Shown here: one piece after another, positions 1 to 64,000 of the stretch
How the letters are laid out: every line of letters starts with the position of its first letter
Position numbering within the stretch: position 1 is the first letter of the stretch
Origin: a virus
DNA length: 64,000 nucleotides
Virus record (IMG/VR): IMGVR_UViG_3300020465_000011
Location: 1 to 64,000 of that record
Reading direction: 5' to 3' (one strand)
Made by a program: the position numbers and the translations under genes
Notes under the pieces: model-generated
What the model saw: the letters and a program-made list of their open reading frames with translations, nothing else
What the model was told of the DNA's origin: nothing
Databases searched by the model: none

Positions 1-320
1 GGTTGGTCCCAACCACCTATTGTTACAGTTGGAGTTGAAGATGTAAGCGAAGTAAGATCAGTTACGTCTGCAATGCTTACAGTATCATCATAGGTGTCAA
101 CTATTCCCATTTCATCTAAATGTGCTGATAGGTCAACACTTAATGTATCTGTCATATAATCATCATTGCCCATAATCAATGTCCTTTCTTCGATCGGCAT
201 ACCAAAATCTCTTTCGTACACAGTTTTACCACCATCAGGTGATTCATATATTTTAGGTTTGAATGCACTTTGATCGTGTCTTGAATCCATTTGTTGTTTG
301 ATGTGTTCTTCATTAGACAT
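1..320 (-). CDS. Hypothetical protein, N-terminal part (runs off the left edge)
   Basis: An open frame on the minus strand begins with ATG at 318-320 and stays open for 106 codons to the window edge. The start overlaps the end of gp46 (ATGTCTAA), the same kind of coupling as gp46 has with gp47, so it belongs to the same operon. The visible protein starts MSNEEHIKQQMDSRHDQ and is rich in Asp, Thr and Ser, with no motif I recognise. Function unknown. The reading frame is supported by the overlap and phage-like codon use rather than by homology. Confidence 0.7.
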   Translation of the reverse strand, partial: MSNEEHIKQQMDSRHDQSAFKPKIYESPDGGKTVYERDFGMPIEERTLIMGNDDYMTDTLSVDLSAHLDEMGIVDTYDDTVSIADVTDLTSLTSSTPTVTIGGWDQ

Positions 321-2088
321 CAAATGCCTCCACATCCACATCAAATGTAGTAAAGCCATTTTCTTTTGTAACCTGTAATACATTGTTTACTCTGCCTACT
401 AGTTCTTCTTTGTGTGAAATCAGTAGTATGTTTTTATTACGTTCACGTTCAGTTTTCTTTAATACAGACAATGCATTATCAACACCAGCACTATCCATAC
501 CACTATCAATAAGTTCATCAATAGCCATAAAGTTAATTGGGTGGTTCATGCTTTCAAACACATCACGGAAAGCCCAACTTAAACTTAGTATTAATCTATT
601 ACGTTCACCTCTAGACAAGTTATCAAAGTCTAAGTCTTGTCCTAGTTGTTGTATGCTTACTTCTAAATCAGGTTGGAACATAACATCATGTGGTAGTCCT
701 AACTGATTAATATAGTAGCCTAGTCTGTTGTTTAAGAATATTAAGTTCTGTTCAATAATACGTTTTCTAACAAAACTATCCTTGTTTGTCAACAGTTTAT
801 ATAAAAAATCTTGGTGTTCACGTACTTTTACAAGTTCATTCATTGTGTCCCAATTAACTTCTTGTAAACCTTCTTCACGCATTTGATCTATTTGTTCACC
901 ATATGGATCAACTGCATCTTGTAGTTTAACTGTTTCTGCACGTAAAGTTGTTAACGTGTTCTGATGTTGTAGGGCCTCTGTTAACGTGTTATAGTGCGTT
1001 ACTGGCATTTGTCCTAACGTGCCAATGTTTGTAATAACATCATTGTGTTCTTTTTGTTGTGCTTCATTTTCTAACAAATTGCTTCTAGCTTCACCTAGCT
1101 GTTCTTCTTTGTTACGCAGTATTTGTTCTTGACTGTCATCATGCAGATCCTGTCCACAAGCATGACACTTGTGATCCTTTAACAATTTGATTTCATTTTC
1201 AAGTTTGTTTACTGTCTTGCCATATTTTTTGTAGTCCCGGACAATGTTATCCAACCAACGTTGTGTCTCTGTGAGTTTATTATTGTTTGCATTCCATTCT
1301 TCTAGTTCGGAATGTTTTGCTATTTCTATATCAATATCAAGTTTTTCCATAACTGATATTTCTTTTTCAATATCAGCTATATCATCGTCACGTTTCTTAA
1401 TCCACATACGTTGTCGGCGTTCTGTATCACTGATACTTTTCTCAAAGCGTTCATTAGCCTCTTTTACTGCACTTATTTTTATTTCTTCTTCTTTAATACT
1501 GTCACGTATAGTTTTTTGTTGTTCTTTTAACTTCTCTGCTTTTTCAGTAAGCATAGTAATACCCAACAACTGTTCAATTATATCTCGTTGGTCATTATTT
1601 TTCATACTTAAGAAAGGTTCTGTATATGTATTGAGTGCTACAATATGTTTAAACATATCATGACTCATTCCTAACAGTTTGTCAATAACTTTTTGTGTTT
1701 CTCTACCTTCACCTTGTTGTTCGTCTGTAGCATCATCACCTGATTGTTGATTTTGTACATAAAATCTAAAGAAACGCGGACTACGTCCTCGCTCTACTCT
1801 ATAATCAACTCCGTCTTTTTCAAACTCAACAGTAACAACCATATGTTTACTGTTTGTTTTGTTAATTAAGTTATCCTTCTTAATGTTGTATAGGGCTAAA
1901 CCATACAAACTGTAACTGAGTGCATTAATAATAGTAGTCTTGCCTGTACCATTACGAGAGCCATCTCCGCCCAAGTCCAAATTGTTGCCCAACACTAATG
2001 TAAGGCCACTACGATCTATATGAACAGCCTGAGTAACGTTACCGACACTCATGAAGTTCTTCATTGTGATAGTTTTTAATTTAAGCAT
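313..2088 (-). CDS. 46: gp46 recombination endonuclease subunit (Rad50/SbcC-like ATPase)
   Basis: This is the ATPase subunit of the T4-type gp46/gp47 nuclease, which resects DNA ends for recombination-dependent replication and host DNA breakdown. The 591 residues show the full SMC/Rad50 plan: a Walker A loop around residues 44-51 (NGTGKT), a long coiled coil on both sides of a zinc-hook CxxC (C308-H-A-C311), the ABC signature LSRGE at 491-495, a Walker B stretch at 519-528 (FMAIDE) and the H-loop His559. The start overlaps the stop of gp47 by 8 nt, so the two subunits should be translationally coupled. Length is close to T4 gp46 (560 residues). Catalytic residues all appear intact. Confidence 0.96.
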   Translation of the reverse strand: MLKLKTITMKNFMSVGNVTQAVHIDRSGLTLVLGNNLDLGGDGSRNGTGKTTIINALSYSLYGLALYNIKKDNLINKTNSKHMVVTVEFEKDGVDYRVERGRSPRFFRFYVQNQQSGDDATDEQQGEGRETQKVIDKLLGMSHDMFKHIVALNTYTEPFLSMKNNDQRDIIEQLLGITMLTEKAEKLKEQQKTIRDSIKEEEIKISAVKEANERFEKSISDTERRQRMWIKKRDDDIADIEKEISVMEKLDIDIEIAKHSELEEWNANNNKLTETQRWLDNIVRDYKKYGKTVNKLENEIKLLKDHKCHACGQDLHDDSQEQILRNKEEQLGEARSNLLENEAQQKEHNDVITNIGTLGQMPVTHYNTLTEALQHQNTLTTLRAETVKLQDAVDPYGEQIDQMREEGLQEVNWDTMNELVKVREHQDFLYKLLTNKDSFVRKRIIEQNLIFLNNRLGYYINQLGLPHDVMFQPDLEVSIQQLGQDLDFDNLSRGERNRLILSLSWAFRDVFESMNHPINFMAIDELIDSGMDSAGVDNALSVLKKTERERNKNILLISHKEELVGRVNNVLQVTKENGFTTFDVDVEAFDV

Positions 2089-3103
2089 TTAGTCCTTGAT
2101 ATATATCTACTAATAGTTTCTTATCTATAAATTTACTGTCAACTAAGTTTAATTGATTATACACTATTTGGTCAACACTTTCAACCTCTATATTTGCTTC
2201 TTCTGCCCAATCTACTGCATGATCATCACGTTTAACTGGTACTAAGCTAAATTCCCGTAGGTTGTAATCCTTTGTTAGTGTTTCTTTAAGAAAGTTTGCT
2301 TCTTCGTAACTAATGTTAATATCCATTGCTACACGAGCATATACATTACTATCTAAATATTGTTCCGGTTTGTCTACTAACTGACTTAGTGGTATAGTAA
2401 TGTACTTAGGTCCATCATAATTTACATATTCAGGCTCACTATTCCAGTCTAAAAACATGGCACCTCTTTCATGGTCCCATGCATCAGCATAGTTATGTCC
2501 AAATGGAGAACCTAAGTAGTGTACATTTTTACTATGCTGTCTTTTATGAAAGTGTCCACTAAACACATATTCAGGATGTACAAAATCATCTGCTTTCAGT
2601 TCTCCGTGATCAGGCATGTCTACCATAGCATTCATTTTAAAGTAGGGCAACTCAAAATGTCCAAACACATAACGTGATTTAATCTTCTTCATGTTTTTCC
2701 ATTCATCGCCTACTAACCATGGAACTAGTGCAACACCGTTTTCTTCGATAATACCATCATTGATCATGTGTACATTATGATGTAAGCCGGCGTAAGGCAT
2801 ACTATTAATTTCACGTTTTTCTCTGTAATACAAATCATGGTTACCCATGATCATGTATACGTTTTCAAACGTTTCTGCTAGAAACCCTACGTTGCTCACA
2901 CTATAATTTAATGTGCTTGTGTTTAGTGTAGCTCTATGGTGATGCCAATCACCTAAGAATATACAAGTTTCTGCTCCACGTTTTTTACTTTCTGCACAAA
3001 ACCATTTAACAAATGCTTCACAATCATTGTTGTAAGTTCTGTTATTGTTTTTCTGGCCAAAGTGAATATCCGTGAAGCACGCCACTTTATTAAAAAATTG
3101 CAT
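2081..3103 (-). CDS. 47: gp47 recombination endonuclease subunit (Mre11/SbcD-like phosphoesterase)
   Basis: Nuclease partner of gp46. The 340-residue protein carries the calcineurin-type metallophosphoesterase motifs in order: D12-x-H14, G51-D52-W-H54, G87-N88-H89-D90, H149 (FGHFE) and H184-x-H186 (SGHFHKR). These are the two-metal ligands of Mre11-family nucleases. Its length equals that of T4 gp47 (339 residues). It lies one nucleotide after the gp55 stop and overlaps the gp46 start, so it is the middle gene of a gp55-gp47-gp46 operon. No missing active-site residue was seen. Confidence 0.96.
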   Translation of the reverse strand: MQFFNKVACFTDIHFGQKNNNRTYNNDCEAFVKWFCAESKKRGAETCIFLGDWHHHRATLNTSTLNYSVSNVGFLAETFENVYMIMGNHDLYYREKREINSMPYAGLHHNVHMINDGIIEENGVALVPWLVGDEWKNMKKIKSRYVFGHFELPYFKMNAMVDMPDHGELKADDFVHPEYVFSGHFHKRQHSKNVHYLGSPFGHNYADAWDHERGAMFLDWNSEPEYVNYDGPKYITIPLSQLVDKPEQYLDSNVYARVAMDINISYEEANFLKETLTKDYNLREFSLVPVKRDDHAVDWAEEANIEVESVDQIVYNQLNLVDSKFIDKKLLVDIYQGLNA

Positions 3104-3104
3104 A

Positions 3105-3959
3105 CTAACCCTTTGCGTTTAACTTTGTATGTTCATCTAGTTCTTTCATTTTCATTTCGTGATCAATTTGTCTTGTCCAACTAGGGTTTTGCCCAGCTTC
3201 AATTAATAAGTCATCTCTTATATTTTGATTACGTTTTTCTAAATTTAGAACTCTTGTAAAGCTATTTGTAATAGCGGCTGTGTAATATGCAAATGGATTC
3301 TGTGATTTACTTTCATCAAACTGCAATCCTATCTGTGATAGTTGCAATAATGCTTGACTACGCATTTCATCTACATAAGTGTATCCACGCCAATTGCTTC
3401 TCATGCTATAGCGATGGCATAACATCATAAACATTTTTGCTAGTTTAGGTGTTATAGTTCCATGATCTACACTAAAATGTCCGTTGCCTATTCCGCCTTC
3501 CCAATGACTACGTAGCACTTCGCTCCATTCACCTTCTTTTAGTCTAACATGTTTAAATGGTGGATAGTTACATCTTGAATGATGATCTGCTACTGTCTTT
3601 GGTTTATTTTTACGTTGCTCTAAAGGTATATGATCAAATGTCATAACTCTTAGTACTAATTCTGTATCTTCTATAGATTTTGGATCAACGTTGAATTGAT
3701 TTTGTTTAGGGCGTTGACTACGTTTACCATTGTTTTCTTCCCAGTCTAGCATAGCTTCTTCATACATACGTTTCTCTTGTCTCGTTGCACGATTCTGCCT
3801 TGCTTCTTTTAAAATACTTCTGGTAATCTTGTCGTCTTTACCTATGATGATATCATATACTGTATCATCACTATCATTAAACCAACAGAAACTTAATTTA
3901 CTCTTGTGAATTTCTGCTAGTAGGTCTTTATTGTTTAAATAATTTACTCTTTTTGCCAT
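3105..3959 (-). CDS. 55: gp55 late-transcription sigma factor
   Basis: Phage sigma factor that redirects host RNA polymerase to late promoters. The C-terminal part, from about residue 175, matches the gp55/sigma70 region-2 pattern: ITPKLAKMFMM, then YTYVDEMRSQA, then the conserved SQNPFAYYTAAI and a basic segment after it. The protein is 284 residues, clearly longer than T4 gp55 (185). The extra N-terminal half is charged and has no motif I can name. It is the first gene after the minus-strand promoter at 3983-4011. Its presence is consistent with the TAAATA-type motifs upstream of several structural genes here. The identity rests on the C-terminal half. Confidence 0.9.
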   Translation of the reverse strand: MAKRVNYLNNKDLLAEIHKSKLSFCWFNDSDDTVYDIIIGKDDKITRSILKEARQNRATRQEKRMYEEAMLDWEENNGKRSQRPKQNQFNVDPKSIEDTELVLRVMTFDHIPLEQRKNKPKTVADHHSRCNYPPFKHVRLKEGEWSEVLRSHWEGGIGNGHFSVDHGTITPKLAKMFMMLCHRYSMRSNWRGYTYVDEMRSQALLQLSQIGLQFDESKSQNPFAYYTAAITNSFTRVLNLEKRNQNIRDDLLIEAGQNPSWTRQIDHEMKMKELDEHTKLNAKG

Positions 3960-3982
3960 TGAACCTCTTTCGGATTTATGTT

Positions 3983-4011
3983 AGTATAGTGTATCTACAA
4001 TCAAATGTCAA
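3983..4011 (-). promoter_or_regulatory. Sigma70-type (early) promoter for the gp55-gp47-gp46 operon
   Basis: On the minus strand TTGACA (4011-4006) is followed after exactly 17 nt by TATACT (3988-3983), six of six and five of six matches to the host sigma70 consensus. It points at gp55, whose ATG is about 24 nt beyond the -10 box, with an AGAGG ribosome-binding sequence just before the start. This suits early transcription by unmodified host polymerase. Confidence 0.82.
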
Positions 4012-4026
4012 TGGTTTTTCTCCTGG

Positions 4027-4034
4027 CTAAATAC
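4027..4034 (+). promoter_or_regulatory. Late-type promoter motif CTAAATAC
   Basis: The motif resembles the T4 late -10 element TATAAATA that is read by gp55-polymerase. It lies 19 nt before the ATG at 4054, in the gap between the divergent gp55 operon and the tail genes. An identical octamer with almost the same spacing precedes the gene at 28975. There is no -35 element, as expected for this class. Assignment as a late promoter is inferred. Confidence 0.55.
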
Positions 4035-4053
4035 AATTAACAAAGGTGTTCGT

Positions 4054-4692
4054 ATGAGATTTAGTGAAATTACAGAAGCAATAGCAGACAATGTCGTAGT
4101 TTTCTATGGTGGTAGGTTTCAACCTATGCATGTTGCACACAAACAAGTTTACCAACATTTGGTTCAAAAGTTTGATGCATCACGTGTATTTATCGCCACA
4201 ATGGTGTCTGCAAAAGTGCAAGGACTTATTGCAAAAGTAGATGCAGGCGGAACACTTACTGATATTCAACAAGCCGAAATGAGTAAAAATCCATTTACAT
4301 TTGATGAAAAAGCAAACATTATGTCTACAATGCATGGCATACCTACAGATAAAATTATTAACACTAATCCATATAATCCAGACATAAGCAAAATTGGAAT
4401 GGATCCTAATAACACAGCGGTAATAGTTGTGTATAGTGCCAAGGATGCAGGCAGATTATCACCAACTGCATATAAGCCTTATAAAGAAGGCGAACAATTA
4501 CAGCCATTAGCAGAAATACAATATGTGTATGTTGCACCTGAAATGCAAGGTGGAATGAGTGCTAGTGACTTTAGAAATGCTATGAAGAGCAATGCAAGTG
4601 ATCAGGAAAAAGCACAAGTATTTCAAAAGTTCTTTGGTAAATTTGACAAAGAAGTGTTTACTTTTATAAATGGAAGATTAAATGCGAAGTGA
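4054..4692 (+). CDS. Nucleotidyltransferase-like protein (cytidylyl/adenylyltransferase fold)
   Basis: The 212-residue protein has the signature of the HIGH-motif nucleotidyltransferase superfamily. Residues 18-29 read YGGRFQPMHVAH, matching the usual GRFxPxHxGH except for Ala before the last His. Near the C terminus MSASDFRNAM corresponds to the second nucleotide-binding motif (ISSTxxR type). Relatives transfer a nucleotidyl group to NMN, pantetheine phosphate or sugar/alcohol phosphates. The substrate here cannot be told. It is the first gene after the late-type motif at 4027 and overlaps the next tail gene by 11 nt, so it is probably expressed with the virion genes. Two shorter proteins (50013 and 52579) carry a related but degraded motif. 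Confidence 0.75.
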   Translation: MRFSEITEAIADNVVVFYGGRFQPMHVAHKQVYQHLVQKFDASRVFIATMVSAKVQGLIAKVDAGGTLTDIQQAEMSKNPFTFDEKANIMSTMHGIPTDKIINTNPYNPDISKIGMDPNNTAVIVVYSAKDAGRLSPTAYKPYKEGEQLQPLAEIQYVYVAPEMQGGMSASDFRNAMKSNASDQEKAQVFQKFFGKFDKEVFTFINGRLNAK

Positions 4693-5380
4693 TTTACGAC
4701 CAAGATTAACAGCAAAAGGTAGTTCTGGAGGACTTTTAATGCAAGGTCCTGCAACTGCTTTAAAATCTAGTGGTGTAAGAAATAGTTTAGTTTTTCCATA
4801 CACACCTGCTATTACATATCAGAGATCTGCTAATTACGGAACATATGATTTAGCACACACAAATTATCAGCCTAAGTATTATTCAGCAACACAATCACCA
4901 TCAGTACAAGTAACATGTTTGTTTACTAATGCAACTGAAGATGAAATAGCATATACACAAGGTGCATTACATTTTTTAAGAATGGCAAGCCTGATGCATT
5001 TTGGTGAAAATGATCCAAATAGAGGAACACCACCTCCGGTGTTATTGTTTAGTGCATATGGTTCTAATCAATTTCAAGATTGGCCGTGTGTAGTAGGTAA
5101 TGTTGCATATACATTTGATTCAGATATGGATTATGTAGAAAACGTTTCAGTTGGTGGACAAACTACAGATACAAATAATTTAACAGGTATAGGAATCGCA
5201 AGTGGAGCTACTCTAATGAGTAGTGCTGGAAATAGTAATGCGTCTGGCCAAATTGTATTACCAGCACAATTATATGTTTCAATTGAATTACTACATCAGC
5301 CTGATTTATTAACAACTCGTAAACAATTTACAGTAGCAAAAATGGCAAATGGTAGTATGCTTAGAAGAGGTTATATATAA
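4682..5380 (+). CDS. 48: gp48-like baseplate tail-tube cap protein
   Basis: Likely the protein that caps the baseplate hub and starts tail-tube assembly. The middle of the 232-residue protein reads SVQVTCLFTNATEDEIAY, then ALHFLRMASLMHFGENDP and GTPPPVLLFSAYG, a pattern typical of the T4 gp48/gp54 family (small beta tube-initiator fold). It is shorter than T4 gp48 (364) and gp54 (320), and I cannot fully separate these two paralogues. Position immediately before gp53 favours gp48. Its ATG lies inside the preceding gene and its stop overlaps the gp53 start (TAATG). Confidence 0.7.
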   Translation: MRSDLRPRLTAKGSSGGLLMQGPATALKSSGVRNSLVFPYTPAITYQRSANYGTYDLAHTNYQPKYYSATQSPSVQVTCLFTNATEDEIAYTQGALHFLRMASLMHFGENDPNRGTPPPVLLFSAYGSNQFQDWPCVVGNVAYTFDSDMDYVENVSVGGQTTDTNNLTGIGIASGATLMSSAGNSNASGQIVLPAQLYVSIELLHQPDLLTTRKQFTVAKMANGSMLRRGYI

Positions 5381-5673
5381 TGTATAGGGGCGATAGTCAT
5401 TTAGCACATACGAAAATTAATGCAAAGTTCACTGAACTATATGAACCGGGCAATGAACTATTCTCTACAGAACAAGTAGAGCATACAATAGAATCTAAAC
5501 ATAATAAAAGGCCAGATCTTTTAGCATACGAATTATATGGTAACCAAAGACTTTGGTGGATATTCATGCATTTTAATCCTAATATTATTAAGGACCCTAT
5601 CATGGATTTTAATTCAGGTAAAACAATACTAGTACCGCTACGACGAGCTAGTTCATCAGACGCAAGGATGTAA
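5380..5673 (+). CDS. 53: gp53 baseplate wedge protein
   Basis: A 97-residue protein with the gp53 family pattern: a compact LysM-like region containing LAYELYGNQRLWWIFMHFN followed by a DPIMDFNSGKTILVP tail. In T4, gp53 completes the wedge and lets six wedges join around the hub. T4 gp53 is about twice as long (196 residues), but short versions are usual in marine T4-like phages. The start is coupled to the gp48-like stop by a one-base overlap, and the gene is followed two bases later by the hub gene. Confidence 0.85.
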   Translation: MYRGDSHLAHTKINAKFTELYEPGNELFSTEQVEHTIESKHNKRPDLLAYELYGNQRLWWIFMHFNPNIIKDPIMDFNSGKTILVPLRRASSSDARM

Positions 5674-5675
5674 TT

Positions 5676-8600
5676 ATGCCCGGAAAAGGTACAGGAGCAA
5701 ATCCCAAATATAATAATAAATCCGATTCTAGCACAACTTCTGATGTTAAAGTAGGAAATCAAGAAACATTTCTAGAAAATATGACCTTTACAGAAAAGAT
5801 GATTGAATTAGGTGTAGAACCTGGTCTTCTTGAAGAAAAACAGAAACTACTAGAAGAAGGAAATAAAACAAGATACGCACCTAGAAACTTTAAGAATGCT
5901 GTTGATGTTAATATGAATCCTGAAAAATATATGACAGATAAAGAGTTAGAAAGATTTCATGCTCTAGAGCGTTCTCTTGAAATGAGGAGAACTTTAAATG
6001 GTGGTTTGTATAACAGAAACGCTATGAGATTTGCACCTAATGTAGGTTGGGTAGAGACTAAAGAACCTAAGTATGCATTTATCAAATCTGAAAAAACAGG
6101 TCAGCTTGTTAAAACAGCATTCATGGATCAAAATGCTTTAGATATGTTTAATATTAATCAAGAAGCTGAGGGTTATACACCTTATGCTGATCGTATAGCC
6201 GCTCCAGAAGCACCAACTCATGTTCCTGCAAAAAAAGCTGTAGTAATGGGAGATTGGTCAGAAAATGTTCTTAATGAAATGGATTCTTCGACATATCATT
6301 TAACTTTATGGATAGACAATGTACAACGTGTTAATCATGAAATACATCAGAATCAAGGAGTTGTTATAGCTGAAACTGGAGCAAGTACGTATTTTACTAT
6401 AGACAATTTAGAAATAGTAACAGCGGCCGGAGGCTCGGATATTATTACAAATGATGCATCACAATTAACATTTACTCTCACTGAACCCAATGGAGCGGCA
6501 TTTTTTCCTAAACTACTAGAAATAGCTAGACAAAAGGGAATAAAAAGTATATCAGAAGCTGGTTATGCATTAGAGATACGTTTTAAAGGTAGAGATAAGA
6601 TTACAGGAAAACCTGCATCAGATAGTCATAAATGGCTATACAAACTGGTAGTAACAGATATTCAAACAAAACATGATGTGCAAGGTAGTGTATATAATTT
6701 CACAGCTCATAATATGGATCAAAGAGGTTCATTTGAATATTGGAATAATCCAAAACAAACTATATCTTTAACTGAAACAACTACACTTGGTGATGCAATA
6801 AAAGATCTAGAAAACAAATTAAATGATTACCATGCCATGAAAGCAGTAGCCAATGGTGGAAAACCTGATACTGTAAAGATAACACTTATGGATCCAAAAT
6901 GGAAATCGTGGAAACTGTTAACACCTAAAGGTTCAACTAATACTACATGGAAAGAAGGAGCCCGAGATTGGTCTATGGATAGAGGTAGTTCTGTTAAAGA
7001 CTTTATAGGAAAGTTATTAATACACACAAACGAAATGATAGATAGATTAGATAAGGCTGGAGCAGACATAAAACCCGACAGCAGAGAAGATGTAGCACAT
7101 TGTACAGATTATCTTTGTAACTTTTTTAAAATTAAAACAACTATTGAATACGGAAATTTATGGAACGAAGTAGCAAAGAAATATAATGAGAGAATAGAAT
7201 ATGTTATAATGCCTTACTTAGAACATCCTCCTGAAAAACAAGCTAGATACGAACAAATTCGTAGAAGTAAGACTAAACAAAAACAAAAGATAGCTGATCA
7301 TATAAGACATAATTTTTTAAAGAAGCGATACGATTACTTAAACACAGGTATGAACACCGAAGTACTTGAATTTAATGCAAACATAGATATGGCATTCTTT
7401 CAACCAGAATTAATATATGATGGTAGAACAACATACGGTGCTAAAGCAAAAGAACATAATGTACCAGAAGATCCTAGTGACGTAGACACTTCGACTGTTA
7501 GTTATAACAAAGAAAAAGCTGACTTGAGTACTATTGAAGGTGTGCAAAGTGAAATAGATCGTTTAAACACTGATTTTATAGAAACAGGTAAAGAACGAGC
7601 AGATGCTGAATCAAAAGTAAAAAATGCTTCAGGCCCAGCTGAGTTTTCATCATTAACTGATGCAATAACAAAATCAAAAAATAAAATGAATAAAATACAA
7701 GCTGATCTAACTATGTTGGATAAAGTTAAAGGTACTATGCTTCGTTGGGACGAAGGTATTGCTGGTGCATCTGATAGCTTTGATAGACAGTATCTAGGAG
7801 ATATAGGTACCTATGAAGATTATTCACTTGTACGAAAATATAAACCAACTGTTATTTCAAGAGCAGGACAGGATCCAGAATCTAGTATGATAGAATTAGC
7901 ACAACAAAGAATAAAAAATATCTCTAGCGAATTGCTTTCTATAGAAGTTGGTATTAAAGGTGATCCTTACTGGTTAGGTCCACCTACTAATGAAAAATCT
8001 GTATTACAAAAACAAGTAAGACCGGCCAATAGATCTACATTCAAAGTAGTTGATACAAATCTATTTGTAGATTATGATCATGGTCCGCCATTGTTTTTGT
8101 TTAGTATGTTTTTTCCCGACCATGGTGGTAAACCATATTTTAATAAACTATACAGTGGTGTATATCAAACTATTGACATTATACATCAATTCCGCAACGG
8201 GCAGTTTACACAGTTTCTTAAAGGTACTAGAATGACCGACATTCAAGAGGAACAAGTAAAAATGTTAGTTGATGCTAAAGACCCTACAGTACTAAATCCA
8301 TATGGTGATGATATAACTGATGATTACTTTGATGAAGGTCTAAACAACGTTGGAACCGATGGAGCACCTATAGGACCTGCAGAACCAGGACCAGCTTCTG
8401 TATCAGCAAGAGAACAACAAGTAATGTCTAGATTAATAAACGAACATGGACTTACACCTGAACAGGCGGCAGGTATTGTTGGTAACCTTAATAAAGAAAG
8501 TGCATTAAAAACTGGTGCTAGAAATGTTGGCGATGGAAATGATGGCAGTGATAGTATCGGTATAGCACAATGGAATAGCACAAGAGCACAAAACTTGCAG

Positions 8601-8918
8601 AACTGGGCCGCGGCAAATGGTAGGAATCATTTAGATCTAGATACTCAAACAGATTTTATTATGCATGAACTTAACGGTAGTGGTTCATATGGCGGTGGTA
8701 GCGAAAGTCTTGCTTGGAACAAATTAAATGATCCCAATATATCTACACAAGGAGCGGCCGAAGCATTTACATACTATGAACGCTTTAAGAATTATAATGT
8801 TGCTAATAACCCAGAAACAATATCTAGAAAGTCACAATCAGAAAGAATTTTACTTGAGTATAATCAAGCAAAAACATCTGGCACTAATACAGCAAACTCG
8901 TTAGGACTAGGAACATAA
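5676..8918 (+). CDS. Baseplate hub protein with C-terminal tail lysozyme domain
   Basis: A 1080-residue protein. From about residue 190 to 380 is a beta-rich region (STYHLTLWIDN, later WLYKLVVTDIQ) that resembles gp27-type tube or hub domains. A coiled-coil segment runs from about 613 to 690. Residues about 905-1060 form a phage tail lysozyme domain: LTPEQAAGIVGNLNKES with the probable catalytic Glu941, then SIGIAQWNSTRAQNL. The lysozyme would cut peptidoglycan during injection. In T4 this activity sits in gp5. Here the spike (next gene) lacks it and the hub carries it. The hub assignment is inferred from position and fold impression, while the lysozyme domain is clear. Confidence 0.75.
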   Translation: MPGKGTGANPKYNNKSDSSTTSDVKVGNQETFLENMTFTEKMIELGVEPGLLEEKQKLLEEGNKTRYAPRNFKNAVDVNMNPEKYMTDKELERFHALERSLEMRRTLNGGLYNRNAMRFAPNVGWVETKEPKYAFIKSEKTGQLVKTAFMDQNALDMFNINQEAEGYTPYADRIAAPEAPTHVPAKKAVVMGDWSENVLNEMDSSTYHLTLWIDNVQRVNHEIHQNQGVVIAETGASTYFTIDNLEIVTAAGGSDIITNDASQLTFTLTEPNGAAFFPKLLEIARQKGIKSISEAGYALEIRFKGRDKITGKPASDSHKWLYKLVVTDIQTKHDVQGSVYNFTAHNMDQRGSFEYWNNPKQTISLTETTTLGDAIKDLENKLNDYHAMKAVANGGKPDTVKITLMDPKWKSWKLLTPKGSTNTTWKEGARDWSMDRGSSVKDFIGKLLIHTNEMIDRLDKAGADIKPDSREDVAHCTDYLCNFFKIKTTIEYGNLWNEVAKKYNERIEYVIMPYLEHPPEKQARYEQIRRSKTKQKQKIADHIRHNFLKKRYDYLNTGMNTEVLEFNANIDMAFFQPELIYDGRTTYGAKAKEHNVPEDPSDVDTSTVSYNKEKADLSTIEGVQSEIDRLNTDFIETGKERADAESKVKNASGPAEFSSLTDAITKSKNKMNKIQADLTMLDKVKGTMLRWDEGIAGASDSFDRQYLGDIGTYEDYSLVRKYKPTVISRAGQDPESSMIELAQQRIKNISSELLSIEVGIKGDPYWLGPPTNEKSVLQKQVRPANRSTFKVVDTNLFVDYDHGPPLFLFSMFFPDHGGKPYFNKLYSGVYQTIDIIHQFRNGQFTQFLKGTRMTDIQEEQVKMLVDAKDPTVLNPYGDDITDDYFDEGLNNVGTDGAPIGPAEPGPASVSAREQQVMSRLINEHGLTPEQAAGIVGNLNKESALKTGARNVGDGNDGSDSIGIAQWNSTRAQNLQNWAAANGRNHLDLDTQTDFIMHELNGSGSYGGGSESLAWNKLNDPNISTQGAAEAFTYYERFKNYNVANNPETISRKSQSERILLEYNQAKTSGTNTANSLGLGT

Positions 8919-10153
8919 TGAAAAAAACAATAAGAACTAGAGATACAATACAAGGATACGCCGAAGAACGAGCAATGATACATCTCAATTCACGTGAAAA
9001 TGTATTAAATGGTGTGTATCTAGCTAGAGTAGTACAAAATTCAGACGAACAATATAATGGGCGTTTTAACGTAGAATTAATTGATGATGGATCACCTAGC
9101 AATGATCCAGGAACATCGCCTGAAGACTTAATTGGTATTAAAACAATATTACCAACAAGTCCATTTGGCGGCACAACTAGTTCTAAGACGGCAACTGATA
9201 ATAAACAATATGCAACCAGTCAAAATTCATATGGTATGGCTCCACAAGCACCTCCAATTGGAGCAACTGTATTGGTAGCATTTATTCAACAACAAAAAGA
9301 AGGTTTTATGATTGGTTCTATCTTTGACAAAGATAGGAATTATAGTATACCAGGCCTAGCACATGCTGAAGTAGATAAAAAATCGCCACCAACTAAAGCA
9401 CCTGCTAGTGAACTAAATCCTAATACTAAAGACTTTAACGAAGGAGTACAGGCTCCTCACCCAATGATGGCTAATATAGTTGAAGCCGGCCTAGCAGGAG
9501 ATTTCATACGTGGTCTTAGTAGTAGTGGTATGCGTAGAGATACTATTAATAATGCATTTGGCTTTACCACAGCCTCTGGACACAGTATTACTATGGACGA
9601 TGGTGGTAGTGCAGGAACAGATCGTTCTATTAGAATTAGAACAGCCAATGGTGCTCAAATATTATTACATGACGAAGCAGAAATAATTTACATACAAGGT
9701 GCTAACGGTGCTGGATACATTGAAATAGATAGAGCAGGTGCAATAGATATTTACAGTAGGTCAACGTTGAGTGTTAATGCAGAAGAAGGAATCAATTTTA
9801 AAACAGACGGCTCTTTTAATTTAGAAGCTGGTGCAATCAATATGAAAAGTATGCAGAGCGGAATTAAAATGGAAAGTGCTACAGGCAAAATTGAAATGCA
9901 TAGTGCAACTGATGTTACTATTAGTGCAGATGCAAATGGCAATCTAAACTTTGGAGGCAATCTTCGAGCCACAGCATCAAGAATTGATTGGAATGGTCCA
10001 ACAGCAGATAAAGCAGAAAAGCCAACACCTGGTGCATTAGCAAGGAACACAGGTGTTAAAGAAAGCATAGCAGGTAGAGTACCTGAACATGAACCATGGG
10101 GTGGTAGAGATACTTTTGCAGGACAATCGGCTGGAGGAATGCAAACAATATGA
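8918..10153 (+). CDS. 5: gp5-like baseplate spike protein (OB fold plus beta-helix)
   Basis: A 411-residue protein whose N-terminal third (residues 25-115) looks like the gp5/VgrG OB fold: NGVYLARVVQNSDEQYNGRF, then PIGATVLVAFIQQQKEGFMIG. Residues about 225-350 form short alternating beta repeats (GYIEIDRAGAIDIYS, later GINFKTDGSFNLEAG and IEMHSATDVTISADA), the pattern of a trimeric beta-helix needle. There is no lysozyme domain between them, unlike T4 gp5 (575 residues). That activity is in the upstream protein. The start is coupled by TAATG to the hub stop, and its end overlaps the next ORF by ATGA. Confidence 0.78.
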   Translation: MKKTIRTRDTIQGYAEERAMIHLNSRENVLNGVYLARVVQNSDEQYNGRFNVELIDDGSPSNDPGTSPEDLIGIKTILPTSPFGGTTSSKTATDNKQYATSQNSYGMAPQAPPIGATVLVAFIQQQKEGFMIGSIFDKDRNYSIPGLAHAEVDKKSPPTKAPASELNPNTKDFNEGVQAPHPMMANIVEAGLAGDFIRGLSSSGMRRDTINNAFGFTTASGHSITMDDGGSAGTDRSIRIRTANGAQILLHDEAEIIYIQGANGAGYIEIDRAGAIDIYSRSTLSVNAEEGINFKTDGSFNLEAGAINMKSMQSGIKMESATGKIEMHSATDVTISADANGNLNFGGNLRATASRIDWNGPTADKAEKPTPGALARNTGVKESIAGRVPEHEPWGGRDTFAGQSAGGMQTI

Positions 10154-10878
10154 CAAGAATAGTTTCAACAAGTACAGTTTTTCCAACTACTCAATTAATT
10201 GAATGGAACGAATTTACAGTTCGTAACACTTTGGATACAACTGTCTATGAAGTTATAGAAAATAGAGAACTAAGTTCAAAAGCAGTAAGTAAATTATTAA
10301 TGAACTACAATTACAATATGTTTACTACAGCAAAAGGAATTATTGGTTATAATACAGACGATAGCAAAAATACGTATACATATGGCATATCCGAAGCTGA
10401 TGCATTTAGTAACTGGATCATTGGAATTAAAGAAAAAGAAAAAAGTTTTAAAAATGTAATGCCTAAAAATTTTAGTTTAACCCAAGGACAGTATGATGGA
10501 CTGCTTATATTTTATATTATAACTGGTCAAATAACTAAAATACATACAACTGATAGCATATATGATTTACGAAATAATATACTTGCAAAAGAATGGGAAA
10601 CAGTAGCAAGTAAAATAACATATGATAAACGAGATTTTAAACTTAATAGACAAGCCGGTACTATGATAATGTTAGGCGACTATGGCAATCTTCAAGGTAG
10701 GAGTTGGATGCGTAATAGAGGTATTCAATATACTCGTAGACAGTATGGATATATTGCCGACGGTTATAAAATTAGACAAGCTGAGCATAGTTACTATAGA
10801 GAAACGCAAAAGTTTCTACCAAATATGAGCGAAATGCGTCAAAGAGAAGTAGTTACATATTATCGTGCTAATCCTTAA
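10150..10878 (+). CDS. Baseplate-region protein, possible inactive lysozyme-like fold
   Basis: A 242-residue protein starting in an ATGA overlap with the spike gene. Its middle faintly follows the order of a GH24 lysozyme: an N-terminal helix, a GIIGYNTDDSKNTYTYGI turn, a segment SEADAFSNWI, then LTQGQYDGLLIFYIITGQ and an RQAGTMIMLGDYG end. The residues where the catalytic Glu and Asp should stand do not appear acidic, so activity is doubtful. The location between spike and gp25 suggests a structural or baseplate-assembly role. The fold suggestion is tentative and function is not established. Confidence 0.6.
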   Translation: MTRIVSTSTVFPTTQLIEWNEFTVRNTLDTTVYEVIENRELSSKAVSKLLMNYNYNMFTTAKGIIGYNTDDSKNTYTYGISEADAFSNWIIGIKEKEKSFKNVMPKNFSLTQGQYDGLLIFYIITGQITKIHTTDSIYDLRNNILAKEWETVASKITYDKRDFKLNRQAGTMIMLGDYGNLQGRSWMRNRGIQYTRRQYGYIADGYKIRQAEHSYYRETQKFLPNMSEMRQREVVTYYRANP

Positions 10879-10895
10879 ACCCCGTATTTTTAGCT

Positions 10896-10903
10896 CATAA
10901 ATA
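10896..10903 (+). promoter_or_regulatory. Late-type promoter motif CATAAATA before gp25
   Basis: CATAAATA matches the T4 late -10 box TATAAATA at seven of eight positions and sits in the only gap in this stretch. It ends just five bases before the gp25 ATG, so transcription would begin at or very near the start codon. No ribosome-binding sequence is visible. Confidence 0.5.
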
Positions 10904-10908
10904 AATGT

Positions 10909-11265
10909 ATGAGATTCGTAGGATATACAACAGTAGATCAACCATTGATAGCTAAGATTTTGCATGACAAGGAACTTGCTATTCAAGATCTTAAAAATCA
11001 TCTTTATACACGTTTAGGCGAACGTGTTATGGATCCAGATTTTGGTAGTATTATACCATTAATGGTTTTTGAACCATTGGATGAATATAGTATAAGCGAA
11101 ATACGAGCCGATGCAGAACGTATTATTGGTCTAGACCCTAGATGGGATTTAATAGATTTGGCTGTTTTAGACAACAATCACGATGTAACACTTCAAATTA
11201 AATTACAATACATAGACAGAACTGAGGAAGAAGTGTTCGTAGCATATGAAAGAGATATAGTATAA
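10909..11265 (+). CDS. 25: gp25 baseplate wedge protein
   Basis: A 118-residue member of the gp25/lysozyme-like wedge family, which nucleates sheath assembly in contractile tails. Diagnostic are LKNHLYTRLGERVMDPDFGS and the later DLAVLDNNHDVTLQIKLQY. T4 gp25 has 132 residues. The ATG at 10909 is chosen because the family needs the roughly 20 residues before the LKNHLYTR segment and no later start fits. No Shine-Dalgarno sequence precedes it, and an alternative out-of-frame ATG lies at 10905. It runs into gp6 with a one-base TAATG overlap. Confidence 0.92.
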   Translation: MRFVGYTTVDQPLIAKILHDKELAIQDLKNHLYTRLGERVMDPDFGSIIPLMVFEPLDEYSISEIRADAERIIGLDPRWDLIDLAVLDNNHDVTLQIKLQYIDRTEEEVFVAYERDIV

Positions 11266-14200
11266 TGGCACAAGGAACTAGACAAAACACTTTATTTGCG
11301 GCAGAGGATTTTACTGTAGTATACGAAAGTTTTGCTAATAGTAATTTCAAAGCATATGACTTTGATACTATTCGTGAAGCAATGATAAACTATGTGCAGA
11401 ACACTTACCCAGAAGAATACAATGACTGGATTCAAAGTTCTGAATTTGTAGCTCTAATGGATCTAGTGTCATACTTTGGACATAACCTAGCATTTAGATT
11501 AGACTATGCTACTAGAGAAAATTTCTTTGGAACAGCTCAAAGACGTGAAAGTTTAATTAGACAATCAAACTTAATTAACTATAGAGTAAGACGTAACTTA
11601 CCAGCATTTGGTTATGGAAAAATAATAGATATACAAACAAACGAAGTAGTATACGATATTAATGGTAATAACTTACAAAATAAAAAAGTAAGTTTTGAAA
11701 ATTCAGCTGAATATGAAAATTTCATTACAGTAATTAACGCTGTACTACAAAGTTCAACTCCTTTTGGTTCTCCGAGTAGTAGTAAAACATTAGACGGTGA
11801 ATTATTTGACTTTTATAGATTAAACACTACTGCCGGACAAGCTGTTTTTAAATTTAGTGCAACTGCAAATGGACAATCTGATAACTTTGAATTTGTTGGG
11901 TTATCATATGATGATACTACAGATACTATTAGAGAATCTGTTCCAAACCCTGCTTCTGGCACTGATATAATATATCAAAATAAAAATACTGGTATAGCTG
12001 GTAATGATACAGGATTTTTTATGGGTCTGAAACAGGGTACGTTAGCATTTGAAGATTATGCTATTACATCACCTGTTATTAATAAAATCATTGACATAAA
12101 TTCATCAAATGTTAATGATACAGATGTCTGGGTACAAAATATTAATAATACTGGCGCCGTTGCCCAAAATTGGACTAATGTTAGTTCATTAAGTGGAAGT
12201 AATGTAATTTATAACAGTCTTACTAGTACTAATAGATTTATACACAGCACTGAAAGTAGAAGCGAAAATGCTGTTAGTATTAAATTCAGTGATGGTAATT
12301 TTGGCGAAATACCATCTGGAACTGTTAGGGTATGGTTCAGAACAAGTAGAAACGAAACATATACTTTGCGTCCTGTAGACGTAGGTAAACAAACAATTAC
12401 AATGAGTTATACTGGTAGTGATGGTAACAATTACACAGCCACACTTGGTATACAACTTAAATCAAATGTTAATACAGCAAGTTCGGGTGAAACTAATGCT
12501 GATATAAGACTTAATGCTCCACAAACATACAGCTCACAAGATCGTATGGTAAGTGCAGAAGATTATACAGTTTATCCTTACAATGTTAGTAGTAATATTA
12601 AGAAGATTAAAGCACTAAACAGAACACATAGTGGACATAGTAGATTTGTTGATAACATTGATCCAACAGGAAATTATCAAGACGTAACACACTTTGGCAG
12701 TGATGGTATAATATACAATGAAGGTAAGCAAAAGTCAACTGAATTAGCATTGCCTTCTAGTTTAAGTAATTTAGGTGTTATAGAAAAATATATCGAACCT
12801 TATATAAATGATGCAGAAGTTATTAACTTCTATTATACAAAATTTGGACCAAAAACATTTAATTATACCAAAGCAACTACAAGTAATGGTACAAATGCAT
12901 TTAAATGGCAGAAGCAAAGTGGAAGTACTGGTTACTTAATTTCAGGTGTTGCAAACAACGTTCAAAGAGTTGGCACTAGTGCAAGTGGAAATTTACGTTA
13001 TTTTAAAACAGGTAGTTTGTGTGAATTTATAGTAGATACAAGTAGTACTAAAAACTATGTAGATGGTGAAGTTAGTAGTATTTCAGTAGTTAATCAAGGT
13101 TCAGGATATTCAACTGTTACAGTCGATATAATTGGAGCAGGTACAGGTGCTACAGCAACAGCAACAGTTAATGCTGGTGCTATTACTGGTATTAACGTAA
13201 CCGCCGCAGGTTCTGGATATGATGAATTTACAGTAGCACAAATTACAGATTCTGGTGCAGGTGCTGGCTGTAGTGTAAAAGTAAATGTAGGCAGTTTAGA
13301 AACTATATGGGCTCGAGTAACTAATGTAACAGCCGACGGATTAGGTGCAAACGATACAAATGGTAATAGTACAGGTATCACAGAGGCCGGATTAGGTAGT
13401 GTAGTTTTTAATAAAGAAATAACAAACAATGCAAGACTGAAACAAGTATGGCCAGTCTGGAATACTAGATTTAGTACTACTGAAAAAAATGCTATTAATA
13501 GTGCTATAAGTTTAAATCAAACTTTTGGTTTGCGTTATGACACACTTAACAGCAAATGGGAAGTAGTTACAACTAATAATATTCCTAGTAGTACAAAAAC
13601 AAACAATGCTGTAACAGCATGGAGTTTAACTAACGCTGGAGATACTAGCGGTACAAATATAGATCAAAGTTGGATTATACGTGTAGATTATACTACAATA
13701 AGGCGTAGATTTACAGCAAGAACTATGCAGTATATATTTGAAACTGCTGGTAGTACAAAATTTTATAACAGTAACGAAAGTTTAAAACTAGATGCTGTTA
13801 CTGGCAAACCAAAAAGAGATAACATTAAAATACTTAAAATAAACAATAAATCTGGTACTAGTATTGCACGTTTAGGTACTGATTATACATTTTACTTTTA
13901 TGGAAACTTTACAGAAAAAGACGGACATACAGATCCTAAAAAAGTTAGACTTACAATGGGTAATCCAGATAATGGCAATCTGCCAGATATTCCTGATGCA
14001 TTTACTAATATTGTAAGTACTGATACAATTAAACTAGGCACAGTAACAGAAGATGGATATGATTATAGACGATATCTAAGTAGTGGAGCAGATTCTGTAT
14101 CGGGTCGTACAACATTAGATTTTAGATATCAGCATGTTGCAACAACAGATAAAAGAATAGATCCGGCATCTACTAATATTATTGATTTGTACGTATTAAC

Positions 14201-14837
14201 ACAATCATATCATACAAATTTTGTAAATTGGCTTTTTGCAACAAATCCAGTGGAATCAGATAAACCATTGCAACCAAGCATCGACGATTTACGTAGACAA
14301 TTTTCAAGTTTAGATAATAAGAAAAGTGCTAGTGACACTATAATTTACAGACCTGTAAAATATAAAGTATTATTTGGAGATTTTGCAGATGCTTCATTGA
14401 AAGCAACATTCCGTGTTGTAAAAGTTCCTGGAGCAAGTATAACTGATACTGAAATTAGAAGTACTGTTATTAATGCAATCAACATTTACTTTGATCCAAA
14501 TCGTTGGGAGTTTGGTGAAACCTTTTACTTTACTGAACTAAGTGCATATATTCACCAAACATTAGCAGGTACAGTCGCTAGTTTTGTTATTGTACCACAA
14601 GATACAGAAAGTGTGTTTGGTAGTTTATTTCAAATTACATGTGCTAGTGATGAATTGTTTATCAATGGAGCAAACACAAGTCAAGTTGAAATTGTAGACA
14701 ACTTATCTAGATCTAATTTGCAAAGTACAACTGGTAGTTTTATAAACAGTTCAAGTAACACAGGTGTATCAACAGGATTGTACAGCTCAACATCAGGTGG
14801 CAGTGGATTAAGCAGTGGCAATAGTGGGAGTTATTAA
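11265..14837 (+). CDS. 6: gp6 baseplate wedge protein, enlarged
   Basis: The N-terminal region (AMINYVQNTYPEEYNDWI, then ALMDLVSYFGHNLAFRLDYA and RRESLIRQSNLINYRVRRN) is the conserved gp6/J-like wedge domain that forms the inner baseplate ring. The protein has 1190 residues, nearly twice T4 gp6 (660). Part of the excess is a Gly/Thr-rich beta insertion at about residues 608-680 with two NQGSGY/AAGSGY repeats, a module that also occurs in the giant downstream protein. The C terminus is a Ser/Gly-rich tail. It lies between gp25 and the giant structural gene, coupled on both sides by TAATG or ATG overlaps. Confidence 0.92.
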   Translation: MAQGTRQNTLFAAEDFTVVYESFANSNFKAYDFDTIREAMINYVQNTYPEEYNDWIQSSEFVALMDLVSYFGHNLAFRLDYATRENFFGTAQRRESLIRQSNLINYRVRRNLPAFGYGKIIDIQTNEVVYDINGNNLQNKKVSFENSAEYENFITVINAVLQSSTPFGSPSSSKTLDGELFDFYRLNTTAGQAVFKFSATANGQSDNFEFVGLSYDDTTDTIRESVPNPASGTDIIYQNKNTGIAGNDTGFFMGLKQGTLAFEDYAITSPVINKIIDINSSNVNDTDVWVQNINNTGAVAQNWTNVSSLSGSNVIYNSLTSTNRFIHSTESRSENAVSIKFSDGNFGEIPSGTVRVWFRTSRNETYTLRPVDVGKQTITMSYTGSDGNNYTATLGIQLKSNVNTASSGETNADIRLNAPQTYSSQDRMVSAEDYTVYPYNVSSNIKKIKALNRTHSGHSRFVDNIDPTGNYQDVTHFGSDGIIYNEGKQKSTELALPSSLSNLGVIEKYIEPYINDAEVINFYYTKFGPKTFNYTKATTSNGTNAFKWQKQSGSTGYLISGVANNVQRVGTSASGNLRYFKTGSLCEFIVDTSSTKNYVDGEVSSISVVNQGSGYSTVTVDIIGAGTGATATATVNAGAITGINVTAAGSGYDEFTVAQITDSGAGAGCSVKVNVGSLETIWARVTNVTADGLGANDTNGNSTGITEAGLGSVVFNKEITNNARLKQVWPVWNTRFSTTEKNAINSAISLNQTFGLRYDTLNSKWEVVTTNNIPSSTKTNNAVTAWSLTNAGDTSGTNIDQSWIIRVDYTTIRRRFTARTMQYIFETAGSTKFYNSNESLKLDAVTGKPKRDNIKILKINNKSGTSIARLGTDYTFYFYGNFTEKDGHTDPKKVRLTMGNPDNGNLPDIPDAFTNIVSTDTIKLGTVTEDGYDYRRYLSSGADSVSGRTTLDFRYQHVATTDKRIDPASTNIIDLYVLTQSYHTNFVNWLFATNPVESDKPLQPSIDDLRRQFSSLDNKKSASDTIIYRPVKYKVLFGDFADASLKATFRVVKVPGASITDTEIRSTVINAINIYFDPNRWEFGETFYFTELSAYIHQTLAGTVASFVIVPQDTESVFGSLFQITCASDELFINGANTSQVEIVDNLSRSNLQSTTGSFINSSSNTGVSTGLYSSTSGGSGLSSGNSGSY

Positions 14838-17800
14838 TGGCTGAAGACTATAGTGCAAAGTCGGTAAAAGCTCAATTACCTGGCAACCAACCCGGCAAAA
14901 TTAAAAAAATAGAAGAAATTAAAAGTACTGAGTATCTACCTCAATATCTTAATACTACTGTTAATAAAAAGTTTTTACAAAGTACACTAGATCAAATGAT
15001 CAGTAAAGCATCATTTGAAACAATAGATAACTGGGTAGGTAAAGAAAAAGGTAGTTGGTATAATGCTGACAAAGATAAATTTATAAGTACCGCTGACGCC
15101 TCAAAAAGATTTTACAACGGATCACCTGCTTTTATTGTTAAGAATCCAAATGATACAGATAGTATTTCTGAAATTCATACATACAGTGATGCATTAGATG
15201 ATATTAATAATTTAGGATATGAAGGCAATCGACCAAACGGCTCAGATTTTGCATATACATATTCACCTCCAATTGATTATGACAAATTTTCAAATTTTAG
15301 TAGCTACTATTGGTGTAAAGATGACTTGCCAGTTATTAATGTAAAACCTAATACTACATGGGATCCAGATTCCATGATAGGGCAAACTCGATATAAACTA
15401 ACAACAAGTGATTTAGGAGATATAGACTTCCTGACAGGAATGAAAATTAAATTTGCTCCACAGGTAACAGAAAACTTTACTAGTACATCTGCAGATAAAA
15501 CAATAACAAACGCTACAGGTGCAAATCCTGTTGTAATTACTACTGGTAGTAATCATGGACTAGCAGACGGCGAACTTATTAATATTACTGGCGTAGTTGG
15601 TATGACAGAACTTAATAATAAAGTTTTCTACATCGATGTGCTATCAGCTAACACTTTTGCTTTATATACAGATTCAGGATTAAGCACGAGTGTTAACGGA
15701 GCGGCCTACACAGCGTATGCAAGTGGCGGTACAGCAAAAACTGGAGGAAAGTTTACACTAGCAAACACAGGTTATTCGTTGGTTGTAGTAATTGTTGGTA
15801 CAACAAGAAAAACTGTTACCACTCATTATGCAATTAATGGTACAGCATTAACATTTACACATGGTAATTTTCCAAACAACGGAGACTTAGTACAAATACT
15901 ACATTTTCACATGAGTGATATTAATTATTATGGTAATACTTACATTGTTAACAATGTAGGAGATTCAATTGATTTAATACAAACACAAGACGAAAATGGT
16001 AAAACTGTACTTAGTAGAATGATGTTGTATAGTGTGCATCAACCAAGTGGGTTTGACATGGATCCTCTTGATGGTAAACCCTATGACTATACAGAAGTAG
16101 AAAATAGACTACATGAATATGTTTGTATGGAATCTGGTTCATATGACATGAACGCATGGAGCAGAATTAATCAATGGCAACATTATAACTGTATAGTTGA
16201 AGCATGTAGATTAACAGGCGAAGATTTTACAACGTATGCATCAGATGCTAATAGAGCTAAACGACCTATTATAGAATTTGAAAGAAATATTATTCTTTAT
16301 AACTGGGGAACACACCCTGGTAGTGGTGTAAAGTATCCACACCACAGAATGAATGTAGATTTTGTAACTAAAAGATTTACTGGTACAGATATCATAGGAC
16401 AAACAAATTACAATTTATTACAAACTGTTATTAATTGGTCATCTAGTACAAAATATTCTATAGGTGATATTGTACGAGAAGCAGTTGGTGGTAGTTATTG
16501 GTATTTTGAATCAAAAATTGAAAATAATCAAGGCCTTGATCCATTGGATGCAGACTTAGTTGTAGACACAACAAATTGGAAACGTGTTTATGATAAAGGT
16601 ATACAAGACAATGATACCATACTGTTTTTAAACACAGGAAATACAACATATGATAATAAAGTATTTAAAGTAAGTGGCACAGGTTCATCTATTGCTCTAC
16701 AGCAGGTGTTAGATCCAAGTGATAATGATAAAGTACATACAATAATGGGTCCAACATATCCTGATAATTTTAATGGTCCTGATCTTGTATGGCATAACAG
16801 TCAGTGGAATAGACCTCAACAAAAAGAAAGCAAAGGACAAGCACCAAATTTTGATTTGTTTGATTCTAACAATAATGAACTTGCAACCTACTACAATAAT
16901 AATGATTTTGAAGGTAGTACAATTTTTAACTATGTTATTAATACAGCCGCCACAGAAGATACTGCATTAGGATTTAAAGCCAAATATAATACTTCTGCAG
17001 GTAGTAGTGAATTAGTATTTGAACACCCATTGGTAACAAAACGTTTTAAGTATGATTTACAAACTAGTCCTAAGGATATACGTGGATTAATGTATTACGG
17101 TAAAAGAAGAAATATATCAGATAATACAACAAATTATATAGAAGGATGGTCTAGAGCTCAAAACTTAGATAAAACATATTATGCCACAGAAACAAAAGTA
17201 GTTACAGCAGACGATGCTAATACAGCAACATTTGATGTTGGATCAAATGATATGCAAAAATTATCAGATGAAATGATTTTTGCATACACTAATAATAATT
17301 GGTATGTGTATGAGAAAGATCAAGACACACCAAAAAATTATCACGGAGTACCAGGAATAAATCCAAACATATATTTGTTTGCAGGATCAACTGTCACTAT
17401 ACGTAAAGACTATGACAGCTCAGAAACAGATCTGTCATTTGTAAAAGAAACAGACGGCACTACGGCCGCACCTGGTATAACTGTCACTGACAATGGTGCA
17501 ACACTCAGCGTTGCTATTGATTCTAATAGTGCAAACTATGACAAAGTGTGCAAATACAAAGCCAGTGGCTCTGGTTCAGGTGCAATGGGTAAAGTGTATA
17601 TTGTAGATGAAGATACTGGTTATGCAGGTAATAACAATAGTTTTATTCAGTATAAGCACACAGTATATAAAAATGGATCTAGAACAGAAGATTATACATT
17701 AGGTGCTAATTCAACAATATTAACAAGCCTTACAATAGGAGATGTTGTTGAACTAAGATATGTTCCTAACGGTGCTAAAGCATCTACTAGTAATTGGGCA

Positions 17801-20800
17801 ACTGGTATTGAATATCAACATAATCCAATTAATACTAACTTAGGTGAACATACACACGCAGATTTACGTAGACATTTTACTGACAAGATTAGTAGTTTAC
17901 CAGGCTATCATGATAGTGCGTTTGGTGTTACTGATTATTATATCAGTAGTAAGGAAAATAATTTTGGTGGTACTATATTACAAGGTAATCCTGGACAACC
18001 TATGTCATGGTATCTTAAAGAAAATAATAGAAATGTAATTGTTGGTATTCGTAATGTAATGAATGATTATGATCGTTTTAAAACACAATTTGCTAATAAA
18101 GCATTACAAGTAAATAAATCTGGAATATATGAAACTACTAGAGAATTGGTTAATGAAACTTTCAACCAACTTAATGTAGGTAAAGATAGCTCATTTAAAT
18201 ATGCATCAAGTGGTATGTGTCATTGGTATAATGCAAGTACACAGGAAATAACAGTAACAGATACTACAACTGTTTTTTATCTAGATAAAACAGAAAACGT
18301 AGACTATGAAACTAACAATAAAGAAGATCATGTATATGTCTATCTTAAAGATTATGTGGCGGCTGATAGTGCGTATGTTCAAAGACTTTTAAATCGTAAT
18401 GAAGATTATGTATTATTAGGAAATAAACTTACGCTTAATAGTGCAGTAACTCTTAATGGTGGTGTATCAGCAGTAATAACTATAGATCATTATAGTAGTA
18501 AAAATAATAGTTTTGTTCCATGGAGTGCTCCTAAACTGAATTTTATGAAGCCTGTAGAGCCACGTTTAAATACACCTAAAACATTACTAATAGCCCATGA
18601 TGGTGCAAAAATTACTATAACTAATTCTGGAAATTTATATCGTCCGCAGGAGACAAATTATGATGTTAGATCTGCTGTACTATATGAACTAGAAAAAAGA
18701 GTAGCCGCAGGATTTCCAACATATAAAGATTATAATGATGTAAAAGAATTTAACCCTAGACATCCAGTGGGACAGAAGCATGGACAAGGAACACGCACAC
18801 AATGGGCAAAACATTATAGAGCTGTATTTGAATATTGGTTAGACAGTAATAATAGAACATATCCAAGTTTGGTTAATGCATCGGCTGTAGCAAATTATAG
18901 TAATCAAACTGATGCAGACGGTGTTACGCTACCCGGAACAGAAGCTGGTGTAATTGAATACTACTGTGGCACTACTGAGCCTCTTAACAGTCCATGGGAA
19001 ATGTTTGGTTATAGAGAAACGCCAAGTTGGTGGACTACTTACTATGATTGGAAGGATACAGCCAATGGCGGCAATGATGCAAAACGTGCGGCATTATTAA
19101 TAGCATTAGCAAAAGGTCATTATAATAATCCTGCAGATACAGAAAAAACAGATAGACGTTATGTAGTTAAACAAAATATAGGTAACTTAATTACAGTAGC
19201 TGGTGTTCAACAAGATATTGTTACAGCTGGTTGGGCAACAGCTGGTAATACTAAAAAAGATTTTGTTATAGGAGATGGCTTTAGTGCTGAAGATACATTT
19301 AAAGATTCTAGTGCATATAACTTTGCATTAGTAGAAGCTGGATTTAAAAATTGCCCATATACATTCTGGCAAACATTTTATGATCCTAGTAGTATAGTTT
19401 CAGACAATGTTATCAATAACAAAACAAGATTAAGACCGTCTGTAACAGATCCTGTATATGGTAGTCCTATAAACAAAGGAACATTAGATAACATTACTGT
19501 TACAAATACTGGAAATAACTATACTTCATCACCTACTGTTACAGTAACAGGTGACGGAGTTGGTGCAACCGCGGTTGCAATAGTAGATAGTGGCTTAATT
19601 AAAAATATAAGAATAACCTCAGGTGGTTATGGATATAACAACGCAGGAATTACTATAACAGATACTACTGGAACAGGTGGTAAAGGCACAGTAACACTAC
19701 TAAAAAATCAAAGATATAGAACAACTGGATTAATGGCATTAATTTGGTTACAAAATATAATCTCAAAATTTAGTGTAGATATACATGCTAGAAATCAATT
19801 AACTTCAGCACAGCCAGTTATTAACGTAGAAGGCTATACAGATAAAAATATTATACGAGTAAGAACCTTAGGTAATAGTGCTAAATCTCCATTTGTAATG
19901 CAAGACAACGATATAGAATTAGCATTACATAAAAGTTCAGCAAAAGTTCAATTGAACTTTAGTGCTGTTAAAATAACAAAACTATCCACTGGATATCAAG
20001 TAACAGGATATGAACCAGATAGAAAGTATTTTGAATATTTTAGTGCTAACGAAGGAAATAGTACTACAGTTACGTATGGTAATTTAAGTACAGAAATATA
20101 TGATAATTTTGATCTAGATTCAACTCCTAATCAATTAAATTATGATCATACATTTCCTGATCTTCATACGTTAGCAAATTTTATGGCAGGTAGAACAGAA
20201 TGGCTTATAAGCAAAGGAATACAATCTTTTAACTTTAGAGGCGTAGTTAATAATTTACTTGAATGGGCAACTACAGCTTCTATTAATGACGTACATTTTG
20301 GACATGGTACAAATAGTATATTATTCAAAGATTCTTTGGATAGATTTTTAGATAGTATTTTTTCAACAAATAAGACTTTGTTAGTTGAAGACAGAACAGA
20401 AACATCTTTAACAAGAGAATCAGAGCTGAGTAATATTAAAGCAATAAGAGATGAACTAGGTGCAACAATATACACAGAAAGTGGCGCCAACATTCTTAGA
20501 ATGAATGCTAATTTTGTACAATGGGAACATGTAATCGTACTAGAAAATAAAACTACATTTAATGATAGTGTTTATAGACCAGATTTAGGCATGGGATTTG
20601 ACAGTTATAAACTAGAAGGTAGAAGAACAATAAACTGGAAGGGCGAACCTAGTACAAAAGGTTATTTGATAGAAACAACAGGACTAAAATCAAATTATGA
20701 TTCAAGTGTTAGAGAAGTTGAAGATGATTACTTTGTTATAGATAGTAATGCATTAAACAAACAAAAACGTAAAATTGCACAAACAAGCATTGGCTATAAT

Positions 20801-23800
20801 AAACCTGAATGGGCTAACTCATTACCTGTATCAGAAGATAATACATTTGATTGGTATCGTAGTGCTATAGCAACAAAAGGCACAAAAGAAAATCTAACTG
20901 CACTTAGAAGACATAACGAAGTAGTTAATCCTCTTACAGATTCTTTTAATATTAATGATCAATGGCTGTTTAAGACAAGTGACTTTGCTGGTAATAATAA
21001 ATCATACATTGAAATGGAATTTAGTGACGACTTAGTAAATGTTAATCCTCAAGGTATTAAATTATCCAATGATGGTAATGCTGATACTCTTAATGATGAA
21101 ATTATTACTATGCAACAAAACGATAAAAGAATGATTACCAAGTTATCAACTCCTAATCAATTTACTTTAGGTAACAACTATTACTATCAAACTGATAGCA
21201 CATATACTGAATTTAATAGTTGGCTTAAAAATGCCGGATATCCATTAATGACTGAAATTGACGAACAAGCATTAACAATCAACGACATACCAGCATTATA
21301 TGATTCTACAAAAGATTATGCAACTGTTGGTGCATGGGATAATACAGTAAGTTATAAACTTGGAGATAAAGTACGTTATCAAGATAAAGTATATGAATGT
21401 AATGTGGCCGCAACCGGATATCAGACAACAACCAATCCTATTACATGGAATGGTACTGTTAACAATCCTGTTATATTACCTGGCAATACACTAGTAATAG
21501 ATGGTAATACAATTAACTTAACAAACTCTGTAACCACTGTAACATATAACAATATTGAAGTTACTTCAAACGCATCACCTGTTGTAAATGGTGGTGACAC
21601 ACTTATCTTAGATGGTGCTACTGTAACATTTGCAAAATCATCTACAACAACAACGTATCCAGATTTTGCAGTAGCAGGTAGTACAGTTAATCCTACTATA
21701 CAAGGTAGTGCCACAGCAACATTAATAATTAATGGCACCACAATTAACTTTAATGAAACAGTAGCAACAACTGTTAACAGAGATTGGACTTATTGTGTAG
21801 GTGATCAGTTTACAAGTGCTAGTTCAACAAGTGTTACAGCGGCCGACAGAATTACAGCATGGACAAATTTAAGAAGTTCACTTCAAAGTGTGTATGGTAA
21901 TGCTCAAACTAGAACAAAACTTGACACTTACTTAAACACTAGTGAAGCAGGATTTGATACTAGCGTACTAGTAACAGAACATGGAGCAACTGGTAACGCT
22001 ACACTACAAGGACACATTTTAACATTTTTAACACAAGATGTAACAATTATTAACGAAAAGGCAGGAACAAGTTATGTAACTGCAGATGTTTTAAGTGGCT
22101 CAACTCCTGTTAACGCAACAGATGAACAAACAACACAAACAGCGTTTAATTTAAGTAGCTACACAGACGATATACATAACTGGTTAATAGCATCAGCTAA
22201 TGATTCTACTGCTATATCCGGCACTATTATTGTTATGTCAGAAGCAGGCACAGCATATAAGTTATATTCAGCCGCTGATATTGTGTCTAGAATTACAGCA
22301 GGCGCACCAACTAATGCCACCGCAAGTTTAGTTAGTAACCAACTTACTATTACAAGAATTAATAGAATAGTAAGTGATAAGGATTTATTAATAGGACCTG
22401 GTACAGCTAACGCTGAAGTAGATAATGCCGCGACAACATTCCCTTCAAGTGGAACACTAACACATACAGGATCAGAAAATACAACTACATCAACTACCGC
22501 GGCCCTAACTGTCGCTGAAGTGGTACAGCAAATCAATGATGCAGGTATTAACAACATTGGTGCAATATTATTTGACACAAACAAAGTCAAAGTTACAAAA
22601 ACAACATCGTCAAGTGATCCTAACTTAACTGTGGCAGGCACAGCCGTAACAGATTTATCAGGTGGATTTACAACTGGTACACTTACTGCAACAACTACAA
22701 CATCTACTTCGCAGGCAAGTTTAAGTGTAGGTCTTGTAGCACAAAAAATCAATGACGCCAGTATCACAGGCATAACTGCAAGTGTAGTTAACAATAGAAT
22801 AGTTATTAAAAGTACAAATACTACTGGCACAATGACAAGCACACAGGCCGCATTAGATTTAGGTATTAATACTAATATTTTAAGCGTTACAAGAAATGCT
22901 ACAACATCTACTGGTACTAATACATTTACCATCGGTAACTGGACAGAAATAGATGAACCATTACTAGAATATATTTGGGTAGCAGACGATACTGGTTTAG
23001 GATATACCAGTATTAATAGCACTATTACAGCAAAATTTAACGGCTGGAATGTATTCAAAGTAATGGACTTAGATTTGTATGCAACAAAAATATGTGCCGC
23101 GACTACAACTGGTACAGGAAATGATGCTGAATTATCATGTAACAAAGCACACAATTTACAAAACGGTGATATTGTGATGCTGTTAAATACAAACAGTAAA
23201 CCTGCAATAGATGGATTTCATACTGTTACAAGTATAGATTCAGCAAGTACATCAAAATTCTTTATAGATCAATTTATAGACCAAGATGCAAGTTTTTCAA
23301 AAATATTGGTATTAAGACCTGTGCGTTTTACTACTGATGCACAAAGAGATGCGGCCGTAACGGCAACTACTCATTATGAGTTTCCATTAGGTGATCTTGC
23401 ATGGGTAGATGGCACAGCACAATTTACAGTTTATAAAAAAGATACATCTACTGCATGGACAGTAAAACGTACACAAGGAGATAACCATGTTGCTCCAACA
23501 ACTATACAAAGTTCTATTCTGCATGATCAAACTAGCGTATTAGCTGAAGCAGAAGCATATGATCCTTTTAAAGGCATCATTCCTGGTTTAGCAGATAAAG
23601 AAATTACATTTAAATCAATAAATGATCCTGCTATATATACATCAAGTACAGATACAACTGCACAAATAAACCAACAGCAGGCATGGGGCAATAACTATTT
23701 AGGTAGTGTATGGTGGGATACAAACAAAGCCATCTATATAGATTATGAACAAGATTCAATTGAATATAGAACACAGTATTGGGGTACGTTATTTAAAGGT

Positions 23801-26800
23801 GCAACAATTGATGTGTATGAATGGACCAGAAGCGATGCAACACCTGACACTTATGCAGAAAGTGTAGCTGGTGGTAAAGAACTTAATGGTGAAGTATTAA
23901 CAGGCGAAGTATATAAAGAAATAGATACATTTGGTAACGAATTATATTATTACACAGAAGTAGATGAATATGATAGTACAGTAGGTGGTAATGTAACATA
24001 TTATTACTTTTGGGTTAAAAACAAAACTAGCATACCAACTGGTACAAATCGTGTAACAAGTGTATTAAATATTGCAAATCTTATATCAAACCCAACTTCG
24101 CAGAACATTAAATGGCTTAATGCATCAGGCAAGGATAGTTTTATTGTTTCTAATTTGCGAAATGATACAAACGAACAAACAGTATTGCAAATAAGCAATA
24201 TTAGCAATGAAGATAACACGCATACGCATTGGACACCTATAATAGAGAATGATACTGCCGTACCAGAATATTATCATAGACGTTTAAAAGATGGTTTACG
24301 AGGTAGTAACGAAAATAAAAAATTAAAAACATTCAAAGGTGAATATTCAAATGCTACAACATATACTAAAGGTCAAGTTATAAGTATAGACGCTCCAATT
24401 CCTGCACTAGAAATTGGTGTAGCTACAAAAGGAACTACAGCTAGATTTTATCAAAGAGGTCATAACGAAACTTTTACTGTTAATGGTAGTCAACTTAATA
24501 ATGGACAATTACTTACATTACAACGAGGGAAAACTTATATATTTGATCAAAATGATTCTACTAACTTAACACACCCATTAGTGATCAGTCCTACGCTAGA
24601 TGCCAAACATCAAAGTTTATCATATTATGATTCTACTACAATTGGCGTACAATATTACTTAAATGGAGGTGAAGTTAGTTTAGCTACTTATAATAGTGCT
24701 ATTAATAACCCGGCAAATATAGATGATAAGAAAATAACATTTAAGCCAGATGAAAATACTCCAAATACTTTATGGTATGGTTGTTATAATTATACTGCTA
24801 TGGGTAGTGAACTATATATTATTAATGAAGAACGAGACGAATCACCTTCTTACTATATGAGTTTAATGGATAGCAACTTAAACTATATGCCACAAACAAA
24901 TAGAAGTGCATGGCGTAGAATTTACAATGTATCTAATGTAGATGAAATTGAAGAAGAAATTCAAATACCAGAAGAAAGAATGGTACCTGATTTAGATTTA
25001 CATCCATATGATCGTGTAGGTGAAAGCATACGCCCAAGTAGAAGTTGGTTTACATACAAAAATATTAGTAGAAGAGAAATAGTTAATAAATTAAACAACT
25101 TATTGTTGAACACTAATTTAGTAGATACTGTACCTGAGTATAAAACATACTTAGATGTAACTATATCACAAGGTTCAAAAGATTATGTAGTTAGTAACTA
25201 TTGGGAAAATGTAGATTGGTATCATAAAGATTTTGATAAATTTATACAACCTAATAGAGAAGTAACAGAAATAACACCATTGCTTACAAGTGGCGATGCA
25301 AGTCAACTTGCCGGCAATTACGATAATGAATATATTTTAGCTAAAAATGTATTACATACAGATGGTATTAAACGTGATAGTATCTTTAAGTATGATACTA
25401 CTAACAGTAAGTGGGTACCAATTTGGAAAGAAAAAGGCACAATACAATTATCAGATGAGTTATGGGATCCAGTAAGTGGTGGATATGGTTTTGATTCGGC
25501 TGGGTTTGATAATGAAGGATTTGACCCGGACCCTATACACGAGTTTTCTAAAATACTAGATTGTTTTCGCGATAATATATTAAGTCAAGCAGATTATAAT
25601 AGAGTATGGTTTTCTGGAATATATGATGCTGTTAAGGAAATGCCAAACTCAGAATGGATCAAGAAGTCAACATACATTGTTCCAAAACTTAACAAACAGG
25701 TTAACACAACAGGACGTATCGGTTATGATGCTGTACCTATACTAGAAGAATATATAGATAAGAATAAACCTTTTACAAGTAAGTATAAAGTTAATCCTTC
25801 TTTGTTCCAAGATGAAAAAACTGTAATGGATAGAGGTTCTGCTGTGATTACAGAACACTCACGTAATATGGCAATAACTGAAAAAGTAGAAGAACATACA
25901 GATAATCAATTTTCAGAAAGATTAGGCGGTACGGCAGTAGTTGCACACGCACCATTGCCATTTAATGATTTAGATATTATTAAAACTTTTAATAGTGTAG
26001 ATCATACCATTACTAGAAATCCAATTATAACAAGTTGGGAACAACAGTATCAACAATATGTAGTAACATTAGCTAACTCTATAAGCGAAACTGAGCATTT
26101 AGTTGGTGTTATTGCTGATGTAGAAAAAGTAGCATGGGATAGTGATTATGTATATGTAAGAACAAGCGGACTTACAGATCATACTGGTGGTCCAGGATAT
26201 ACTGTAGCACCTGATACAGAAGGTGTTGTAAAAGATCAAAGACCAGCAAATCCCAAACAATTTAATTGGAAATTTGTTAGAACTCCTAAAGTTGCTTCTT
26301 CTAAACCATTAAGAGGCTCAGGACCAATTGGTGCATTAACAAATGGTGTAGCAATATTTTCGCCGCAAGATTACGAACAAACAAGCACAGGTAGTATATA
26401 CTATAGAAATGAAGGTTATCTAAGAAGAAATAAAATGGATGCAAATAATGGTACTAGCTGGTCAAGTAAAGGTAGTTACGAGCCTACAGTTAGTGGATTA
26501 TACTACCATTTTGATATGCCCAATGAATATAGGCAATTAGAATCTTCAACTAAACACAGCCCATTAATAGGTTGGGCATTAGATGGATATCCAATTTATG
26601 GACAATATGGTTTTACAAATGCAGACGGAACTGGTGCCATACTTAAAATGACAAGTAGTTATGTTCTTAAAAGTGGTGCAAGAACAGGACTAGGTGCTCC
26701 AGCTGGTAACTATGATGGATCTTATACAGCAGATTATATCTATGATGGAAGCGGAACATTAGATCAATACAATGGTAGATTTGCAGTAACTCCAGAATTT

Positions 26801-28945
26801 CCAGATGGTATATATCATTATCATGCAACACCAGAAGCATATCCATACTTTGTAGGTAATGAATATTACGGCGAAAAGAATAGTAGTACAATATATGATG
26901 GAACAACAACTATAGAACCTTGGGTACCACATCAAACTAAAGCATATGATGCACATGATATTACAGCAAATGGCGGAACGTTTAGTAATGTAGATGCTGA
27001 TTATACATACTTTTGGGACGGACAAGGCTTCCTTAACCAATACGAAATACATGGTAATGCACAATACAAAGTAGACTTTAACGAAGCTGTACAAATTGCA
27101 GTACAAACAAACCCACAAGGCGTAACTACTGCAGGTGCAACTTATAGTGTAAATGCTCAAGAAACTCAACCTAGAGGACTTACATTTAACACTGATGGTA
27201 CTAAAATGTTTGTTGTTGGTGCAAGTGGTGACGATGTGAATGAATATACTCTTTCAGTAGGATTTGATTTAACTTCTACAGTAACCTTTATAGACAGTTA
27301 TGCAGTTACAGAATGTCCAGATCCAACAGCAGTAAAATTTAATGCAGATGGTACAAAGATGTTTGTTACTGGTACAGGCAATAGTAATGTTCATCAGTAT
27401 GCTCTGTCAACTGGTTTTGATGTATCAACAGCAAGTTTCACCCAAACACTTGTTACCACTGTTGACACTAATAATTTTGGACTTGATTTTAAAGATGATG
27501 GTACTAAAATGTATATCACAGGAAATGATAATGACAAGATTCATGAATACAATTTATCTTCTGCATTTGACATTTCATCAGCAACATTCAACCAAGATTT
27601 AAATGTCCAACCTACAGACATAGAACCATTTGGTATAGAGTGGAGCCCTGATGGTAAAAAATTGTTTATAGTTGGTACACATGGAAATGGTGTAGATTTA
27701 TTCAGAGTGTCTACAGCATGGAATATATCAACAGCAACACATAGTGAATTTTATAGTATAGGTGGTAATCCTTCAGGTATACACATCAGTCCAGACGGGA
27801 CAAAAATGTTTATTGTAGGTAATAATGCTGATCTAGTAAAATCATATACACTTTCATCTCCTTATGAATTTACAATAAGTAGTACTGCTACAGCAGATAC
27901 TAGAAGTTTTATATACTTCAACGATGATGATAACAATGTTTATAGTAGTGTTATACAAAATACAAACAAAGACACACTTAACGGAGCATTAACAGCTAGT
28001 GCAACTGAAATAACTGTAGCAGATGTAACTAAATTTTATAATCCAAATAATTTTGCAGTAGGAAAATACTTTGGGCCACACGGATCCATTGGGCAGGCAA
28101 AATTTGGCGTACAAAGTATGACATTTACTAATAGTAATAATGTAGAACTGTTTACTCCTGCAATAGTTACAATGACTACAGGAGAAGTACATTTTTGGAT
28201 ATACATGGGCAATACAGCCACTGAATCTAGAATTATAACAACAACACAATGGGGACTAAGAAGAAGTGCCGCCGGAGCAATAGAAGTATTTGATGCATCT
28301 GGTTCGTATGCTATTACAGGCGGTACTGGACTAAATGATTCGGCTTGGCATCATGTATCAATAGCTTGTGATGGTGATGATTTATTAGTTAAAATTGATG
28401 GAGGATCATTATCAACTTTAGCACCCAATACAACTCAATTTACTACACCAACACATGGTGTTAGATTTGGTAATACTACTCATCTAACAGGCACATATAG
28501 CGGAGCGGCATGTGAAGATGTATGGATAGATGCAGTACAGATTAAATCAGCAGGTGGTAATACTGCTCCTCCGGGTTCAGCAGTAACAGGCGAATTAGTA
28601 TCAGAGAATTTTGAACCCATGGGTCTAACAACATTTCCTATTATGCCAGGCATTGTAACAATAGGAACAGAGCGTATCCATTATGGAGCAGTAGACCTTA
28701 CAAATAACAAATTATTATTTTGCACACGAGGTGCAGAAGGAACAAGTGCAGTAGCACATTTAAATAGTGCAGTCGCTATAGACTGTTCATCTAATTTAAG
28801 AGTGCCAGCTCATAGACAAATTCATTTATATGGAGATAATCTATCTACTGCATACAACGATCCATCTACTAGTTTAGCTAGTGGAACAGGGGTAAGTATA
28901 GAAACTAAGTTTATTAGAAGTGCATCTCAAGGGGAATACTTCTAG
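14837..28945 (+). CDS. Giant tail/baseplate structural protein (gp7 position) with adhesin modules
   Basis: A 4702-residue virion protein that occupies the gp7/gp8 position. The first part (EYLPQYLNTTVNKKFLQSTL) suggests a baseplate-anchored N terminus. Visible modules: an NHGLADGELINITGVVGMT domain at about 222-302 with a related NLQNGDIVML copy near 2763; a GNNYTSSPTVTVTGDG module at 1551-1620; Thr-rich repeats at 2214-2680; a cupredoxin-like domain at 3228-3326 (YIFDQNDSTNLTHPLVIS, later WYGCYNYTAMG) with one copper-ligand His replaced by Tyr; a YHYH-type domain at about 3822-4010; five beta-propeller-like repeats at 4112-4345; and a LamG/concanavalin-like domain at 4409-4575. Host binding is the likely role. 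The gp7 equivalence is inferred from order only. Confidence 0.85.
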   Translation: MAEDYSAKSVKAQLPGNQPGKIKKIEEIKSTEYLPQYLNTTVNKKFLQSTLDQMISKASFETIDNWVGKEKGSWYNADKDKFISTADASKRFYNGSPAFIVKNPNDTDSISEIHTYSDALDDINNLGYEGNRPNGSDFAYTYSPPIDYDKFSNFSSYYWCKDDLPVINVKPNTTWDPDSMIGQTRYKLTTSDLGDIDFLTGMKIKFAPQVTENFTSTSADKTITNATGANPVVITTGSNHGLADGELINITGVVGMTELNNKVFYIDVLSANTFALYTDSGLSTSVNGAAYTAYASGGTAKTGGKFTLANTGYSLVVVIVGTTRKTVTTHYAINGTALTFTHGNFPNNGDLVQILHFHMSDINYYGNTYIVNNVGDSIDLIQTQDENGKTVLSRMMLYSVHQPSGFDMDPLDGKPYDYTEVENRLHEYVCMESGSYDMNAWSRINQWQHYNCIVEACRLTGEDFTTYASDANRAKRPIIEFERNIILYNWGTHPGSGVKYPHHRMNVDFVTKRFTGTDIIGQTNYNLLQTVINWSSSTKYSIGDIVREAVGGSYWYFESKIENNQGLDPLDADLVVDTTNWKRVYDKGIQDNDTILFLNTGNTTYDNKVFKVSGTGSSIALQQVLDPSDNDKVHTIMGPTYPDNFNGPDLVWHNSQWNRPQQKESKGQAPNFDLFDSNNNELATYYNNNDFEGSTIFNYVINTAATEDTALGFKAKYNTSAGSSELVFEHPLVTKRFKYDLQTSPKDIRGLMYYGKRRNISDNTTNYIEGWSRAQNLDKTYYATETKVVTADDANTATFDVGSNDMQKLSDEMIFAYTNNNWYVYEKDQDTPKNYHGVPGINPNIYLFAGSTVTIRKDYDSSETDLSFVKETDGTTAAPGITVTDNGATLSVAIDSNSANYDKVCKYKASGSGSGAMGKVYIVDEDTGYAGNNNSFIQYKHTVYKNGSRTEDYTLGANSTILTSLTIGDVVELRYVPNGAKASTSNWATGIEYQHNPINTNLGEHTHADLRRHFTDKISSLPGYHDSAFGVTDYYISSKENNFGGTILQGNPGQPMSWYLKENNRNVIVGIRNVMNDYDRFKTQFANKALQVNKSGIYETTRELVNETFNQLNVGKDSSFKYASSGMCHWYNASTQEITVTDTTTVFYLDKTENVDYETNNKEDHVYVYLKDYVAADSAYVQRLLNRNEDYVLLGNKLTLNSAVTLNGGVSAVITIDHYSSKNNSFVPWSAPKLNFMKPVEPRLNTPKTLLIAHDGAKITITNSGNLYRPQETNYDVRSAVLYELEKRVAAGFPTYKDYNDVKEFNPRHPVGQKHGQGTRTQWAKHYRAVFEYWLDSNNRTYPSLVNASAVANYSNQTDADGVTLPGTEAGVIEYYCGTTEPLNSPWEMFGYRETPSWWTTYYDWKDTANGGNDAKRAALLIALAKGHYNNPADTEKTDRRYVVKQNIGNLITVAGVQQDIVTAGWATAGNTKKDFVIGDGFSAEDTFKDSSAYNFALVEAGFKNCPYTFWQTFYDPSSIVSDNVINNKTRLRPSVTDPVYGSPINKGTLDNITVTNTGNNYTSSPTVTVTGDGVGATAVAIVDSGLIKNIRITSGGYGYNNAGITITDTTGTGGKGTVTLLKNQRYRTTGLMALIWLQNIISKFSVDIHARNQLTSAQPVINVEGYTDKNIIRVRTLGNSAKSPFVMQDNDIELALHKSSAKVQLNFSAVKITKLSTGYQVTGYEPDRKYFEYFSANEGNSTTVTYGNLSTEIYDNFDLDSTPNQLNYDHTFPDLHTLANFMAGRTEWLISKGIQSFNFRGVVNNLLEWATTASINDVHFGHGTNSILFKDSLDRFLDSIFSTNKTLLVEDRTETSLTRESELSNIKAIRDELGATIYTESGANILRMNANFVQWEHVIVLENKTTFNDSVYRPDLGMGFDSYKLEGRRTINWKGEPSTKGYLIETTGLKSNYDSSVREVEDDYFVIDSNALNKQKRKIAQTSIGYNKPEWANSLPVSEDNTFDWYRSAIATKGTKENLTALRRHNEVVNPLTDSFNINDQWLFKTSDFAGNNKSYIEMEFSDDLVNVNPQGIKLSNDGNADTLNDEIITMQQNDKRMITKLSTPNQFTLGNNYYYQTDSTYTEFNSWLKNAGYPLMTEIDEQALTINDIPALYDSTKDYATVGAWDNTVSYKLGDKVRYQDKVYECNVAATGYQTTTNPITWNGTVNNPVILPGNTLVIDGNTINLTNSVTTVTYNNIEVTSNASPVVNGGDTLILDGATVTFAKSSTTTTYPDFAVAGSTVNPTIQGSATATLIINGTTINFNETVATTVNRDWTYCVGDQFTSASSTSVTAADRITAWTNLRSSLQSVYGNAQTRTKLDTYLNTSEAGFDTSVLVTEHGATGNATLQGHILTFLTQDVTIINEKAGTSYVTADVLSGSTPVNATDEQTTQTAFNLSSYTDDIHNWLIASANDSTAISGTIIVMSEAGTAYKLYSAADIVSRITAGAPTNATASLVSNQLTITRINRIVSDKDLLIGPGTANAEVDNAATTFPSSGTLTHTGSENTTTSTTAALTVAEVVQQINDAGINNIGAILFDTNKVKVTKTTSSSDPNLTVAGTAVTDLSGGFTTGTLTATTTTSTSQASLSVGLVAQKINDASITGITASVVNNRIVIKSTNTTGTMTSTQAALDLGINTNILSVTRNATTSTGTNTFTIGNWTEIDEPLLEYIWVADDTGLGYTSINSTITAKFNGWNVFKVMDLDLYATKICAATTTGTGNDAELSCNKAHNLQNGDIVMLLNTNSKPAIDGFHTVTSIDSASTSKFFIDQFIDQDASFSKILVLRPVRFTTDAQRDAAVTATTHYEFPLGDLAWVDGTAQFTVYKKDTSTAWTVKRTQGDNHVAPTTIQSSILHDQTSVLAEAEAYDPFKGIIPGLADKEITFKSINDPAIYTSSTDTTAQINQQQAWGNNYLGSVWWDTNKAIYIDYEQDSIEYRTQYWGTLFKGATIDVYEWTRSDATPDTYAESVAGGKELNGEVLTGEVYKEIDTFGNELYYYTEVDEYDSTVGGNVTYYYFWVKNKTSIPTGTNRVTSVLNIANLISNPTSQNIKWLNASGKDSFIVSNLRNDTNEQTVLQISNISNEDNTHTHWTPIIENDTAVPEYYHRRLKDGLRGSNENKKLKTFKGEYSNATTYTKGQVISIDAPIPALEIGVATKGTTARFYQRGHNETFTVNGSQLNNGQLLTLQRGKTYIFDQNDSTNLTHPLVISPTLDAKHQSLSYYDSTTIGVQYYLNGGEVSLATYNSAINNPANIDDKKITFKPDENTPNTLWYGCYNYTAMGSELYIINEERDESPSYYMSLMDSNLNYMPQTNRSAWRRIYNVSNVDEIEEEIQIPEERMVPDLDLHPYDRVGESIRPSRSWFTYKNISRREIVNKLNNLLLNTNLVDTVPEYKTYLDVTISQGSKDYVVSNYWENVDWYHKDFDKFIQPNREVTEITPLLTSGDASQLAGNYDNEYILAKNVLHTDGIKRDSIFKYDTTNSKWVPIWKEKGTIQLSDELWDPVSGGYGFDSAGFDNEGFDPDPIHEFSKILDCFRDNILSQADYNRVWFSGIYDAVKEMPNSEWIKKSTYIVPKLNKQVNTTGRIGYDAVPILEEYIDKNKPFTSKYKVNPSLFQDEKTVMDRGSAVITEHSRNMAITEKVEEHTDNQFSERLGGTAVVAHAPLPFNDLDIIKTFNSVDHTITRNPIITSWEQQYQQYVVTLANSISETEHLVGVIADVEKVAWDSDYVYVRTSGLTDHTGGPGYTVAPDTEGVVKDQRPANPKQFNWKFVRTPKVASSKPLRGSGPIGALTNGVAIFSPQDYEQTSTGSIYYRNEGYLRRNKMDANNGTSWSSKGSYEPTVSGLYYHFDMPNEYRQLESSTKHSPLIGWALDGYPIYGQYGFTNADGTGAILKMTSSYVLKSGARTGLGAPAGNYDGSYTADYIYDGSGTLDQYNGRFAVTPEFPDGIYHYHATPEAYPYFVGNEYYGEKNSSTIYDGTTTIEPWVPHQTKAYDAHDITANGGTFSNVDADYTYFWDGQGFLNQYEIHGNAQYKVDFNEAVQIAVQTNPQGVTTAGATYSVNAQETQPRGLTFNTDGTKMFVVGASGDDVNEYTLSVGFDLTSTVTFIDSYAVTECPDPTAVKFNADGTKMFVTGTGNSNVHQYALSTGFDVSTASFTQTLVTTVDTNNFGLDFKDDGTKMYITGNDNDKIHEYNLSSAFDISSATFNQDLNVQPTDIEPFGIEWSPDGKKLFIVGTHGNGVDLFRVSTAWNISTATHSEFYSIGGNPSGIHISPDGTKMFIVGNNADLVKSYTLSSPYEFTISSTATADTRSFIYFNDDDNNVYSSVIQNTNKDTLNGALTASATEITVADVTKFYNPNNFAVGKYFGPHGSIGQAKFGVQSMTFTNSNNVELFTPAIVTMTTGEVHFWIYMGNTATESRIITTTQWGLRRSAAGAIEVFDASGSYAITGGTGLNDSAWHHVSIACDGDDLLVKIDGGSLSTLAPNTTQFTTPTHGVRFGNTTHLTGTYSGAACEDVWIDAVQIKSAGGNTAPPGSAVTGELVSENFEPMGLTTFPIMPGIVTIGTERIHYGAVDLTNNKLLFCTRGAEGTSAVAHLNSAVAIDCSSNLRVPAHRQIHLYGDNLSTAYNDPSTSLASGTGVSIETKFIRSASQGEYF
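27172..27885 (+). repeat. Five tandem propeller-blade repeats inside the giant structural gene
   Basis: The DG(T/K)K(M/L)(F/Y) core recurs at 27194, 27347, 27497, 27650 and 27794, spacings of 153, 150, 153 and 144 nt. Each unit of about 50 residues also holds a (V/I)(V/T)G turn and a YTLS/YALS/YNLS strand. The pattern resembles NHL or WD40-like beta-propeller blades. It is a protein repeat: the DNA of the units has diverged. Confidence 0.8.
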
Positions 28946-28946
28946 A

Positions 28947-28954
28947 CTAAATAC
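28947..28954 (+). promoter_or_regulatory. Late-type promoter motif CTAAATAC
   Basis: Identical to the octamer at 4027 and placed 20 nt before the ATG at 28975, in a 29-base gap after the giant gene. The leader contains a purine-rich ribosome-binding sequence (TTAGGAA). Inferred to restart late transcription for the remaining tail genes. Confidence 0.55.
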
Positions 28955-28974
28955 ATATGAATAGGTGTTAGGAA

Positions 28975-29568
28975 ATGTTTAAAGATAAAACAACAATACA
29001 AGTTGATGGGCATGTGCTAATAAAAGACGTCGATACAGACGAAGTTCTTTTAGATCAGCATAATGCTATTAACTATGAAAATATAAGTCAAGCTATAGTT
29101 AGGTTGCTGGCGAATCAGCAAACTACAGGCAAACACGATTTTATAAATTTAATGCACTTCGGAAACGGAGGCAGTAGCGTAGATGGTGGTGGTACTGTAA
29201 CTTACCTATCCCCTAACACTAATAGTGCCACAGGAGTTCTACACAACAAAACATTTGAAAAGATCGTTGACCCAAATGATGCAGGTGTTGATACAAGCAC
29301 AACAAACACTATGACAACTGCCCATACGGCAGGAAATCTATACAGTGATTTAATTGTAACTTGTACATTAAATTATAGTGAACCTGGTAGCCAAGATGCA
29401 TTAGATAATTCAGCTAATCAAAATGGTACATACATTTTTGATGAATTAGGTTTGTATTCAGCGACAGGTGCTTTAATAACACACATCATATTCCACCCTA
29501 TTCAAAAATCGGCCAACAGACAGATACAAGTAATCTATACTGTTAGAGTCAGAGCGGGAGCATTTTAA
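28975..29568 (+). CDS. Virion structural protein (tail/baseplate region)
   Basis: A 197-residue protein of unknown exact role. Its C terminus (YIFDELGLYSATGALITHII, then HPIQKSANRQIQVIYTVRV) resembles the EIGLY segment found in phage tail-collar or fibre-attachment proteins, which suggests a baseplate or fibre-connecting part. It has its own late-type motif and is coupled to the next fibre-like gene by TAATG. T4-like phages often have gp8 near here, but I see no convincing gp8 match. Confidence 0.7.
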   Translation: MFKDKTTIQVDGHVLIKDVDTDEVLLDQHNAINYENISQAIVRLLANQQTTGKHDFINLMHFGNGGSSVDGGGTVTYLSPNTNSATGVLHNKTFEKIVDPNDAGVDTSTTNTMTTAHTAGNLYSDLIVTCTLNYSEPGSQDALDNSANQNGTYIFDELGLYSATGALITHIIFHPIQKSANRQIQVIYTVRVRAGAF

Positions 29569-30650
29569 TGGCATATAGCATTAACTATAATGATACCAGC
29601 TTAGAGCCTACTCCGATTACCGTTGCAGACGCTACAGTAAACACGGAAACAAGTATTAAGTTGGTCGGAAAAAACTATACAAATCACGGAGAAATCTTTA
29701 ATGAGAATTTTCTAAGACTATTAGAAAATTTTGCAAGTGAAACCGACGGAGATTCTCCAGGCACACCAACAGGTGCCGTACGTGGACAGCTTTGGTATGA
29801 TGCCACAGCCCACGCAGTAAAATTTTATGACAACAGTCAATGGTATCCATTGGCTACAATGAAAACAGGAACAGCTACACCAGCCGACGGTAGTGAACCA
29901 CATCAGCCTGGAGATTTATTTTTCCATACTAGTGAAGAGCAACTTTATGTTAGCCAAGGCACTAGTTGGTTACCAATTTCAACAGGTGGTTCAACTAGTG
30001 TAAAGAGTAGAACACGATATGATACAGGTGGCAATACACATAAAACATTAGAATATGTTGTTAATGCCGTAATTGTATGTATTGTTGTACAAGACACAAC
30101 AAGTTGGGCACCAATGGCGGCAGGTGCAAACACAGAATACCTAGAAGATGGTGCAACATTGTTAAACACACAATTTGCAAACTTACAAGCTGGTATTAAT
30201 ATGAATTCAACTACGGACTTTAAGTTTCGTGGTATAGCCACTACAGCAGAATACGCTGACGTAGGTGAAAGATATCATGCAGACAAACAATATGACGCAG
30301 GTACTGTAGTTAAAATTGGCGGTGAGCATGAAATAACAGAAACAGACGTTGCACTAGACGGCGAAGTATTTGGTATTATATCTACACAACCAGGTATAGA
30401 ATTAAATTCTGGTGCAGGACCCGATGAAACACATCCATTTGTTGCTATTGCAGGTCGTGTGCCTGTTAAAGTAATCGGACCAGTGCGTAAAGGTCAAAGA
30501 CTAGTTACATCAGAAGTAAATGGTGTAGCAAGAGCTCCTCAAGATCACGAAGGCGAACGCGATGATTGGTATAGAGTAGTAGGCAGAGCATTGGAAAGCA
30601 AAGACTCCGAAAGTGTCGGAATGGTAGAAGTAGTAGTCGGGAGAATGTAA
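29568..30650 (+). CDS. Tail-fibre-like structural protein
   Basis: A 360-residue protein. Residues about 70-140 hold two short fibre-type repeats (GQLWYDATAHAVKFYDNSQW and GDLFFHTSEEQLYVSQGTSW) like those along marine phage fibres. From about 225 the C-terminal domain reads AEYADVGERYHADKQYDAGT and later VAIAGRVPVKVIGPVRKGQR, a terminal domain common to fibre proteins of marine T4-like phages and perhaps involved in trimerisation or maturation. The gene follows the preceding stop by a one-base overlap and is followed immediately by a GTG-started structural gene. Confidence 0.75.
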   Translation: MAYSINYNDTSLEPTPITVADATVNTETSIKLVGKNYTNHGEIFNENFLRLLENFASETDGDSPGTPTGAVRGQLWYDATAHAVKFYDNSQWYPLATMKTGTATPADGSEPHQPGDLFFHTSEEQLYVSQGTSWLPISTGGSTSVKSRTRYDTGGNTHKTLEYVVNAVIVCIVVQDTTSWAPMAAGANTEYLEDGATLLNTQFANLQAGINMNSTTDFKFRGIATTAEYADVGERYHADKQYDAGTVVKIGGEHEITETDVALDGEVFGIISTQPGIELNSGAGPDETHPFVAIAGRVPVKVIGPVRKGQRLVTSEVNGVARAPQDHEGERDDWYRVVGRALESKDSESVGMVEVVVGRM

Positions 30651-31763
30651 GTGGCAATCGGCGCCGGAAATAGTATTACAGCAACAGATTTTAATGCATT
30701 AGTCGTTCAAGTAAACAAATACTGGGGAGATAATGTGCCTTCTGCGGCCGTAGGCGATGCTGATAAAACCTTACATAAATTTGGCTGGGGACAAACACAC
30801 GCTCTTGAACTGACAGGCACAGATGATAGAGTTGCGGCGACTGAAACTATTGAAGCAAAACATTTTAATCAATTAGTAGCAAGAGCAAACGCTTCAGGTT
30901 TACATGTAGGGATGTCAACAAACTTAACTTATAAAGTTATTGACAATAATGTAACTGCGGCAGACGGTACAACAATAGAAACAAGATTTGGTGCTAGTGG
31001 TATTGATGCAGAAACTGATGCTAGAAGTGCCGCAATATTAGGATATCATGTTGTTGGTGCAGGCAACTCTAATGCAAATGCACTAGGTACAATTACACGT
31101 GCCGCAACATGGAGAGAAGTACTACTATCAGAACAAACTGTTACATTTACAAACTATACTAAAGCTCGTTACTTTTTTAATAGCGGTGGTAGTATTACAT
31201 TAAGTTGGGATATCACTGGTGCAAGTGGAGCAGAAACAGAAAACTGGGACGCTAACTTAGCCGGAATGGGAACTATACACTTTTTAGCAGATGATGTTGT
31301 TAATAGTGGTACTGGAGGTTATTCTGTACCTAACGTAGGATTTTATGGATTAACAACAAGTTATCAGTTATGTTACAGTTATAGTTTTGGAGATGGAGTA
31401 GGAACAGGTACATTTAACTCATCTGCATTTAGTGGAGGTGATGTTAATGTTGGAGCTCAAGCATCTGAACGAGGTGGTTATTTAAGTGCAGGAACTTATG
31501 CAATTAACAGAATATCTATATATGCAAAATACAGTAGTTCAGGTGAACAAGTAGATATAAGAGCAATATTACAAACACCAGATGATGGCACTCAAATTAA
31601 TGGTACATTAACTCAAAGTTTAGGTTATACTATTGCAAGTAATCAAACAGGTAGTGGTGGAGCCGGCGGAGCGGCCGCAAATGTTACATTTAATGTAAGT
31701 GGTAATGCACCAACTAGTCATTCATTTACAAATGAATTAACAACTGGTGGTGATGACTATTAA
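30651..31763 (+). CDS. Virion structural protein (fibre-associated)
   Basis: A 370-residue protein whose GTG start directly abuts the TAA of the upstream gene. An N-terminal helical part (ATDFNALVVQVNKYWGD, later EAKHFNQLVARAN) is followed by a beta-rich domain with VTFTNYTKARYFFNSGGSIT, a sequence type seen repeatedly in structural proteins of marine T4-like phages. The end is Gly/Ala/Ser-rich and holds a GCGGCCGC octamer (31671-31678) in an Ala-Ala-Ala run. It is the last clear virion gene before the promoter at 31775. Precise position in the particle is unknown. Confidence 0.72.
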   Translation: MAIGAGNSITATDFNALVVQVNKYWGDNVPSAAVGDADKTLHKFGWGQTHALELTGTDDRVAATETIEAKHFNQLVARANASGLHVGMSTNLTYKVIDNNVTAADGTTIETRFGASGIDAETDARSAAILGYHVVGAGNSNANALGTITRAATWREVLLSEQTVTFTNYTKARYFFNSGGSITLSWDITGASGAETENWDANLAGMGTIHFLADDVVNSGTGGYSVPNVGFYGLTTSYQLCYSYSFGDGVGTGTFNSSAFSGGDVNVGAQASERGGYLSAGTYAINRISIYAKYSSSGEQVDIRAILQTPDDGTQINGTLTQSLGYTIASNQTGSGGAGGAAANVTFNVSGNAPTSHSFTNELTTGGDDY

Positions 31764-31774
31764 TAGATATACAC

Positions 31775-31803
31775 TTGACAAATTAATTATATAAGTATAT
31801 AAT
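31775..31803 (+). promoter_or_regulatory. Consensus sigma70 promoter (TTGACA-17-TATAAT)
   Basis: TTGACA at 31775-31780 and TATAAT at 31798-31803 are separated by exactly 17 nt, a twelve-of-twelve match. It lies in the 67-base gap after the last tail gene and 27 nt before the start at 31831, whose AAGGAG ribosome site stands in the leader. It should drive the accessory operon with unmodified host polymerase early in infection. Confidence 0.88.
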
Positions 31804-31830
31804 AAACATGCAAACTCCAAGGAGAAAGCT

Positions 31831-32178
31831 ATGGATAAACGCTTAGAACAAGCATTAGATTTTGCAAATTACAGAGCTACTATTGCAAATCAAAAAACTA
31901 ACTTAAAAAATCGTATTGCAACTTTAAAAGTATGTCATTATGGTGGATCTCAATTTACAGCTAATAAAACTAATATAGCATATATTAGGACCTTAATAGA
32001 TCTAGGATATAAAGAAGCTGTAGTAGAAGATGATAAAAACAATCCAATTGAAGTAACAGATCTTCAAGCATTATTAGATGATTTAACTAGTGCTAATCAT
32101 GCCGCGATGAATGAATACTTAATGGAACATAAGAAAATTAATAAAGCAAGAGGCTTAAAAACTATGATGGACTGGTAG
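31831..32178 (+). CDS. Conserved phage hypothetical protein
   Basis: A 115-residue charged, mostly helical protein (MDKRLEQALDFANYRATI at the start) with a strong AAGGAG ribosome site. I see no catalytic or binding motif. Being the first gene after the consensus promoter, it is probably an early protein. Its TAG stop overlaps the GTG start of the zinc-finger gene. Function unknown. Confidence 0.75.
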   Translation: MDKRLEQALDFANYRATIANQKTNLKNRIATLKVCHYGGSQFTANKTNIAYIRTLIDLGYKEAVVEDDKNNPIEVTDLQALLDDLTSANHAAMNEYLMEHKKINKARGLKTMMDW

Positions 32179-32363
32179 TGGCTACACCAGAAGATATACC
32201 AGAAACAATAATATATGTAGACACAGATAGAGTTTGGTGTATGGGAGAAGCAATGGATCACCCCAAAGTATACTATACTGTACCAGATGAAGGTTTTGTA
32301 GTATGTGGTTACTGTGATATCAAATTTGCTAGAAAGAAACAAGATGCAGATAAAAGGAAGTAA
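32178..32363 (+). CDS. CHCC-type zinc-finger protein (NDUFS6-like)
   Basis: A 61-residue protein with GTG start in a TAGTG overlap. It carries the full CHCC zinc-finger pattern: C21, the DHPKVYYTV segment with H28, then C43-G-Y-C46 followed by DIKF. This family includes the mitochondrial complex I subunit NDUFS6 and small proteins common in alphaproteobacteria. All four metal ligands are present. A phage copy is unusual and probably came from a bacterial host. Whether it binds DNA, a protein or a host enzyme complex cannot be told from sequence. Confidence 0.82.
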   Translation: MATPEDIPETIIYVDTDRVWCMGEAMDHPKVYYTVPDEGFVVCGYCDIKFARKKQDADKRK

Positions 32364-33237
32364 AGGCACCTGCTTTATTGCACTCAATAATAGAGAGTTA
32401 GACTATATAAATTTTGCAGTTTTTGCCGCCAATCAAGTTAAAAAACATTTTAAAAAACATAAATCAACTGCATTAATAACTGATTATGCAGGAGAAGGAT
32501 ATCTCAAAAGTGTATATTCAAAAGAAGAAATAGATGAAGTGTTTGATCATGTTATTATTGATCAAACAAAATATACTGAAACAGATAACATGAGAAATCA
32601 TCATGATTCTCCATGGACAGAATTCGAAGCACCTTTTAAAAATAGACAAAAGCACGATGTGCATTGGCAATCGCCATTTTCAAAAACAATATTATTAGAC
32701 ATAGATTATATTGTACAATCAGACGCTTTAGAATATTTGTTCAATGATGATAACCCACATCAGATACAAATGTTTGAAAACGCAAAATATTTACGATATG
32801 ATTTTCCACCTCCTCCAGAACGTTATCTACATGAAAATGGTATACCATTATGGTGGAGTACTGTAGTTTATTTTACTAAAAGCAATGAAGCTCAGTTATT
32901 TTTTAACCTATGGAGCCACATAGCAGATAACTATGATTACTATAAATTTTTATATGGATTTCCTGGAAAATTATTTAGAACTGATTATTGTGTAAGTATA
33001 GCATTACATATTTTAAATGGTATGCAAGAAGGCGATTTTGCTTATCCTATAGTGGGACATCTTCTTAATATGGATCAGAAAGACGTTATCATTGAAAGCA
33101 AAAATCCGGAAAACTATCACTTCTTAGCATTTGATAGAGCAGAACCATGGAAAAATCTATTAGTACATACACATAATCAAGACATACATATAATGAATAA
33201 ACGTAGTCTAAACGAAGCAATGAATAATTGGGAATAA
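32344..33237 (+). CDS. Glycosyltransferase-like protein
   Basis: A 297-residue protein. The start is set at ATG 32344 (MQIKGSKGTCFIALNN), which overlaps the zinc-finger gene by 20 nt. An ATG at 32305 would add 13 residues and overlap by 59 nt. It looks like a GT-A glycosyltransferase of the GT8-like kind: after an N-terminal alternating alpha/beta part comes KTILLDIDYIVQSDALEYLF, in which DID is the likely metal-binding DxD, then an acceptor-side region rich in Tyr and Trp (GIPLWWSTVVYF). The next gene is a divergent paralogue. Donor and acceptor are unknown. Confidence 0.6.
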   Translation: MQIKGSKGTCFIALNNRELDYINFAVFAANQVKKHFKKHKSTALITDYAGEGYLKSVYSKEEIDEVFDHVIIDQTKYTETDNMRNHHDSPWTEFEAPFKNRQKHDVHWQSPFSKTILLDIDYIVQSDALEYLFNDDNPHQIQMFENAKYLRYDFPPPPERYLHENGIPLWWSTVVYFTKSNEAQLFFNLWSHIADNYDYYKFLYGFPGKLFRTDYCVSIALHILNGMQEGDFAYPIVGHLLNMDQKDVIIESKNPENYHFLAFDRAEPWKNLLVHTHNQDIHIMNKRSLNEAMNNWE

Positions 33238-33238
33238 T

Positions 33239-34084
33239 ATGAGTCACGAAGAAAAACAAGGCTGGTTAATTAATGCAGGTAATAACACACAATCTTATTA
33301 TCAAGCGGCCGCCGTTGCAATGTTAATAAAAATACACAGCAAATTATCTGTTGCTGTGATTATAGATAAAACAGAAAATTGGCCAAGCGAATATAACGAT
33401 TGTATAGATTACATAGTAGAATATCCATTTGGAGATTTAGATTATTCAAAACAATGTCCTCAAATAAATCAGTATCAATTTTATCATATTACACCGTTTG
33501 CAGAAAATATTGTAATTGAAGCAGATACGTTAGTATTAAGTGATGTAGATTATATAGTATCTCTATTAGACTCAAATCATGTTAATATTTTATTTCCTAT
33601 ACAGGTAACAGATTTTAGAGCTAAACCATATATACCATTGCATGTTTTAAACTTTCCAGAAAATAAAATAGAAATTGCACATGCAGGAATATGGCTTTTT
33701 AATGCAAATAAAGAATCCTTAGATTATTTTAAAATGTTAGATATAGTATGTCACAACTGGAGAGAATTGTTTAAAGAATATTTTAGACCAGAACACGTAC
33801 CAGAATATCCAGAGTTAGATGCAATGCATAGTGTTACACTAAAAATGTTAGACGAATATGAATCATCTACAGTTAATGATCCTTTACTACTAAGCTATTC
33901 ACATCTAATTAGTAAACCAGATCAAAAATGGAATGATCAAATGAATACTTGGTATACTAATAACTTTAAAGTAGATAACTATAGACAAAATGGAATTGTC
34001 AAATACACAGAACCAAGTGTAATTACAGGAACTATATTAAATGGAATCAGAGCCCATCATAGAAGTGCCAATAGAACCAGTTAA
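33239..34084 (+). CDS. Glycosyltransferase-like protein, paralogue of the upstream gene
   Basis: A 281-residue protein beginning one base after the preceding stop. It shares the plan of the upstream protein: GWLINAGN, YYQAAAVAMLIKIHSK, then ENIVIEADTLVLSDVDYIVS in place of the LLDIDYIVQSDA segment, and an AHAGIWLFNANKE acceptor-side strand. The DxD-like element is altered to EAD, so metal dependence may be lost. The Ala-Ala-Ala run near residue 23 is coded GCGGCCGCC. Probably works with its neighbour on the same glycan. The glycosyltransferase fold is inferred. Confidence 0.55.
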   Translation: MSHEEKQGWLINAGNNTQSYYQAAAVAMLIKIHSKLSVAVIIDKTENWPSEYNDCIDYIVEYPFGDLDYSKQCPQINQYQFYHITPFAENIVIEADTLVLSDVDYIVSLLDSNHVNILFPIQVTDFRAKPYIPLHVLNFPENKIEIAHAGIWLFNANKESLDYFKMLDIVCHNWRELFKEYFRPEHVPEYPELDAMHSVTLKMLDEYESSTVNDPLLLSYSHLISKPDQKWNDQMNTWYTNNFKVDNYRQNGIVKYTEPSVITGTILNGIRAHHRSANRTS

Positions 34085-35003
34085 ACATGAATGGTATGTT
34101 TATTATAGTAAATCGGGCATTATTAAAGAAATACATAGAGAAAAAATAGTTTCTAATTTAGACTATGTAATTACATTAGACCAAGAAGCTGGTAAAATTA
34201 TTTCTGGTCATGTTAACAAAAATCATTATTGTGTAAATTATAATTCAGAAAACGACTCAATTGAATTTATGCATAGAAAATATGCTGGTAATTTACAACC
34301 TCTAGAGTCATCATTATATCAGATACCTTTACAAACAGAAGCAATACCAGATCCAGATATAGGTGTACGATTATATCCTAATGACAATGTGCTAACAATA
34401 GATATTGGCAAAAGTTGTAAAAATAGATTAACCTGGGGTATACATGTATATGATATTAAAAATCCGCAAGGTTCATTTCTTAATATATACATTACAAAAA
34501 AAGATAACCCGGATTATTTGATACTTCAAGTTAAAGTAGATCCTATAGAATTAATAACACATGAACGAATACTAGTTGAATTACCAACTTCAGTATTACG
34601 TTATGTAAATTATAATGATATATCTATTTGGACAACTAGAATATTTGATGTTTACACATACAGATTAATTGAAACGTATGTTGATATTGATCCTAAGGAT
34701 AACCGCAGAATTAAAATAACAGAAGATTCAAACGACTGTCATATTACATTTAGTAGAACAAATGAAGGTAATATATATGTTAAAGGTACTAAAGATATTT
34801 TACAACTTTCTCCAGAAAAATTCTTGCAATTTTATGTAGTAGATGCTACAATAACAAGAGATATAGAAAGTAGATACTTGTTTACGTTAGATGTATCATT
34901 GAATGATATTATCGCAGGCATAGATATGGGATTTAAATATTCTATTCCAGAAAAGTTTCGAGTATTACACAAACATAAACTAAAAATAGGAACAACCGTA
35001 TGA
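34041..35003 (+). CDS. Hypothetical protein, beta-rich
   Basis: A 320-residue protein with no motif I recognise. It starts at ATG 34041, inside the end of the previous gene (44-nt overlap), and no later ATG is close by. The sequence is rich in alternating hydrophobic strands (VLTIDIGKSCKNRLTWGIHV, LRYVNYNDISIWTTRIFDVY) and looks like a beta-sandwich. Its ATGA overlap with the next glycosyltransferase-like gene places it in the same operon. Role unknown. Confidence 0.65.
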   Translation: MESEPIIEVPIEPVKHEWYVYYSKSGIIKEIHREKIVSNLDYVITLDQEAGKIISGHVNKNHYCVNYNSENDSIEFMHRKYAGNLQPLESSLYQIPLQTEAIPDPDIGVRLYPNDNVLTIDIGKSCKNRLTWGIHVYDIKNPQGSFLNIYITKKDNPDYLILQVKVDPIELITHERILVELPTSVLRYVNYNDISIWTTRIFDVYTYRLIETYVDIDPKDNRRIKITEDSNDCHITFSRTNEGNIYVKGTKDILQLSPEKFLQFYVVDATITRDIESRYLFTLDVSLNDIIAGIDMGFKYSIPEKFRVLHKHKLKIGTTV

Positions 35004-35986
35004 GTATGGCAAGTATAAATGAATTTGATATAGTTTTTATAAGTTATGATGAACCTAACGCCGATAGTAACTATGCACACTTATTAGAAATATGTCCGTG
35101 GGCAATGCGTAGTCACGGAGTATGGGGCAGTGATGCCGCTCATAAAGCGGCCGCGGCAATGTGTGAATCTGACAGATTTATTACAGTTGATGCAGATAAT
35201 AAAGTAAGACCAGAATTTTTTAATATGGAAGTCGACTTACGTAAGTTAGGAAAAAGTGATGTTATTAGTTGGGCAGGCAAAAATGCAGTAAACGGATTAG
35301 TGTATGGTAATGGTGGCATTAAACTTTGGCCTAAGCATGTTGTTGAACAAATGCGTACACACGAGGCCGCACCTGAAGAAGATGCTAAAGCTCAAGTTGA
35401 CTTTTGTTGGAACATTGGTTATGTACAAATGAATAACGTTTATTGTGATGTTATGAATAACGGATCACCACTACAAGCATGGCGTGCAGGATTTCGAGAG
35501 GGCGTTAAAATGACTTTGGACGGTGGTGATGTTGTTAATCCAGAAGTATTAAAACAACACGTACATTATAAAAACCTAACTCGTTTATTCACATGGATGA
35601 GTGTAGGTGAAGATAGTGTAAATGGTTTATGGGCAATGTATGGTGCTAGGCAAGGATGTTACATGACAAACATAGCACGTAAAGATTGGGACTGGAGACT
35701 CGTTAGAGATTTTACATGGTTAACTGAATTTTTTAAAGAAGATGTGTTCCCACAGTTTGCAGATGACAATGGTGAAATATGTGCTAATACTGGTATGCGT
35801 TGGAGTTTAGAAAAACTTAGAGCTTCAACTGCTAACTATGGTGTAGATATTAAAAAACATCTTAACTTACCTATTGCCGACCTAGATCCGGATGGTAGTA
35901 AGTTTTTTAAAGCAGTATACACAAATCCAACTAGACTTGAACCATTGGTCCGCGAAGATCAAGTCGAATACACCATAGAGGACTAG
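35000..35986 (+). CDS. Glycosyltransferase-like protein (phage FISYDEP family)
   Basis: A 328-residue protein. The N terminus FDIVFISYDEPNADSNYAHL, followed by HGVWGSDAAHKAAA and RFITVDADNKVRPEFF, is a GT-A-like nucleotide-sugar fold with a DAD metal motif. The family is common in marine T4-like phages and its acceptors are unknown. A second member with the same motifs lies at 55231. The start overlaps the previous stop by ATGA, and a second in-frame ATG follows two codons later. The run of four alanines is coded GCGGCCGCGGCA, avoiding GCA or GCT in the inner positions. Confidence 0.7.
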   Translation: MSMASINEFDIVFISYDEPNADSNYAHLLEICPWAMRSHGVWGSDAAHKAAAAMCESDRFITVDADNKVRPEFFNMEVDLRKLGKSDVISWAGKNAVNGLVYGNGGIKLWPKHVVEQMRTHEAAPEEDAKAQVDFCWNIGYVQMNNVYCDVMNNGSPLQAWRAGFREGVKMTLDGGDVVNPEVLKQHVHYKNLTRLFTWMSVGEDSVNGLWAMYGARQGCYMTNIARKDWDWRLVRDFTWLTEFFKEDVFPQFADDNGEICANTGMRWSLEKLRASTANYGVDIKKHLNLPIADLDPDGSKFFKAVYTNPTRLEPLVREDQVEYTIED

Positions 35987-35987
35987 A

Positions 35988-35995
35988 GTAAATAC
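35988..35995 (+). promoter_or_regulatory. Possible late-type motif GTAAATAC at the radical-SAM operon start
   Basis: GTAAATAC differs from the CTAAATAC elements at 4027 and 28947 in one base and occupies the only gap here (13 nt). It ends four bases before the ATG at 36000, so any transcript would be nearly leaderless, as at gp25. No ribosome-binding sequence is present. Weak evidence on its own. Confidence 0.35.
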
Positions 35996-35999
35996 TTGT

Positions 36000-37574
36000 A
36001 TGAATTTTAACGATATGAATTGGCACCGTTTTTCAAATGGTGTGCTTGAATGGAACGATCATAATGCTAATCAGATAAAATCTTTATTAGAACAGTCTGG
36101 TGGCTGTGGTATGTGTTTAGCTAAGTTCAAACAAGTAACATTACATTTAGGCACAGGTATGACCCATTCATGCCATCACCCGTCACCACATAAAATTCCT
36201 CGAGAAGAAATTGATAAAAATCCAGCGGCACTATTTAATACATTGCATCTTAAAAAAGCAAGAAAGCAAATGCTTAATAATGAAAAGCCAAGTGAATGTG
36301 ACTATTGCTGGAGAGTAGAAGCTGAAGGGCAAAAAAGTGATAGATTTTTTAAAAGTTTAGAAAATTGGGCCAGTGATTATTATGATGAAATAATTCAGTT
36401 AAATGGCAGTGAAGACATTTACCCAAGTTATTTAGAAGTAAGTTTTAGTAATGTTTGTAACATGAAATGTACATATTGTGGTCCTGAATTTAGTAGTAAA
36501 TGGGTAGAAGAGTTAAAACAATATGGTCCTATTCACTTAGCAACTAATACTGCAAAACAAGAAGTATTACATGCACAACACGATCTTCAAAATCTAACAT
36601 TTAAAAATCGAGAGTTTAATCCATACATTGATGCGTTTTGGAAATGGTTTCCAAAAGCTCTTCCTCATTTAAGACACTATCGTATTACAGGTGGTGAACC
36701 TTTAATGAGTAAAGAAACTTTTAGAACTATGAAATATCTAATTGAAAATCCAAATACCGAAATGGAATTTTCAGTTAATAGTAATCTTAGTGTCCCAGAT
36801 AAATTATGGGATGAATTTATTAAACTGTTAACTGAAATGAGAGATAAAGAAGTTGTTAAAAAAATTACTGTTTATACTAGTATTGAAGGTTGGGGAGAAC
36901 GTGCAGAGTATGCAAGAACAGGACTAAATTTTAATTTATTAAAATCTCGTGCTGAGCAAATTGCTCAAATGGATAATATTAGAATATCAGTGATGTCAGC
37001 ATTTAACGTATTAAGTATTACTAGTTTTAAACCATTATTAGAATGGATATTAGATCTCAAAAGAAAATATACTGTAAATGATACCAGTGAAACTGTTATT
37101 ATGCAAAAAACTGGATATGAAAATAGTACTGGAACAATGGATGAAATTCTTGCTCATAGAAAACGCAATCATTCACATACAATTACAGTTAGTATAGATA
37201 TTCCATATTTGAGATGGCCAGAATGGATGGACGTACACTTTTGCACAGAAGAATTGTTTACCAAGCATTTGTTACCAGCAATGAAATTTATGGCTGATAA
37301 TAATCCATCTAGTGTATGGAGTACAGAAATTGGATTTTTAAATGCCGAAGTTGAAAAATTAAAACGTGTTGTTATGCACCGTGCTTATTATAATCAAAAG
37401 AAAAAACCTGAACGCGAAGGTCATGATGATATTAGAGAAGGACGAGCAAAATTTTATGATTATATCAATGAAATGGATAATCGTAGAGGAACAAACTTTT
37501 TAGAAGTTTATCCAGAGATGAAAAATTTTTATAATACTTGTAAAGAAGCAAGAGAAACGTTTAACAATGTCTGA
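36000..37574 (+). CDS. Radical SAM enzyme with N-terminal twitch-type cluster domain (1)
   Basis: A 524-residue radical S-adenosylmethionine enzyme. The canonical CxxxCxxC that binds the reactive 4Fe-4S cluster is C153-NMK-C157-TY-C160. The SAM-binding GGEP follows in RITGGEPLMS. Ahead of the core is a cysteine-rich domain (C36, C39, C58 in SCHHP, C100 and C103 in CDYCW) that should hold an auxiliary cluster. This order, auxiliary domain first, is known from uncharacterised twitch-domain radical SAM proteins of marine phages. Substrate unknown. It opens a coupled series of related genes and overlaps the next by 8 nt. Confidence 0.88.
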   Translation: MNFNDMNWHRFSNGVLEWNDHNANQIKSLLEQSGGCGMCLAKFKQVTLHLGTGMTHSCHHPSPHKIPREEIDKNPAALFNTLHLKKARKQMLNNEKPSECDYCWRVEAEGQKSDRFFKSLENWASDYYDEIIQLNGSEDIYPSYLEVSFSNVCNMKCTYCGPEFSSKWVEELKQYGPIHLATNTAKQEVLHAQHDLQNLTFKNREFNPYIDAFWKWFPKALPHLRHYRITGGEPLMSKETFRTMKYLIENPNTEMEFSVNSNLSVPDKLWDEFIKLLTEMRDKEVVKKITVYTSIEGWGERAEYARTGLNFNLLKSRAEQIAQMDNIRISVMSAFNVLSITSFKPLLEWILDLKRKYTVNDTSETVIMQKTGYENSTGTMDEILAHRKRNHSHTITVSIDIPYLRWPEWMDVHFCTEELFTKHLLPAMKFMADNNPSSVWSTEIGFLNAEVEKLKRVVMHRAYYNQKKKPEREGHDDIREGRAKFYDYINEMDNRRGTNFLEVYPEMKNFYNTCKEARETFNNV

Positions 37575-39036
37575 TCCTCATGATTATAAAAAGAATATAC
37601 TAGATACAAAAAGCAAAACTTTTTGTGGAGCAAAATGGTATAATGCTACAATCTGGTTAGGACATGGTGCAACTACTAGTTGTCATCACCCACCTCCTCA
37701 TAAAATTGATCCTGAAGAAGTTAAAAAAGATCCTAGTGCGTTACACAATACAACTTATAAAAAACTTGTAAGAAAAGAAATGCAAGAAGGTGTTCAATGT
37801 AAAGAATGCGAATACTGTTGGAAGATTGAAAATTTAGAGCAAGACTTAATAAGTGATAGAGTTTATAAAAGTAACATATATGATGATGAAAAGCTACAAG
37901 AAGCATTTGACTCCAATTGGAGGAAGAGTTTTAATCCTATTAATTTAGAAATTGCATTTGATGCCAACTGTAATTTTGCATGTAGTTATTGCAATGCTGG
38001 GTTTAGTACTACATGGGCACATGATGTTAAAAAGAACGGACCGTACAAAGATTTGCTTAGTGACGGTTGGGGTGCATTTGCAACTGAAGGTAATTGGGCT
38101 CAGCCGTATGGTTTAAAAAATGAAGGTAATCCATATATTGAAGCATTTTGGAAATGGTGGGAAAGTGACTTACAGTATTCATTGAATGAACTTCGTGTTA
38201 CTGGAGGAGAAGCAACTGTTAGTAAAGATTTTTGGAAACTAGTTAATTGGTTTGAAAAGAATCCAGGGTGTAAGGTAAATTTAGCAGTAAATACAAATCT
38301 AGGAATTAAAAAAGACAGGTTAAAAAAACTTATTAATAGTAGTAAATTTATTAGAAAGTTAGACATATATTCTAGTAACGAAAGTTTTGGACCACAGTCA
38401 GAATATATACGTGATGGTTTAATATGGAAAGATTGGTTTGAAAATTCTGAAACATTGTTAACTGAATCTAATGCAGGTTATCATGTTATGCTAACACTAA
38501 ATGCATTATGTTTAGGAAGTTTGGATAAATTTCATGAAGCTATATTTGAATTAAAAAGTAAAACAGGTAAGAATATATATTTGAGTTATAATATATTACG
38601 ATTTCCTAGTTTTCAAAGTATTACAACATTACCTAAACATATTAGAGATGAGAGGTCTGAATATTATCAAAAATGGCTAGATAAAAATAAACAACATTTG
38701 AATAGACATGAAGTTGATGGAATGGACAGAACAATCAGCTACATAAAAAATGTTGACGAAGGACATAGTGTAAAAGAACTAAGCGACTTATCTTGTAGAC
38801 AAAATGACTTCTTTAATTTTTATAGTCAATATGACGTAAGAAGAAACAAAGTATTTGCAAGAGCATTTGGTGACTGGCCTGATCTTATTGAATGGTATAC
38901 ATCTTTAGCAGGAAATATTAATCACCGCGATATATCTGAACCTATTGAAGCAAATGCAGTTGATTGGGGTAAAGATATATATGATGGCGTAATAGAAGAT
39001 GCCATTAAGCAAGGTTTAGTCAATGGACCGGCGTAA
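37567..39036 (+). CDS. Radical SAM enzyme with N-terminal twitch-type cluster domain (2)
   Basis: A 489-residue paralogue of the previous enzyme. The radical SAM motif is C135-NFA-C139-SY-C142. The auxiliary domain has C20, C39 (SCHHPPPHKI, nearly the same as SCHHPSPHKI in gene 1), C78, C81 and C84. The SAM-binding segment reads TGGEA rather than GGEP. The close match of the SCHHP segment suggests a recent duplication from gene 1. The C-terminal third is unlike known domains. It overlaps both neighbours, so expression is coupled. Confidence 0.87.
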   Translation: MSDPHDYKKNILDTKSKTFCGAKWYNATIWLGHGATTSCHHPPPHKIDPEEVKKDPSALHNTTYKKLVRKEMQEGVQCKECEYCWKIENLEQDLISDRVYKSNIYDDEKLQEAFDSNWRKSFNPINLEIAFDANCNFACSYCNAGFSTTWAHDVKKNGPYKDLLSDGWGAFATEGNWAQPYGLKNEGNPYIEAFWKWWESDLQYSLNELRVTGGEATVSKDFWKLVNWFEKNPGCKVNLAVNTNLGIKKDRLKKLINSSKFIRKLDIYSSNESFGPQSEYIRDGLIWKDWFENSETLLTESNAGYHVMLTLNALCLGSLDKFHEAIFELKSKTGKNIYLSYNILRFPSFQSITTLPKHIRDERSEYYQKWLDKNKQHLNRHEVDGMDRTISYIKNVDEGHSVKELSDLSCRQNDFFNFYSQYDVRRNKVFARAFGDWPDLIEWYTSLAGNINHRDISEPIEANAVDWGKDIYDGVIEDAIKQGLVNGPA

Positions 39037-39919
39037 AATACTACTAGTATCTCCTACTTTAAGTGATTCTTTATTTTTTTGTCAAGTAACAGGACATCAT
39101 TTAAATGTTCTCTGGCCGGGCTGGTGGAACGGCTTAAATGAAAAATATGGTTCATTTGAGATTATAACCAAATTTGGTGTAACACGTGGTGATGATGCTA
39201 ATAAAATTTACGGATCGTGGAACAAGGAAGGCTGTTTACAATTTCTAGAAGATATGAAGAACTATGATGGTTATCTTACTAGTATAAAGTTAGATAGCTA
39301 TAACTATCTTTATAATAATGGTTTACTAGATAATCTTAAAGAAGCAAGTAAGGATTGTTATCATATTTTACTTTTTAAAAGAGATTTTATAGATACAGTT
39401 CTAAGTTTATGTTTACTTAATAGTGAAGAACAAAGTGTAGATGATCCTAATGATGGTTTAAAACGTCGTCGATGGTACGAATCAACAGATCCTGTCACAG
39501 TTACTAAAGAACATGTAATAGATCAATTTTATTATCTGTTTGAAACATACGCAGATTTTATCCTAGGAAATAAATTTGGTATCAAATTTGATGAAATAAT
39601 GTTTTCTGAAGAGCTTAGAAATGTAAAAACATTTAAACAGATAATGGAAAAAACAAAACTTGCCAAGGACTGGAATTATGAAGGTATTCCAATGGCTGGC
39701 CCGGACCCTAGTATTAGTTTCAGTAAGCAAGGTTATATTTCAAACTACTATCAAACAGTATTTTGGATCATTGAATTACTTCAATTAAATATAGATAATA
39801 TACATGTCCCAACTAATCAGCCTGAATTTAAAAATATTGATTGGGGGATTGATTTGAGTCAACAAGTTTCTATATTATCTAGATGGGTAAAACAGGCTCG
39901 AGATTGGAATAATAAATGA
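39023..39919 (+). CDS. Hypothetical protein, possibly sulfotransferase-like
   Basis: A 298-residue protein set between radical SAM genes and overlapping the upstream one by 14 nt and the downstream one by ATGA. The segment CYHILLFKRDFIDTVLSLCL recalls the YLVRDPRDVVVS element of PAPS-dependent sulfotransferases, and SPTLSDSLFF near the N terminus stands where a phosphate loop would be, but the loop is not convincing. I therefore leave the function open. The tight packing implies that it acts on the same substrate as its neighbours. Confidence 0.6.
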   Translation: MDRRKILLVSPTLSDSLFFCQVTGHHLNVLWPGWWNGLNEKYGSFEIITKFGVTRGDDANKIYGSWNKEGCLQFLEDMKNYDGYLTSIKLDSYNYLYNNGLLDNLKEASKDCYHILLFKRDFIDTVLSLCLLNSEEQSVDDPNDGLKRRRWYESTDPVTVTKEHVIDQFYYLFETYADFILGNKFGIKFDEIMFSEELRNVKTFKQIMEKTKLAKDWNYEGIPMAGPDPSISFSKQGYISNYYQTVFWIIELLQLNIDNIHVPTNQPEFKNIDWGIDLSQQVSILSRWVKQARDWNNK

Positions 39920-41349
39920 CTGTATTGCATAAAGTTCCTAAAGGACTTGATAAAAAAACAGAAGAGACTTTACCAGAGACAAATGTAGAACGATTTAATC
40001 GTATGAAAAAGAATAAAAGTTTCTGTGCGGCTCCATGGTTACATATTCATAGTTTACCACAAGGTTATATTATGCCTTGTTGTATGTGGGATTATGGCAT
40101 ATTTAAAGAAAACCCATATCGATATGGAAATATGCGTGATGTTAAAAATATAAATGAAGCTTTAAACAGTGACCAATTTAAAAAACTTAGACTTCAAATG
40201 ATGGCAGGAGAAAAAATTAAAGGTTGTATCAGATGTTACGATAGAGAAGTTCATGCTCCTCCCAGTGGGAAAGAAGCCGAACAATATTCGATGCGAGGTT
40301 GGTTCAATGAATACTTCTTTAGAAGAAGCCATGAATATCATGACATGGCAGATTACGTTATGGGAACACAACCAGACGGAACAATACATGATATAAAGAT
40401 ACGTTATCTAGACATTAGGTTTGGAAATATTTGTAATCTTAGATGTAGAATGTGCGGACATGGATTGAGTAGTACATGGTATGACGAAGAAAAGAAAATA
40501 AATCCACATCGAGGCCTTCAAAAATTTATTCATACTGATTGTTATGATAAGATAGAGGAATATCTTCCTCATGTAACAGAAATATACTTTGCTGGCGGTG
40601 AGCCATTTTTATATCCTGAACATTTAAAAATGTTGGATAAATTAATTGAGGTAGGAAATACTAATTGTAGTATAAAATATAATACCAATCTAACTACTTT
40701 AAAGTATAAGAAAAGAAGTTTACTAGATGTGTGGAAACGATTTCCAAATGTTCATATAGGTGCCAGTATAGACGGTATGGGAGATACCGTCGAATATATT
40801 AGAACAAATATGAATTGGAAAGATTTTAAAAATAACTTTCAGCGTGTCAAAGAGGAATGTCCACATGTTAGTATTACCGCTTCACCTACAATAGGAGTGT
40901 TCAATATTGAAACATATCCTGAATTTGATAGATTTCAAATTGAAAATGGGTGGACCAATGGACACCACGCAATTAACTATATTATGGCACCCGATGAGAT
41001 GAATATATATTTCATGCCAACTTGGTATAAGGATAAGTTAATAAAAATATACGAAGAGCATCGCGATTGGATATACAATACTATAGGCGTTGCAAATAAA
41101 CATGCACTAAGAATAAATGAAATAATAAAAAGATTACAAATAGAACATGCAACTCCTGAAGAGGTTGATAAACATATGGCTCGTTTGCATCATAAACTTG
41201 AATTATATGATGATACAGCAGGATTAAATTGGAAGAAATCAATGCCTCATCTGGACGCTATGCTCAAAATGCATTTTTATAAAAGACAACAAAATCTCCA
41301 AGATTCTGAATTAGCTGAACTTCCTAAAGGCTGGGGAGAAGTTAAGTGA
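39916..41349 (+). CDS. Radical SAM enzyme with N-terminal SPASM/twitch-like domain (3)
   Basis: A 477-residue enzyme. Core motif C173-NLR-C177-RM-C180, with GGEP in IYFAGGEPFLYPEHLK and a later SIDG motif (GASIDGMGDTVEYIR). The N-terminal domain reads FCAAPWLHIHSLPQGYIMPC: C37, C55 and C56, then C104 and C107, the SPASM-like CxxPW...PCC...CxxC arrangement placed before the core instead of after it. Ala-Ala of CAAPW is coded GCGGCT. Substrate unknown. Its stop lies in a GTGA overlap with the next radical SAM gene. Confidence 0.88.
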   Translation: MTVLHKVPKGLDKKTEETLPETNVERFNRMKKNKSFCAAPWLHIHSLPQGYIMPCCMWDYGIFKENPYRYGNMRDVKNINEALNSDQFKKLRLQMMAGEKIKGCIRCYDREVHAPPSGKEAEQYSMRGWFNEYFFRRSHEYHDMADYVMGTQPDGTIHDIKIRYLDIRFGNICNLRCRMCGHGLSSTWYDEEKKINPHRGLQKFIHTDCYDKIEEYLPHVTEIYFAGGEPFLYPEHLKMLDKLIEVGNTNCSIKYNTNLTTLKYKKRSLLDVWKRFPNVHIGASIDGMGDTVEYIRTNMNWKDFKNNFQRVKEECPHVSITASPTIGVFNIETYPEFDRFQIENGWTNGHHAINYIMAPDEMNIYFMPTWYKDKLIKIYEEHRDWIYNTIGVANKHALRINEIIKRLQIEHATPEEVDKHMARLHHKLELYDDTAGLNWKKSMPHLDAMLKMHFYKRQQNLQDSELAELPKGWGEVK

Positions 41350-42545
41350 AGAAATATTGTGTAATGCCATGGATAGGACTTGAAGTTAATAACAATGGAA
41401 ATTTGAGACCGTGTTGTGTTTATAAAGATCAAATCAGAGATGAACAGGGCAAAACTTTTAATATTAATAATAACACAATAGAAGAATATGCTAACAGTAA
41501 ATCAATGATTGAACTTAAAGAGAAACTTATAAATGGACAAGAGCCATGGGGCTGTATTAAATGTTATGAAGAAGAAAGTCTAAATGTTGCTAGTCTGCGT
41601 CAACGAAAAAACAAGTATTATAAAGATTATATTACAAAATCAGTAGAAGCTGTAGACTTGATTTCTGTTGATTTAAAATTAAGTAACTTGTGTAATCAAA
41701 AATGTGTAATTTGTAATACTGGTGCTAGTAGTTTATTAGCTTCTGAAAATAAACAAATTCTGCCAGAGCTGAACATCGACTGGAATAAAACACAAGATCT
41801 ATATCATTGGTATAAAAAAGATGAAGTATGGAGTGAGCTAGAAGCAAAAACACAAGCAACACAACATTTTGATTTTTTTGGCGGTGAGCCATGGCTTATA
41901 AAAAAGCAATGGGAATTTCTTAAACATCTAATAGATTCAGATAGATGTAAATGGGTATCATTGAATTATGCTACCAATGGTAGCATACATGATGATGCAT
42001 ACTTCACTGAATACTTTTCTAAATTTAGAGATGTTTCTATATTATATAGTGGTGATGGAATTGAAAATTCGTTTGAATACAATAGATTTCCAGGAAAATG
42101 GGAAACATATAAAAACAATGTTCTTAAAGCTAAAAAGTTTCAAGTTGATAATAGTATTTCATGGATGGGAGTTGCATATACAGTAAGTGCATACAGTATA
42201 CATAATGTCATTGAGGCCATGGATTTTTATACAAAAAACAATGTTGAAGTATGGTTTAATATGGTAAATGAAGATGAACTGTGTGCAGGAGTATTACCTG
42301 ATGATGTTAAAAAAGCAATACGGAAAAATATTAAAGAAGGATGGCGATCAGATTTTACTACACTAGATAAAAATATTGATACTGCATTTTTTGAACAACA
42401 ATTAGATAGAGAAGTTAGTAGTAACTGGAAAAAAGTATTTGTGAAGAAAACTAATGCACGTGACAAATTTAGAGGAGTTGATTTTACTAAGTTAATTCCA
42501 ATGGCTTCGCTTAAAGAATTTTTAGGCAGGGACGCATCATGGTAG
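41346..42545 (+). CDS. Radical SAM enzyme with N-terminal SPASM/twitch-like domain (4)
   Basis: A 399-residue enzyme with GTG start inside the GTGA overlap. Core motif C116-NQK-C120-VI-C123, SAM-binding FFGGEPWLIKKQW. The N-terminal auxiliary domain begins KKYCVMPWIGLEVNNNGNLR, with C5, C23, C24, C70 and C73. Closest in layout to gene 3. Overlaps the next gene by 7 nt. The reaction cannot be assigned: enzymes with this domain order include uncharacterised phage proteins only, as far as I know. Confidence 0.87.
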   Translation: MKKYCVMPWIGLEVNNNGNLRPCCVYKDQIRDEQGKTFNINNNTIEEYANSKSMIELKEKLINGQEPWGCIKCYEEESLNVASLRQRKNKYYKDYITKSVEAVDLISVDLKLSNLCNQKCVICNTGASSLLASENKQILPELNIDWNKTQDLYHWYKKDEVWSELEAKTQATQHFDFFGGEPWLIKKQWEFLKHLIDSDRCKWVSLNYATNGSIHDDAYFTEYFSKFRDVSILYSGDGIENSFEYNRFPGKWETYKNNVLKAKKFQVDNSISWMGVAYTVSAYSIHNVIEAMDFYTKNNVEVWFNMVNEDELCAGVLPDDVKKAIRKNIKEGWRSDFTTLDKNIDTAFFEQQLDREVSSNWKKVFVKKTNARDKFRGVDFTKLIPMASLKEFLGRDASW

Positions 42546-43819
42546 AGCCTCAATATAATATATGCAGTAAAATGTGGACAGATTTGAATATAAATTTTCA
42601 AAAGAAAACTTTCCAACATTGTTGTAAACAGGTGCATCAACCAATATCATTGATTGAGATTGATAAATTAAAGGCAGATGTATTTGATTTTCATGAACGT
42701 AATGTAAGAAATAGAAAGATCAGCATTGATCATAACATGTTACCTCCTGATTGTCAATGGTGTATATCTACTGCTCCTAATAATATTAAAAAAGTTTGGA
42801 ACATATGGGAAGACGAAGATCTAGATGAATATCAGAAAACCAATGATCTTGCAACTCTTAAAAAAACTTCTAGAACTGCATACATTGATTTAGATATTGG
42901 AAATAGTTGTGATTTAGCATGTGTCTACTGCGGGCCATGGAGTAGCACAACATGGGCTAAAGAATTAGGTCAAATTAAATCTGCTAGAAATTTCATTGAC
43001 CCGGAATGGAAGGAAAAAATACTAGAGAACTTATCTCTTTATTTGTTAAAGTTAGACAGTACTGAAAAAATTGTTTTTAATATACTAGGCGGAGAACCGT
43101 TGTTAATTGTTGATACATATGAAATTATTTCATATCTAAGTAATAACTGTAAGCACTTTAAACAAAAACCTATACTAATGATTACAACAAATTTAAATTG
43201 TAAACCTGCAAGTTTAAAAAAGTTATTAGAAACTTTAGAAGAAACTAAGGACATTTTTGAATGGAACATAAGTGTCAGTATAGAAGATATTAATATACGT
43301 GCAGAACAAGTAAGATATCATTTAGATTTTAATAAATTTGAAAATAATCTTAAAGCTATTAAAAATGCACCAGATAAGATATATGTAACAGCTACTTTAA
43401 GTATTTTTAGTTTTCCTAACTTTCATGAGTTCATTAATTGGATTTTTTGGGTCCTAGGGGTTGAAAACTATAATAAGACTTGGGATTTTACTTTAAACAA
43501 TGTACAAGAAGGATTCACTGACTTAGCGTATTGTCCTCGCGAGTTAATAGATATAGATAAAATTAAAAACACATACAATACACTTATCAAAGACATAACA
43601 GATAGAAACGAACATAAAGTTAGAAATGTTATGGATCATCTAGATAATATGTATCAACGTTCAGGAACTAAGAAACCAGGAAGAGAGTTTTATGGTTTCT
43701 GGGACAAAATGAGTAAAAGAAGAAATGTAGATTATTTTACAATTTATCCATTGACGTCAATGAAATTTCCATGCAACTTGGAAGATAATAAGTTAGTAAC
43801 CAATGATCAGATTTCATGA
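42539..43819 (+). CDS. Radical SAM enzyme with N-terminal twitch-like domain (5)
   Basis: A 426-residue enzyme. Core motif C124-DLA-C128-VY-C131 in IGNSCDLACVYCGPWSSTTW, SAM-binding LGGEPLLI. The N-terminal cysteines are C9, C28, C29, C72 and C75 (CQWC). The CGPWSSTTWAKEL stretch resembles gene 1 (CGPEFSSKWVEEL), so the two are related. It overlaps the next radical SAM gene by 17 nt. No substrate information. Confidence 0.86.
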   Translation: MVEPQYNICSKMWTDLNINFQKKTFQHCCKQVHQPISLIEIDKLKADVFDFHERNVRNRKISIDHNMLPPDCQWCISTAPNNIKKVWNIWEDEDLDEYQKTNDLATLKKTSRTAYIDLDIGNSCDLACVYCGPWSSTTWAKELGQIKSARNFIDPEWKEKILENLSLYLLKLDSTEKIVFNILGGEPLLIVDTYEIISYLSNNCKHFKQKPILMITTNLNCKPASLKKLLETLEETKDIFEWNISVSIEDINIRAEQVRYHLDFNKFENNLKAIKNAPDKIYVTATLSIFSFPNFHEFINWIFWVLGVENYNKTWDFTLNNVQEGFTDLAYCPRELIDIDKIKNTYNTLIKDITDRNEHKVRNVMDHLDNMYQRSGTKKPGREFYGFWDKMSKRRNVDYFTIYPLTSMKFPCNLEDNKLVTNDQIS

Positions 43820-44960
43820 ATTAGAAAGAATTCATATTGAGTTAAGCTCTGCTTGTAATGCGGCCTGCCCTGCATGTCCAAGAAATGTCGACGGAGGATA
43901 TACTATACCATGGTTAACAACACGAACTTTATCCTTTGAAGATTTTATAAAAATATTCACCAGTGAAGTTTGTCAACAACTTAAAACAATTTTAATGTGT
44001 GGAAATTATGGTGATCCTATTTACTGTAAAGATTTGCCAAAAATATTAGAATACTTGTGGAAGGAAAATACAAGACTACATGTACATGTTCATACCAATG
44101 GTGGTGTACGAAGTCCGGAGTGGTGGAGTGCTTTAGCAAAATCTAATCCTAAGTTATTGGTTGTTTTTAGTATAGACGGTCTAGAAGATACAAATCACAT
44201 ATATAGAAGAAATGTTAACTGGCAGAAACTAAGAGAAAATATTATTGCGTATATAAAAGTTGGAGGTCATGCAATATGGGAATTTCTTATTTTTAAACAC
44301 AATCAACACCAAATCAATGATGCTAGACAGATGTCAATTGAATTAGGGTTTATAGATTTTAAAGCTAAACGTGCATTTGGATTTGAAAACGTTGCTAATA
44401 GCTATAATTCAATGAGGGTGTTAGATAATATAGGAAACGTAGAGTATTTTATACAGCCTCCAGATAACGAAGAATTTAGAAATAAAAACTTTCAAACAGA
44501 AGATACAGAGCGATATGATTATTCGGCTAATAATAGTTTACCATTGGATGCTTATGAAGTAGCTTGGAGTCAACGTGATAATAATTTTAATTATGTGCTT
44601 AATGCTGAACTTAAAGATTACGAAAAACTAGATGGTACTGAAATATCATGCATGACTAAAAATTCTAAAGAAATATATATTGACAGTAATGGAAATGTAC
44701 ACCCTTGCTGTTTTTTAGGAATAGGCAGTCAAAATGTTACACTTGCAAGTGACACTATGCAATACCATAAATGGCTTAAAGAGAATATAGAGTTAGATAA
44801 AACTAATGCTAAAAATTATTCACTTAGGCAAATATTAGATACTAACTTTCTATCTAAGATAGAAAACACATGGAACAAAACACACAAAGAAGGAAGATTA
44901 ATGTGTTGCACTAGAATGTGTATAAGAAATAAAAGTGCAACAGATAAATTATACGTATGA
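43803..44960 (+). CDS. Radical SAM/SPASM enzyme (6), canonical domain order
   Basis: A 385-residue enzyme with the core motif at the very N terminus: C18-NAA-C22-PA-C25-PRN. The SAM-binding segment is CGNYGDPI (GDP instead of GGEP), and FSIDGLED follows. The C-terminal SPASM domain has cysteines at about 282, 301-302, 367-368 and 372 (SCMTKNSKEIYIDSNG, HPCCFLG, MCCTRMC). It is thus built in the usual order, unlike genes 1-5. SPASM enzymes modify peptides or small carbohydrates (the BtrN type lacks part of the domain). Coupled by ATGA to the methyltransferase gene. Confidence 0.88.
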   Translation: MIRFHELERIHIELSSACNAACPACPRNVDGGYTIPWLTTRTLSFEDFIKIFTSEVCQQLKTILMCGNYGDPIYCKDLPKILEYLWKENTRLHVHVHTNGGVRSPEWWSALAKSNPKLLVVFSIDGLEDTNHIYRRNVNWQKLRENIIAYIKVGGHAIWEFLIFKHNQHQINDARQMSIELGFIDFKAKRAFGFENVANSYNSMRVLDNIGNVEYFIQPPDNEEFRNKNFQTEDTERYDYSANNSLPLDAYEVAWSQRDNNFNYVLNAELKDYEKLDGTEISCMTKNSKEIYIDSNGNVHPCCFLGIGSQNVTLASDTMQYHKWLKENIELDKTNAKNYSLRQILDTNFLSKIENTWNKTHKEGRLMCCTRMCIRNKSATDKLYV

Positions 44961-45721
44961 CACAACTAATAGATGAATGTAAAGTAATGGCATTAATGAA
45001 TGACATGCTTGTTCAAAGTATGATAATTCGAGACATAACACAAAGAACGTGTAGTAAACCTACACGGAGACGAATACTAGAACTGGGTTCAGGCGGTGGC
45101 GGCTGGACAAAAATTATACATAAACTCAGTGAAGAATCCGGTAATCCTCCGCTTGATGTAGGTTGGACATTGGTAGAAAATTTTATGTGGATGGAAGACA
45201 ATTATCAAGGTGATTGGCCAACTACCAAGGAGGAATTAAGAGAAGCTGTTAAGGACATGATTCCACATGCTATTCTTGAAAATATATACGATCATAGCGT
45301 AACACAATTAATCTCTGACAGAGAGTTTAATAATTGTTATAACAATAATATTTCTTTCATGCGAATCGATGTTTCAGCAACATACCAAGAAATAGAACAT
45401 TTAATTAAACATAACTTAGATGATGATGCTATGATTATAATCGACGATACTAGAATGAACTGTGGAATAGAAAGAATATATTTGTTGTTTGAACTAATTA
45501 GAAATAACTTAGGATATCCTGTTTGGTTTGGAGAAAAAGAAAGTATGCTATGTAAAAATCCAGATAGAGCTAAATTTTATAGTAATTGGTTAGCAGAAGC
45601 ATTAAAAGAAAAAAACTACAATATATATTGGAATCAAGAGTATAAAGTATTTTTTGGCATAGATTGTTATTTTACAACAACTACCCCGTTTAATATATTT
45701 GTATCTCAGGTAAAGGAATAA
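44957..45721 (+). CDS. Class I SAM-dependent methyltransferase
   Basis: A 254-residue protein whose residues 38-48 (RRILELGSGGGGW) match motif I of class I methyltransferases. The acidic strand ends DAMIIIDDTRMNCGIERIYL suggest motif IV. It is not closely similar to the four tandem methyltransferases at 57736-63232. Located between radical SAM genes 6 and 7 and coupled upstream by ATGA, it may methylate the same product. Acceptor unknown. Confidence 0.72.
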   Translation: MTQLIDECKVMALMNDMLVQSMIIRDITQRTCSKPTRRRILELGSGGGGWTKIIHKLSEESGNPPLDVGWTLVENFMWMEDNYQGDWPTTKEELREAVKDMIPHAILENIYDHSVTQLISDREFNNCYNNNISFMRIDVSATYQEIEHLIKHNLDDDAMIIIDDTRMNCGIERIYLLFELIRNNLGYPVWFGEKESMLCKNPDRAKFYSNWLAEALKEKNYNIYWNQEYKVFFGIDCYFTTTTPFNIFVSQVKE

Positions 45722-45723
45722 AA

Positions 45724-46569
45724 ATGCAACTTATATTCAATGATCATTCATTAGAATTAGAATTGTACAATACAAATTTTGTAGACGCTTGGTGTAATTG
45801 GGTATTCAATGAAAGTAATGAATTAGATTTAAATTTTGATTATAATAGAGTAAAACAACTGCACAGTGAAAGACTAACACTAATAGACAAGTTAGATACA
45901 ATTTTAAATGCTGTTAATGAAATAGCAGTAAGTATGGGGTTGCCTGACAAATGGCATTATGAATTATCTAACTTATACGATAGTAATTTTTTACAACGAA
46001 CACACGAACAATGGGCTATGATATCAAAAGAAGCAAATGAAAAGCACTTGCCTTTGTATGATGCACAGGTAGCAGAAATATGGAATGCTCATAATCAAAA
46101 ACTCGCAGAGCAATCTAAACATTATAATGACATTAATTCATGGGTGCATCACATTGAATTTCAATACAAATTTTTCTCAATGTCCAGAGTTATGTTTAAT
46201 AGATCTGACGAAGCAATTAAAAGTTATAATATCACACCAAGTGATACCAGTTTCATTAAAGATGCAGTTACAATACCTTTCAATGATATTGGCAGACCTC
46301 AATATGAAAAATTTTGTATAAGTGGCAATGTAACAAATCCTGAGATAAGCAATTATAATAACGTTATTAATGCAGTAGAGTTATCAAGTACTCCTGTACA
46401 AACTCCAATTGATCCTAGATTTATTACTACTTGTGAACAGCAAGGAGTTGAACAATGGGGGCCTAATGTTTGTGTTGCTAAAAACAAAGAAATAGATACT
46501 CAGCTGATGGGATATACAGTAATTAGTAATTTTACTGAAGGAGAGAATAGGATGATATTAAAAAGGTAG
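45724..46569 (+). CDS. Hypothetical protein within the radical-SAM operon
   Basis: A 281-residue protein that I do not recognise. It begins with strands (MQLIFNDHSLELELYN) followed by a helical middle (RTHEQWAMISKEANEKHLPL) containing many Trp, His and Asn, and contains only four Cys, so it is not an iron-sulphur enzyme of the neighbouring type. Spacing is two bases after the methyltransferase and four before radical SAM gene 7. It might be a partner or a substrate-carrier, but nothing in the sequence proves this. Confidence 0.65.
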   Translation: MQLIFNDHSLELELYNTNFVDAWCNWVFNESNELDLNFDYNRVKQLHSERLTLIDKLDTILNAVNEIAVSMGLPDKWHYELSNLYDSNFLQRTHEQWAMISKEANEKHLPLYDAQVAEIWNAHNQKLAEQSKHYNDINSWVHHIEFQYKFFSMSRVMFNRSDEAIKSYNITPSDTSFIKDAVTIPFNDIGRPQYEKFCISGNVTNPEISNYNNVINAVELSSTPVQTPIDPRFITTCEQQGVEQWGPNVCVAKNKEIDTQLMGYTVISNFTEGENRMILKR

Positions 46570-46573
46570 CTCA

Positions 46574-47635
46574 ATGGATTTATCCAATAATTTAAAAAAC
46601 AGATATTGCCCTAAACTTTTTACCTTTTTTGAAGTTAGTTGGAATGGCGACTGTTGGCTTTGTTGTCCTGCATGGTTACCTAACAAAATAGGAAATATAT
46701 TAACCCAGAGTTTTGATGAAATATGGAATGGTGATACAGCAAAGGAACTAAGAAATCAAGTGTTTACTGGAAATTGGAACTATTGTCAACATGAAGTGTG
46801 TCCTCAAATTGTGCAAAACCAGTTACCAGATTTAAGTGAAGCGGTTGCTAATAGTCCTGTTAAAAAACAACAAACACATGTTGAGACTCTTCCAACTATA
46901 ATTAATTTCAGTGAAGATGAAAGCTGTAATTTGCAATGCCCTAGCTGTAGACTTTATAAGAAAATGTGGAAAAAAGGCACACCCCAATATAATTCACGCA
47001 AGAGAATTAATGACAATGTACAAGAAATTTTCTTTAAGACTCCTACAGACAGATACTTTGAAATAAATGTTACCGGAAGTGGCGATCCTTTTGGTAGTAT
47101 CATTTATAGAGAAATGTTACAGTCAATTGATGGCAGAAAATTTCCAAATTTAAAAGTTAACTTAAACACAAATGCAGTGATCTTTACTCCTAAAAATTGG
47201 CATAAGATATATAAAATACATAACAATTTGCAAAACTGTAGAATAAGTTTTGATGCAGGAACAAAACATACGTACGAAACAAAAACTCGAATTGGTGGTA
47301 ATTGGGATATATTATTAAAGAACTGTAGGTTTTTAAATGAAAGATCAAAAGAATTTGAAAATTTTAATTTACACTTTGACTTTGTAGTACAATATGACAA
47401 CTATCATGAAATGAAAGATTTTGTTAAATTAATATTAGATAACTTTGATAATGCACATAGTATACATTTTTCAAAAATAATTGATTGGAAGACTTGGAGC
47501 CCCGATAAATACAATTCTAAAGCAGTTTGGAAAGAAACACATCCAAATCATCATGATTTCCTAGAGCATTTAGCTGATGATATTTTAAACCACAAATTGG
47601 TTTTCCTAGGTAATTTATATCAATATAGAAAGTAA
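46574..47635 (+). CDS. Radical SAM enzyme with N-terminal twitch-like domain (7)
   Basis: A 353-residue enzyme. Core motif C118-NLQ-C122-PS-C125. The SAM-binding segment is VTGSGDPFGS, a GDP variant as in gene 6. The N-terminal auxiliary domain starts YCPKLFTFFEVSWNGDCWLC, with C12, C27, C30, C31, C71 and C76, followed by GNILTQSFDEIWNGD, the GNL...EIWN pattern usual just after an SPASM PCC. It therefore combines the N-terminal cluster of genes 1-5 with the GDP-type core of gene 6. Last radical SAM gene of the first block. Confidence 0.87.
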   Translation: MDLSNNLKNRYCPKLFTFFEVSWNGDCWLCCPAWLPNKIGNILTQSFDEIWNGDTAKELRNQVFTGNWNYCQHEVCPQIVQNQLPDLSEAVANSPVKKQQTHVETLPTIINFSEDESCNLQCPSCRLYKKMWKKGTPQYNSRKRINDNVQEIFFKTPTDRYFEINVTGSGDPFGSIIYREMLQSIDGRKFPNLKVNLNTNAVIFTPKNWHKIYKIHNNLQNCRISFDAGTKHTYETKTRIGGNWDILLKNCRFLNERSKEFENFNLHFDFVVQYDNYHEMKDFVKLILDNFDNAHSIHFSKIIDWKTWSPDKYNSKAVWKETHPNHHDFLEHLADDILNHKLVFLGNLYQYRK

Positions 47636-47640
47636 CATTT

Positions 47641-48312
47641 ATGAAAGTAGTAGCTGTTATACCGGTCCGTAAAGGTTCCGAACGAGTTATATCTAAAAAT
47701 ACAAAACCTTTTGCAGACACAACACTTTTAGATTTAAAATTAGAAGTTATGAAACAAGTAAAGGGTTTAGATAATCTTATTGTTAACACAGACTGTGATA
47801 TTTGCATAGATATTGCAAAAAATCATGGAGTAGAAATACATAGACGTGATGATTATTTTGCTTCATCTCTTGCAAATAATCGTGAACATTGGACTAATTT
47901 AGCAGAAGTAACTGATACTGATATACTAATGATGTGTCAATGCACAAATCCAATGGTAACAGTTACAACACATGAACAAGCATTAACAGATTATCTAGCG
48001 TCTATAGATCAGTATAATAGTGCTATATCAGTATCAGCACAAAAAAAGTTTTTATGGCAAGATGGTTCTCCTATAAATTATGATTTTAATAAAACTCCTA
48101 AGAGTCAAAATCTGCCAGACATTGTATCATTAAATTTTGCTATCACTATTAGTAACAAGCAAGAAATGTTTAAAACAGGAAATGTCATTTCAGCTAATCC
48201 AAAGTTTATAGAATTAGATAGTATCCAATCATTGGATGTAGACTGGCCAATAGATTTTGAGTTTGCTGAATATGTTTATAAAAAGCATGGACTAGATTGG
48301 GTGTTATCATGA
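47641..48312 (+). CDS. CMP-sugar synthetase (acylneuraminate/KDO cytidylyltransferase family)
   Basis: A 223-residue nucleotidyltransferase that activates a sugar acid with CTP. Residues 7-24 (IPVRKGSERVISKNTKPF) are the CTP-binding loop of NeuA-type enzymes, MCQCTNPMV is the family QxTxP segment, and the C-terminal SLDVDWPIDFEFAEYV carries the metal-binding acidic pair. It would make CMP-sialic, -legionaminic, -pseudaminic or similar acids. The exact sugar cannot be read from sequence. Followed by ATGA-coupled epimerase. Length is typical for the family. Confidence 0.85.
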   Translation: MKVVAVIPVRKGSERVISKNTKPFADTTLLDLKLEVMKQVKGLDNLIVNTDCDICIDIAKNHGVEIHRRDDYFASSLANNREHWTNLAEVTDTDILMMCQCTNPMVTVTTHEQALTDYLASIDQYNSAISVSAQKKFLWQDGSPINYDFNKTPKSQNLPDIVSLNFAITISNKQEMFKTGNVISANPKFIELDSIQSLDVDWPIDFEFAEYVYKKHGLDWVLS

Positions 48313-49223
48313 TATTAGTTACAGGTGTTGCAGGATTTATTGGAGCAAAAGTTGCCGAGTCATTAATAGAAGCAGGTGAAACTATAGTCGGTGTAGATGA
48401 TTTATCAACAAGTGATTTATCTAATGTACCAAACGATGTCATATTTGAAAACTTTGATTTAGCTGATACACAACTTGTAAGTAAACTAGAAAAGCATGGT
48501 AACTTTAAAACAATATATCATATTGCTGGACAAAGTGGTGGTGAGCCTAGTTACGATAATCCGTTACAAGATCTTAATAGTAATACTGCTAGTACATTAA
48601 ATTTATTACAACTAGCACTTAAATCACCAGATTGTGTTTTTGTATATGCATCGACAGTATCAGTGTATGGCAAAAATGGAAAAACGCATTTGCAGAATGA
48701 GCATGATTTATGTAGACCTGAATCGTTTTATGGTGTAGGTAAAGTTGCCAGTGAAAACTATCTACGTATATACGCTGAGCAATATGGATTAAAAACACGA
48801 TCTCTTAGGTTATTTAATATATACGGCCCCGGACAAAATTTAAATAACCTAAGACAAGGCATGGTAAGTATTTTTATAGCACAAGCAATTAATAATGGTG
48901 AAATTATTGTAAAAGGTTCTAGCGATAGATACAGAGACTTTGTTTATATTGATGATGCTGTAACAGCATTTAAACTTGCTTCCGATTATCTAGCATCGGG
49001 TTACTTTGTGTTTAATATTTCAACAGGTATAAAAACTACAGTAAAAGAAGTTTGTTCATTAATTGGTGATGTACCAGTAAAGTATAGCAACCCTACACCA
49101 GGAGATGTCCATGGTTATACTGGAGATTTTAGTAGAGCAAAAGATTTATTGGGTTGGGTTCCTAAAACATCATTCAGTGACGGAATAGCTAAAATGCTAG
49201 AGTGGGCAAATAATCAGCAATAA
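48309..49223 (+). CDS. NAD-dependent sugar epimerase/dehydratase (extended SDR)
   Basis: A 304-residue enzyme of the UDP-glucose 4-epimerase type. Residues 3-12 (LVTGVAGFIG) form the GxxGxxG NAD-binding turn; the catalytic pair is Tyr141-x-x-x-Lys145 (YGVGK) with Ser/Thr before it (ASTVSVYG); RLFNIYGPGQ and YRDFVYIDDAV are further family marks. I set the start at ATG 48309, in an ATGA overlap with the upstream gene, rather than at the in-frame TTG at 48297. It would epimerise or dehydrate a nucleotide-activated hexose for the glycan pathway. Confidence 0.88.
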   Translation: MILVTGVAGFIGAKVAESLIEAGETIVGVDDLSTSDLSNVPNDVIFENFDLADTQLVSKLEKHGNFKTIYHIAGQSGGEPSYDNPLQDLNSNTASTLNLLQLALKSPDCVFVYASTVSVYGKNGKTHLQNEHDLCRPESFYGVGKVASENYLRIYAEQYGLKTRSLRLFNIYGPGQNLNNLRQGMVSIFIAQAINNGEIIVKGSSDRYRDFVYIDDAVTAFKLASDYLASGYFVFNISTGIKTTVKEVCSLIGDVPVKYSNPTPGDVHGYTGDFSRAKDLLGWVPKTSFSDGIAKMLEWANNQQ

Positions 49224-49226
49224 ATA
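49219..49226 (+). promoter_or_regulatory. Possible late-type motif AATAAATA
   Basis: Seven of eight positions match T4 TATAAATA. It overlaps the stop codon of the epimerase gene and stands 28 nt before the PhyH-like start, whose GGAG ribosome site is at 49244-49247. Spacing would suit a late promoter, but such AT-rich words occur by chance in this genome. Confidence 0.35.
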
Positions 49227-49254
49227 TTAAATATACATTTAATGGAGATGTTCA

Positions 49255-50016
49255 ATGTCTTATAAAGATATTATAAGAGAAGAAGGTTATACTATTATAC
49301 CAAAGTTTTTTAATGATGACGAGGTATTTAAATTACAAACATTAAATGATAATGTAGGACCAGAAAAAGGCCAACATAAAGAGTTAGGGTGGCAAAAAGA
49401 AGCAGACTCTACTAGAGAAAATTATATACATTATTGGAGTCATCAATGTAAGGAAGAAACTGTTTGGATACAAGAAAAATTACATCCTGTTATAAGTGAT
49501 ATAATGTTAGAAAACTATAAATGGTTTGCTATAGACTTTCACGTAACTAATCCAGGTAGTCAATATATTCATGCACACATAGATTATCCATATGCGTTTA
49601 GGCCATGGCATTATATGACAGAACTACTTGCTGTACAATGTTTAATTGCTGTAGATAATTTTACTATTGCTAATGGTGGTACAGCAATATTGCCAGGTTC
49701 ACATGTGAACAGTTATCCACTTGACAAAATGGGCAGTAGTGAATTAAATGATGAATTAGTAAATAATGGCTATAACTTTGTGGCACCAGCTGGTAGTTTA
49801 TTAATATATCATCCTCGTTCGTTACACAGCACAATGCCAAATAATACTACAAAACCTCGTAGTGCATTATTAATGTTAGCAGTAAAGCCTGACATTGTTA
49901 AAGGACTTAGTCGTTTTCATAATGTTAATAAAGAAGATTTTGAAGATGATATACCATTGACAAATGAGATGAATTATGCTAGACTAGATAAACTAATGGG
50001 ACATATTAGAAAATGA
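49255..50016 (+). CDS. PhyH-family Fe(II)/2-oxoglutarate dioxygenase
   Basis: A 253-residue oxygenase. The iron ligands are visible: His108-x-Asp110 in YIHAHIDYP and the distal His191 in PRSLHSTMPN, with Arg202 (KPRSALLM) placed to hold 2-oxoglutarate. LPGSHVNS is a further PhyH family mark. It would hydroxylate a small molecule or sugar-linked substrate. Clear GGAG ribosome site. Located after the sugar epimerase, it probably tailors the same product. Ends in an ATGA overlap with the next gene. Confidence 0.85.
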   Translation: MSYKDIIREEGYTIIPKFFNDDEVFKLQTLNDNVGPEKGQHKELGWQKEADSTRENYIHYWSHQCKEETVWIQEKLHPVISDIMLENYKWFAIDFHVTNPGSQYIHAHIDYPYAFRPWHYMTELLAVQCLIAVDNFTIANGGTAILPGSHVNSYPLDKMGSSELNDELVNNGYNFVAPAGSLLIYHPRSLHSTMPNNTTKPRSALLMLAVKPDIVKGLSRFHNVNKEDFEDDIPLTNEMNYARLDKLMGHIRK

Positions 50017-50366
50017 ATGTACATGAACAAAATATGCCGCCGCCACCCCCACCAAGTAAACACCCAGAAGGGTTTGACGGTATAGAACCTACAGCTCAAA
50101 TGATAGGTATATTTCAGCCATGGACTGATGAACATACTAAGTTATTTGAGCGTATATTAGAAACAGAAGTAGATCAAGTATGCATAGCAATACGTCATAT
50201 GCCAATAGATGATAATAATTCTTTACATCCGCATGAAGTAGGAAAGTATATAGAAGATGCATTAAAAGTAAAAGGTTATACACAGTTTAAAGACTTTGTA
50301 ATTATGATAGTCCCAAACATAACAAGAATCTTTCAACAAAAGGAAGATAATGAAAAGAATATATAG
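50013..50366 (+). CDS. Degenerate nucleotidyltransferase-like protein
   Basis: A 117-residue protein. After a Pro-rich start it has MIGIFQPWTDEHTKLFERIL, which lines up with the GRFQPxHxGH loop of HIGH-type nucleotidyltransferases but with the first His replaced by Thr and the Gly by Glu. A nearly identical loop occurs in the 120-residue protein at 52579. The catalytic His being lost, it may have kept nucleotide binding only or evolved another chemistry. The protein is also much shorter than usual (over 200 residues for the copy at 4054). It overlaps the next gene by 17 nt. Confidence 0.65.
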   Translation: MNVHEQNMPPPPPPSKHPEGFDGIEPTAQMIGIFQPWTDEHTKLFERILETEVDQVCIAIRHMPIDDNNSLHPHEVGKYIEDALKVKGYTQFKDFVIMIVPNITRIFQQKEDNEKNI

Positions 50367-50655
50367 AACAAACAGACTAGGTCGTATAAAAGACTTTATT
50401 AAAGAATCACACAGATTATCTCCTACAGCATTTTATTGTGAAATGGTGGAAACTGTGTTGCTGTTAACAGCATCGGCAATACTCTCATTTACTATTCTTG
50501 ATCCTGCAACGGAAATATTCATTCCATTATATCTAGCAGGTTCAATACTTGGTATAATTAGTACTGTAATACGCAAAGCATTCTTTGCTATTGTGCTATG
50601 TGCGTGGTTCACAGTAATGAACACTATAGCACTTATTCAACTAGTAATATATTAA
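50350..50655 (+). CDS. Small membrane protein, about three transmembrane segments
   Basis: A 101-residue protein with a basic N terminus (MKRIYRTNRLGRIKDF) and three hydrophobic stretches: about 34-50 (VLLLTASAILSFTIL), 56-75 (FIPLYLAGSILGIISTVI) and 78-99 (FFAIVLCAWFTVMNTIALIQ). It is therefore probably an inner-membrane protein. No enzyme motif is seen. AGGAAG serves as ribosome site. A role in envelope or export of the pathway product is possible but unsupported. Confidence 0.7.
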   Translation: MKRIYRTNRLGRIKDFIKESHRLSPTAFYCEMVETVLLLTASAILSFTILDPATEIFIPLYLAGSILGIISTVIRKAFFAIVLCAWFTVMNTIALIQLVIY

Positions 50656-50664
50656 AAGGTATAT

Positions 50665-50943
50665 ATGATAAAAGTATTCTTTATCGCAAAGATAAAAAAT
50701 TTAAATGCAGACTATAAAAATAGAAGCACAAGACTACGCAAAATGGCAGAATCAATGCCAGGCTTTGTTTCAATTGAATCAGAAGAAATAGATGATGTTG
50801 AAATTACTGTTAGTACATGGCGTAGTAAAGAAGATGTACAAGAATGGGCACAAGATTTAACGCATGTTGAAGCAAAACGCAAACACCAAGAATGGTATCA
50901 TTGGGTGCGTGGCATACACGTTGAAACTGTAGATGACGAGTAG
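50665..50943 (+). CDS. ABM-like (dimeric alpha/beta barrel) protein
   Basis: A 92-residue protein resembling the antibiotic biosynthesis monooxygenase (ABM) fold: VFFIAKIKN strand, a helix ending MAESMPGFVSIESEE, then the EITVSTWRSKEDVQEWAQD strand-helix and KHQEWYHWVRGIHVE. Members act as cofactor-free oxygenases or simply as ligand-binding barrels. It overlaps the carbamoyltransferase start by 11 nt. No catalytic residues can be assigned. Confidence 0.65.
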   Translation: MIKVFFIAKIKNLNADYKNRSTRLRKMAESMPGFVSIESEEIDDVEITVSTWRSKEDVQEWAQDLTHVEAKRKHQEWYHWVRGIHVETVDDE

Positions 50944-52459
50944 ATACGACACAGTTTGGGGTTGGACTGGATTATCACATGATGCCAGTTTAGCTGTATT
51001 TGTTAATGATCGTCTTGAGTTTGCCTCACATGCTGAACGTTTTTCACAAGTAAAAAATGATCGTTTTATTCATGCAGGACTGATGCATGAAGCACTTCAG
51101 TATGGTATACCGGGAGAAATTTTCTTTTATGAAACTCCATGGCTAAAGAAAACAAGACAATTATATGCTGGACAATATAAATTAATTAAAAAACCTTCAC
51201 CAGATCATTTCCTAACTATGGTATATGATGTAATGATAAAAACAGGTATTGGCAAAGGTGAATTACCACGTTCTGTACCTACAAGACATCATCTTGCACA
51301 TGCCGCCGGAGGCTATTATACATCAACATACGATCATGCTACTATTGTTGTGTTAGACTCTATAGGTGAATGGGAAACACTTACAATATGGGAAGGCATA
51401 GACAATCAATTACATAAACGTTTCTCTCAGAGATATCCACACAGCGTTGGAATATGGTATTCTGCTATGACACAGCGTATAGGATTAAAACCACAGGAAC
51501 ATGAATACATACTAATGGGCATGGCCGCAATAGGCGATCCAGATAGATTATATAATAAAATTAAAAAAGATTTTATTGCTAAAATGCCAACAACAAAAGA
51601 TCCTCGTGTGAAGTTTCGACGCAACTGTCATCGAGGTTGTTTAGATTGGTTACCTGGATTAAACACACCACAAGACTATGCCGACATAGCCTCAGCTACA
51701 CAACGCATATATGAAGAAATATTTACAGGCATACTGGAATACGCTCGTACTCATTATCCTTCACGCAACCTTGTATTAATGGGTGGCTGTGTATTAAATT
51801 GTGTAGCAAATAGTTTAGCGGCCAATTATTATGACGATATATGGATAATGCCCAACCCAGGTGATGCTGGTTCGGCCATTGGTTGTGTACTTGCACACAA
51901 AAAACAAAGATTAGAGTTTACTCATGCATTTCTAGGAGCGGATATACCTGGTGAATATCCTATAGAAGAAATACTGGAAGATTTGCATGAACACAAAATT
52001 ACAGCGGTTGCTTCGGGCCGAGCCGAGTTTGGACCACGAGCATTAGGACATAGAAGTATCTTGGCCGATCCCCGGGGCGCCGATGTAAAAGATAGAGTTA
52101 ATCGAATTAAACAGCGTGAAGCATTTAGACCATTTGCTCCAATGATACTGGAAGAACATGCATATAAGTATTTTGATATGCCAGTTAAATCATCACCATA
52201 TATGCAATTTGTAGCTAAATGTAAAAAGCCTAAAGAGTTTCCTGCTATAGTACATTATGATAATACTTCTAGAGTACAAACTGTAGGCAAGGAAATGGGC
52301 CCTGTTAGAACTCTATTAGAACGTTGGTATGCAGAAACTGGTTGTCCTATGTTGTTAAATACTAGTCTTAACATTAAAGGAAAGCCTTTAGTAAATTGCA
52401 GAATGGGTGCAAATAACTGGAGTGCAGAATATGGAGTTGACATTTGCTTGCCAAGATAA
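50933..52459 (+). CDS. Carbamoyltransferase (NodU/CmcH/TobZ family)
   Basis: A 508-residue enzyme that transfers a carbamoyl group from carbamoyl phosphate (through carbamoyl-AMP) to a hydroxyl, usually on a sugar. Family marks: SHDASLAVF near the N terminus, RHHLAHAAGGYY at 118-129 (metal-binding histidines 119, 120 and 123), GGCVLNCVAN, the P-loop-like SGRAEFGPRALGHRSILADP at about 362-381, FRPFAPMI and LLNTSLN. The last 20 or so residues after GKPLVN differ from the usual ending and look short. In aminoglycoside and Nod-factor pathways this enzyme decorates sugars, which fits the neighbouring genes. Confidence 0.92.
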   Translation: MTSRYDTVWGWTGLSHDASLAVFVNDRLEFASHAERFSQVKNDRFIHAGLMHEALQYGIPGEIFFYETPWLKKTRQLYAGQYKLIKKPSPDHFLTMVYDVMIKTGIGKGELPRSVPTRHHLAHAAGGYYTSTYDHATIVVLDSIGEWETLTIWEGIDNQLHKRFSQRYPHSVGIWYSAMTQRIGLKPQEHEYILMGMAAIGDPDRLYNKIKKDFIAKMPTTKDPRVKFRRNCHRGCLDWLPGLNTPQDYADIASATQRIYEEIFTGILEYARTHYPSRNLVLMGGCVLNCVANSLAANYYDDIWIMPNPGDAGSAIGCVLAHKKQRLEFTHAFLGADIPGEYPIEEILEDLHEHKITAVASGRAEFGPRALGHRSILADPRGADVKDRVNRIKQREAFRPFAPMILEEHAYKYFDMPVKSSPYMQFVAKCKKPKEFPAIVHYDNTSRVQTVGKEMGPVRTLLERWYAETGCPMLLNTSLNIKGKPLVNCRMGANNWSAEYGVDICLPR

Positions 52460-52569
52460 AATTATTATTAGAGTATTTGCCTATTATAGGTCCACGTATA
52501 CGTAAGAATAGGCGTAGGCGTGAGCTAATGGAAAAGATAGCTAACGAAGATCCATTTATATACGATTAA
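52444..52569 (+). CDS. Small basic protein (41 residues), probable
   Basis: A short frame in the gap after the carbamoyltransferase, overlapping its end by 16 nt. It begins with TTG at 52444, preceded by GGAG (52433-52436) at a spacing of 7 nt, and ends with TAA at 52567-52569. The product has a hydrophobic helix (KLLLEYLPIIGP), a strongly basic centre (RIRKNRRRRELMEK) and ends NEDPFIYD. The good ribosome site, the patterned composition and the exact fit to the gap support a real gene, but there is no ATG. Confidence 0.5.
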   Translation: MLAKIKLLLEYLPIIGPRIRKNRRRRELMEKIANEDPFIYD

Positions 52570-52578
52570 GGAGAAACT

Positions 52579-52941
52579 ATGTCACAATTTGACTGGAAAC
52601 GTCCTACGTGTGCAATGCTAGGAGCATTTCAACCATGGACAGAAGATCACACAAAAGAATTTGAAAGTGTTATTAAAAGATCTAAACAAGTAGTTGTATG
52701 GGTACAAGAAGCAGATAAAACTGTTAAACGCCCACATGATTTTATATTTGTAAGAGATCAAATTGAACAAGCATTAAGTGATGCTGGGTATGATAATGAA
52801 GAAGATTTTATTATACAGCCAGTTCCTTATGTAGTTGATTTTGTGTTTAGTAATGAAGGTGAGTATAGAATTACCAGGCCTTTTGTGGGTCAAACACAAG
52901 AGCCTGATGTGATAGACTCCACGGGCCAAACTCTAAATTAA
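52579..52941 (+). CDS. Degenerate nucleotidyltransferase-like protein, paralogue of the 50013 gene
   Basis: A 120-residue protein with an AAGGAG ribosome site. The loop MLGAFQPWTEDHTKEFESVI matches MIGIFQPWTDEHTKLFERIL of the protein encoded at 50013, again with Thr where the HIGH-type enzymes have the first catalytic His. The rest follows the same order (VVVWVQEADKT, FVRDQIEQAL, then FIIQPVPYVVDFVF). Two copies with the same substitution suggest a selected change rather than decay. The last 71 nt overlap the convergent gene at 52871. Confidence 0.68.
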   Translation: MSQFDWKRPTCAMLGAFQPWTEDHTKEFESVIKRSKQVVVWVQEADKTVKRPHDFIFVRDQIEQALSDAGYDNEEDFIIQPVPYVVDFVFSNEGEYRITRPFVGQTQEPDVIDSTGQTLN

Positions 52942-53647
52942 CAGTATCAGCACACTTATAAAATCTTTGTAATGTGTCGCCTAATTCTACTCTAAATTGT
53001 AATGCTTTTATTTCTAAATGTCTAGTACCATGTGGTATTAAATCGTCTTTAAGATAATTGCATATATTCTTTTTAAACCTACGCATAAACCCTGCTTCTT
53101 CTTCGGGTATATCCCATGGTACATTATAATACTGTGAGTCATTCCAGTTTTTATAATATTCTTTTAATTCCTCTTTACTTTCAATTCTTTTTATGTTATA
53201 AGGAGGTAATACACGCAAAGTATCTTTCATCCAACTTTGCTCTTCTATTTGCATATAAATTTTATCTTCAATGAGACCTTGTTGTATTAAAGGTGCAATA
53301 TATAACATTCTATCACTGCCAGGGTGTGCAACTAACTTATGGTCCGGCCATTGTGTTTCCCAATGCATTTGCTGTGGTGCTAATATTCCGTTACGATAGA
53401 TATCGCTACCAACAACACAAGCCTTATGCATTGTATACAAGCCAGGTATATTATCTAATTTTTGCCATGGCAATGCCATATATTGTGAAATACTTTCGCT
53501 TTGTATTTGTGCTGGATTTACAGTTCTGCCATTGACAATCGTATTATATTCTGCTAGAGTAACTGTACCTATATAAATTTTATTTCTACTATTAGCAAAA
53601 TAATCATCTATAACTGAGTCATCTCTATTTACAGTAAAGTTTACCAT
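52871..53647 (-). CDS. Hypothetical protein with HPGSD motif
   Basis: A 258-residue protein on the minus strand. I do not recognise the family, but APQQMHWETQWPDHKLVAHP followed by GSDRMLYIAPL matches APVQMLSFGYPAINCHPGSD in the protein encoded at 54278, so both belong to one family with a conserved HPGSD(R/K) element. It overlaps the end of the preceding plus-strand gene by 71 nt tail to tail and the upstream glycosyltransferase by 7 nt. Linked to sugar transfer by context only. Confidence 0.65.
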   Translation of the reverse strand: MVNFTVNRDDSVIDDYFANSRNKIYIGTVTLAEYNTIVNGRTVNPAQIQSESISQYMALPWQKLDNIPGLYTMHKACVVGSDIYRNGILAPQQMHWETQWPDHKLVAHPGSDRMLYIAPLIQQGLIEDKIYMQIEEQSWMKDTLRVLPPYNIKRIESKEELKEYYKNWNDSQYYNVPWDIPEEEAGFMRRFKKNICNYLKDDLIPHGTRHLEIKALQFRVELGDTLQRFYKCADTVNLEFGPWSLSHQALVFDPQKAW

Positions 53648-54354
53648 TTGTCAATACCTAATATTGCTCTCATTTGATAGTATTGTAAATCTTGTTTGGT
53701 TTTAATATCGCACCATGGACCACCATTGGTGAAATGCAGAGCACCAGCATCTTCTCGATATTCATATTCATCCACTAACCAATTCCAGCGTAAATCAATT
53801 GATCCTATTTCTTCGTCTTTAAGATGTAAAAACCTATGCAGTTCTCGAGGCTCAGCTGAATTACAATACTCGGGTGTTAGTGTTCTATTACTGGGGTGGG
53901 CACAATTCCACATTATTAGACTGCTCCAGTTCTTGCGTGGAAAGTTTTCTTGTATATGCCCGTATGCTTTTTCTTTTATTGTGCTTTCATAGTCGTGTTT
54001 GCACACCATTACAGCATAACGGTCGTCACGCTGTTCCCAAAGTCTAGCAACATTGTCTTGCCATAAAAAATCTCCATCACAGAATATGGCCCAGCCTTGC
54101 CAAAAACTCACAAATGGAATAAAAAATCTAGAATAAACAAAAGCAGTTGATTCATTATCTTTCTTTTCTCGTGCATAATAAGGAATAGTATTAATACAAT
54201 TTGGTTTTGTTATTACATCTTTGCAATAGTGTCTTATACTACTGATACACAAATCATACATTTCTCTGTGTCGAGAATCAAAACCAATGTGAACTATAGG
54301 GTGTGTACTTGTCGATTGGGCTGACTGGATTGTAGATTGCATTAAAATTTCCAT
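53641..54354 (-). CDS. Glycosyltransferase (GT8-like)
   Basis: A 237-residue protein. HIGFDSRHREMYDLCISSI near the N terminus and ESTAFVYSRFFIPFVSFWQG followed by WAIFCDGDFLWQDNV give a GT-A glycosyltransferase layout with the metal-binding D-G-D triplet. WSSLIMWNC and GALHFTNGGPW are acceptor-side segments. The start at 54354 lies 77 nt inside the upstream gene; a second ATG at 54342 would shorten this slightly. Donor sugar unknown. Flanked by the two HPGSD proteins. Confidence 0.7.
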   Translation of the reverse strand: MEILMQSTIQSAQSTSTHPIVHIGFDSRHREMYDLCISSIRHYCKDVITKPNCINTIPYYAREKKDNESTAFVYSRFFIPFVSFWQGWAIFCDGDFLWQDNVARLWEQRDDRYAVMVCKHDYESTIKEKAYGHIQENFPRKNWSSLIMWNCAHPSNRTLTPEYCNSAEPRELHRFLHLKDEEIGSIDLRWNWLVDEYEYREDAGALHFTNGGPWCDIKTKQDLQYYQMRAILGIDKW

Positions 54355-55204
54355 TGTCGGGTCTCCATATTCCGTATTCTTTTGTCAGACGATGCTCTCC
54401 TATTAAAAGTGTATTGTCGTCTATTAGTTTTATATCCCACAGCATGTCAATGTCATTCAACATGCCTTCTCTGTGTATTGCATCAAAATAACTTAAATGC
54501 CATACAGCTATTTTAAATCTATTTTCGCCCCAAGTATTAAGTTTTTTATGATACTTTCTTATACCATTAAATACTGGCATGTTGTGTGGATTACAGTCAT
54601 TACGCCATAGTTCCATCCATTCGTATACAGTATGGAATGATGGGTGTGTAAAGTTAGGAAAACATGCTTCTATCTTTTCAGCAGTATCACATATTTCATA
54701 ATCCCAATCCTTATAAAATTTATAATTTACTTGAGCATAGTCAATATACACAAAAGGCAACTCGTCCAGTGGCTCTGCTAAAAACATAATAGCATAACTT
54801 TTATCACTACCTGGATGGCAGTTAATGGCCGGGTAACCAAAACTTAACATTTGTACAGGTGCAGTTATTTTACCTTGACGGTTGATATCTTGAGTAAGCC
54901 AGTAGATCTTAAATAACTTATATAGTGCTAGTAGATCTGGATCGCCATCTGCGTGAACATACATTGGTCCAATTTTGCAAAAAAGTTCTTTCTTAGATCT
55001 ATCTACACGTAAAAAGTTATCAATTATACGAGAAAAATCATTAAGAACTCGCATACCATTATTAGACAATACATCATAGAATACTTGACTAGATATAGAA
55101 CCTCGTATATAATAAGCATTATGTGTGGTCTCAGACCAATCTATAAAATGTTGCAAATACGAACGTTTTTCACTGAGATCTGTGCTTTGGTTAAAACTAC
55201 GCAT
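54278..55204 (-). CDS. Hypothetical protein with HPGSD motif, paralogue of the 52871 gene
   Basis: A 308-residue protein, first gene of the minus-strand island. It shares the (A/N)CHPGSDK element and the surrounding order with the 258-residue protein at 52871. The C-terminal half has a Trp/Tyr-rich region (KYHKKLNTWGENRFKIAVWH). It diverges from the glycosyltransferase gene at 55231 across a 26-base gap. No ribosome site is evident before its ATG. Function unknown. Confidence 0.65.
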   Translation of the reverse strand: MRSFNQSTDLSEKRSYLQHFIDWSETTHNAYYIRGSISSQVFYDVLSNNGMRVLNDFSRIIDNFLRVDRSKKELFCKIGPMYVHADGDPDLLALYKLFKIYWLTQDINRQGKITAPVQMLSFGYPAINCHPGSDKSYAIMFLAEPLDELPFVYIDYAQVNYKFYKDWDYEICDTAEKIEACFPNFTHPSFHTVYEWMELWRNDCNPHNMPVFNGIRKYHKKLNTWGENRFKIAVWHLSYFDAIHREGMLNDIDMLWDIKLIDDNTLLIGEHRLTKEYGIWRPDNGNFNAIYNPVSPIDKYTPYSSHWF

Positions 55205-55230
55205 ATAATTAGTTATGATAGGAGAAACAC

Positions 55231-55935
55231 ATGCTAGACGTCTTTTATATTAGCTACAACGAAGACTTTGCTGATGAGAATTATGAAATGCTGAAAGTCT
55301 TTGCTCCACTTGCTCAACGAGTGCATGGTGTTAAAGGAATATTTCAAGCACACAAACAGGCGGCACAAAAAGCAAAAACATCTCATTTTTATGTAGTTGA
55401 TGCTGATGCTGTGATTGAAGAAGAGTTTAAATTTAAGTTTACTCCTAGTAAATATAAAGAAGCATATCCTAATGTACCTGAATCTGAGTGTGTGTTTACA
55501 TGGCGTTCACGTAATCCTATAAATGATTTAATATACGGATATGGAGCAGTTAAGTTATTTCCTAAGAAACCCTTCTTAGAACTTACTGACTGGAGTGTAG
55601 ATATGACAACTAGTATTGGCTGTCCGTTTGTACCAAAGTTCCAAATAAGTAATGTTACAGCCTTTAATACAGATCCTTTTAATACATGGAAAAGTGCGTT
55701 TAGGGAGTGTGTTAAACTCAGCAGTAATATTATAGATAACAACGATAATATAGATGATGAATATAGACTTAAAGTTTGGTGTGCTAGAGGAGAAAAGCGA
55801 CAGTACGGAGAGTATTCAATACTAGGTGCTCAACAAGGTGCAGACTTTGGAAATTCATATCGCGGTGATAAAGACGCATTAAAAATGATCAACGACTTTG
55901 ATTGGTTAGCAAAGAAATTTGACGAAGCAGTATAA
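55231..55935 (+). CDS. Glycosyltransferase-like protein (phage FISYDEP family)
   Basis: A 234-residue paralogue of the protein at 35000. Shared segments are VFYISYNEDFADENYEML, RVHGVKGIFQAHKQAAQKA and HFYVVDADAVIEEEF (DAD metal motif), then TWRSRNPINDLIYGYGAVKL against VISWAGKNAVNGLVYGNGGI. It is about 90 residues shorter at the C-terminal side. An AGGAG ribosome site stands before the ATG. Probably transfers a sugar, substrate unknown. TAATG overlap with the methyltransferase gene. Confidence 0.72.
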   Translation: MLDVFYISYNEDFADENYEMLKVFAPLAQRVHGVKGIFQAHKQAAQKAKTSHFYVVDADAVIEEEFKFKFTPSKYKEAYPNVPESECVFTWRSRNPINDLIYGYGAVKLFPKKPFLELTDWSVDMTTSIGCPFVPKFQISNVTAFNTDPFNTWKSAFRECVKLSSNIIDNNDNIDDEYRLKVWCARGEKRQYGEYSILGAQQGADFGNSYRGDKDALKMINDFDWLAKKFDEAV

Positions 55936-56891
55936 TGGAATACAATTATTATTCACAAGACAAAGTAGACGAAATAGCTAAAAAGTATCATTGGGTTAAT
56001 GGTCTAGATGAATATTTAATACGTACTGGCTCTAAGCATTTAGATAAGTTTACTACTTTTCGTAATGCAATATTTTATGGCAATCCTTATAAAATAAAAG
56101 AATTACTATTAGATGAAATAAATCGCGGTCCTAATACATTAACTGAAGAATTTGTCAATATTATATTACATGGACACATTGACTGGACTAAATGGATTAA
56201 TCATAAAAAATTAATTAATTATTTTGCATATTGTATTGACGAGCCGTTATTTGCAATTATTAATAGCTGGAGCGATCGCTATGGAGGTGATGTTGTTAAT
56301 ATCAATGATCACTTTAGCAGAGGACAAATGCAAAGTAAAATGTGGATGTTAGATGAACTTACTAATATTGTAGAAGAAGGCAATATGGGTAATGTGCTTA
56401 TGTACGGTGGTTGGTATAATACATTTGCGTATTTCTTATTTGAACGTTTTAATGTTAAACAAATCTATAGTTTAGATCTAGATCCTAACTGTTGGGAAAT
56501 AGCTGATAACTTTAATGCTGAACATTGTTATAAACAAAATTGGAAATTTAAAGCCGCCACAGCAGATGTAAATGCATTAGAATGGAGTACTGATCGTACA
56601 GTATCGTTTGATGTTGATAGACCTAATTTAAAACCTACTTCTATTACATATAGACCTAACATTATTATTAATACAAGTTGTGAACATATGAGCGATGAAT
56701 GGTTTTATAATTTGCCAAAAGGCATGCCTGTGTGTTTGCAAACAAATGATTATTTTAAGAATGATCAACATACTAATTGTGTAAGCAGTATAGCAGAAGC
56801 TAAAAAGAAATATAAATTCAGTGAATATGTTTATGCAGGAGAATTAGAAACATTCTTATACAAAAGGTTTACTTTAATTGGAATTGTTTGA
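55935..56891 (+). CDS. Putative class I methyltransferase
   Basis: A 318-residue protein. The segment GNVLMYGGWYNTFAYFLFER followed by NVKQIYSLDLDPNCWEIADN corresponds to motifs I and II of SAM-dependent methyltransferases, with GGWYNT replacing the usual G-x-G-x-G loop and an acidic DLD at the end of strand 2. NIIINTSCEHM fits motif IV. The N-terminal 130 residues are helical and unfamiliar. The variant loop lowers certainty. Its end overlaps the next gene by 14 nt. Confidence 0.65.
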   Translation: MEYNYYSQDKVDEIAKKYHWVNGLDEYLIRTGSKHLDKFTTFRNAIFYGNPYKIKELLLDEINRGPNTLTEEFVNIILHGHIDWTKWINHKKLINYFAYCIDEPLFAIINSWSDRYGGDVVNINDHFSRGQMQSKMWMLDELTNIVEEGNMGNVLMYGGWYNTFAYFLFERFNVKQIYSLDLDPNCWEIADNFNAEHCYKQNWKFKAATADVNALEWSTDRTVSFDVDRPNLKPTSITYRPNIIINTSCEHMSDEWFYNLPKGMPVCLQTNDYFKNDQHTNCVSSIAEAKKKYKFSEYVYAGELETFLYKRFTLIGIV

Positions 56892-57483
56892 TAAATGGCC
56901 TATAGGCAGAGATGCTCATCTTGCTGGGCAATCAGAAACTGTAGATGGTACTGTTTATAACTATAACAATTTAGGCTGGCGTGATGCAGAGTTTACAGGT
57001 GAAATAGGTATAGTAGGAGATAGTTTTGTTTTTGGAATAGGTACTACTCATGCATTCCCACATATACTTAAAGTAGACAATTTGGGCATGCCTTCTGCTA
57101 GTAACGATAGAATAGTTAGACATGCAATACAGTATATTAGAAACTATGAACCACATACTGTTATTGTGTGTTGGACATACGGATACAGAAGAGAATGGAT
57201 TAAACCCTCCGGGGCACCATATAACTTTAAACGTTTAAACAAAGAATTGAAGCCTATAGACGAGCACCTAGCTGAGTTACAAAATCATGAATATGACAAT
57301 TATAATTATTATAAAAACAAATTATTAATTGAATCGTTTTGTGCAGTAAATAAAGTTAAGTTAATACAAATAGATAACCATTATATTCCAAATGACGCTG
57401 AAGGAACAGATAATAAGCACCCAGGACAAAACTGGCACAATAGAATGGCTAAAGAAGTAAAGAAATTAATTAATGCTGAATAA
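56878..57483 (+). CDS. SGNH/GDSL-like hydrolase
   Basis: A 201-residue protein with a TTG start inside the preceding gene. The esterase blocks are visible: GIVGDSFVFGIG with nucleophile Ser49, NLGMPSASNDRI (block with Gly70 and Asn76), and a C-terminal DNKHPGQNWHNRMA where Asp178 and His181 would complete the triad. Such enzymes add or remove acyl groups from sugars. No signal peptide is seen, so it acts in the cytoplasm. Coupled to an 87-residue unknown by an 11-nt overlap. Confidence 0.75.
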   Translation: MELFDKWPIGRDAHLAGQSETVDGTVYNYNNLGWRDAEFTGEIGIVGDSFVFGIGTTHAFPHILKVDNLGMPSASNDRIVRHAIQYIRNYEPHTVIVCWTYGYRREWIKPSGAPYNFKRLNKELKPIDEHLAELQNHEYDNYNYYKNKLLIESFCAVNKVKLIQIDNHYIPNDAEGTDNKHPGQNWHNRMAKEVKKLINAE

Positions 57484-57736
57484 TGTAAGTTGGGGAGCAA
57501 ATAAATTAACTGTAGAAGATTTATCTACACGACAGTTACAACGTGAAAGCTCTAGAGCTTTGGCTAGTGGTGCTATTGTTGCCACGTCTGCAAACCTAAC
57601 TAAGTATAACAAACAGGCTCCTCATAACAGTCATCTATGGTATAGAGCTGTTATTGAAGATTATGTAAAACAATACGGTGGCTTGCCAAGTAAAACAGGC
57701 CCTGGACAAAGTGTAAAACTGATACTGGAGGAATAA
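57473..57736 (+). CDS. Hypothetical protein
   Basis: An 87-residue protein between the SGNH hydrolase and a methyltransferase, overlapping both. A Ser/Ala-rich helix (LQRESSRALASGAIVATSAN) is followed by PHNSHLWYRAVIEDYVKQYG and GLPSKTGPGQ. No known motif. It is small enough to be an accessory factor or a modified peptide, but there is no leader-core pattern to support the latter. Confidence 0.65.
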   Translation: MLNNVSWGANKLTVEDLSTRQLQRESSRALASGAIVATSANLTKYNKQAPHNSHLWYRAVIEDYVKQYGGLPSKTGPGQSVKLILEE

Positions 57737-58407
57737 TGAATAGAAAAATACGTGACGCACTAGAAATGTTTTGTGTAGAAACGTTTGGCACTCAACCAAA
57801 TTTAGATGAGCTAGAACCGTTAGTTAATATGTTAGACAAACATGTATTAACAAGGTATTTTGGCAATGAAGGTAATTGGAAGCCAGATAATAAAAGATTT
57901 ACAGCAAGTGGTAGTGATTTAATTGCCAAGGTAAATGCATTAAACCCTGAACGGGTACTAGATATAGGCTGTGGATACAACTTACTTAAAGGAAAGATAC
58001 TAAATCTATGGGGTATAGATCCATACAATAGTAATGCGGATCAAATGATAGACATTATGGATATGGAAAACATATATGATGTTAAAACTGGCAGATATGG
58101 TTATGATGTAGTATTATGTTTAGGTAGTATTAACTTTGGTAGCGAAGAAGATATTAAAGAAAAAATAGCAAAAGCAGTAAGTCTATGTCGACTTGACGGA
58201 CATATTTTTTGGAGGGTTAACCCAGGTATAACACATACAAAAGATGATGCTGAATGGATAGACTTCTTTGAATGGTCACCCGAAAAGTTAGAAGCGTTTG
58301 CAGAGCAACACGATTGCGATTGCGTCGATGTACAAAAGGATCGTTGGCGTGACGATGACCAAGGATTAAGATATTATGCTCATTGGATTCGGCGAAGAAG
58401 TATATAA
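57736..58407 (+). CDS. Class I methyltransferase, tandem family member 1
   Basis: A 223-residue SAM-dependent methyltransferase. Motif I is RVLDIGCGYNLLKGKILNLW followed by GIDPYNSNADQMIDIMDME, and CLGSINFGSEED is the post-IV segment. The same three blocks recur in the proteins at 60023, 61444 and 62594, so these four are paralogues. TAATG start overlap with the 87-residue gene; the start of the next gene lies 32 nt inside it. Acceptor unknown. Confidence 0.82.
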   Translation: MNRKIRDALEMFCVETFGTQPNLDELEPLVNMLDKHVLTRYFGNEGNWKPDNKRFTASGSDLIAKVNALNPERVLDIGCGYNLLKGKILNLWGIDPYNSNADQMIDIMDMENIYDVKTGRYGYDVVLCLGSINFGSEEDIKEKIAKAVSLCRLDGHIFWRVNPGITHTKDDAEWIDFFEWSPEKLEAFAEQHDCDCVDVQKDRWRDDDQGLRYYAHWIRRRSI

Positions 58408-59710
58408 ACAAGAACCATTTCCATACAGAATATGGGAAGGTAATTTTCTACCCAATGATTTGTATAAAGAATTAAAGCAGTTAGTTTATGAATTTGAACC
58501 AACTAAAGAAACTTTATTAAATGCAAATGAAGATGTGTATCCATATGGGCAAACACATCTTTGTCCTAATTTAAATGGTTTTAGAGATTTATGGATTATG
58601 CCAGAGCATAAAAATTGGTTAGCAGATAAAATATCATGGCCAAAAAATATTACACCAATTATTGATGTAAGTATGCATATAGACAGTGAAGGGTTTTATC
58701 AAAAAGCACACAGAGATTTAAAACCTACACAAAGCCCTGCAGGATATGGAACATTACAAATATATTTTGGTAATGAAGAAGATGAAACAACAGGCGCCTG
58801 GGTATTGGACGATGAACACAATAAAATAGAACAAGTGCCTTATGCAGAAAATACAGCATGGGCATTTTTAGCAACAAGGAATAGTTGGCATAGTGTAGAT
58901 ACTATTAATAAACCTATTAATAGACGCAGTATCATGATTAATGTACGAGGCGATCTAAGTAATCGTAGTACTACAAAAACAACTAATTTTAATTTTGTTA
59001 AACATAATCCTAGGAAATGGAAATCATTTAGAGATCATACTCGAGTAGATTTTTGTATTACAACGTATTGTCAAAGTAAATGTCCTACTTGTCCTAGAAC
59101 TAATGCAGAAACACTTGAACTAGCAGAGTTTATAACATTACAACACATGCCTTATTCAGTTTGGTATGGTGTTATGGACAAAGTTGATTGGAGTAGAAAA
59201 GAAATACAGTTTTGTGGTGAACATGGTGATCCAATGATGCACCCTGATATAGAAAAGTTTATATTATCAAGTGCAGAACGTGCATGGCTAACTACAGTAA
59301 ATACAAACGGAGCTCTTCGTAATAAAAAATGGTATGAAGAAATATACGATAAAGTAGAAGATTGTGATTACGGAGAATTAAGTTTTGTATTTGCCATTGA
59401 TGGATTAACACAAGAAACAAATGAAAAATATAGAATAGATGTTAATTTTAAAAAAGCCTGGGAAAATTTCATGACAGTAGCAGAAAATCATAGTAGACTA
59501 ACATATTGGGACTTTCTAGTATTTGAGCATAACTGGCATGAATTAGAAGAAGTTATACGCATTGCAAGAGACCTAGAAGTTAACTTAGATATTAAAGTTA
59601 ACAGAGGAGATTATCAATGTTTAAAAAGCAACGAAGGTAAACAACACGTAAAAAACATATTAGGTATAGATGTAGATGCTGAAGGACAACAAATAGGCAA
59701 ACTACAATGA
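58376..59710 (+). CDS. Fusion of a 2OG-Fe(II) dioxygenase and a radical SAM enzyme (8)
   Basis: A 444-residue two-enzyme fusion. Residues 1-195 form a prolyl-hydroxylase-like dioxygenase: His112-R-Asp114 (KAHRDLKP), distal His172 (NSWHSVD) and Arg183/184 (NRRSIMINV). Residues about 220-430 are a radical SAM core: C232-QSK-C236-PT-C239-PR, SAM-binding CGEHGDPMMHP (GDP type, as in gene 6) and FAIDGLTQET. The auxiliary SPASM-like cysteines that gene 6 carries at its C terminus are absent here and occur instead in the next, ATGA-coupled ORF. An oxygen-using and an oxygen-sensitive centre in one chain is unusual. Confidence 0.87.
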   Translation: MLIGFGEEVYKQEPFPYRIWEGNFLPNDLYKELKQLVYEFEPTKETLLNANEDVYPYGQTHLCPNLNGFRDLWIMPEHKNWLADKISWPKNITPIIDVSMHIDSEGFYQKAHRDLKPTQSPAGYGTLQIYFGNEEDETTGAWVLDDEHNKIEQVPYAENTAWAFLATRNSWHSVDTINKPINRRSIMINVRGDLSNRSTTKTTNFNFVKHNPRKWKSFRDHTRVDFCITTYCQSKCPTCPRTNAETLELAEFITLQHMPYSVWYGVMDKVDWSRKEIQFCGEHGDPMMHPDIEKFILSSAERAWLTTVNTNGALRNKKWYEEIYDKVEDCDYGELSFVFAIDGLTQETNEKYRIDVNFKKAWENFMTVAENHSRLTYWDFLVFEHNWHELEEVIRIARDLEVNLDIKVNRGDYQCLKSNEGKQHVKNILGIDVDAEGQQIGKLQ

Positions 59711-60036
59711 AAAAAGTAATATGTGAAGCAATGAAAGGCAAAGAAATTGATATTGACATTAATTTTAAGATGTGGCCTTGTTGTATGTACCAAAATATCT
59801 TTGCTGAGTTTAAGAAAACTGGCGATCCGTATATAGATAGTTTGCCTAGCGATTGGAATGATGTAAGAGTACATGGTATAGATACAGTATTAAGACATTA
59901 TGCATATACAGATCACTTTAATGATAAAAGTTGGACAGACGAGAAAAAGTGTTCACCTGTGTGTTATGAAAAGTGTGCAGAAGGCGGAGAAATGCATTTA
60001 AATCATGCACCTATTAATCTAAATGATGAAAAATAA
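59707..60036 (+). CDS. Detached SPASM-like iron-sulphur domain protein
   Basis: A 109-residue protein whose start overlaps the radical SAM fusion by ATGA. Cysteines C6, C25, C26, C82, C86 and C90 (ICEAMKGKEIDIDINFKMWP then CC, and later CSPVCYEKC) follow the order of a SPASM domain: C-x(18)-CC, then a closing Cys cluster. In gene 6 the same order (SCMTKN, PCC, MCCTRMC) is fused behind the core. It probably binds the auxiliary 4Fe-4S cluster(s) of the upstream enzyme as a separate subunit. A frameshift or stop that split one gene is the other explanation. Confidence 0.75.
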   Translation: MKKVICEAMKGKEIDIDINFKMWPCCMYQNIFAEFKKTGDPYIDSLPSDWNDVRVHGIDTVLRHYAYTDHFNDKSWTDEKKCSPVCYEKCAEGGEMHLNHAPINLNDEK

Positions 60037-60910
60037 AGAATTACAAGCGAACGCACCAATTCGCGAAATGGGGAAATATAGATTTATTGATAAGCGAGAT
60101 ATTACATCTCGTTTTGATTTACCTCAATGGTGGCGTTTACCTGAAAAAGTAAGATGGTCTCATACAGCTCGTAACTATAGAAAAAGTTATGATGCATGGA
60201 CAGCAGAGTTTACATTTGATACACGCAAATATAGTGGACAATGGTTAGTAGATTATATTAATGCACGTGGTCCAAATGATTTAGTATTAGATGTAGGATG
60301 CGGATCAAATCCTTACAAAGGTAAGATTAAAAACTTAGTAGGTATGGAGCCAGGCGATTGGGGCAGTAAAGATTTACAATGGAATATTATGGACCATATA
60401 TCTAAGTACTTAGAAGATAACAAATGGGATTGGTTACTTGCAATAGGACCACTTAATCATGGCGACACACATGAAATAGAAGAAATGCTTAGTACCATGC
60501 ATGGTTGTCTTAGACCTGGCGGCAAGCTAGTCGGATTAGTTAAACCTGCTAATTGGGCACATTTAAAAGTTGACCCATGGAGAGAAAATAGAGGATTGTG
60601 TTATCCATGGCTTAAAGAAAGTATATATAAGTTTGCTGAAAGATGTGATTATGAACCAGATATGGAACCTGTGTTAGACGGAACAGATTTAGGCACACTT
60701 ACTGATGAAAAATTAGAAAAGTTAGCAAGTATAGAACCATGGGAACATACAATAAACGGAGCACCTCCAGTGGAGACTGAAGTGCAAGACGGAGACATGT
60801 ACTCGCAATGGGAAGCAGTACAACGAGAAATAAAACGCAGGAAAGACACACCAGACGAACCAAGTGAAATTATAAGACAACGTTGGTTCTGGATATGGAG
60901 TAAAAGATGA
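60023..60910 (+). CDS. Class I methyltransferase, tandem family member 2
   Basis: A 295-residue SAM-dependent methyltransferase: LVLDVGCGSNPYKGKIKNLV then GMEPGDWGSKDLQ (motifs I-II) and AIGPLNHGDTHEIEEML, with CLRPGGKLVGLVKP as motif VI. It has an N-terminal extension (about 80 residues, many Trp/Arg) and a long C-terminal tail with WEAVQREIKRRKDTPDE. The start is at ATG 60023; a second ATG follows directly. Overlaps the SPASM-like gene by 14 nt. Confidence 0.82.
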   Translation: MMKNKELQANAPIREMGKYRFIDKRDITSRFDLPQWWRLPEKVRWSHTARNYRKSYDAWTAEFTFDTRKYSGQWLVDYINARGPNDLVLDVGCGSNPYKGKIKNLVGMEPGDWGSKDLQWNIMDHISKYLEDNKWDWLLAIGPLNHGDTHEIEEMLSTMHGCLRPGGKLVGLVKPANWAHLKVDPWRENRGLCYPWLKESIYKFAERCDYEPDMEPVLDGTDLGTLTDEKLEKLASIEPWEHTINGAPPVETEVQDGDMYSQWEAVQREIKRRKDTPDEPSEIIRQRWFWIWSKR

Positions 60911-60919
60911 GAGAGGTAA

Positions 60920-61294
60920 ATGAATCAACTAGTACCGGTTAAAAAAGGAGCATTAGTTCCTATTAAACAAAATAAACAACCAGTTACACCATTCTTATTA
61001 GTAACAGAAAAGACAGAGTTTAAAACAAGAGAAGAAGTTAAGCGACGTTTACCAGACATCTGTGGAATAGCACTAGCCCGTAGTTGGCACGATAAAGAAT
61101 ATCATAACAAATTAAAATCAGATATTTATAATACATTTAAAGAAGGTGGAGTAATACTACCAGACAGTATGGTACTAGAATTTGAAAAAACAAGTGGCCA
61201 GAGAGCCAAGATTACAGTTTATGAAGTAATGTCTGAAAGTAACTTTAAGATTAAAGTTTGTAGTCTTAGTTTAAACATGATAGCACAGAGGTAA
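60920..61294 (+). CDS. Hypothetical protein
   Basis: A 124-residue protein with a basic Val/Pro/Lys-rich start (VPVKKGALVPIKQNKQPV) and a mixed alpha/beta body (DKEYHNKLKSDIYNTFKEGG). GAGAGG provides the ribosome site. No family recognised. Its terminal stretch ATAGCACAGAGGTAAAG serves as the ribosome site of the small membrane protein that follows. Confidence 0.7.
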   Translation: MNQLVPVKKGALVPIKQNKQPVTPFLLVTEKTEFKTREEVKRRLPDICGIALARSWHDKEYHNKLKSDIYNTFKEGGVILPDSMVLEFEKTSGQRAKITVYEVMSESNFKIKVCSLSLNMIAQR

Positions 61295-61298
61295 AGAT

Positions 61299-61454
61299 AT
61301 GAATACAATATTAAAAATACAAGCAATTATAATAGCAACATTAGTTATAATATATTTGTTAGGTTCATTAGCATATATGGGAATGGATTTAGAAATGATG
61401 TCCACAGATTATGAAATGGAAAAAGTAATGGCACAGAGGTTATATGACAACTGA
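61299..61454 (+). CDS. Small single-pass membrane protein (51 residues)
   Basis: A short gene filling the space between 60920-61294 and the next methyltransferase. ATG at 61299 is preceded by AGAGG at a spacing of 8 nt, and the TGA at 61452-61454 overlaps the next start by 11 nt. The product has one hydrophobic span (IIIATLVIIYLLGSLAYMGM, about residues 10-29) followed by an acidic, Met-rich tail (DLEMMSTDYEMEKVM). Function unknown. The ribosome site, transmembrane segment and packing support a real gene. Confidence 0.7.
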   Translation: MNTILKIQAIIIATLVIIYLLGSLAYMGMDLEMMSTDYEMEKVMAQRLYDN

Positions 61455-62376
61455 TTCAGAAAACTACATGAATACTATGTCACCGGTCAAACCTAAATTT
61501 GATCCAGAAGAAGTAGCCAATTGGCCTAGAGAACGTAGACTAGAACAGTTACGTGAACATTTTAGTACAGGACATAGTGATATTATACGTACTACTTCAC
61601 ATACTAAAACAGGAAGTGGCTTTCCAGCCGCCGAAATAATTAACGCAATGAATCCAGACCTTGTATTGGATTTAGGTTGTGGTTTTAGTTTATTTAAAGA
61701 ACACATACAGAATTTAATCGGAGTCGATTTATTGCCGTACGGTGATAGAGTTGATCTAGTAATGGATTGTGATGATGCACTTCGATTATTCAAAGACAAC
61801 AGCGTAGATGCAATACGCTGTGTAGGACCTTTTAACTTTGGCACACAAGAAGAACAAGAAGAACTTATCGGCTTGTGTTTTGCTAAGTTAAAGCCAGGAG
61901 GTCTAGTTTGTGGACATGCTCGCCCCGGTCGCCTCAGCGATGCAACAGGATTTAATGCAAGGGGCATTATACACTATCCATGGACAAGGACCGCGGTACA
62001 TGATTTTACCAGCCTGTTTAGCTGGGAACTTTGTGACCCGCATCTTAGCGTACCAGACTGGCAAAAAACTAGTAGTCATAGCTCTCCAATTATTACTGAA
62101 TGGACAGATCTTAGACAACTAGGTTGGCCACAGTTAAAAGATTACTTAAAGCGTTTTAATCCAGATGCTACACCTATTGATGATTTTAATAAATGGTTAG
62201 ATAGAGAACAAGACAATAGCGATATGTTAGATCCATTAGAGTATCAAGAAGGATTAGATCAAGCATTTGTTAAATGCCAAAATGAATGGTATAGGCGAAT
62301 GAAAGACGAACGTTATGACAGGCACATGCATGATGGTGTTAGGCCTCGTTATAATTGGTGGTGGAGGAAACCCTAA
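61444..62376 (+). CDS. Class I methyltransferase, tandem family member 3
   Basis: A 310-residue SAM-dependent methyltransferase: LVLDLGCGFSLFKEHIQNLI then GVDLLPYGDRVDLVMDCDD, CVGPFNFGTQEEQEEL, and FAKLKPGGLVCGHARPG. It is the clearest canonical member of the four-gene family. The region at 61910-62040 has visibly higher G+C than its surroundings. GCACAGAGG is the ribosome site. The end overlaps the next start (TAATG at 62374). Confidence 0.84.
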   Translation: MTTDSENYMNTMSPVKPKFDPEEVANWPRERRLEQLREHFSTGHSDIIRTTSHTKTGSGFPAAEIINAMNPDLVLDLGCGFSLFKEHIQNLIGVDLLPYGDRVDLVMDCDDALRLFKDNSVDAIRCVGPFNFGTQEEQEELIGLCFAKLKPGGLVCGHARPGRLSDATGFNARGIIHYPWTRTAVHDFTSLFSWELCDPHLSVPDWQKTSSHSSPIITEWTDLRQLGWPQLKDYLKRFNPDATPIDDFNKWLDREQDNSDMLDPLEYQEGLDQAFVKCQNEWYRRMKDERYDRHMHDGVRPRYNWWWRKP

Positions 62377-62597
62377 TGTACACAGTAGAATTTGAACATG
62401 ACACATTTGAAATTGTAGTATTATGTGATCAAGGAACCGATGACGATTTAAAAGTTGAAATAGAAAGTGATGCAGTTTTTATTTCACAATGGAATAGTGT
62501 ATTAAATGAAGAACAGAATATACGTATTTCGCCACAGATGTGGGACGAACTGTTATCAGCAGTTAAAAGTCCAGAAGGAGCATACATAAAAAGGTGA
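62376..62597 (+). CDS. Conserved phage hypothetical protein
   Basis: A 73-residue acidic protein (YTVEFEHDTFEIVVLCDQG at the start, then SDAVFISQWNSVLNEEQNIR and SPQMWDELLSAVKSPEGAYI). The start is ATG 62376, in a TAATG overlap with GGAGG at 62363-62367; the in-frame ATG at 62355 lies within the ribosome-site region of the previous gene. It resembles small proteins of T4-like cyanophages. Function unknown. Confidence 0.72.
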   Translation: MYTVEFEHDTFEIVVLCDQGTDDDLKVEIESDAVFISQWNSVLNEEQNIRISPQMWDELLSAVKSPEGAYIKR

Positions 62598-63232
62598 ACA
62601 ACAAAGGTATAGTAAAACGTCTTAAAGAACGTTTCGAACAGGAACATGAAGTACGCAAACGTAGTCTTGCGTTACATAGAACATTAAGCGGCCGCAAGTT
62701 AGCAGAAGAAATAACAGCAACTAATCCACAGTTAGTTTTAGATTTAGGTTGTGGTAGTAATGAGTTTAAAAAAGTTTGTCCTAATGTAATAGGAGTTGAT
62801 GTAGCAGAACTACCCGACGTTGATTTTAAAATGAGTATACATCAACTACACCTTAAAAAAATGTTTAAGGAAAGAACTGCTGATTGGATATTGTGCTTTG
62901 GTCCTTTTAACTATGGAGGTGCTAGTTGGGCAACTGAAATAGGAAATTGTATGAGATATTATCTTGCTGAACATGGTACAGTAGTATGTCATGTACATCC
63001 AACTAATAGTGAAATAGATTGGACAGAAGAAAATATTAATATATGGGGTAAAGAGTTTGGATTTAAAACTACTAGTGTTGAAGTAGGATACACTGATATT
63101 ATGACAATGTCAACCGAAGAATTAGATATACAACAAGAAGTAGCAGAACGCTCACCTGATATAGCATTAGAATTATCTTTGGGCAAAGATTTAATTAGAC
63201 CAATGATAGTATGGAGATGGGAACACGAATGA
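62594..63232 (+). CDS. Class I methyltransferase, tandem family member 4
   Basis: A 212-residue SAM-dependent methyltransferase with GTG start in a GTGA overlap. LVLDLGCGSNEFKKVCPNVI then GVDVAELPDVDF, and CFGPFNYGGASWATEIG, match the other three family members. It lacks their long tails and is the shortest copy. A GCGGCCGC octamer at 62688-62695 here codes Ser-Gly-Arg rather than alanines. Acceptor unknown. Confidence 0.8.
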   Translation: MNNKGIVKRLKERFEQEHEVRKRSLALHRTLSGRKLAEEITATNPQLVLDLGCGSNEFKKVCPNVIGVDVAELPDVDFKMSIHQLHLKKMFKERTADWILCFGPFNYGGASWATEIGNCMRYYLAEHGTVVCHVHPTNSEIDWTEENINIWGKEFGFKTTSVEVGYTDIMTMSTEELDIQQEVAERSPDIALELSLGKDLIRPMIVWRWEHE

Positions 63233-63729
63233 GCATAGTACCAATTGGTTGGCCAGAAGTTAAACAAATTTGGTCAGAACATCTTTGGCCTGATAGAAAA
63301 GATATTAATCGTATGAGTAGCATGTCTGACGCTCATAATTTAGATAAAAATATATTTAAAGCCAAGTACAATACTTCTGAAAGTAATTATCAACCTTATT
63401 TTTTTGGTTGTAGAATAGATAATATATTAGTTGGTGTAAACAGCGGACATCAAACTTCAGATACACATTTTAGAAGTAGAGGTTTATTTGTATTACCAAA
63501 TTATAGAAGGTTAAATATTGGTACAGAATTACTACTTGCTACAATAAAAAAAGCACAACAACAAAAATGTAAAATTATATGGACAATGCCACGCAAGACT
63601 GCACTGGCAACATATGAAAATGTAGGTTTTATTAAAAAGAGTGATTGGTTTAAAACTGAAACAGTTTTAGATAGAAGAATTAAATTACTTGAAGCAAATT
63701 GCTACGCCGAAAGGAAGTTAGATGAATAG
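63229..63729 (+). CDS. GNAT-family N-acetyltransferase
   Basis: A 166-residue acetyltransferase. The acetyl-CoA loop is LFVLPNYRRLNIGTELLLAT (motif A, R-R-x-x-x-G-T form), followed by KIIWTMPRKTALATYENVGF (motif B with the usual ending YENVGF). The start is set at ATG 63229, in an ATGA overlap, rather than ATG 63211. Could acetylate an amino-sugar in the pathway or a protein N terminus. The sequence does not decide. Confidence 0.8.
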   Translation: MSIVPIGWPEVKQIWSEHLWPDRKDINRMSSMSDAHNLDKNIFKAKYNTSESNYQPYFFGCRIDNILVGVNSGHQTSDTHFRSRGLFVLPNYRRLNIGTELLLATIKKAQQQKCKIIWTMPRKTALATYENVGFIKKSDWFKTETVLDRRIKLLEANCYAERKLDE

Positions 63730-64000
63730 AAAAGAATATCAACGTTATTTTTTAGAAAAAGAATTATTTGAGCAGTCTGCTCAGCACACAGATATGGACT
63801 TTGAAGATTATTATCCAGAACAACCACTAGAAGCATATTGGGATTCTCGTTGGTATGGTGGAGATAATGAATACTACTTTGATAAGTTTGAAGAACAAGG
63901 TTGGATAGGCTGTCAAGGTATGGACTATAAATTAGATCATATTAAACAAGATCGTGTATGGACTAAACAAGAAGTGCATTATAGTTTAGACAAACATGGA
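63722..64000 (+). CDS. Hypothetical protein, N-terminal part (runs off the right edge)
   Basis: Open frame from ATG 63722, overlapping the acetyltransferase stop by 8 nt, and still open at the window end (93 codons). The visible part is acidic and Tyr/Trp-rich (MNRKEYQRYFLEKELFEQSA, later AYWDSRWYGGDNEYYFDKFE). No family recognised. Confidence 0.68.
   Translation, partial: MNRKEYQRYFLEKELFEQSAQHTDMDFEDYYPEQPLEAYWDSRWYGGDNEYYFDKFEEQGWIGCQGMDYKLDHIKQDRVWTKQEVHYSLDKHG

Follow-up and report, generated by a model that had tools for sequence, protein, structure and literature searches.

What could a phage make with seven consecutive radical SAM (rSAM) enzymes? The genes in question occupy positions 36000 to 47635 of the analyzed window, a stretch of 64,000 nucleotides that comprises positions 1 to 64,000 of the IMG/VR record IMGVR_UViG_3300020465_000011. 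This record is an uncultured 68.5-kb piece from a relative of the jumbo T4-like phages; the features named below lie on the plus strand unless indicated otherwise. All seven genes are intact and open at the starts assigned by the first-pass annotation. Each encodes the CxxxCxxC motif (7 of 7) and a SAM segment of the GGEP (rS1, rS3, rS4, and rS5), GGEA (rS2), GDP (rS6), or GSGDP (rS7) type, the combination of CxxxCxxC with a GGE/GDP-type segment being characteristic of the rSAM superfamily. From rS1 to position 44957, the stops and starts of successive genes overlap by 8, 14, 4, 4, 7, 17, and 4 nt, in that order, in agreement with the earlier estimate of 4 to 17 nt for most neighbors; beyond that point, the genes are separated by gaps of 2, 4, and 5 nt. 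The gene at 39023 and the pair at 44957 and 45724 are the non-rSAM members of the operon.

In the products of rS1 to rS5, a twitch domain is located N-terminally to the rSAM core, which is the architecture of the NF033640 (N_Twi_rSAM) family. Full-length matches with identical domain order were obtained for rS1 (36000..37574; 310 bits), rS2 (37567..39036; 278 bits), rS3 (39916..41349; 354 bits), and rS4 (41346..42545; 270 bits), all above the curated cutoff of 170 bits. In contrast, rS5 (42539..43819), although matching at full length, scores below the cutoff at 138 bits, and rS6 (43803..44960; 47 bits, confined to the core) and rS7 (46574..47635; 71 bits) are far below it. Still, with E values of 1e-105 to 3e-12 across rS1 to rS7, the match is far past chance. 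rS6 has the usual domain order, with a C-terminal SPASM-like domain (PF04055, E 2e-9; PF13186, E 5e-4 at 283-358; phrog_21308), whereas the SPASM match in rS7 is N-terminal (PF13186, E 3e-10). The eighth rSAM core reported for the window, rS8 (58376..59710; PF04055, E 5e-5, aa 228-395), is indeed there, outside the operon; it has no NF033640 match and shows a weak match to 2OG-Fe(II) oxygenases (E 0.0013) ahead of the core. The Cys-rich open reading frame that overlaps it by 4 nt (59707..60036; no family match) is possibly a detached SPASM-like tail of rS8.

The auxiliary cysteines noted previously are present, but their placement needs correction: in rS1 to rS5, they precede the core. In the alignment, they correspond to C39, C58, C100, and C103 of rS1 (core cysteines C153/157/160), and in rS3 to C37, C55/56, C104, and C107 (core C173/177/180). 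This four-Cys motif is found in rS1 to rS5 and in 1178 of 1255 homologs, and all four cysteines are invariant in the twitch alignment. When the twitch profile was compared with PDB chains, the matches were the sugar dehydrogenase BtrN (2-deoxy-scyllo-inosamine dehydrogenase; E 5.5e-5) and anSME (2.5e-3), with nothing else at E<=0.5. BtrN resembles the array enzymes in having a twitch domain with a four-Cys auxiliary cluster but carries it C-terminally to the core. Structure prediction, suggested earlier as a check, produced a model of rS3 (pLDDT 84). Fold searches with whole models matched nothing beyond the barrel common to rSAM proteins, at a TM of about 0.3, with the peptide-modifying SkfB ranked first and the sugar enzyme BlsE second, and were dropped as a functional guide.

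The annotation described the genes as diverged rather than simple copies and, judging from their sequences, they are ancient paralogs. rS1 to rS5 each cluster with the same-position orthologs of other phages, the clades following position in the array. The order rS1 to rS7 is preserved in two relatives (L013 and L437) at 45 to 79% identity, the cluster motifs are conserved across relatives, and dN/dS values of about 0.09 to 0.28, for pairs with computable dS, indicate purifying selection. Decaying genes are thus ruled out, as the motifs are retained and dN/dS is low. Loss of motifs in relatives and membership in unrelated families lacking synteny, the two outcomes that the annotation had named as fatal to its proposal, were not seen; the conserved motifs, order, and positional clades support its view of successive steps in one pathway.

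The synteny search in viral contigs, which recovered L013 and L437, also showed that 4- to 6-gene rSAM arrays are common in IMG/VR. Three scans of viral contigs gave at least 600 matches each, and large contigs of this phage group have 9 to 21 family matches each. Three contigs (L109, L155, and L156), bacterial matches by origin, display phage synteny and were counted as phage contigs. An A-type Fe-S carrier gene is encoded in 8 of 12 array phages. rS1, h35000 (a glycosyltransferase gene), and X (a partner family), both described below, are essentially without counterpart among 50,697 phage records. Among bacteria, a chromosomal array in Bacteriovoracaceae has members in several of the same rSAM subfamilies, and the chromosomal arrays of Bdellovibrionota show no clear sugar locus. 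The bacterial neighborhood was dropped as a guide to the substrate, as 90 neighbors yielded no consistent partner. Fusions of the rSAM domain include FkbM-rSAM in a Hyphomicrobiales genome and Methyltransf_24-rSAM in a phage.

The surroundings of the array fit the host recognition cluster of pelagimyophages, a hypervariable island past a giant gene and tail fibers that contains glycosyltransferases and rSAM cassettes, the latter mentioned without analysis (PMC7029224). Tail-fiber-type structural genes h28975, h29568, and h30651 (28975..31763), one matching a virion structural PHROG family and the others families of unknown function, are kept immediately upstream of the array in identical order in relatives. 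They are followed by gt32 (32305..33237), a GT8-like glycosyltransferase candidate with the motif LLLDIDYI and no Pfam match; its diverged relative gt33 (33239..34084); and, immediately 5' of rS1, h35000 (35000..35986), a probable GT-A glycosyltransferase with a VDADN motif and conserved D64 and D66, in whose family one member matches PF00535 (E 4e-4). Downstream of the array are genes for a CMP-sugar (cytidylyl)transferase (47641..48312; PF02348, E 3e-13), an NAD-dependent sugar epimerase/dehydratase (48297..49223; PF01370, E 1e-51), a PhyH-type Fe/2OG dioxygenase (49255..50016; PF05721, E 8e-16), a NodU/CmcH-like O-carbamoyltransferase (50933..52459; PF16861, E 3e-50; phrog_1601), a GT8-type glycosyltransferase on the minus strand (53641..54354; PF01501, E 2e-5), and h55231 (55231..55935), a glycosyltransferase candidate and h35000 paralog.

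Since many sugar genes are found in host recognition islands anyway, co-location alone is a weak argument. Among 205 rSAM loci, an h35000-type glycosyltransferase occurs in 147, with 118 copies adjoining an rSAM gene, and the gt32/gt33 family occurs in 124; carbamoyltransferase (35 loci), SGNH esterase-like (40), UDP-sugar dehydrogenase (25), and epimerase (23) genes are also found. Conversely, 36 of 80 loci seeded with the glycosyltransferase lack rSAM genes, as if the rSAM enzymes worked downstream of it.

The other recurrent neighbor is family X (270 to 365 aa, no Pfam match), whose profile was built from trimmed iterations, earlier ones having drifted to unrelated proteins and been discarded. 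One member is L323:14680-15777. In loci found from X alone, the nearest rSAM gene is no more than three genes away in 79 of 80 cases, against a background of 11%, and X is directly 3' of one in 68. Its invariant residues are spread out as in a folded protein. Within the window, hyp45 (45724..46569) is a probable remote member of X: hhalign gave a probability of 91% in one direction and 54% in the other, over 225 to 230 collinear columns, while hmmsearch alone stayed at noise level and a direct scan with hyp45 found no pattern match. The gene before it, MT44 (44957..45721), is methyltransferase-like, with a weak match to the sugar O-methyltransferase TIGR04371 (E 0.0065), and precedes hyp45 in relatives too. 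PDB searches with the X, h35000, and gt32 profiles returned nothing useful.

T4-like phages with multiple rSAM genes had been known earlier, without a function. Campylobacter phages CP220 and CPt10 encode 11 and 12, partly in interchangeable modules and together with a glycine amidinotransferase (PMC2853527); they show weak similarity to rS8 and no tblastn match from rS1 or rS3. The environmental virus TARA_ERS488813_N000010 has 12 rSAM genes and an A-type Fe-S carrier, and the part of the report that deals with it describes gene content alone, without array order, partner, or pathway (PMC5332604). NF033640 likewise has no assigned function; here, its members form ordered multigene arrays. What this analysis adds is family X as a partner and the recurrence of glycosyltransferases beside the arrays. 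Two cultured phages offer partial parallels: in Vibrio phage K566, four N-twitch rSAM genes alternate with GT8 (twice) and GT4-like genes, and in Vibrio phage KVP40, rSAM gene 0272 is two genes away from a PF00534 glycosyltransferase. Both have fewer rSAM genes, and their glycosyltransferases are unrelated genes of different families; X was not found in the K566 stretch. An rSAM gene of this kind is also present in the KVP40-type phages CZ01 and QD01, which grow on V. natriegens Vmax, a laboratory strain. These related loci make the question of function open to test in culture.

We favor, with a probability of about 0.45, successive redox tailoring by the array of a phage-built glycan in this tail-fiber (host recognition) locus. 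We infer the substrate, the chemistry of each step, and the location of the product as follows. The products of gt32, gt33, h35000, and h55231 would synthesize or attach the sugar, and each rSAM enzyme would abstract hydrogen at its own position by means of the 5'-deoxyadenosyl radical generated from SAM on the CxxxCxxC cluster. The four-Cys twitch cluster would serve as electron acceptor, as in BtrN, leaving ketone, epimer, or deoxy positions. Products of the methyl-, carbamoyl-, and dioxygenase genes would finish the unit, and the decorated glycan would end up on the adhesin or else on the host surface. The sugar or glycoside product proposed by the annotation is thus favored by the glycosyltransferases recurring in unrelated phages and by the BtrN-like twitch, but because of partner X the substrate could still be a protein. 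A sugar-only model leaves X unexplained, and the generic fold matches, with SkfB ahead of BlsE, and the Bdellovibrionota arrays also count against a glycan.

Direct action of the enzymes on protein residues, with X or hyp45 as a multiply modified target or carrier, or with a virion adhesin as the target (proteusin-like epimerization, methylation, or cross-linking), is the chief competing explanation but appears rather unlikely to us, even though it would account for X as a near-obligate partner, for short X paralogs beside other kinds of rSAM genes (L483 and L481), for an X-methyltransferase fusion, and for SkfB as the top fold match. FkbM methyltransferases take part in proteusin pathways too. 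However, no small precursor peptide gene was found in the operon, which has no intergenic space for one, and across 640 consecutive rSAM pairs the median gap is -8 nt, with only 9 gaps of at least 100 nt. In rS4 and rS5, the twitch domain comes first in the protein, so that a peptide recognition domain would not fit ahead of it, and no array protein has a Pfam match to such a domain (RRE), a role that X may fill as a separate peptide binder. The conservation of X in the manner of a folded protein and the X paralogs without an rSAM neighbor also argue against a modified target.

Independent cassettes with unrelated functions, collected in a hypervariable island, would explain why array length and membership vary among phages, why further rSAM genes are located elsewhere in jumbo genomes, away from the array, and why rSAM cassettes at this place differ between pelagimyophages (PMC7029224); the order held in L013 and L437, the clades tracking position, the several shared subfamilies in the Bacteriovoracaceae array, and the translational coupling make this improbable. 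More doubtful still is a role of the enzymes in taking over the host or in its metabolism, through chemistry on cofactors or nucleotides or a viperin-like counter-defense, rather than in forming a structural product: the Fe-S carrier genes of the same phages and weak similarity to viperin, MoaA, and QueE would agree with that, but the similarity is limited to the common rSAM core, the operon has no cofactor or nucleotide pathway genes, and the array adjoins the tail-fiber block.

On a further reading, large aquatic phages may, at somewhat less than even odds, possess an undescribed biosynthetic system in which five to nine ordered, coupled twitch rSAM enzymes and dedicated partner X introduce several radical-made changes into one phage-encoded glycan or glycoprotein, outside the known glycan and RiPP pathways. 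Fe-S clusters are needed in quantity by rSAM enzymes, which must also be handled with care; even so, large contigs of this phage group have 9 to 21 family matches and frequently an Fe-S carrier gene as well. That different enzymes are kept in one line, together with a partner dedicated to them, points to a product worth its cost. The remaining operon gene, hyp39 (39023..39919), had no match in profile and PHROG-type family searches; its KRDFIDTVLS segment resembles, as judged by eye only, a sulfotransferase motif.

All seven radical SAM (rSAM) genes that the first-pass annotation had placed at 36000-47635 (rS1 to rS7, in order) are present and intact, and family searches assign each of them to radical SAM. 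They form one operon, which includes the non-rSAM gene hyp39 (39023) and the pair MT44 (44957, methyltransferase-like) and hyp45 (45724-46569). The overlaps of 4-17 nt claimed between neighbors extend up to 44957, beyond which there are gaps of 2-5 nt instead. The eighth rSAM core, at 58376, is also there but in a protein of a different kind. In this stretch (58376-60036), a weak match to 2OG-Fe(II) oxygenases is fused ahead of the core, and the Cys-rich tail that follows is a separate ORF with a 4-nt overlap, which could reflect a natural split or a sequencing frameshift. Four small methyltransferase-like genes in 57736-63232 (at 57736, 60023, 61444, and 62594) share an LDxGCG motif.

The window covers 64 kb of the 68.5-kb virus record. 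The best matches to the baseplate wedge protein encoded at 11265 come from large T4-like phages (35-43% identity), including Atu_ph07 (490 kb), SCTP-2 (440 kb), and Escherichia phages of 350-380 kb. Upstream of the array stand tail-fibre genes and a 4,702-aa open frame (14837-28945) whose product is probably a giant VrlC-like tail protein. This layout of giant gene, tail fibres, and then array agrees with the hypervariable host-recognition island of pelagimyophages, for which radical SAM cassettes and glycosyltransferases have been mentioned (PMC7029224).

Scanning with rS1 yielded 80 loci among the matches listed. The order rS1-rS2-rS3-rS4-rS5-rS6-MT44-hyp45-rS7 is kept, with insertions, in L009/L437 (the same 172-kb contig) and in L013, and the block of tail-fibre genes, the candidate glycosyltransferase genes gt32 and gt33, then h34041, h35000 (another such candidate), and rS1 is conserved in many more loci than the full array. 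In a tree of 88 proteins, rS1, rS2, rS3, rS4, and rS5 each group with the same-position genes of other phages. Against the nearest relatives, dN/dS of the rSAM genes is ~0.09-0.28 (only where dS is unsaturated). The conserved order, same-position clades, and low dN/dS thus indicate separate, maintained enzymes rather than recent copies, which agrees with the earlier view of the genes as diverged. Gene decay is ruled out by the conservation in relatives and the same dN/dS values. An eight-gene N-twitch rSAM array on the chromosome of a Bacteriovoracaceae metagenome-assembled genome (L097:6040-18036) has members spread over several of the rS1-rS5 subfamilies in this tree; reading by eye, we take its flanks to be rpmA- and obg-like genes on one side and an lgt-like gene on the other. 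Several such clusters are seen in other Bdellovibrionota genomes. The 80 loci from the rS3 family, among the matches listed, mostly carry 3-6 rSAM genes, with a longest run of eight; in one locus from the rS1 scan (L066), nine stand in a row. Over entire phage contigs, the family matches number as many as 21 (15 in the nearest relative). All these counts are approximate, owing to a simple ORF caller and to loci of different scans that may share contigs.

In rS1-rS5, the auxiliary-cluster domain is N-terminal to the rSAM core, as in the NF033640 architecture. All five carry a C-x18/19-C-x41-47-C-x2-C motif, the general form of which is found in 1178 of the 1255 homologues counted. A twitch-only profile matched BtrN (E = 5.5e-5) and the anaerobic sulfatase-maturating enzyme (E = 2.5e-3), with no further match at E ≤ 0.5; the domain is therefore BtrN-like, although placed at the opposite end of the chain. 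In contrast to this arrangement, rS6 has the usual domain order with a C-terminal SPASM-like domain; the SPASM match of rS7 is N-terminal. Structure models were fair (pLDDT 84), and fold searches with them matched the generic rSAM barrel and nothing more specific. Also found are a single 735-aa chain with two radical SAM cores (L155:7038-9245) and, in another record (G026), a 1037-aa frame holding two N-twitch units.

Clustering of neighbors revealed a ~365-aa partner family, X, directly after an rSAM gene. Among the 80 X genes in the matches listed from a scan seeded with X alone, an N-twitch rSAM gene lies directly before X in 68 and within three genes in 79, compared with 11% of other genes that have one immediately in front; the sole exception is on a 6-kb contig. 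Searches with X gave nothing useful in Pfam, PHROG, or PDB and no match among phage records. At other sites in jumbo genomes there are shorter paralogues of X, whose neighbors, judged by eye, are presumably gp32, UvsX, and UvsW; 2 of 5 adjoin another kind of rSAM. Two of these paralogues lie between gp32-like and UvsX-like genes (L480:1013-1834 and L483:6161-6982), with an extra rSAM gene beside the one in L483 and none in L480. With hhalign, hyp45 and X align over 225-230 collinear columns at a probability of 91% one way and 54% in reverse; hmmsearch stayed at noise level. On these alignments, hyp45 is a probable remote member of X.

The product of the array may be a glycan. Of 205 rSAM loci, 147 contain a member of the h35000 glycosyltransferase family, often adjoining the array, and this family also occurs without rSAM genes; further sugar-tailoring families recur at rSAM loci, and some rSAM proteins are fused to methyltransferases. 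An independent case is Vibrio phage K566, in which four N-twitch rSAM genes alternate with glycosyltransferases of other families (two from GT8 and one GT4-like), and in KVP40 rSAM 0272 is two genes away from a PF00534 gene. Alternatively, the enzymes may act on a protein, for which we count partner X and a peptide maturase as the top structural match; a ribosomal peptide as the substrate is disfavored by the rarity of gaps of at least 100 nt between consecutive rSAM genes (9 of 640) and by rS4 and rS5 beginning at the twitch domain.

A curated model exists for the N-twitch enzyme family, and T4-like phages with many radical SAM genes were described in 2010 (PMC2853527) and again in 2017 (PMC5332604). 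We found no description of the ordered array, X, or a function in the open-access full texts that were searched, and there is a real chance that the pathway itself is new. With regard to Fe-S supply, PMC5332604 describes a T4-like virus in which 12 radical SAM genes occur together with an A-type carrier; such a carrier (PF01521) is encoded by 8 of 12 array phages.

Follow-up and report, generated by a model that had tools for sequence, protein, structure and literature searches.

The SPASM/twitch radical-SAM enzymes SkfB, BlsE, SuiB, and anSME share their radical-SAM core fold and a CxxxCxxC motif with the protein described here, in which a 2-oxoglutarate (2OG) dioxygenase is fused to a radical-SAM core. 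BlsE is the best PDB profile match of the radical-SAM half (E = 8.5e-5). Unlike these enzymes, the fusion carries an N-terminal 2OG domain and has its SPASM-like region encoded as a separate open reading frame (ORF). It also has GEHGDP (at residue 281) at the place where GGEP is the usual motif of radical-SAM enzymes. A second group of related proteins is the phage N_Twi_rSAM family (NF033640). Five other radical-SAM genes of the same phage island are full or near members of this family, unlike the fusion, which gave no hit to the family model (>170 bits needed) and in which the N-terminal twitch domain is absent. For the other half, the P4H-like 2OG-Fe(II) oxygenases of the Synechococcus phages ACG-2014f, S-SRM01, and S-H38 have a fold like that of the N-terminal domain; however, these are proteins of about 200 aa without a radical-SAM half.

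Comparable gene neighborhoods occur in marine phages. In the cultured Pelagibacter phage Mosig EXVC030M (MT647606), a 112-aa ORF containing Cys residues comes next after the short radical-SAM ORF Mosig_00084 and overlaps it; hydroxylase/dioxygenase genes, a carbamoyltransferase, and a methyltransferase lie close by. This resembles the DNA studied here, except that all of the Mosig genes are separate. No significant similarity was detected between the Mosig 112-aa ORF and the 109-aa ORF that follows the fusion (E = 1.1). A jumbo cyanophage cluster of carbamoyltransferase, 2OGFeDO, and methylase genes offers a similar tailoring mix, again in separate genes, and it has been proposed to serve capsule decoration or to make a metabolite; a term search of that article found no mention of radical enzymes (PMC7824862). 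In pelagimyophages, the host-recognition island is hypervariable and carries glycosyltransferases together with radical-SAM cassettes (PMC7029224), and 12 radical-SAM genes have been recorded in one T4-like marine genome (PMC5332604).

The window, i.e., the whole stretch of 64,000 nucleotides that was analyzed, lies within a 68.5-kb virus record. Its T4-like features include a baseplate wedge gene (phrog_10646) and recombination genes of the gp46/47 type, whose gp46 homolog shares about 46% identity with its counterparts in cultured phages. The features discussed below are the following:

43803-44960, plus strand: paralogous radical-SAM protein of the same phage, 385 aa, with a SPASM-like domain in the same chain
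57736-58407, plus strand: class I methyltransferase-like gene adjoining the fusion upstream, with a 32-nt overlap and a weak TehB/Methyltransf_23 match
58376-59710, plus strand: fusion ORF, 444 codons plus stop, in an uninterrupted single frame
58376..58954, plus strand: predicted N-terminal 2OG-Fe(II) dioxygenase domain, residues 1-193 (weak PF13640 match, fold, invariant residues)
58955..59026, plus strand: linker, residues 194-217 (24 codons), of low model confidence and fast-evolving
59027..59707, plus strand: radical-SAM core, residues 218-444 (PF04055, phrog_21308, Foldseek, invariant motif Cys)
59707-60036, plus strand: 109-aa Cys-rich, putatively SPASM/twitch-like ORF overlapping the stop codon of the fusion (ATGA)

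Seven other radical-SAM genes were identified at 36000-44960 and 46574-47635, six of them in a nearly unbroken tandem run. The island also includes a carbamoyltransferase, a GT8 glycosyltransferase, a PhyH-type dioxygenase, a cytidylyltransferase, and an NAD-dependent epimerase. The density of radical-SAM genes is high for a single phage fragment.

A first-pass annotation of this DNA had described a 444-residue chain with both domains and had named their motif residues; the reading frame, the residue positions, and the folds all agree with that description. The match to 2OG-FeII_Oxy_3 (PF13640) spans residues 104-190 (E = 1.3e-3) and scores 20.1 bits against a curated cut-off of 27, which is a family threshold and no defining feature of the 2OG-Fe(II) dioxygenase superfamily. 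Judged by its motif and predicted fold, the N-terminal half is a divergent member of this superfamily. The Radical_SAM match (PF04055) spans residues 228-395 (E = 5e-5), below the gathering cut-off, and phrog_21308 matches the core with E = 8e-18. Both domain assignments were accepted despite the low Pfam scores because they are supported by motif residues and folds. The HxD...H metal triad (H112, D114, H172) and the 2OG-binding basic residue of the RxS motif (R183-R184-S185) are invariant in the three phages with the 2OG domain, and the CxxxCxxC cluster motif (C232, C236, C239) is invariant in all 19 radical-SAM rows aligned.

In the AF2 model the radical-SAM core is confidently predicted (pLDDT mostly about 80-96, ~90 over most of the domain), and the 2OG domain is of moderate confidence with the strands of a double-stranded beta-helix visible. 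Foldseek retrieved PolD, Tpa1, and OGFOD1 for the N-terminal half, in agreement with a double-stranded beta-helix fold, and SkfB, BlsE, and SuiB for the C-terminal half, in agreement with a partial TIM-barrel core. The fold alignment of the 2OG half covers the window and one second lineage (contigs L003 and L004, see below), and searching PDB sequences with the 2OG profile returned chance hits only. The first-pass annotation had proposed structure prediction as a check of whether the two active sites face each other. The model predicts no such arrangement: residues 195-219 have pLDDT values below 50, falling to 26-37 in the core of the linker, and are predicted to be unstructured.

An IMG/VR scan revealed the same 2OG::radical-SAM chain in the two additional contigs L003 and L004, as a protein of 460 aa with 68% identity to that of the window. 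The two contigs, assembled separately, belong to separate IMG/VR records and are 99.74% identical over 11.7 kb; for this reason they were counted as one lineage with two occurrences. Between the window and L003, dN/dS (NG86) came to 0.23 in the 2OG part, 0.69 in the linker (37.5% identity), 0.12 in the radical-SAM part, and 0.04 in the 109-aa ORF that follows, values that are approximate because dS is high (1.3-1.7, about 1.5). Both halves are under purifying selection, with the linker relaxed. As the window is a metagenomic contig, an assembly join or a frameshift might have created the fusion artificially, an explanation that is barely credible because two contigs from other metagenomes share the fusion at this degree of divergence and dN/dS is well under 1 for both halves.

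Further fusions were sought with several queries. A scan of viral contigs with a profile of the 2OG alignment recovered the L003 and L005 contigs only, single-protein 2OG scans gave no new relatives, and the L003 fusion as query gave the same five contigs again; these scans use short peptide patterns, which distant relatives can escape. No confirmed relative of either half was detected in genome contigs, and nothing in the cultured-phage collection matched the 2OG half in sequence. It had been stated that no characterized enzyme of this arrangement was known, and none was found in the collections searched. The open-licence literature likewise yielded neither a 2OG-radical-SAM fusion nor a stand-alone SPASM protein. 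The domain fusion is real, conserved, and apparently undescribed within these collections and open-licence papers.

The fusion chain lacks a C-terminal auxiliary-cluster Cys domain, and the SPASM-like domain is found in the next ORF (59707-60036), a point that the first-pass annotation had missed. A profile built from this 109-aa ORF and its relatives (A3) hits many single-chain phage radical-SAM proteins in their C-terminal region, in most of them with E about 1e-10 to 1e-13. In the 385-aa paralog at 43803-44960, profile A1 matches residues 4-182 and A3 matches residues 280-375, the latter more weakly (E = 6e-5). Five Cys residues of the 109-aa ORF (C6, C25, C26, C86, C90) are invariant in five of five rows and C81 is present in four of five. 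No Pfam or NCBIfam match was found for this ORF, and its structure model gave no usable PDB fold match. The profile similarity to phage radical-SAM C-termini, together with the pattern and spacing of the Cys residues, suggests that it is SPASM/twitch-like.

Within the clade of the fusion the SPASM-like ORF is almost always separate, in most cases sharing 1-35 nt with the core gene; the SPASM-like domain is part of the same chain in 29 other distinct radical-SAM cores. Only cores of ≤256 aa were read as split, and the 34 rows classed as having the domain in the next ORF and no 2OG gene are an overcount, as they include cores of about 360 aa with a downstream single-chain radical-SAM gene and no lone SPASM ORF. 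Most of the split radical-SAM/SPASM relatives have no 2OG neighbor. The split genes provide a direct test of whether an auxiliary-cluster domain acts in trans. In contig L021 a 308-aa protein (4334-5257) that directly follows a split core/SPASM pair has its SPASM-like part ahead of the radical-SAM core; this reversed order shows that domain joins are fluid in these radical-SAM proteins. Flavodoxin genes (PF00258) were observed at two split loci, directly downstream in L007 (3996-4433) and nearby in L013 (6949-7374), and are plausible candidate electron donors.

The origin of the fusion can be approached through contig L005, in which the two halves are encoded as follows:

L005, 5986-6567: 2OG gene, separate ORF
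L005, 6564-7256: radical-SAM gene, separate ORF, with a 4-nt overlap with the 2OG gene

Identity to the window protein is about 54% in the 2OG half and 65% in the radical-SAM half. Contig L006 has a methyltransferase gene, then a radical-SAM gene (216 aa), and then a Cys-rich ORF, and the 2OG gene is absent; the methyltransferase is homologous to that of the window (40% identity, E = 2e-40). A methyltransferase-like neighbor is kept in L003, L005, and L006. In a tree of 78 radical-SAM cores the two fused proteins group together (100/91), and the next branches are L005 (100/100) and then L006 (100/97). The enclosing phage clade comprises 28 rows (100/98), nearly all of them short stand-alone radical-SAM cores, and its remaining members are radical-SAM enzymes without a fused 2OG partner. 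The simplest history consistent with these data is that a 2OG gene entered downstream of the methyltransferase gene and ahead of the radical-SAM gene, and that the in-frame joining took place later. Alternatively, fission may have occurred in L005, but the radical-SAM gene itself was ancestrally separate. The first-pass annotation had held that relatives with separate and distant halves would speak against the fusion. The halves are indeed separate in L005; however, they are not distant, being adjacent and overlapping, which favors a shared pathway over an obligatory bifunctional enzyme.

With an overlap of only 4 nt in L005, one small indel could join the genes. It is thus conceivable that the fusion is neutral or serves co-expression: a lost stop codon would have joined overlapping operon genes, leaving independent domains with different substrates and a join without catalytic meaning. 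The linker, disordered and relaxed, and the confinement of the fusion to one small clade are in keeping with this. On the other hand, the join has outlasted divergence to 68% protein identity at dS about 1.5, and adjacency is kept even where the genes are unfused, although neither of these points proves a shared substrate. We regard such a neutral or co-expression fusion as possible but rather unlikely.

Our preferred explanation, held with slightly better than even confidence, is a recent in-frame fusion of adjacent genes that gave a tailoring enzyme of a modification island with a separate auxiliary-cluster partner. Two neighboring genes would have been joined within the sugar/methyl/radical-SAM modification island that this T4-like marine phage carries, with an Fe(II)/2OG hydroxylase as the N-terminal domain. 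The radical-SAM core probably works with the separate 109-aa SPASM/twitch-like protein, which would supply an auxiliary Fe-S cluster and thereby complete the radical-SAM enzyme. Most likely, the enzyme tailors a single pathway product, probably a surface glycan or a peptide or glycan-linked group, whose synthesis would also involve the methyltransferases, glycosyltransferases, sugar-nucleotide enzymes, and carbamoyltransferase encoded nearby. Through the fusion, the hydroxylase and the radical enzyme of one pathway would stay close together and in a fixed ratio. We infer the identity of this product, as well as the activity of both domains, their participation in one pathway, and the binding of a cluster and of the fusion protein by the 109-aa protein.

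The first-pass annotation had read the fusion as a sign of two successive oxidations on a shared substrate. A substrate shared by both domains is plausible, since they belong to the same operon and the fusion has been retained. More tentatively, and with clear doubt, the system might be a two-chain, multi-metal enzyme in which O2-dependent and radical steps are coupled on one substrate and the auxiliary Fe-S subunit is encoded separately, within a clade that has a free-standing SPASM-type partner. Radical-SAM enzymes function inside aerobic cells, and the oxygen paradox of such a protein is therefore weaker than it appears. If true, this would be a natural case of O2-using and O2-sensitive iron enzymes on one polypeptide, and it would indicate with which partner enzyme and in which substrate pathway the radical-SAM genes of marine phages, so far poorly understood, may act.

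The tethering of an O2-using to an O2-sensitive half also raises the idea that the 2OG domain acts chiefly in aid of the radical-SAM domain, for example by using up O2 in its vicinity or by hydroxylating that domain or its partner. Its fold is like that of the protein prolyl hydroxylases Tpa1 and OGFOD1, and also like that of small-molecule enzymes. We consider this very unlikely: relatives manage without a 2OG domain, other hydroxylase genes stand alone in such a phage island (Mosig), and 2OG enzymes are in general slow consumers of O2 when substrate is absent.

The glycan assignment of the preferred tailoring role was weighed against DNA hypermodification, an alternative role suggested by the carbamoyltransferase. 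Host-surface glycans have been favored for pelagimyophages, in part because only one of >100 SAR11 genomes carries restriction-modification (PMC7029224). This argument concerns pelagimyophages, and the present phage, whose host may differ, may still use DNA hypermodification. Some split radical-SAM loci have no obvious glycan cluster around them, so the role of the radical-SAM pair may be unrelated to glycans.

Several other genes of the region were noted. Four methyltransferase-like genes surround the fusion (57736-58407, 60023-60910, 61444-62376, and 62594-63232); they have similar GCGxNxxK-type motifs and look like paralogs. Several radical-SAM genes have as neighbors ORFs that carry a GDS-like motif close to their start and by eye resemble SGNH hydrolases (56878-57483 in the window, which has no Pfam match, 4263-5264 in L006, and neighbors in L029 and L076). 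The start of a 4702-aa ORF (14837-28945) matches the phage virion structural family phrog_10938, and by its position this ORF resembles the VrlC gene adjoining the pelagimyophage host-recognition island.
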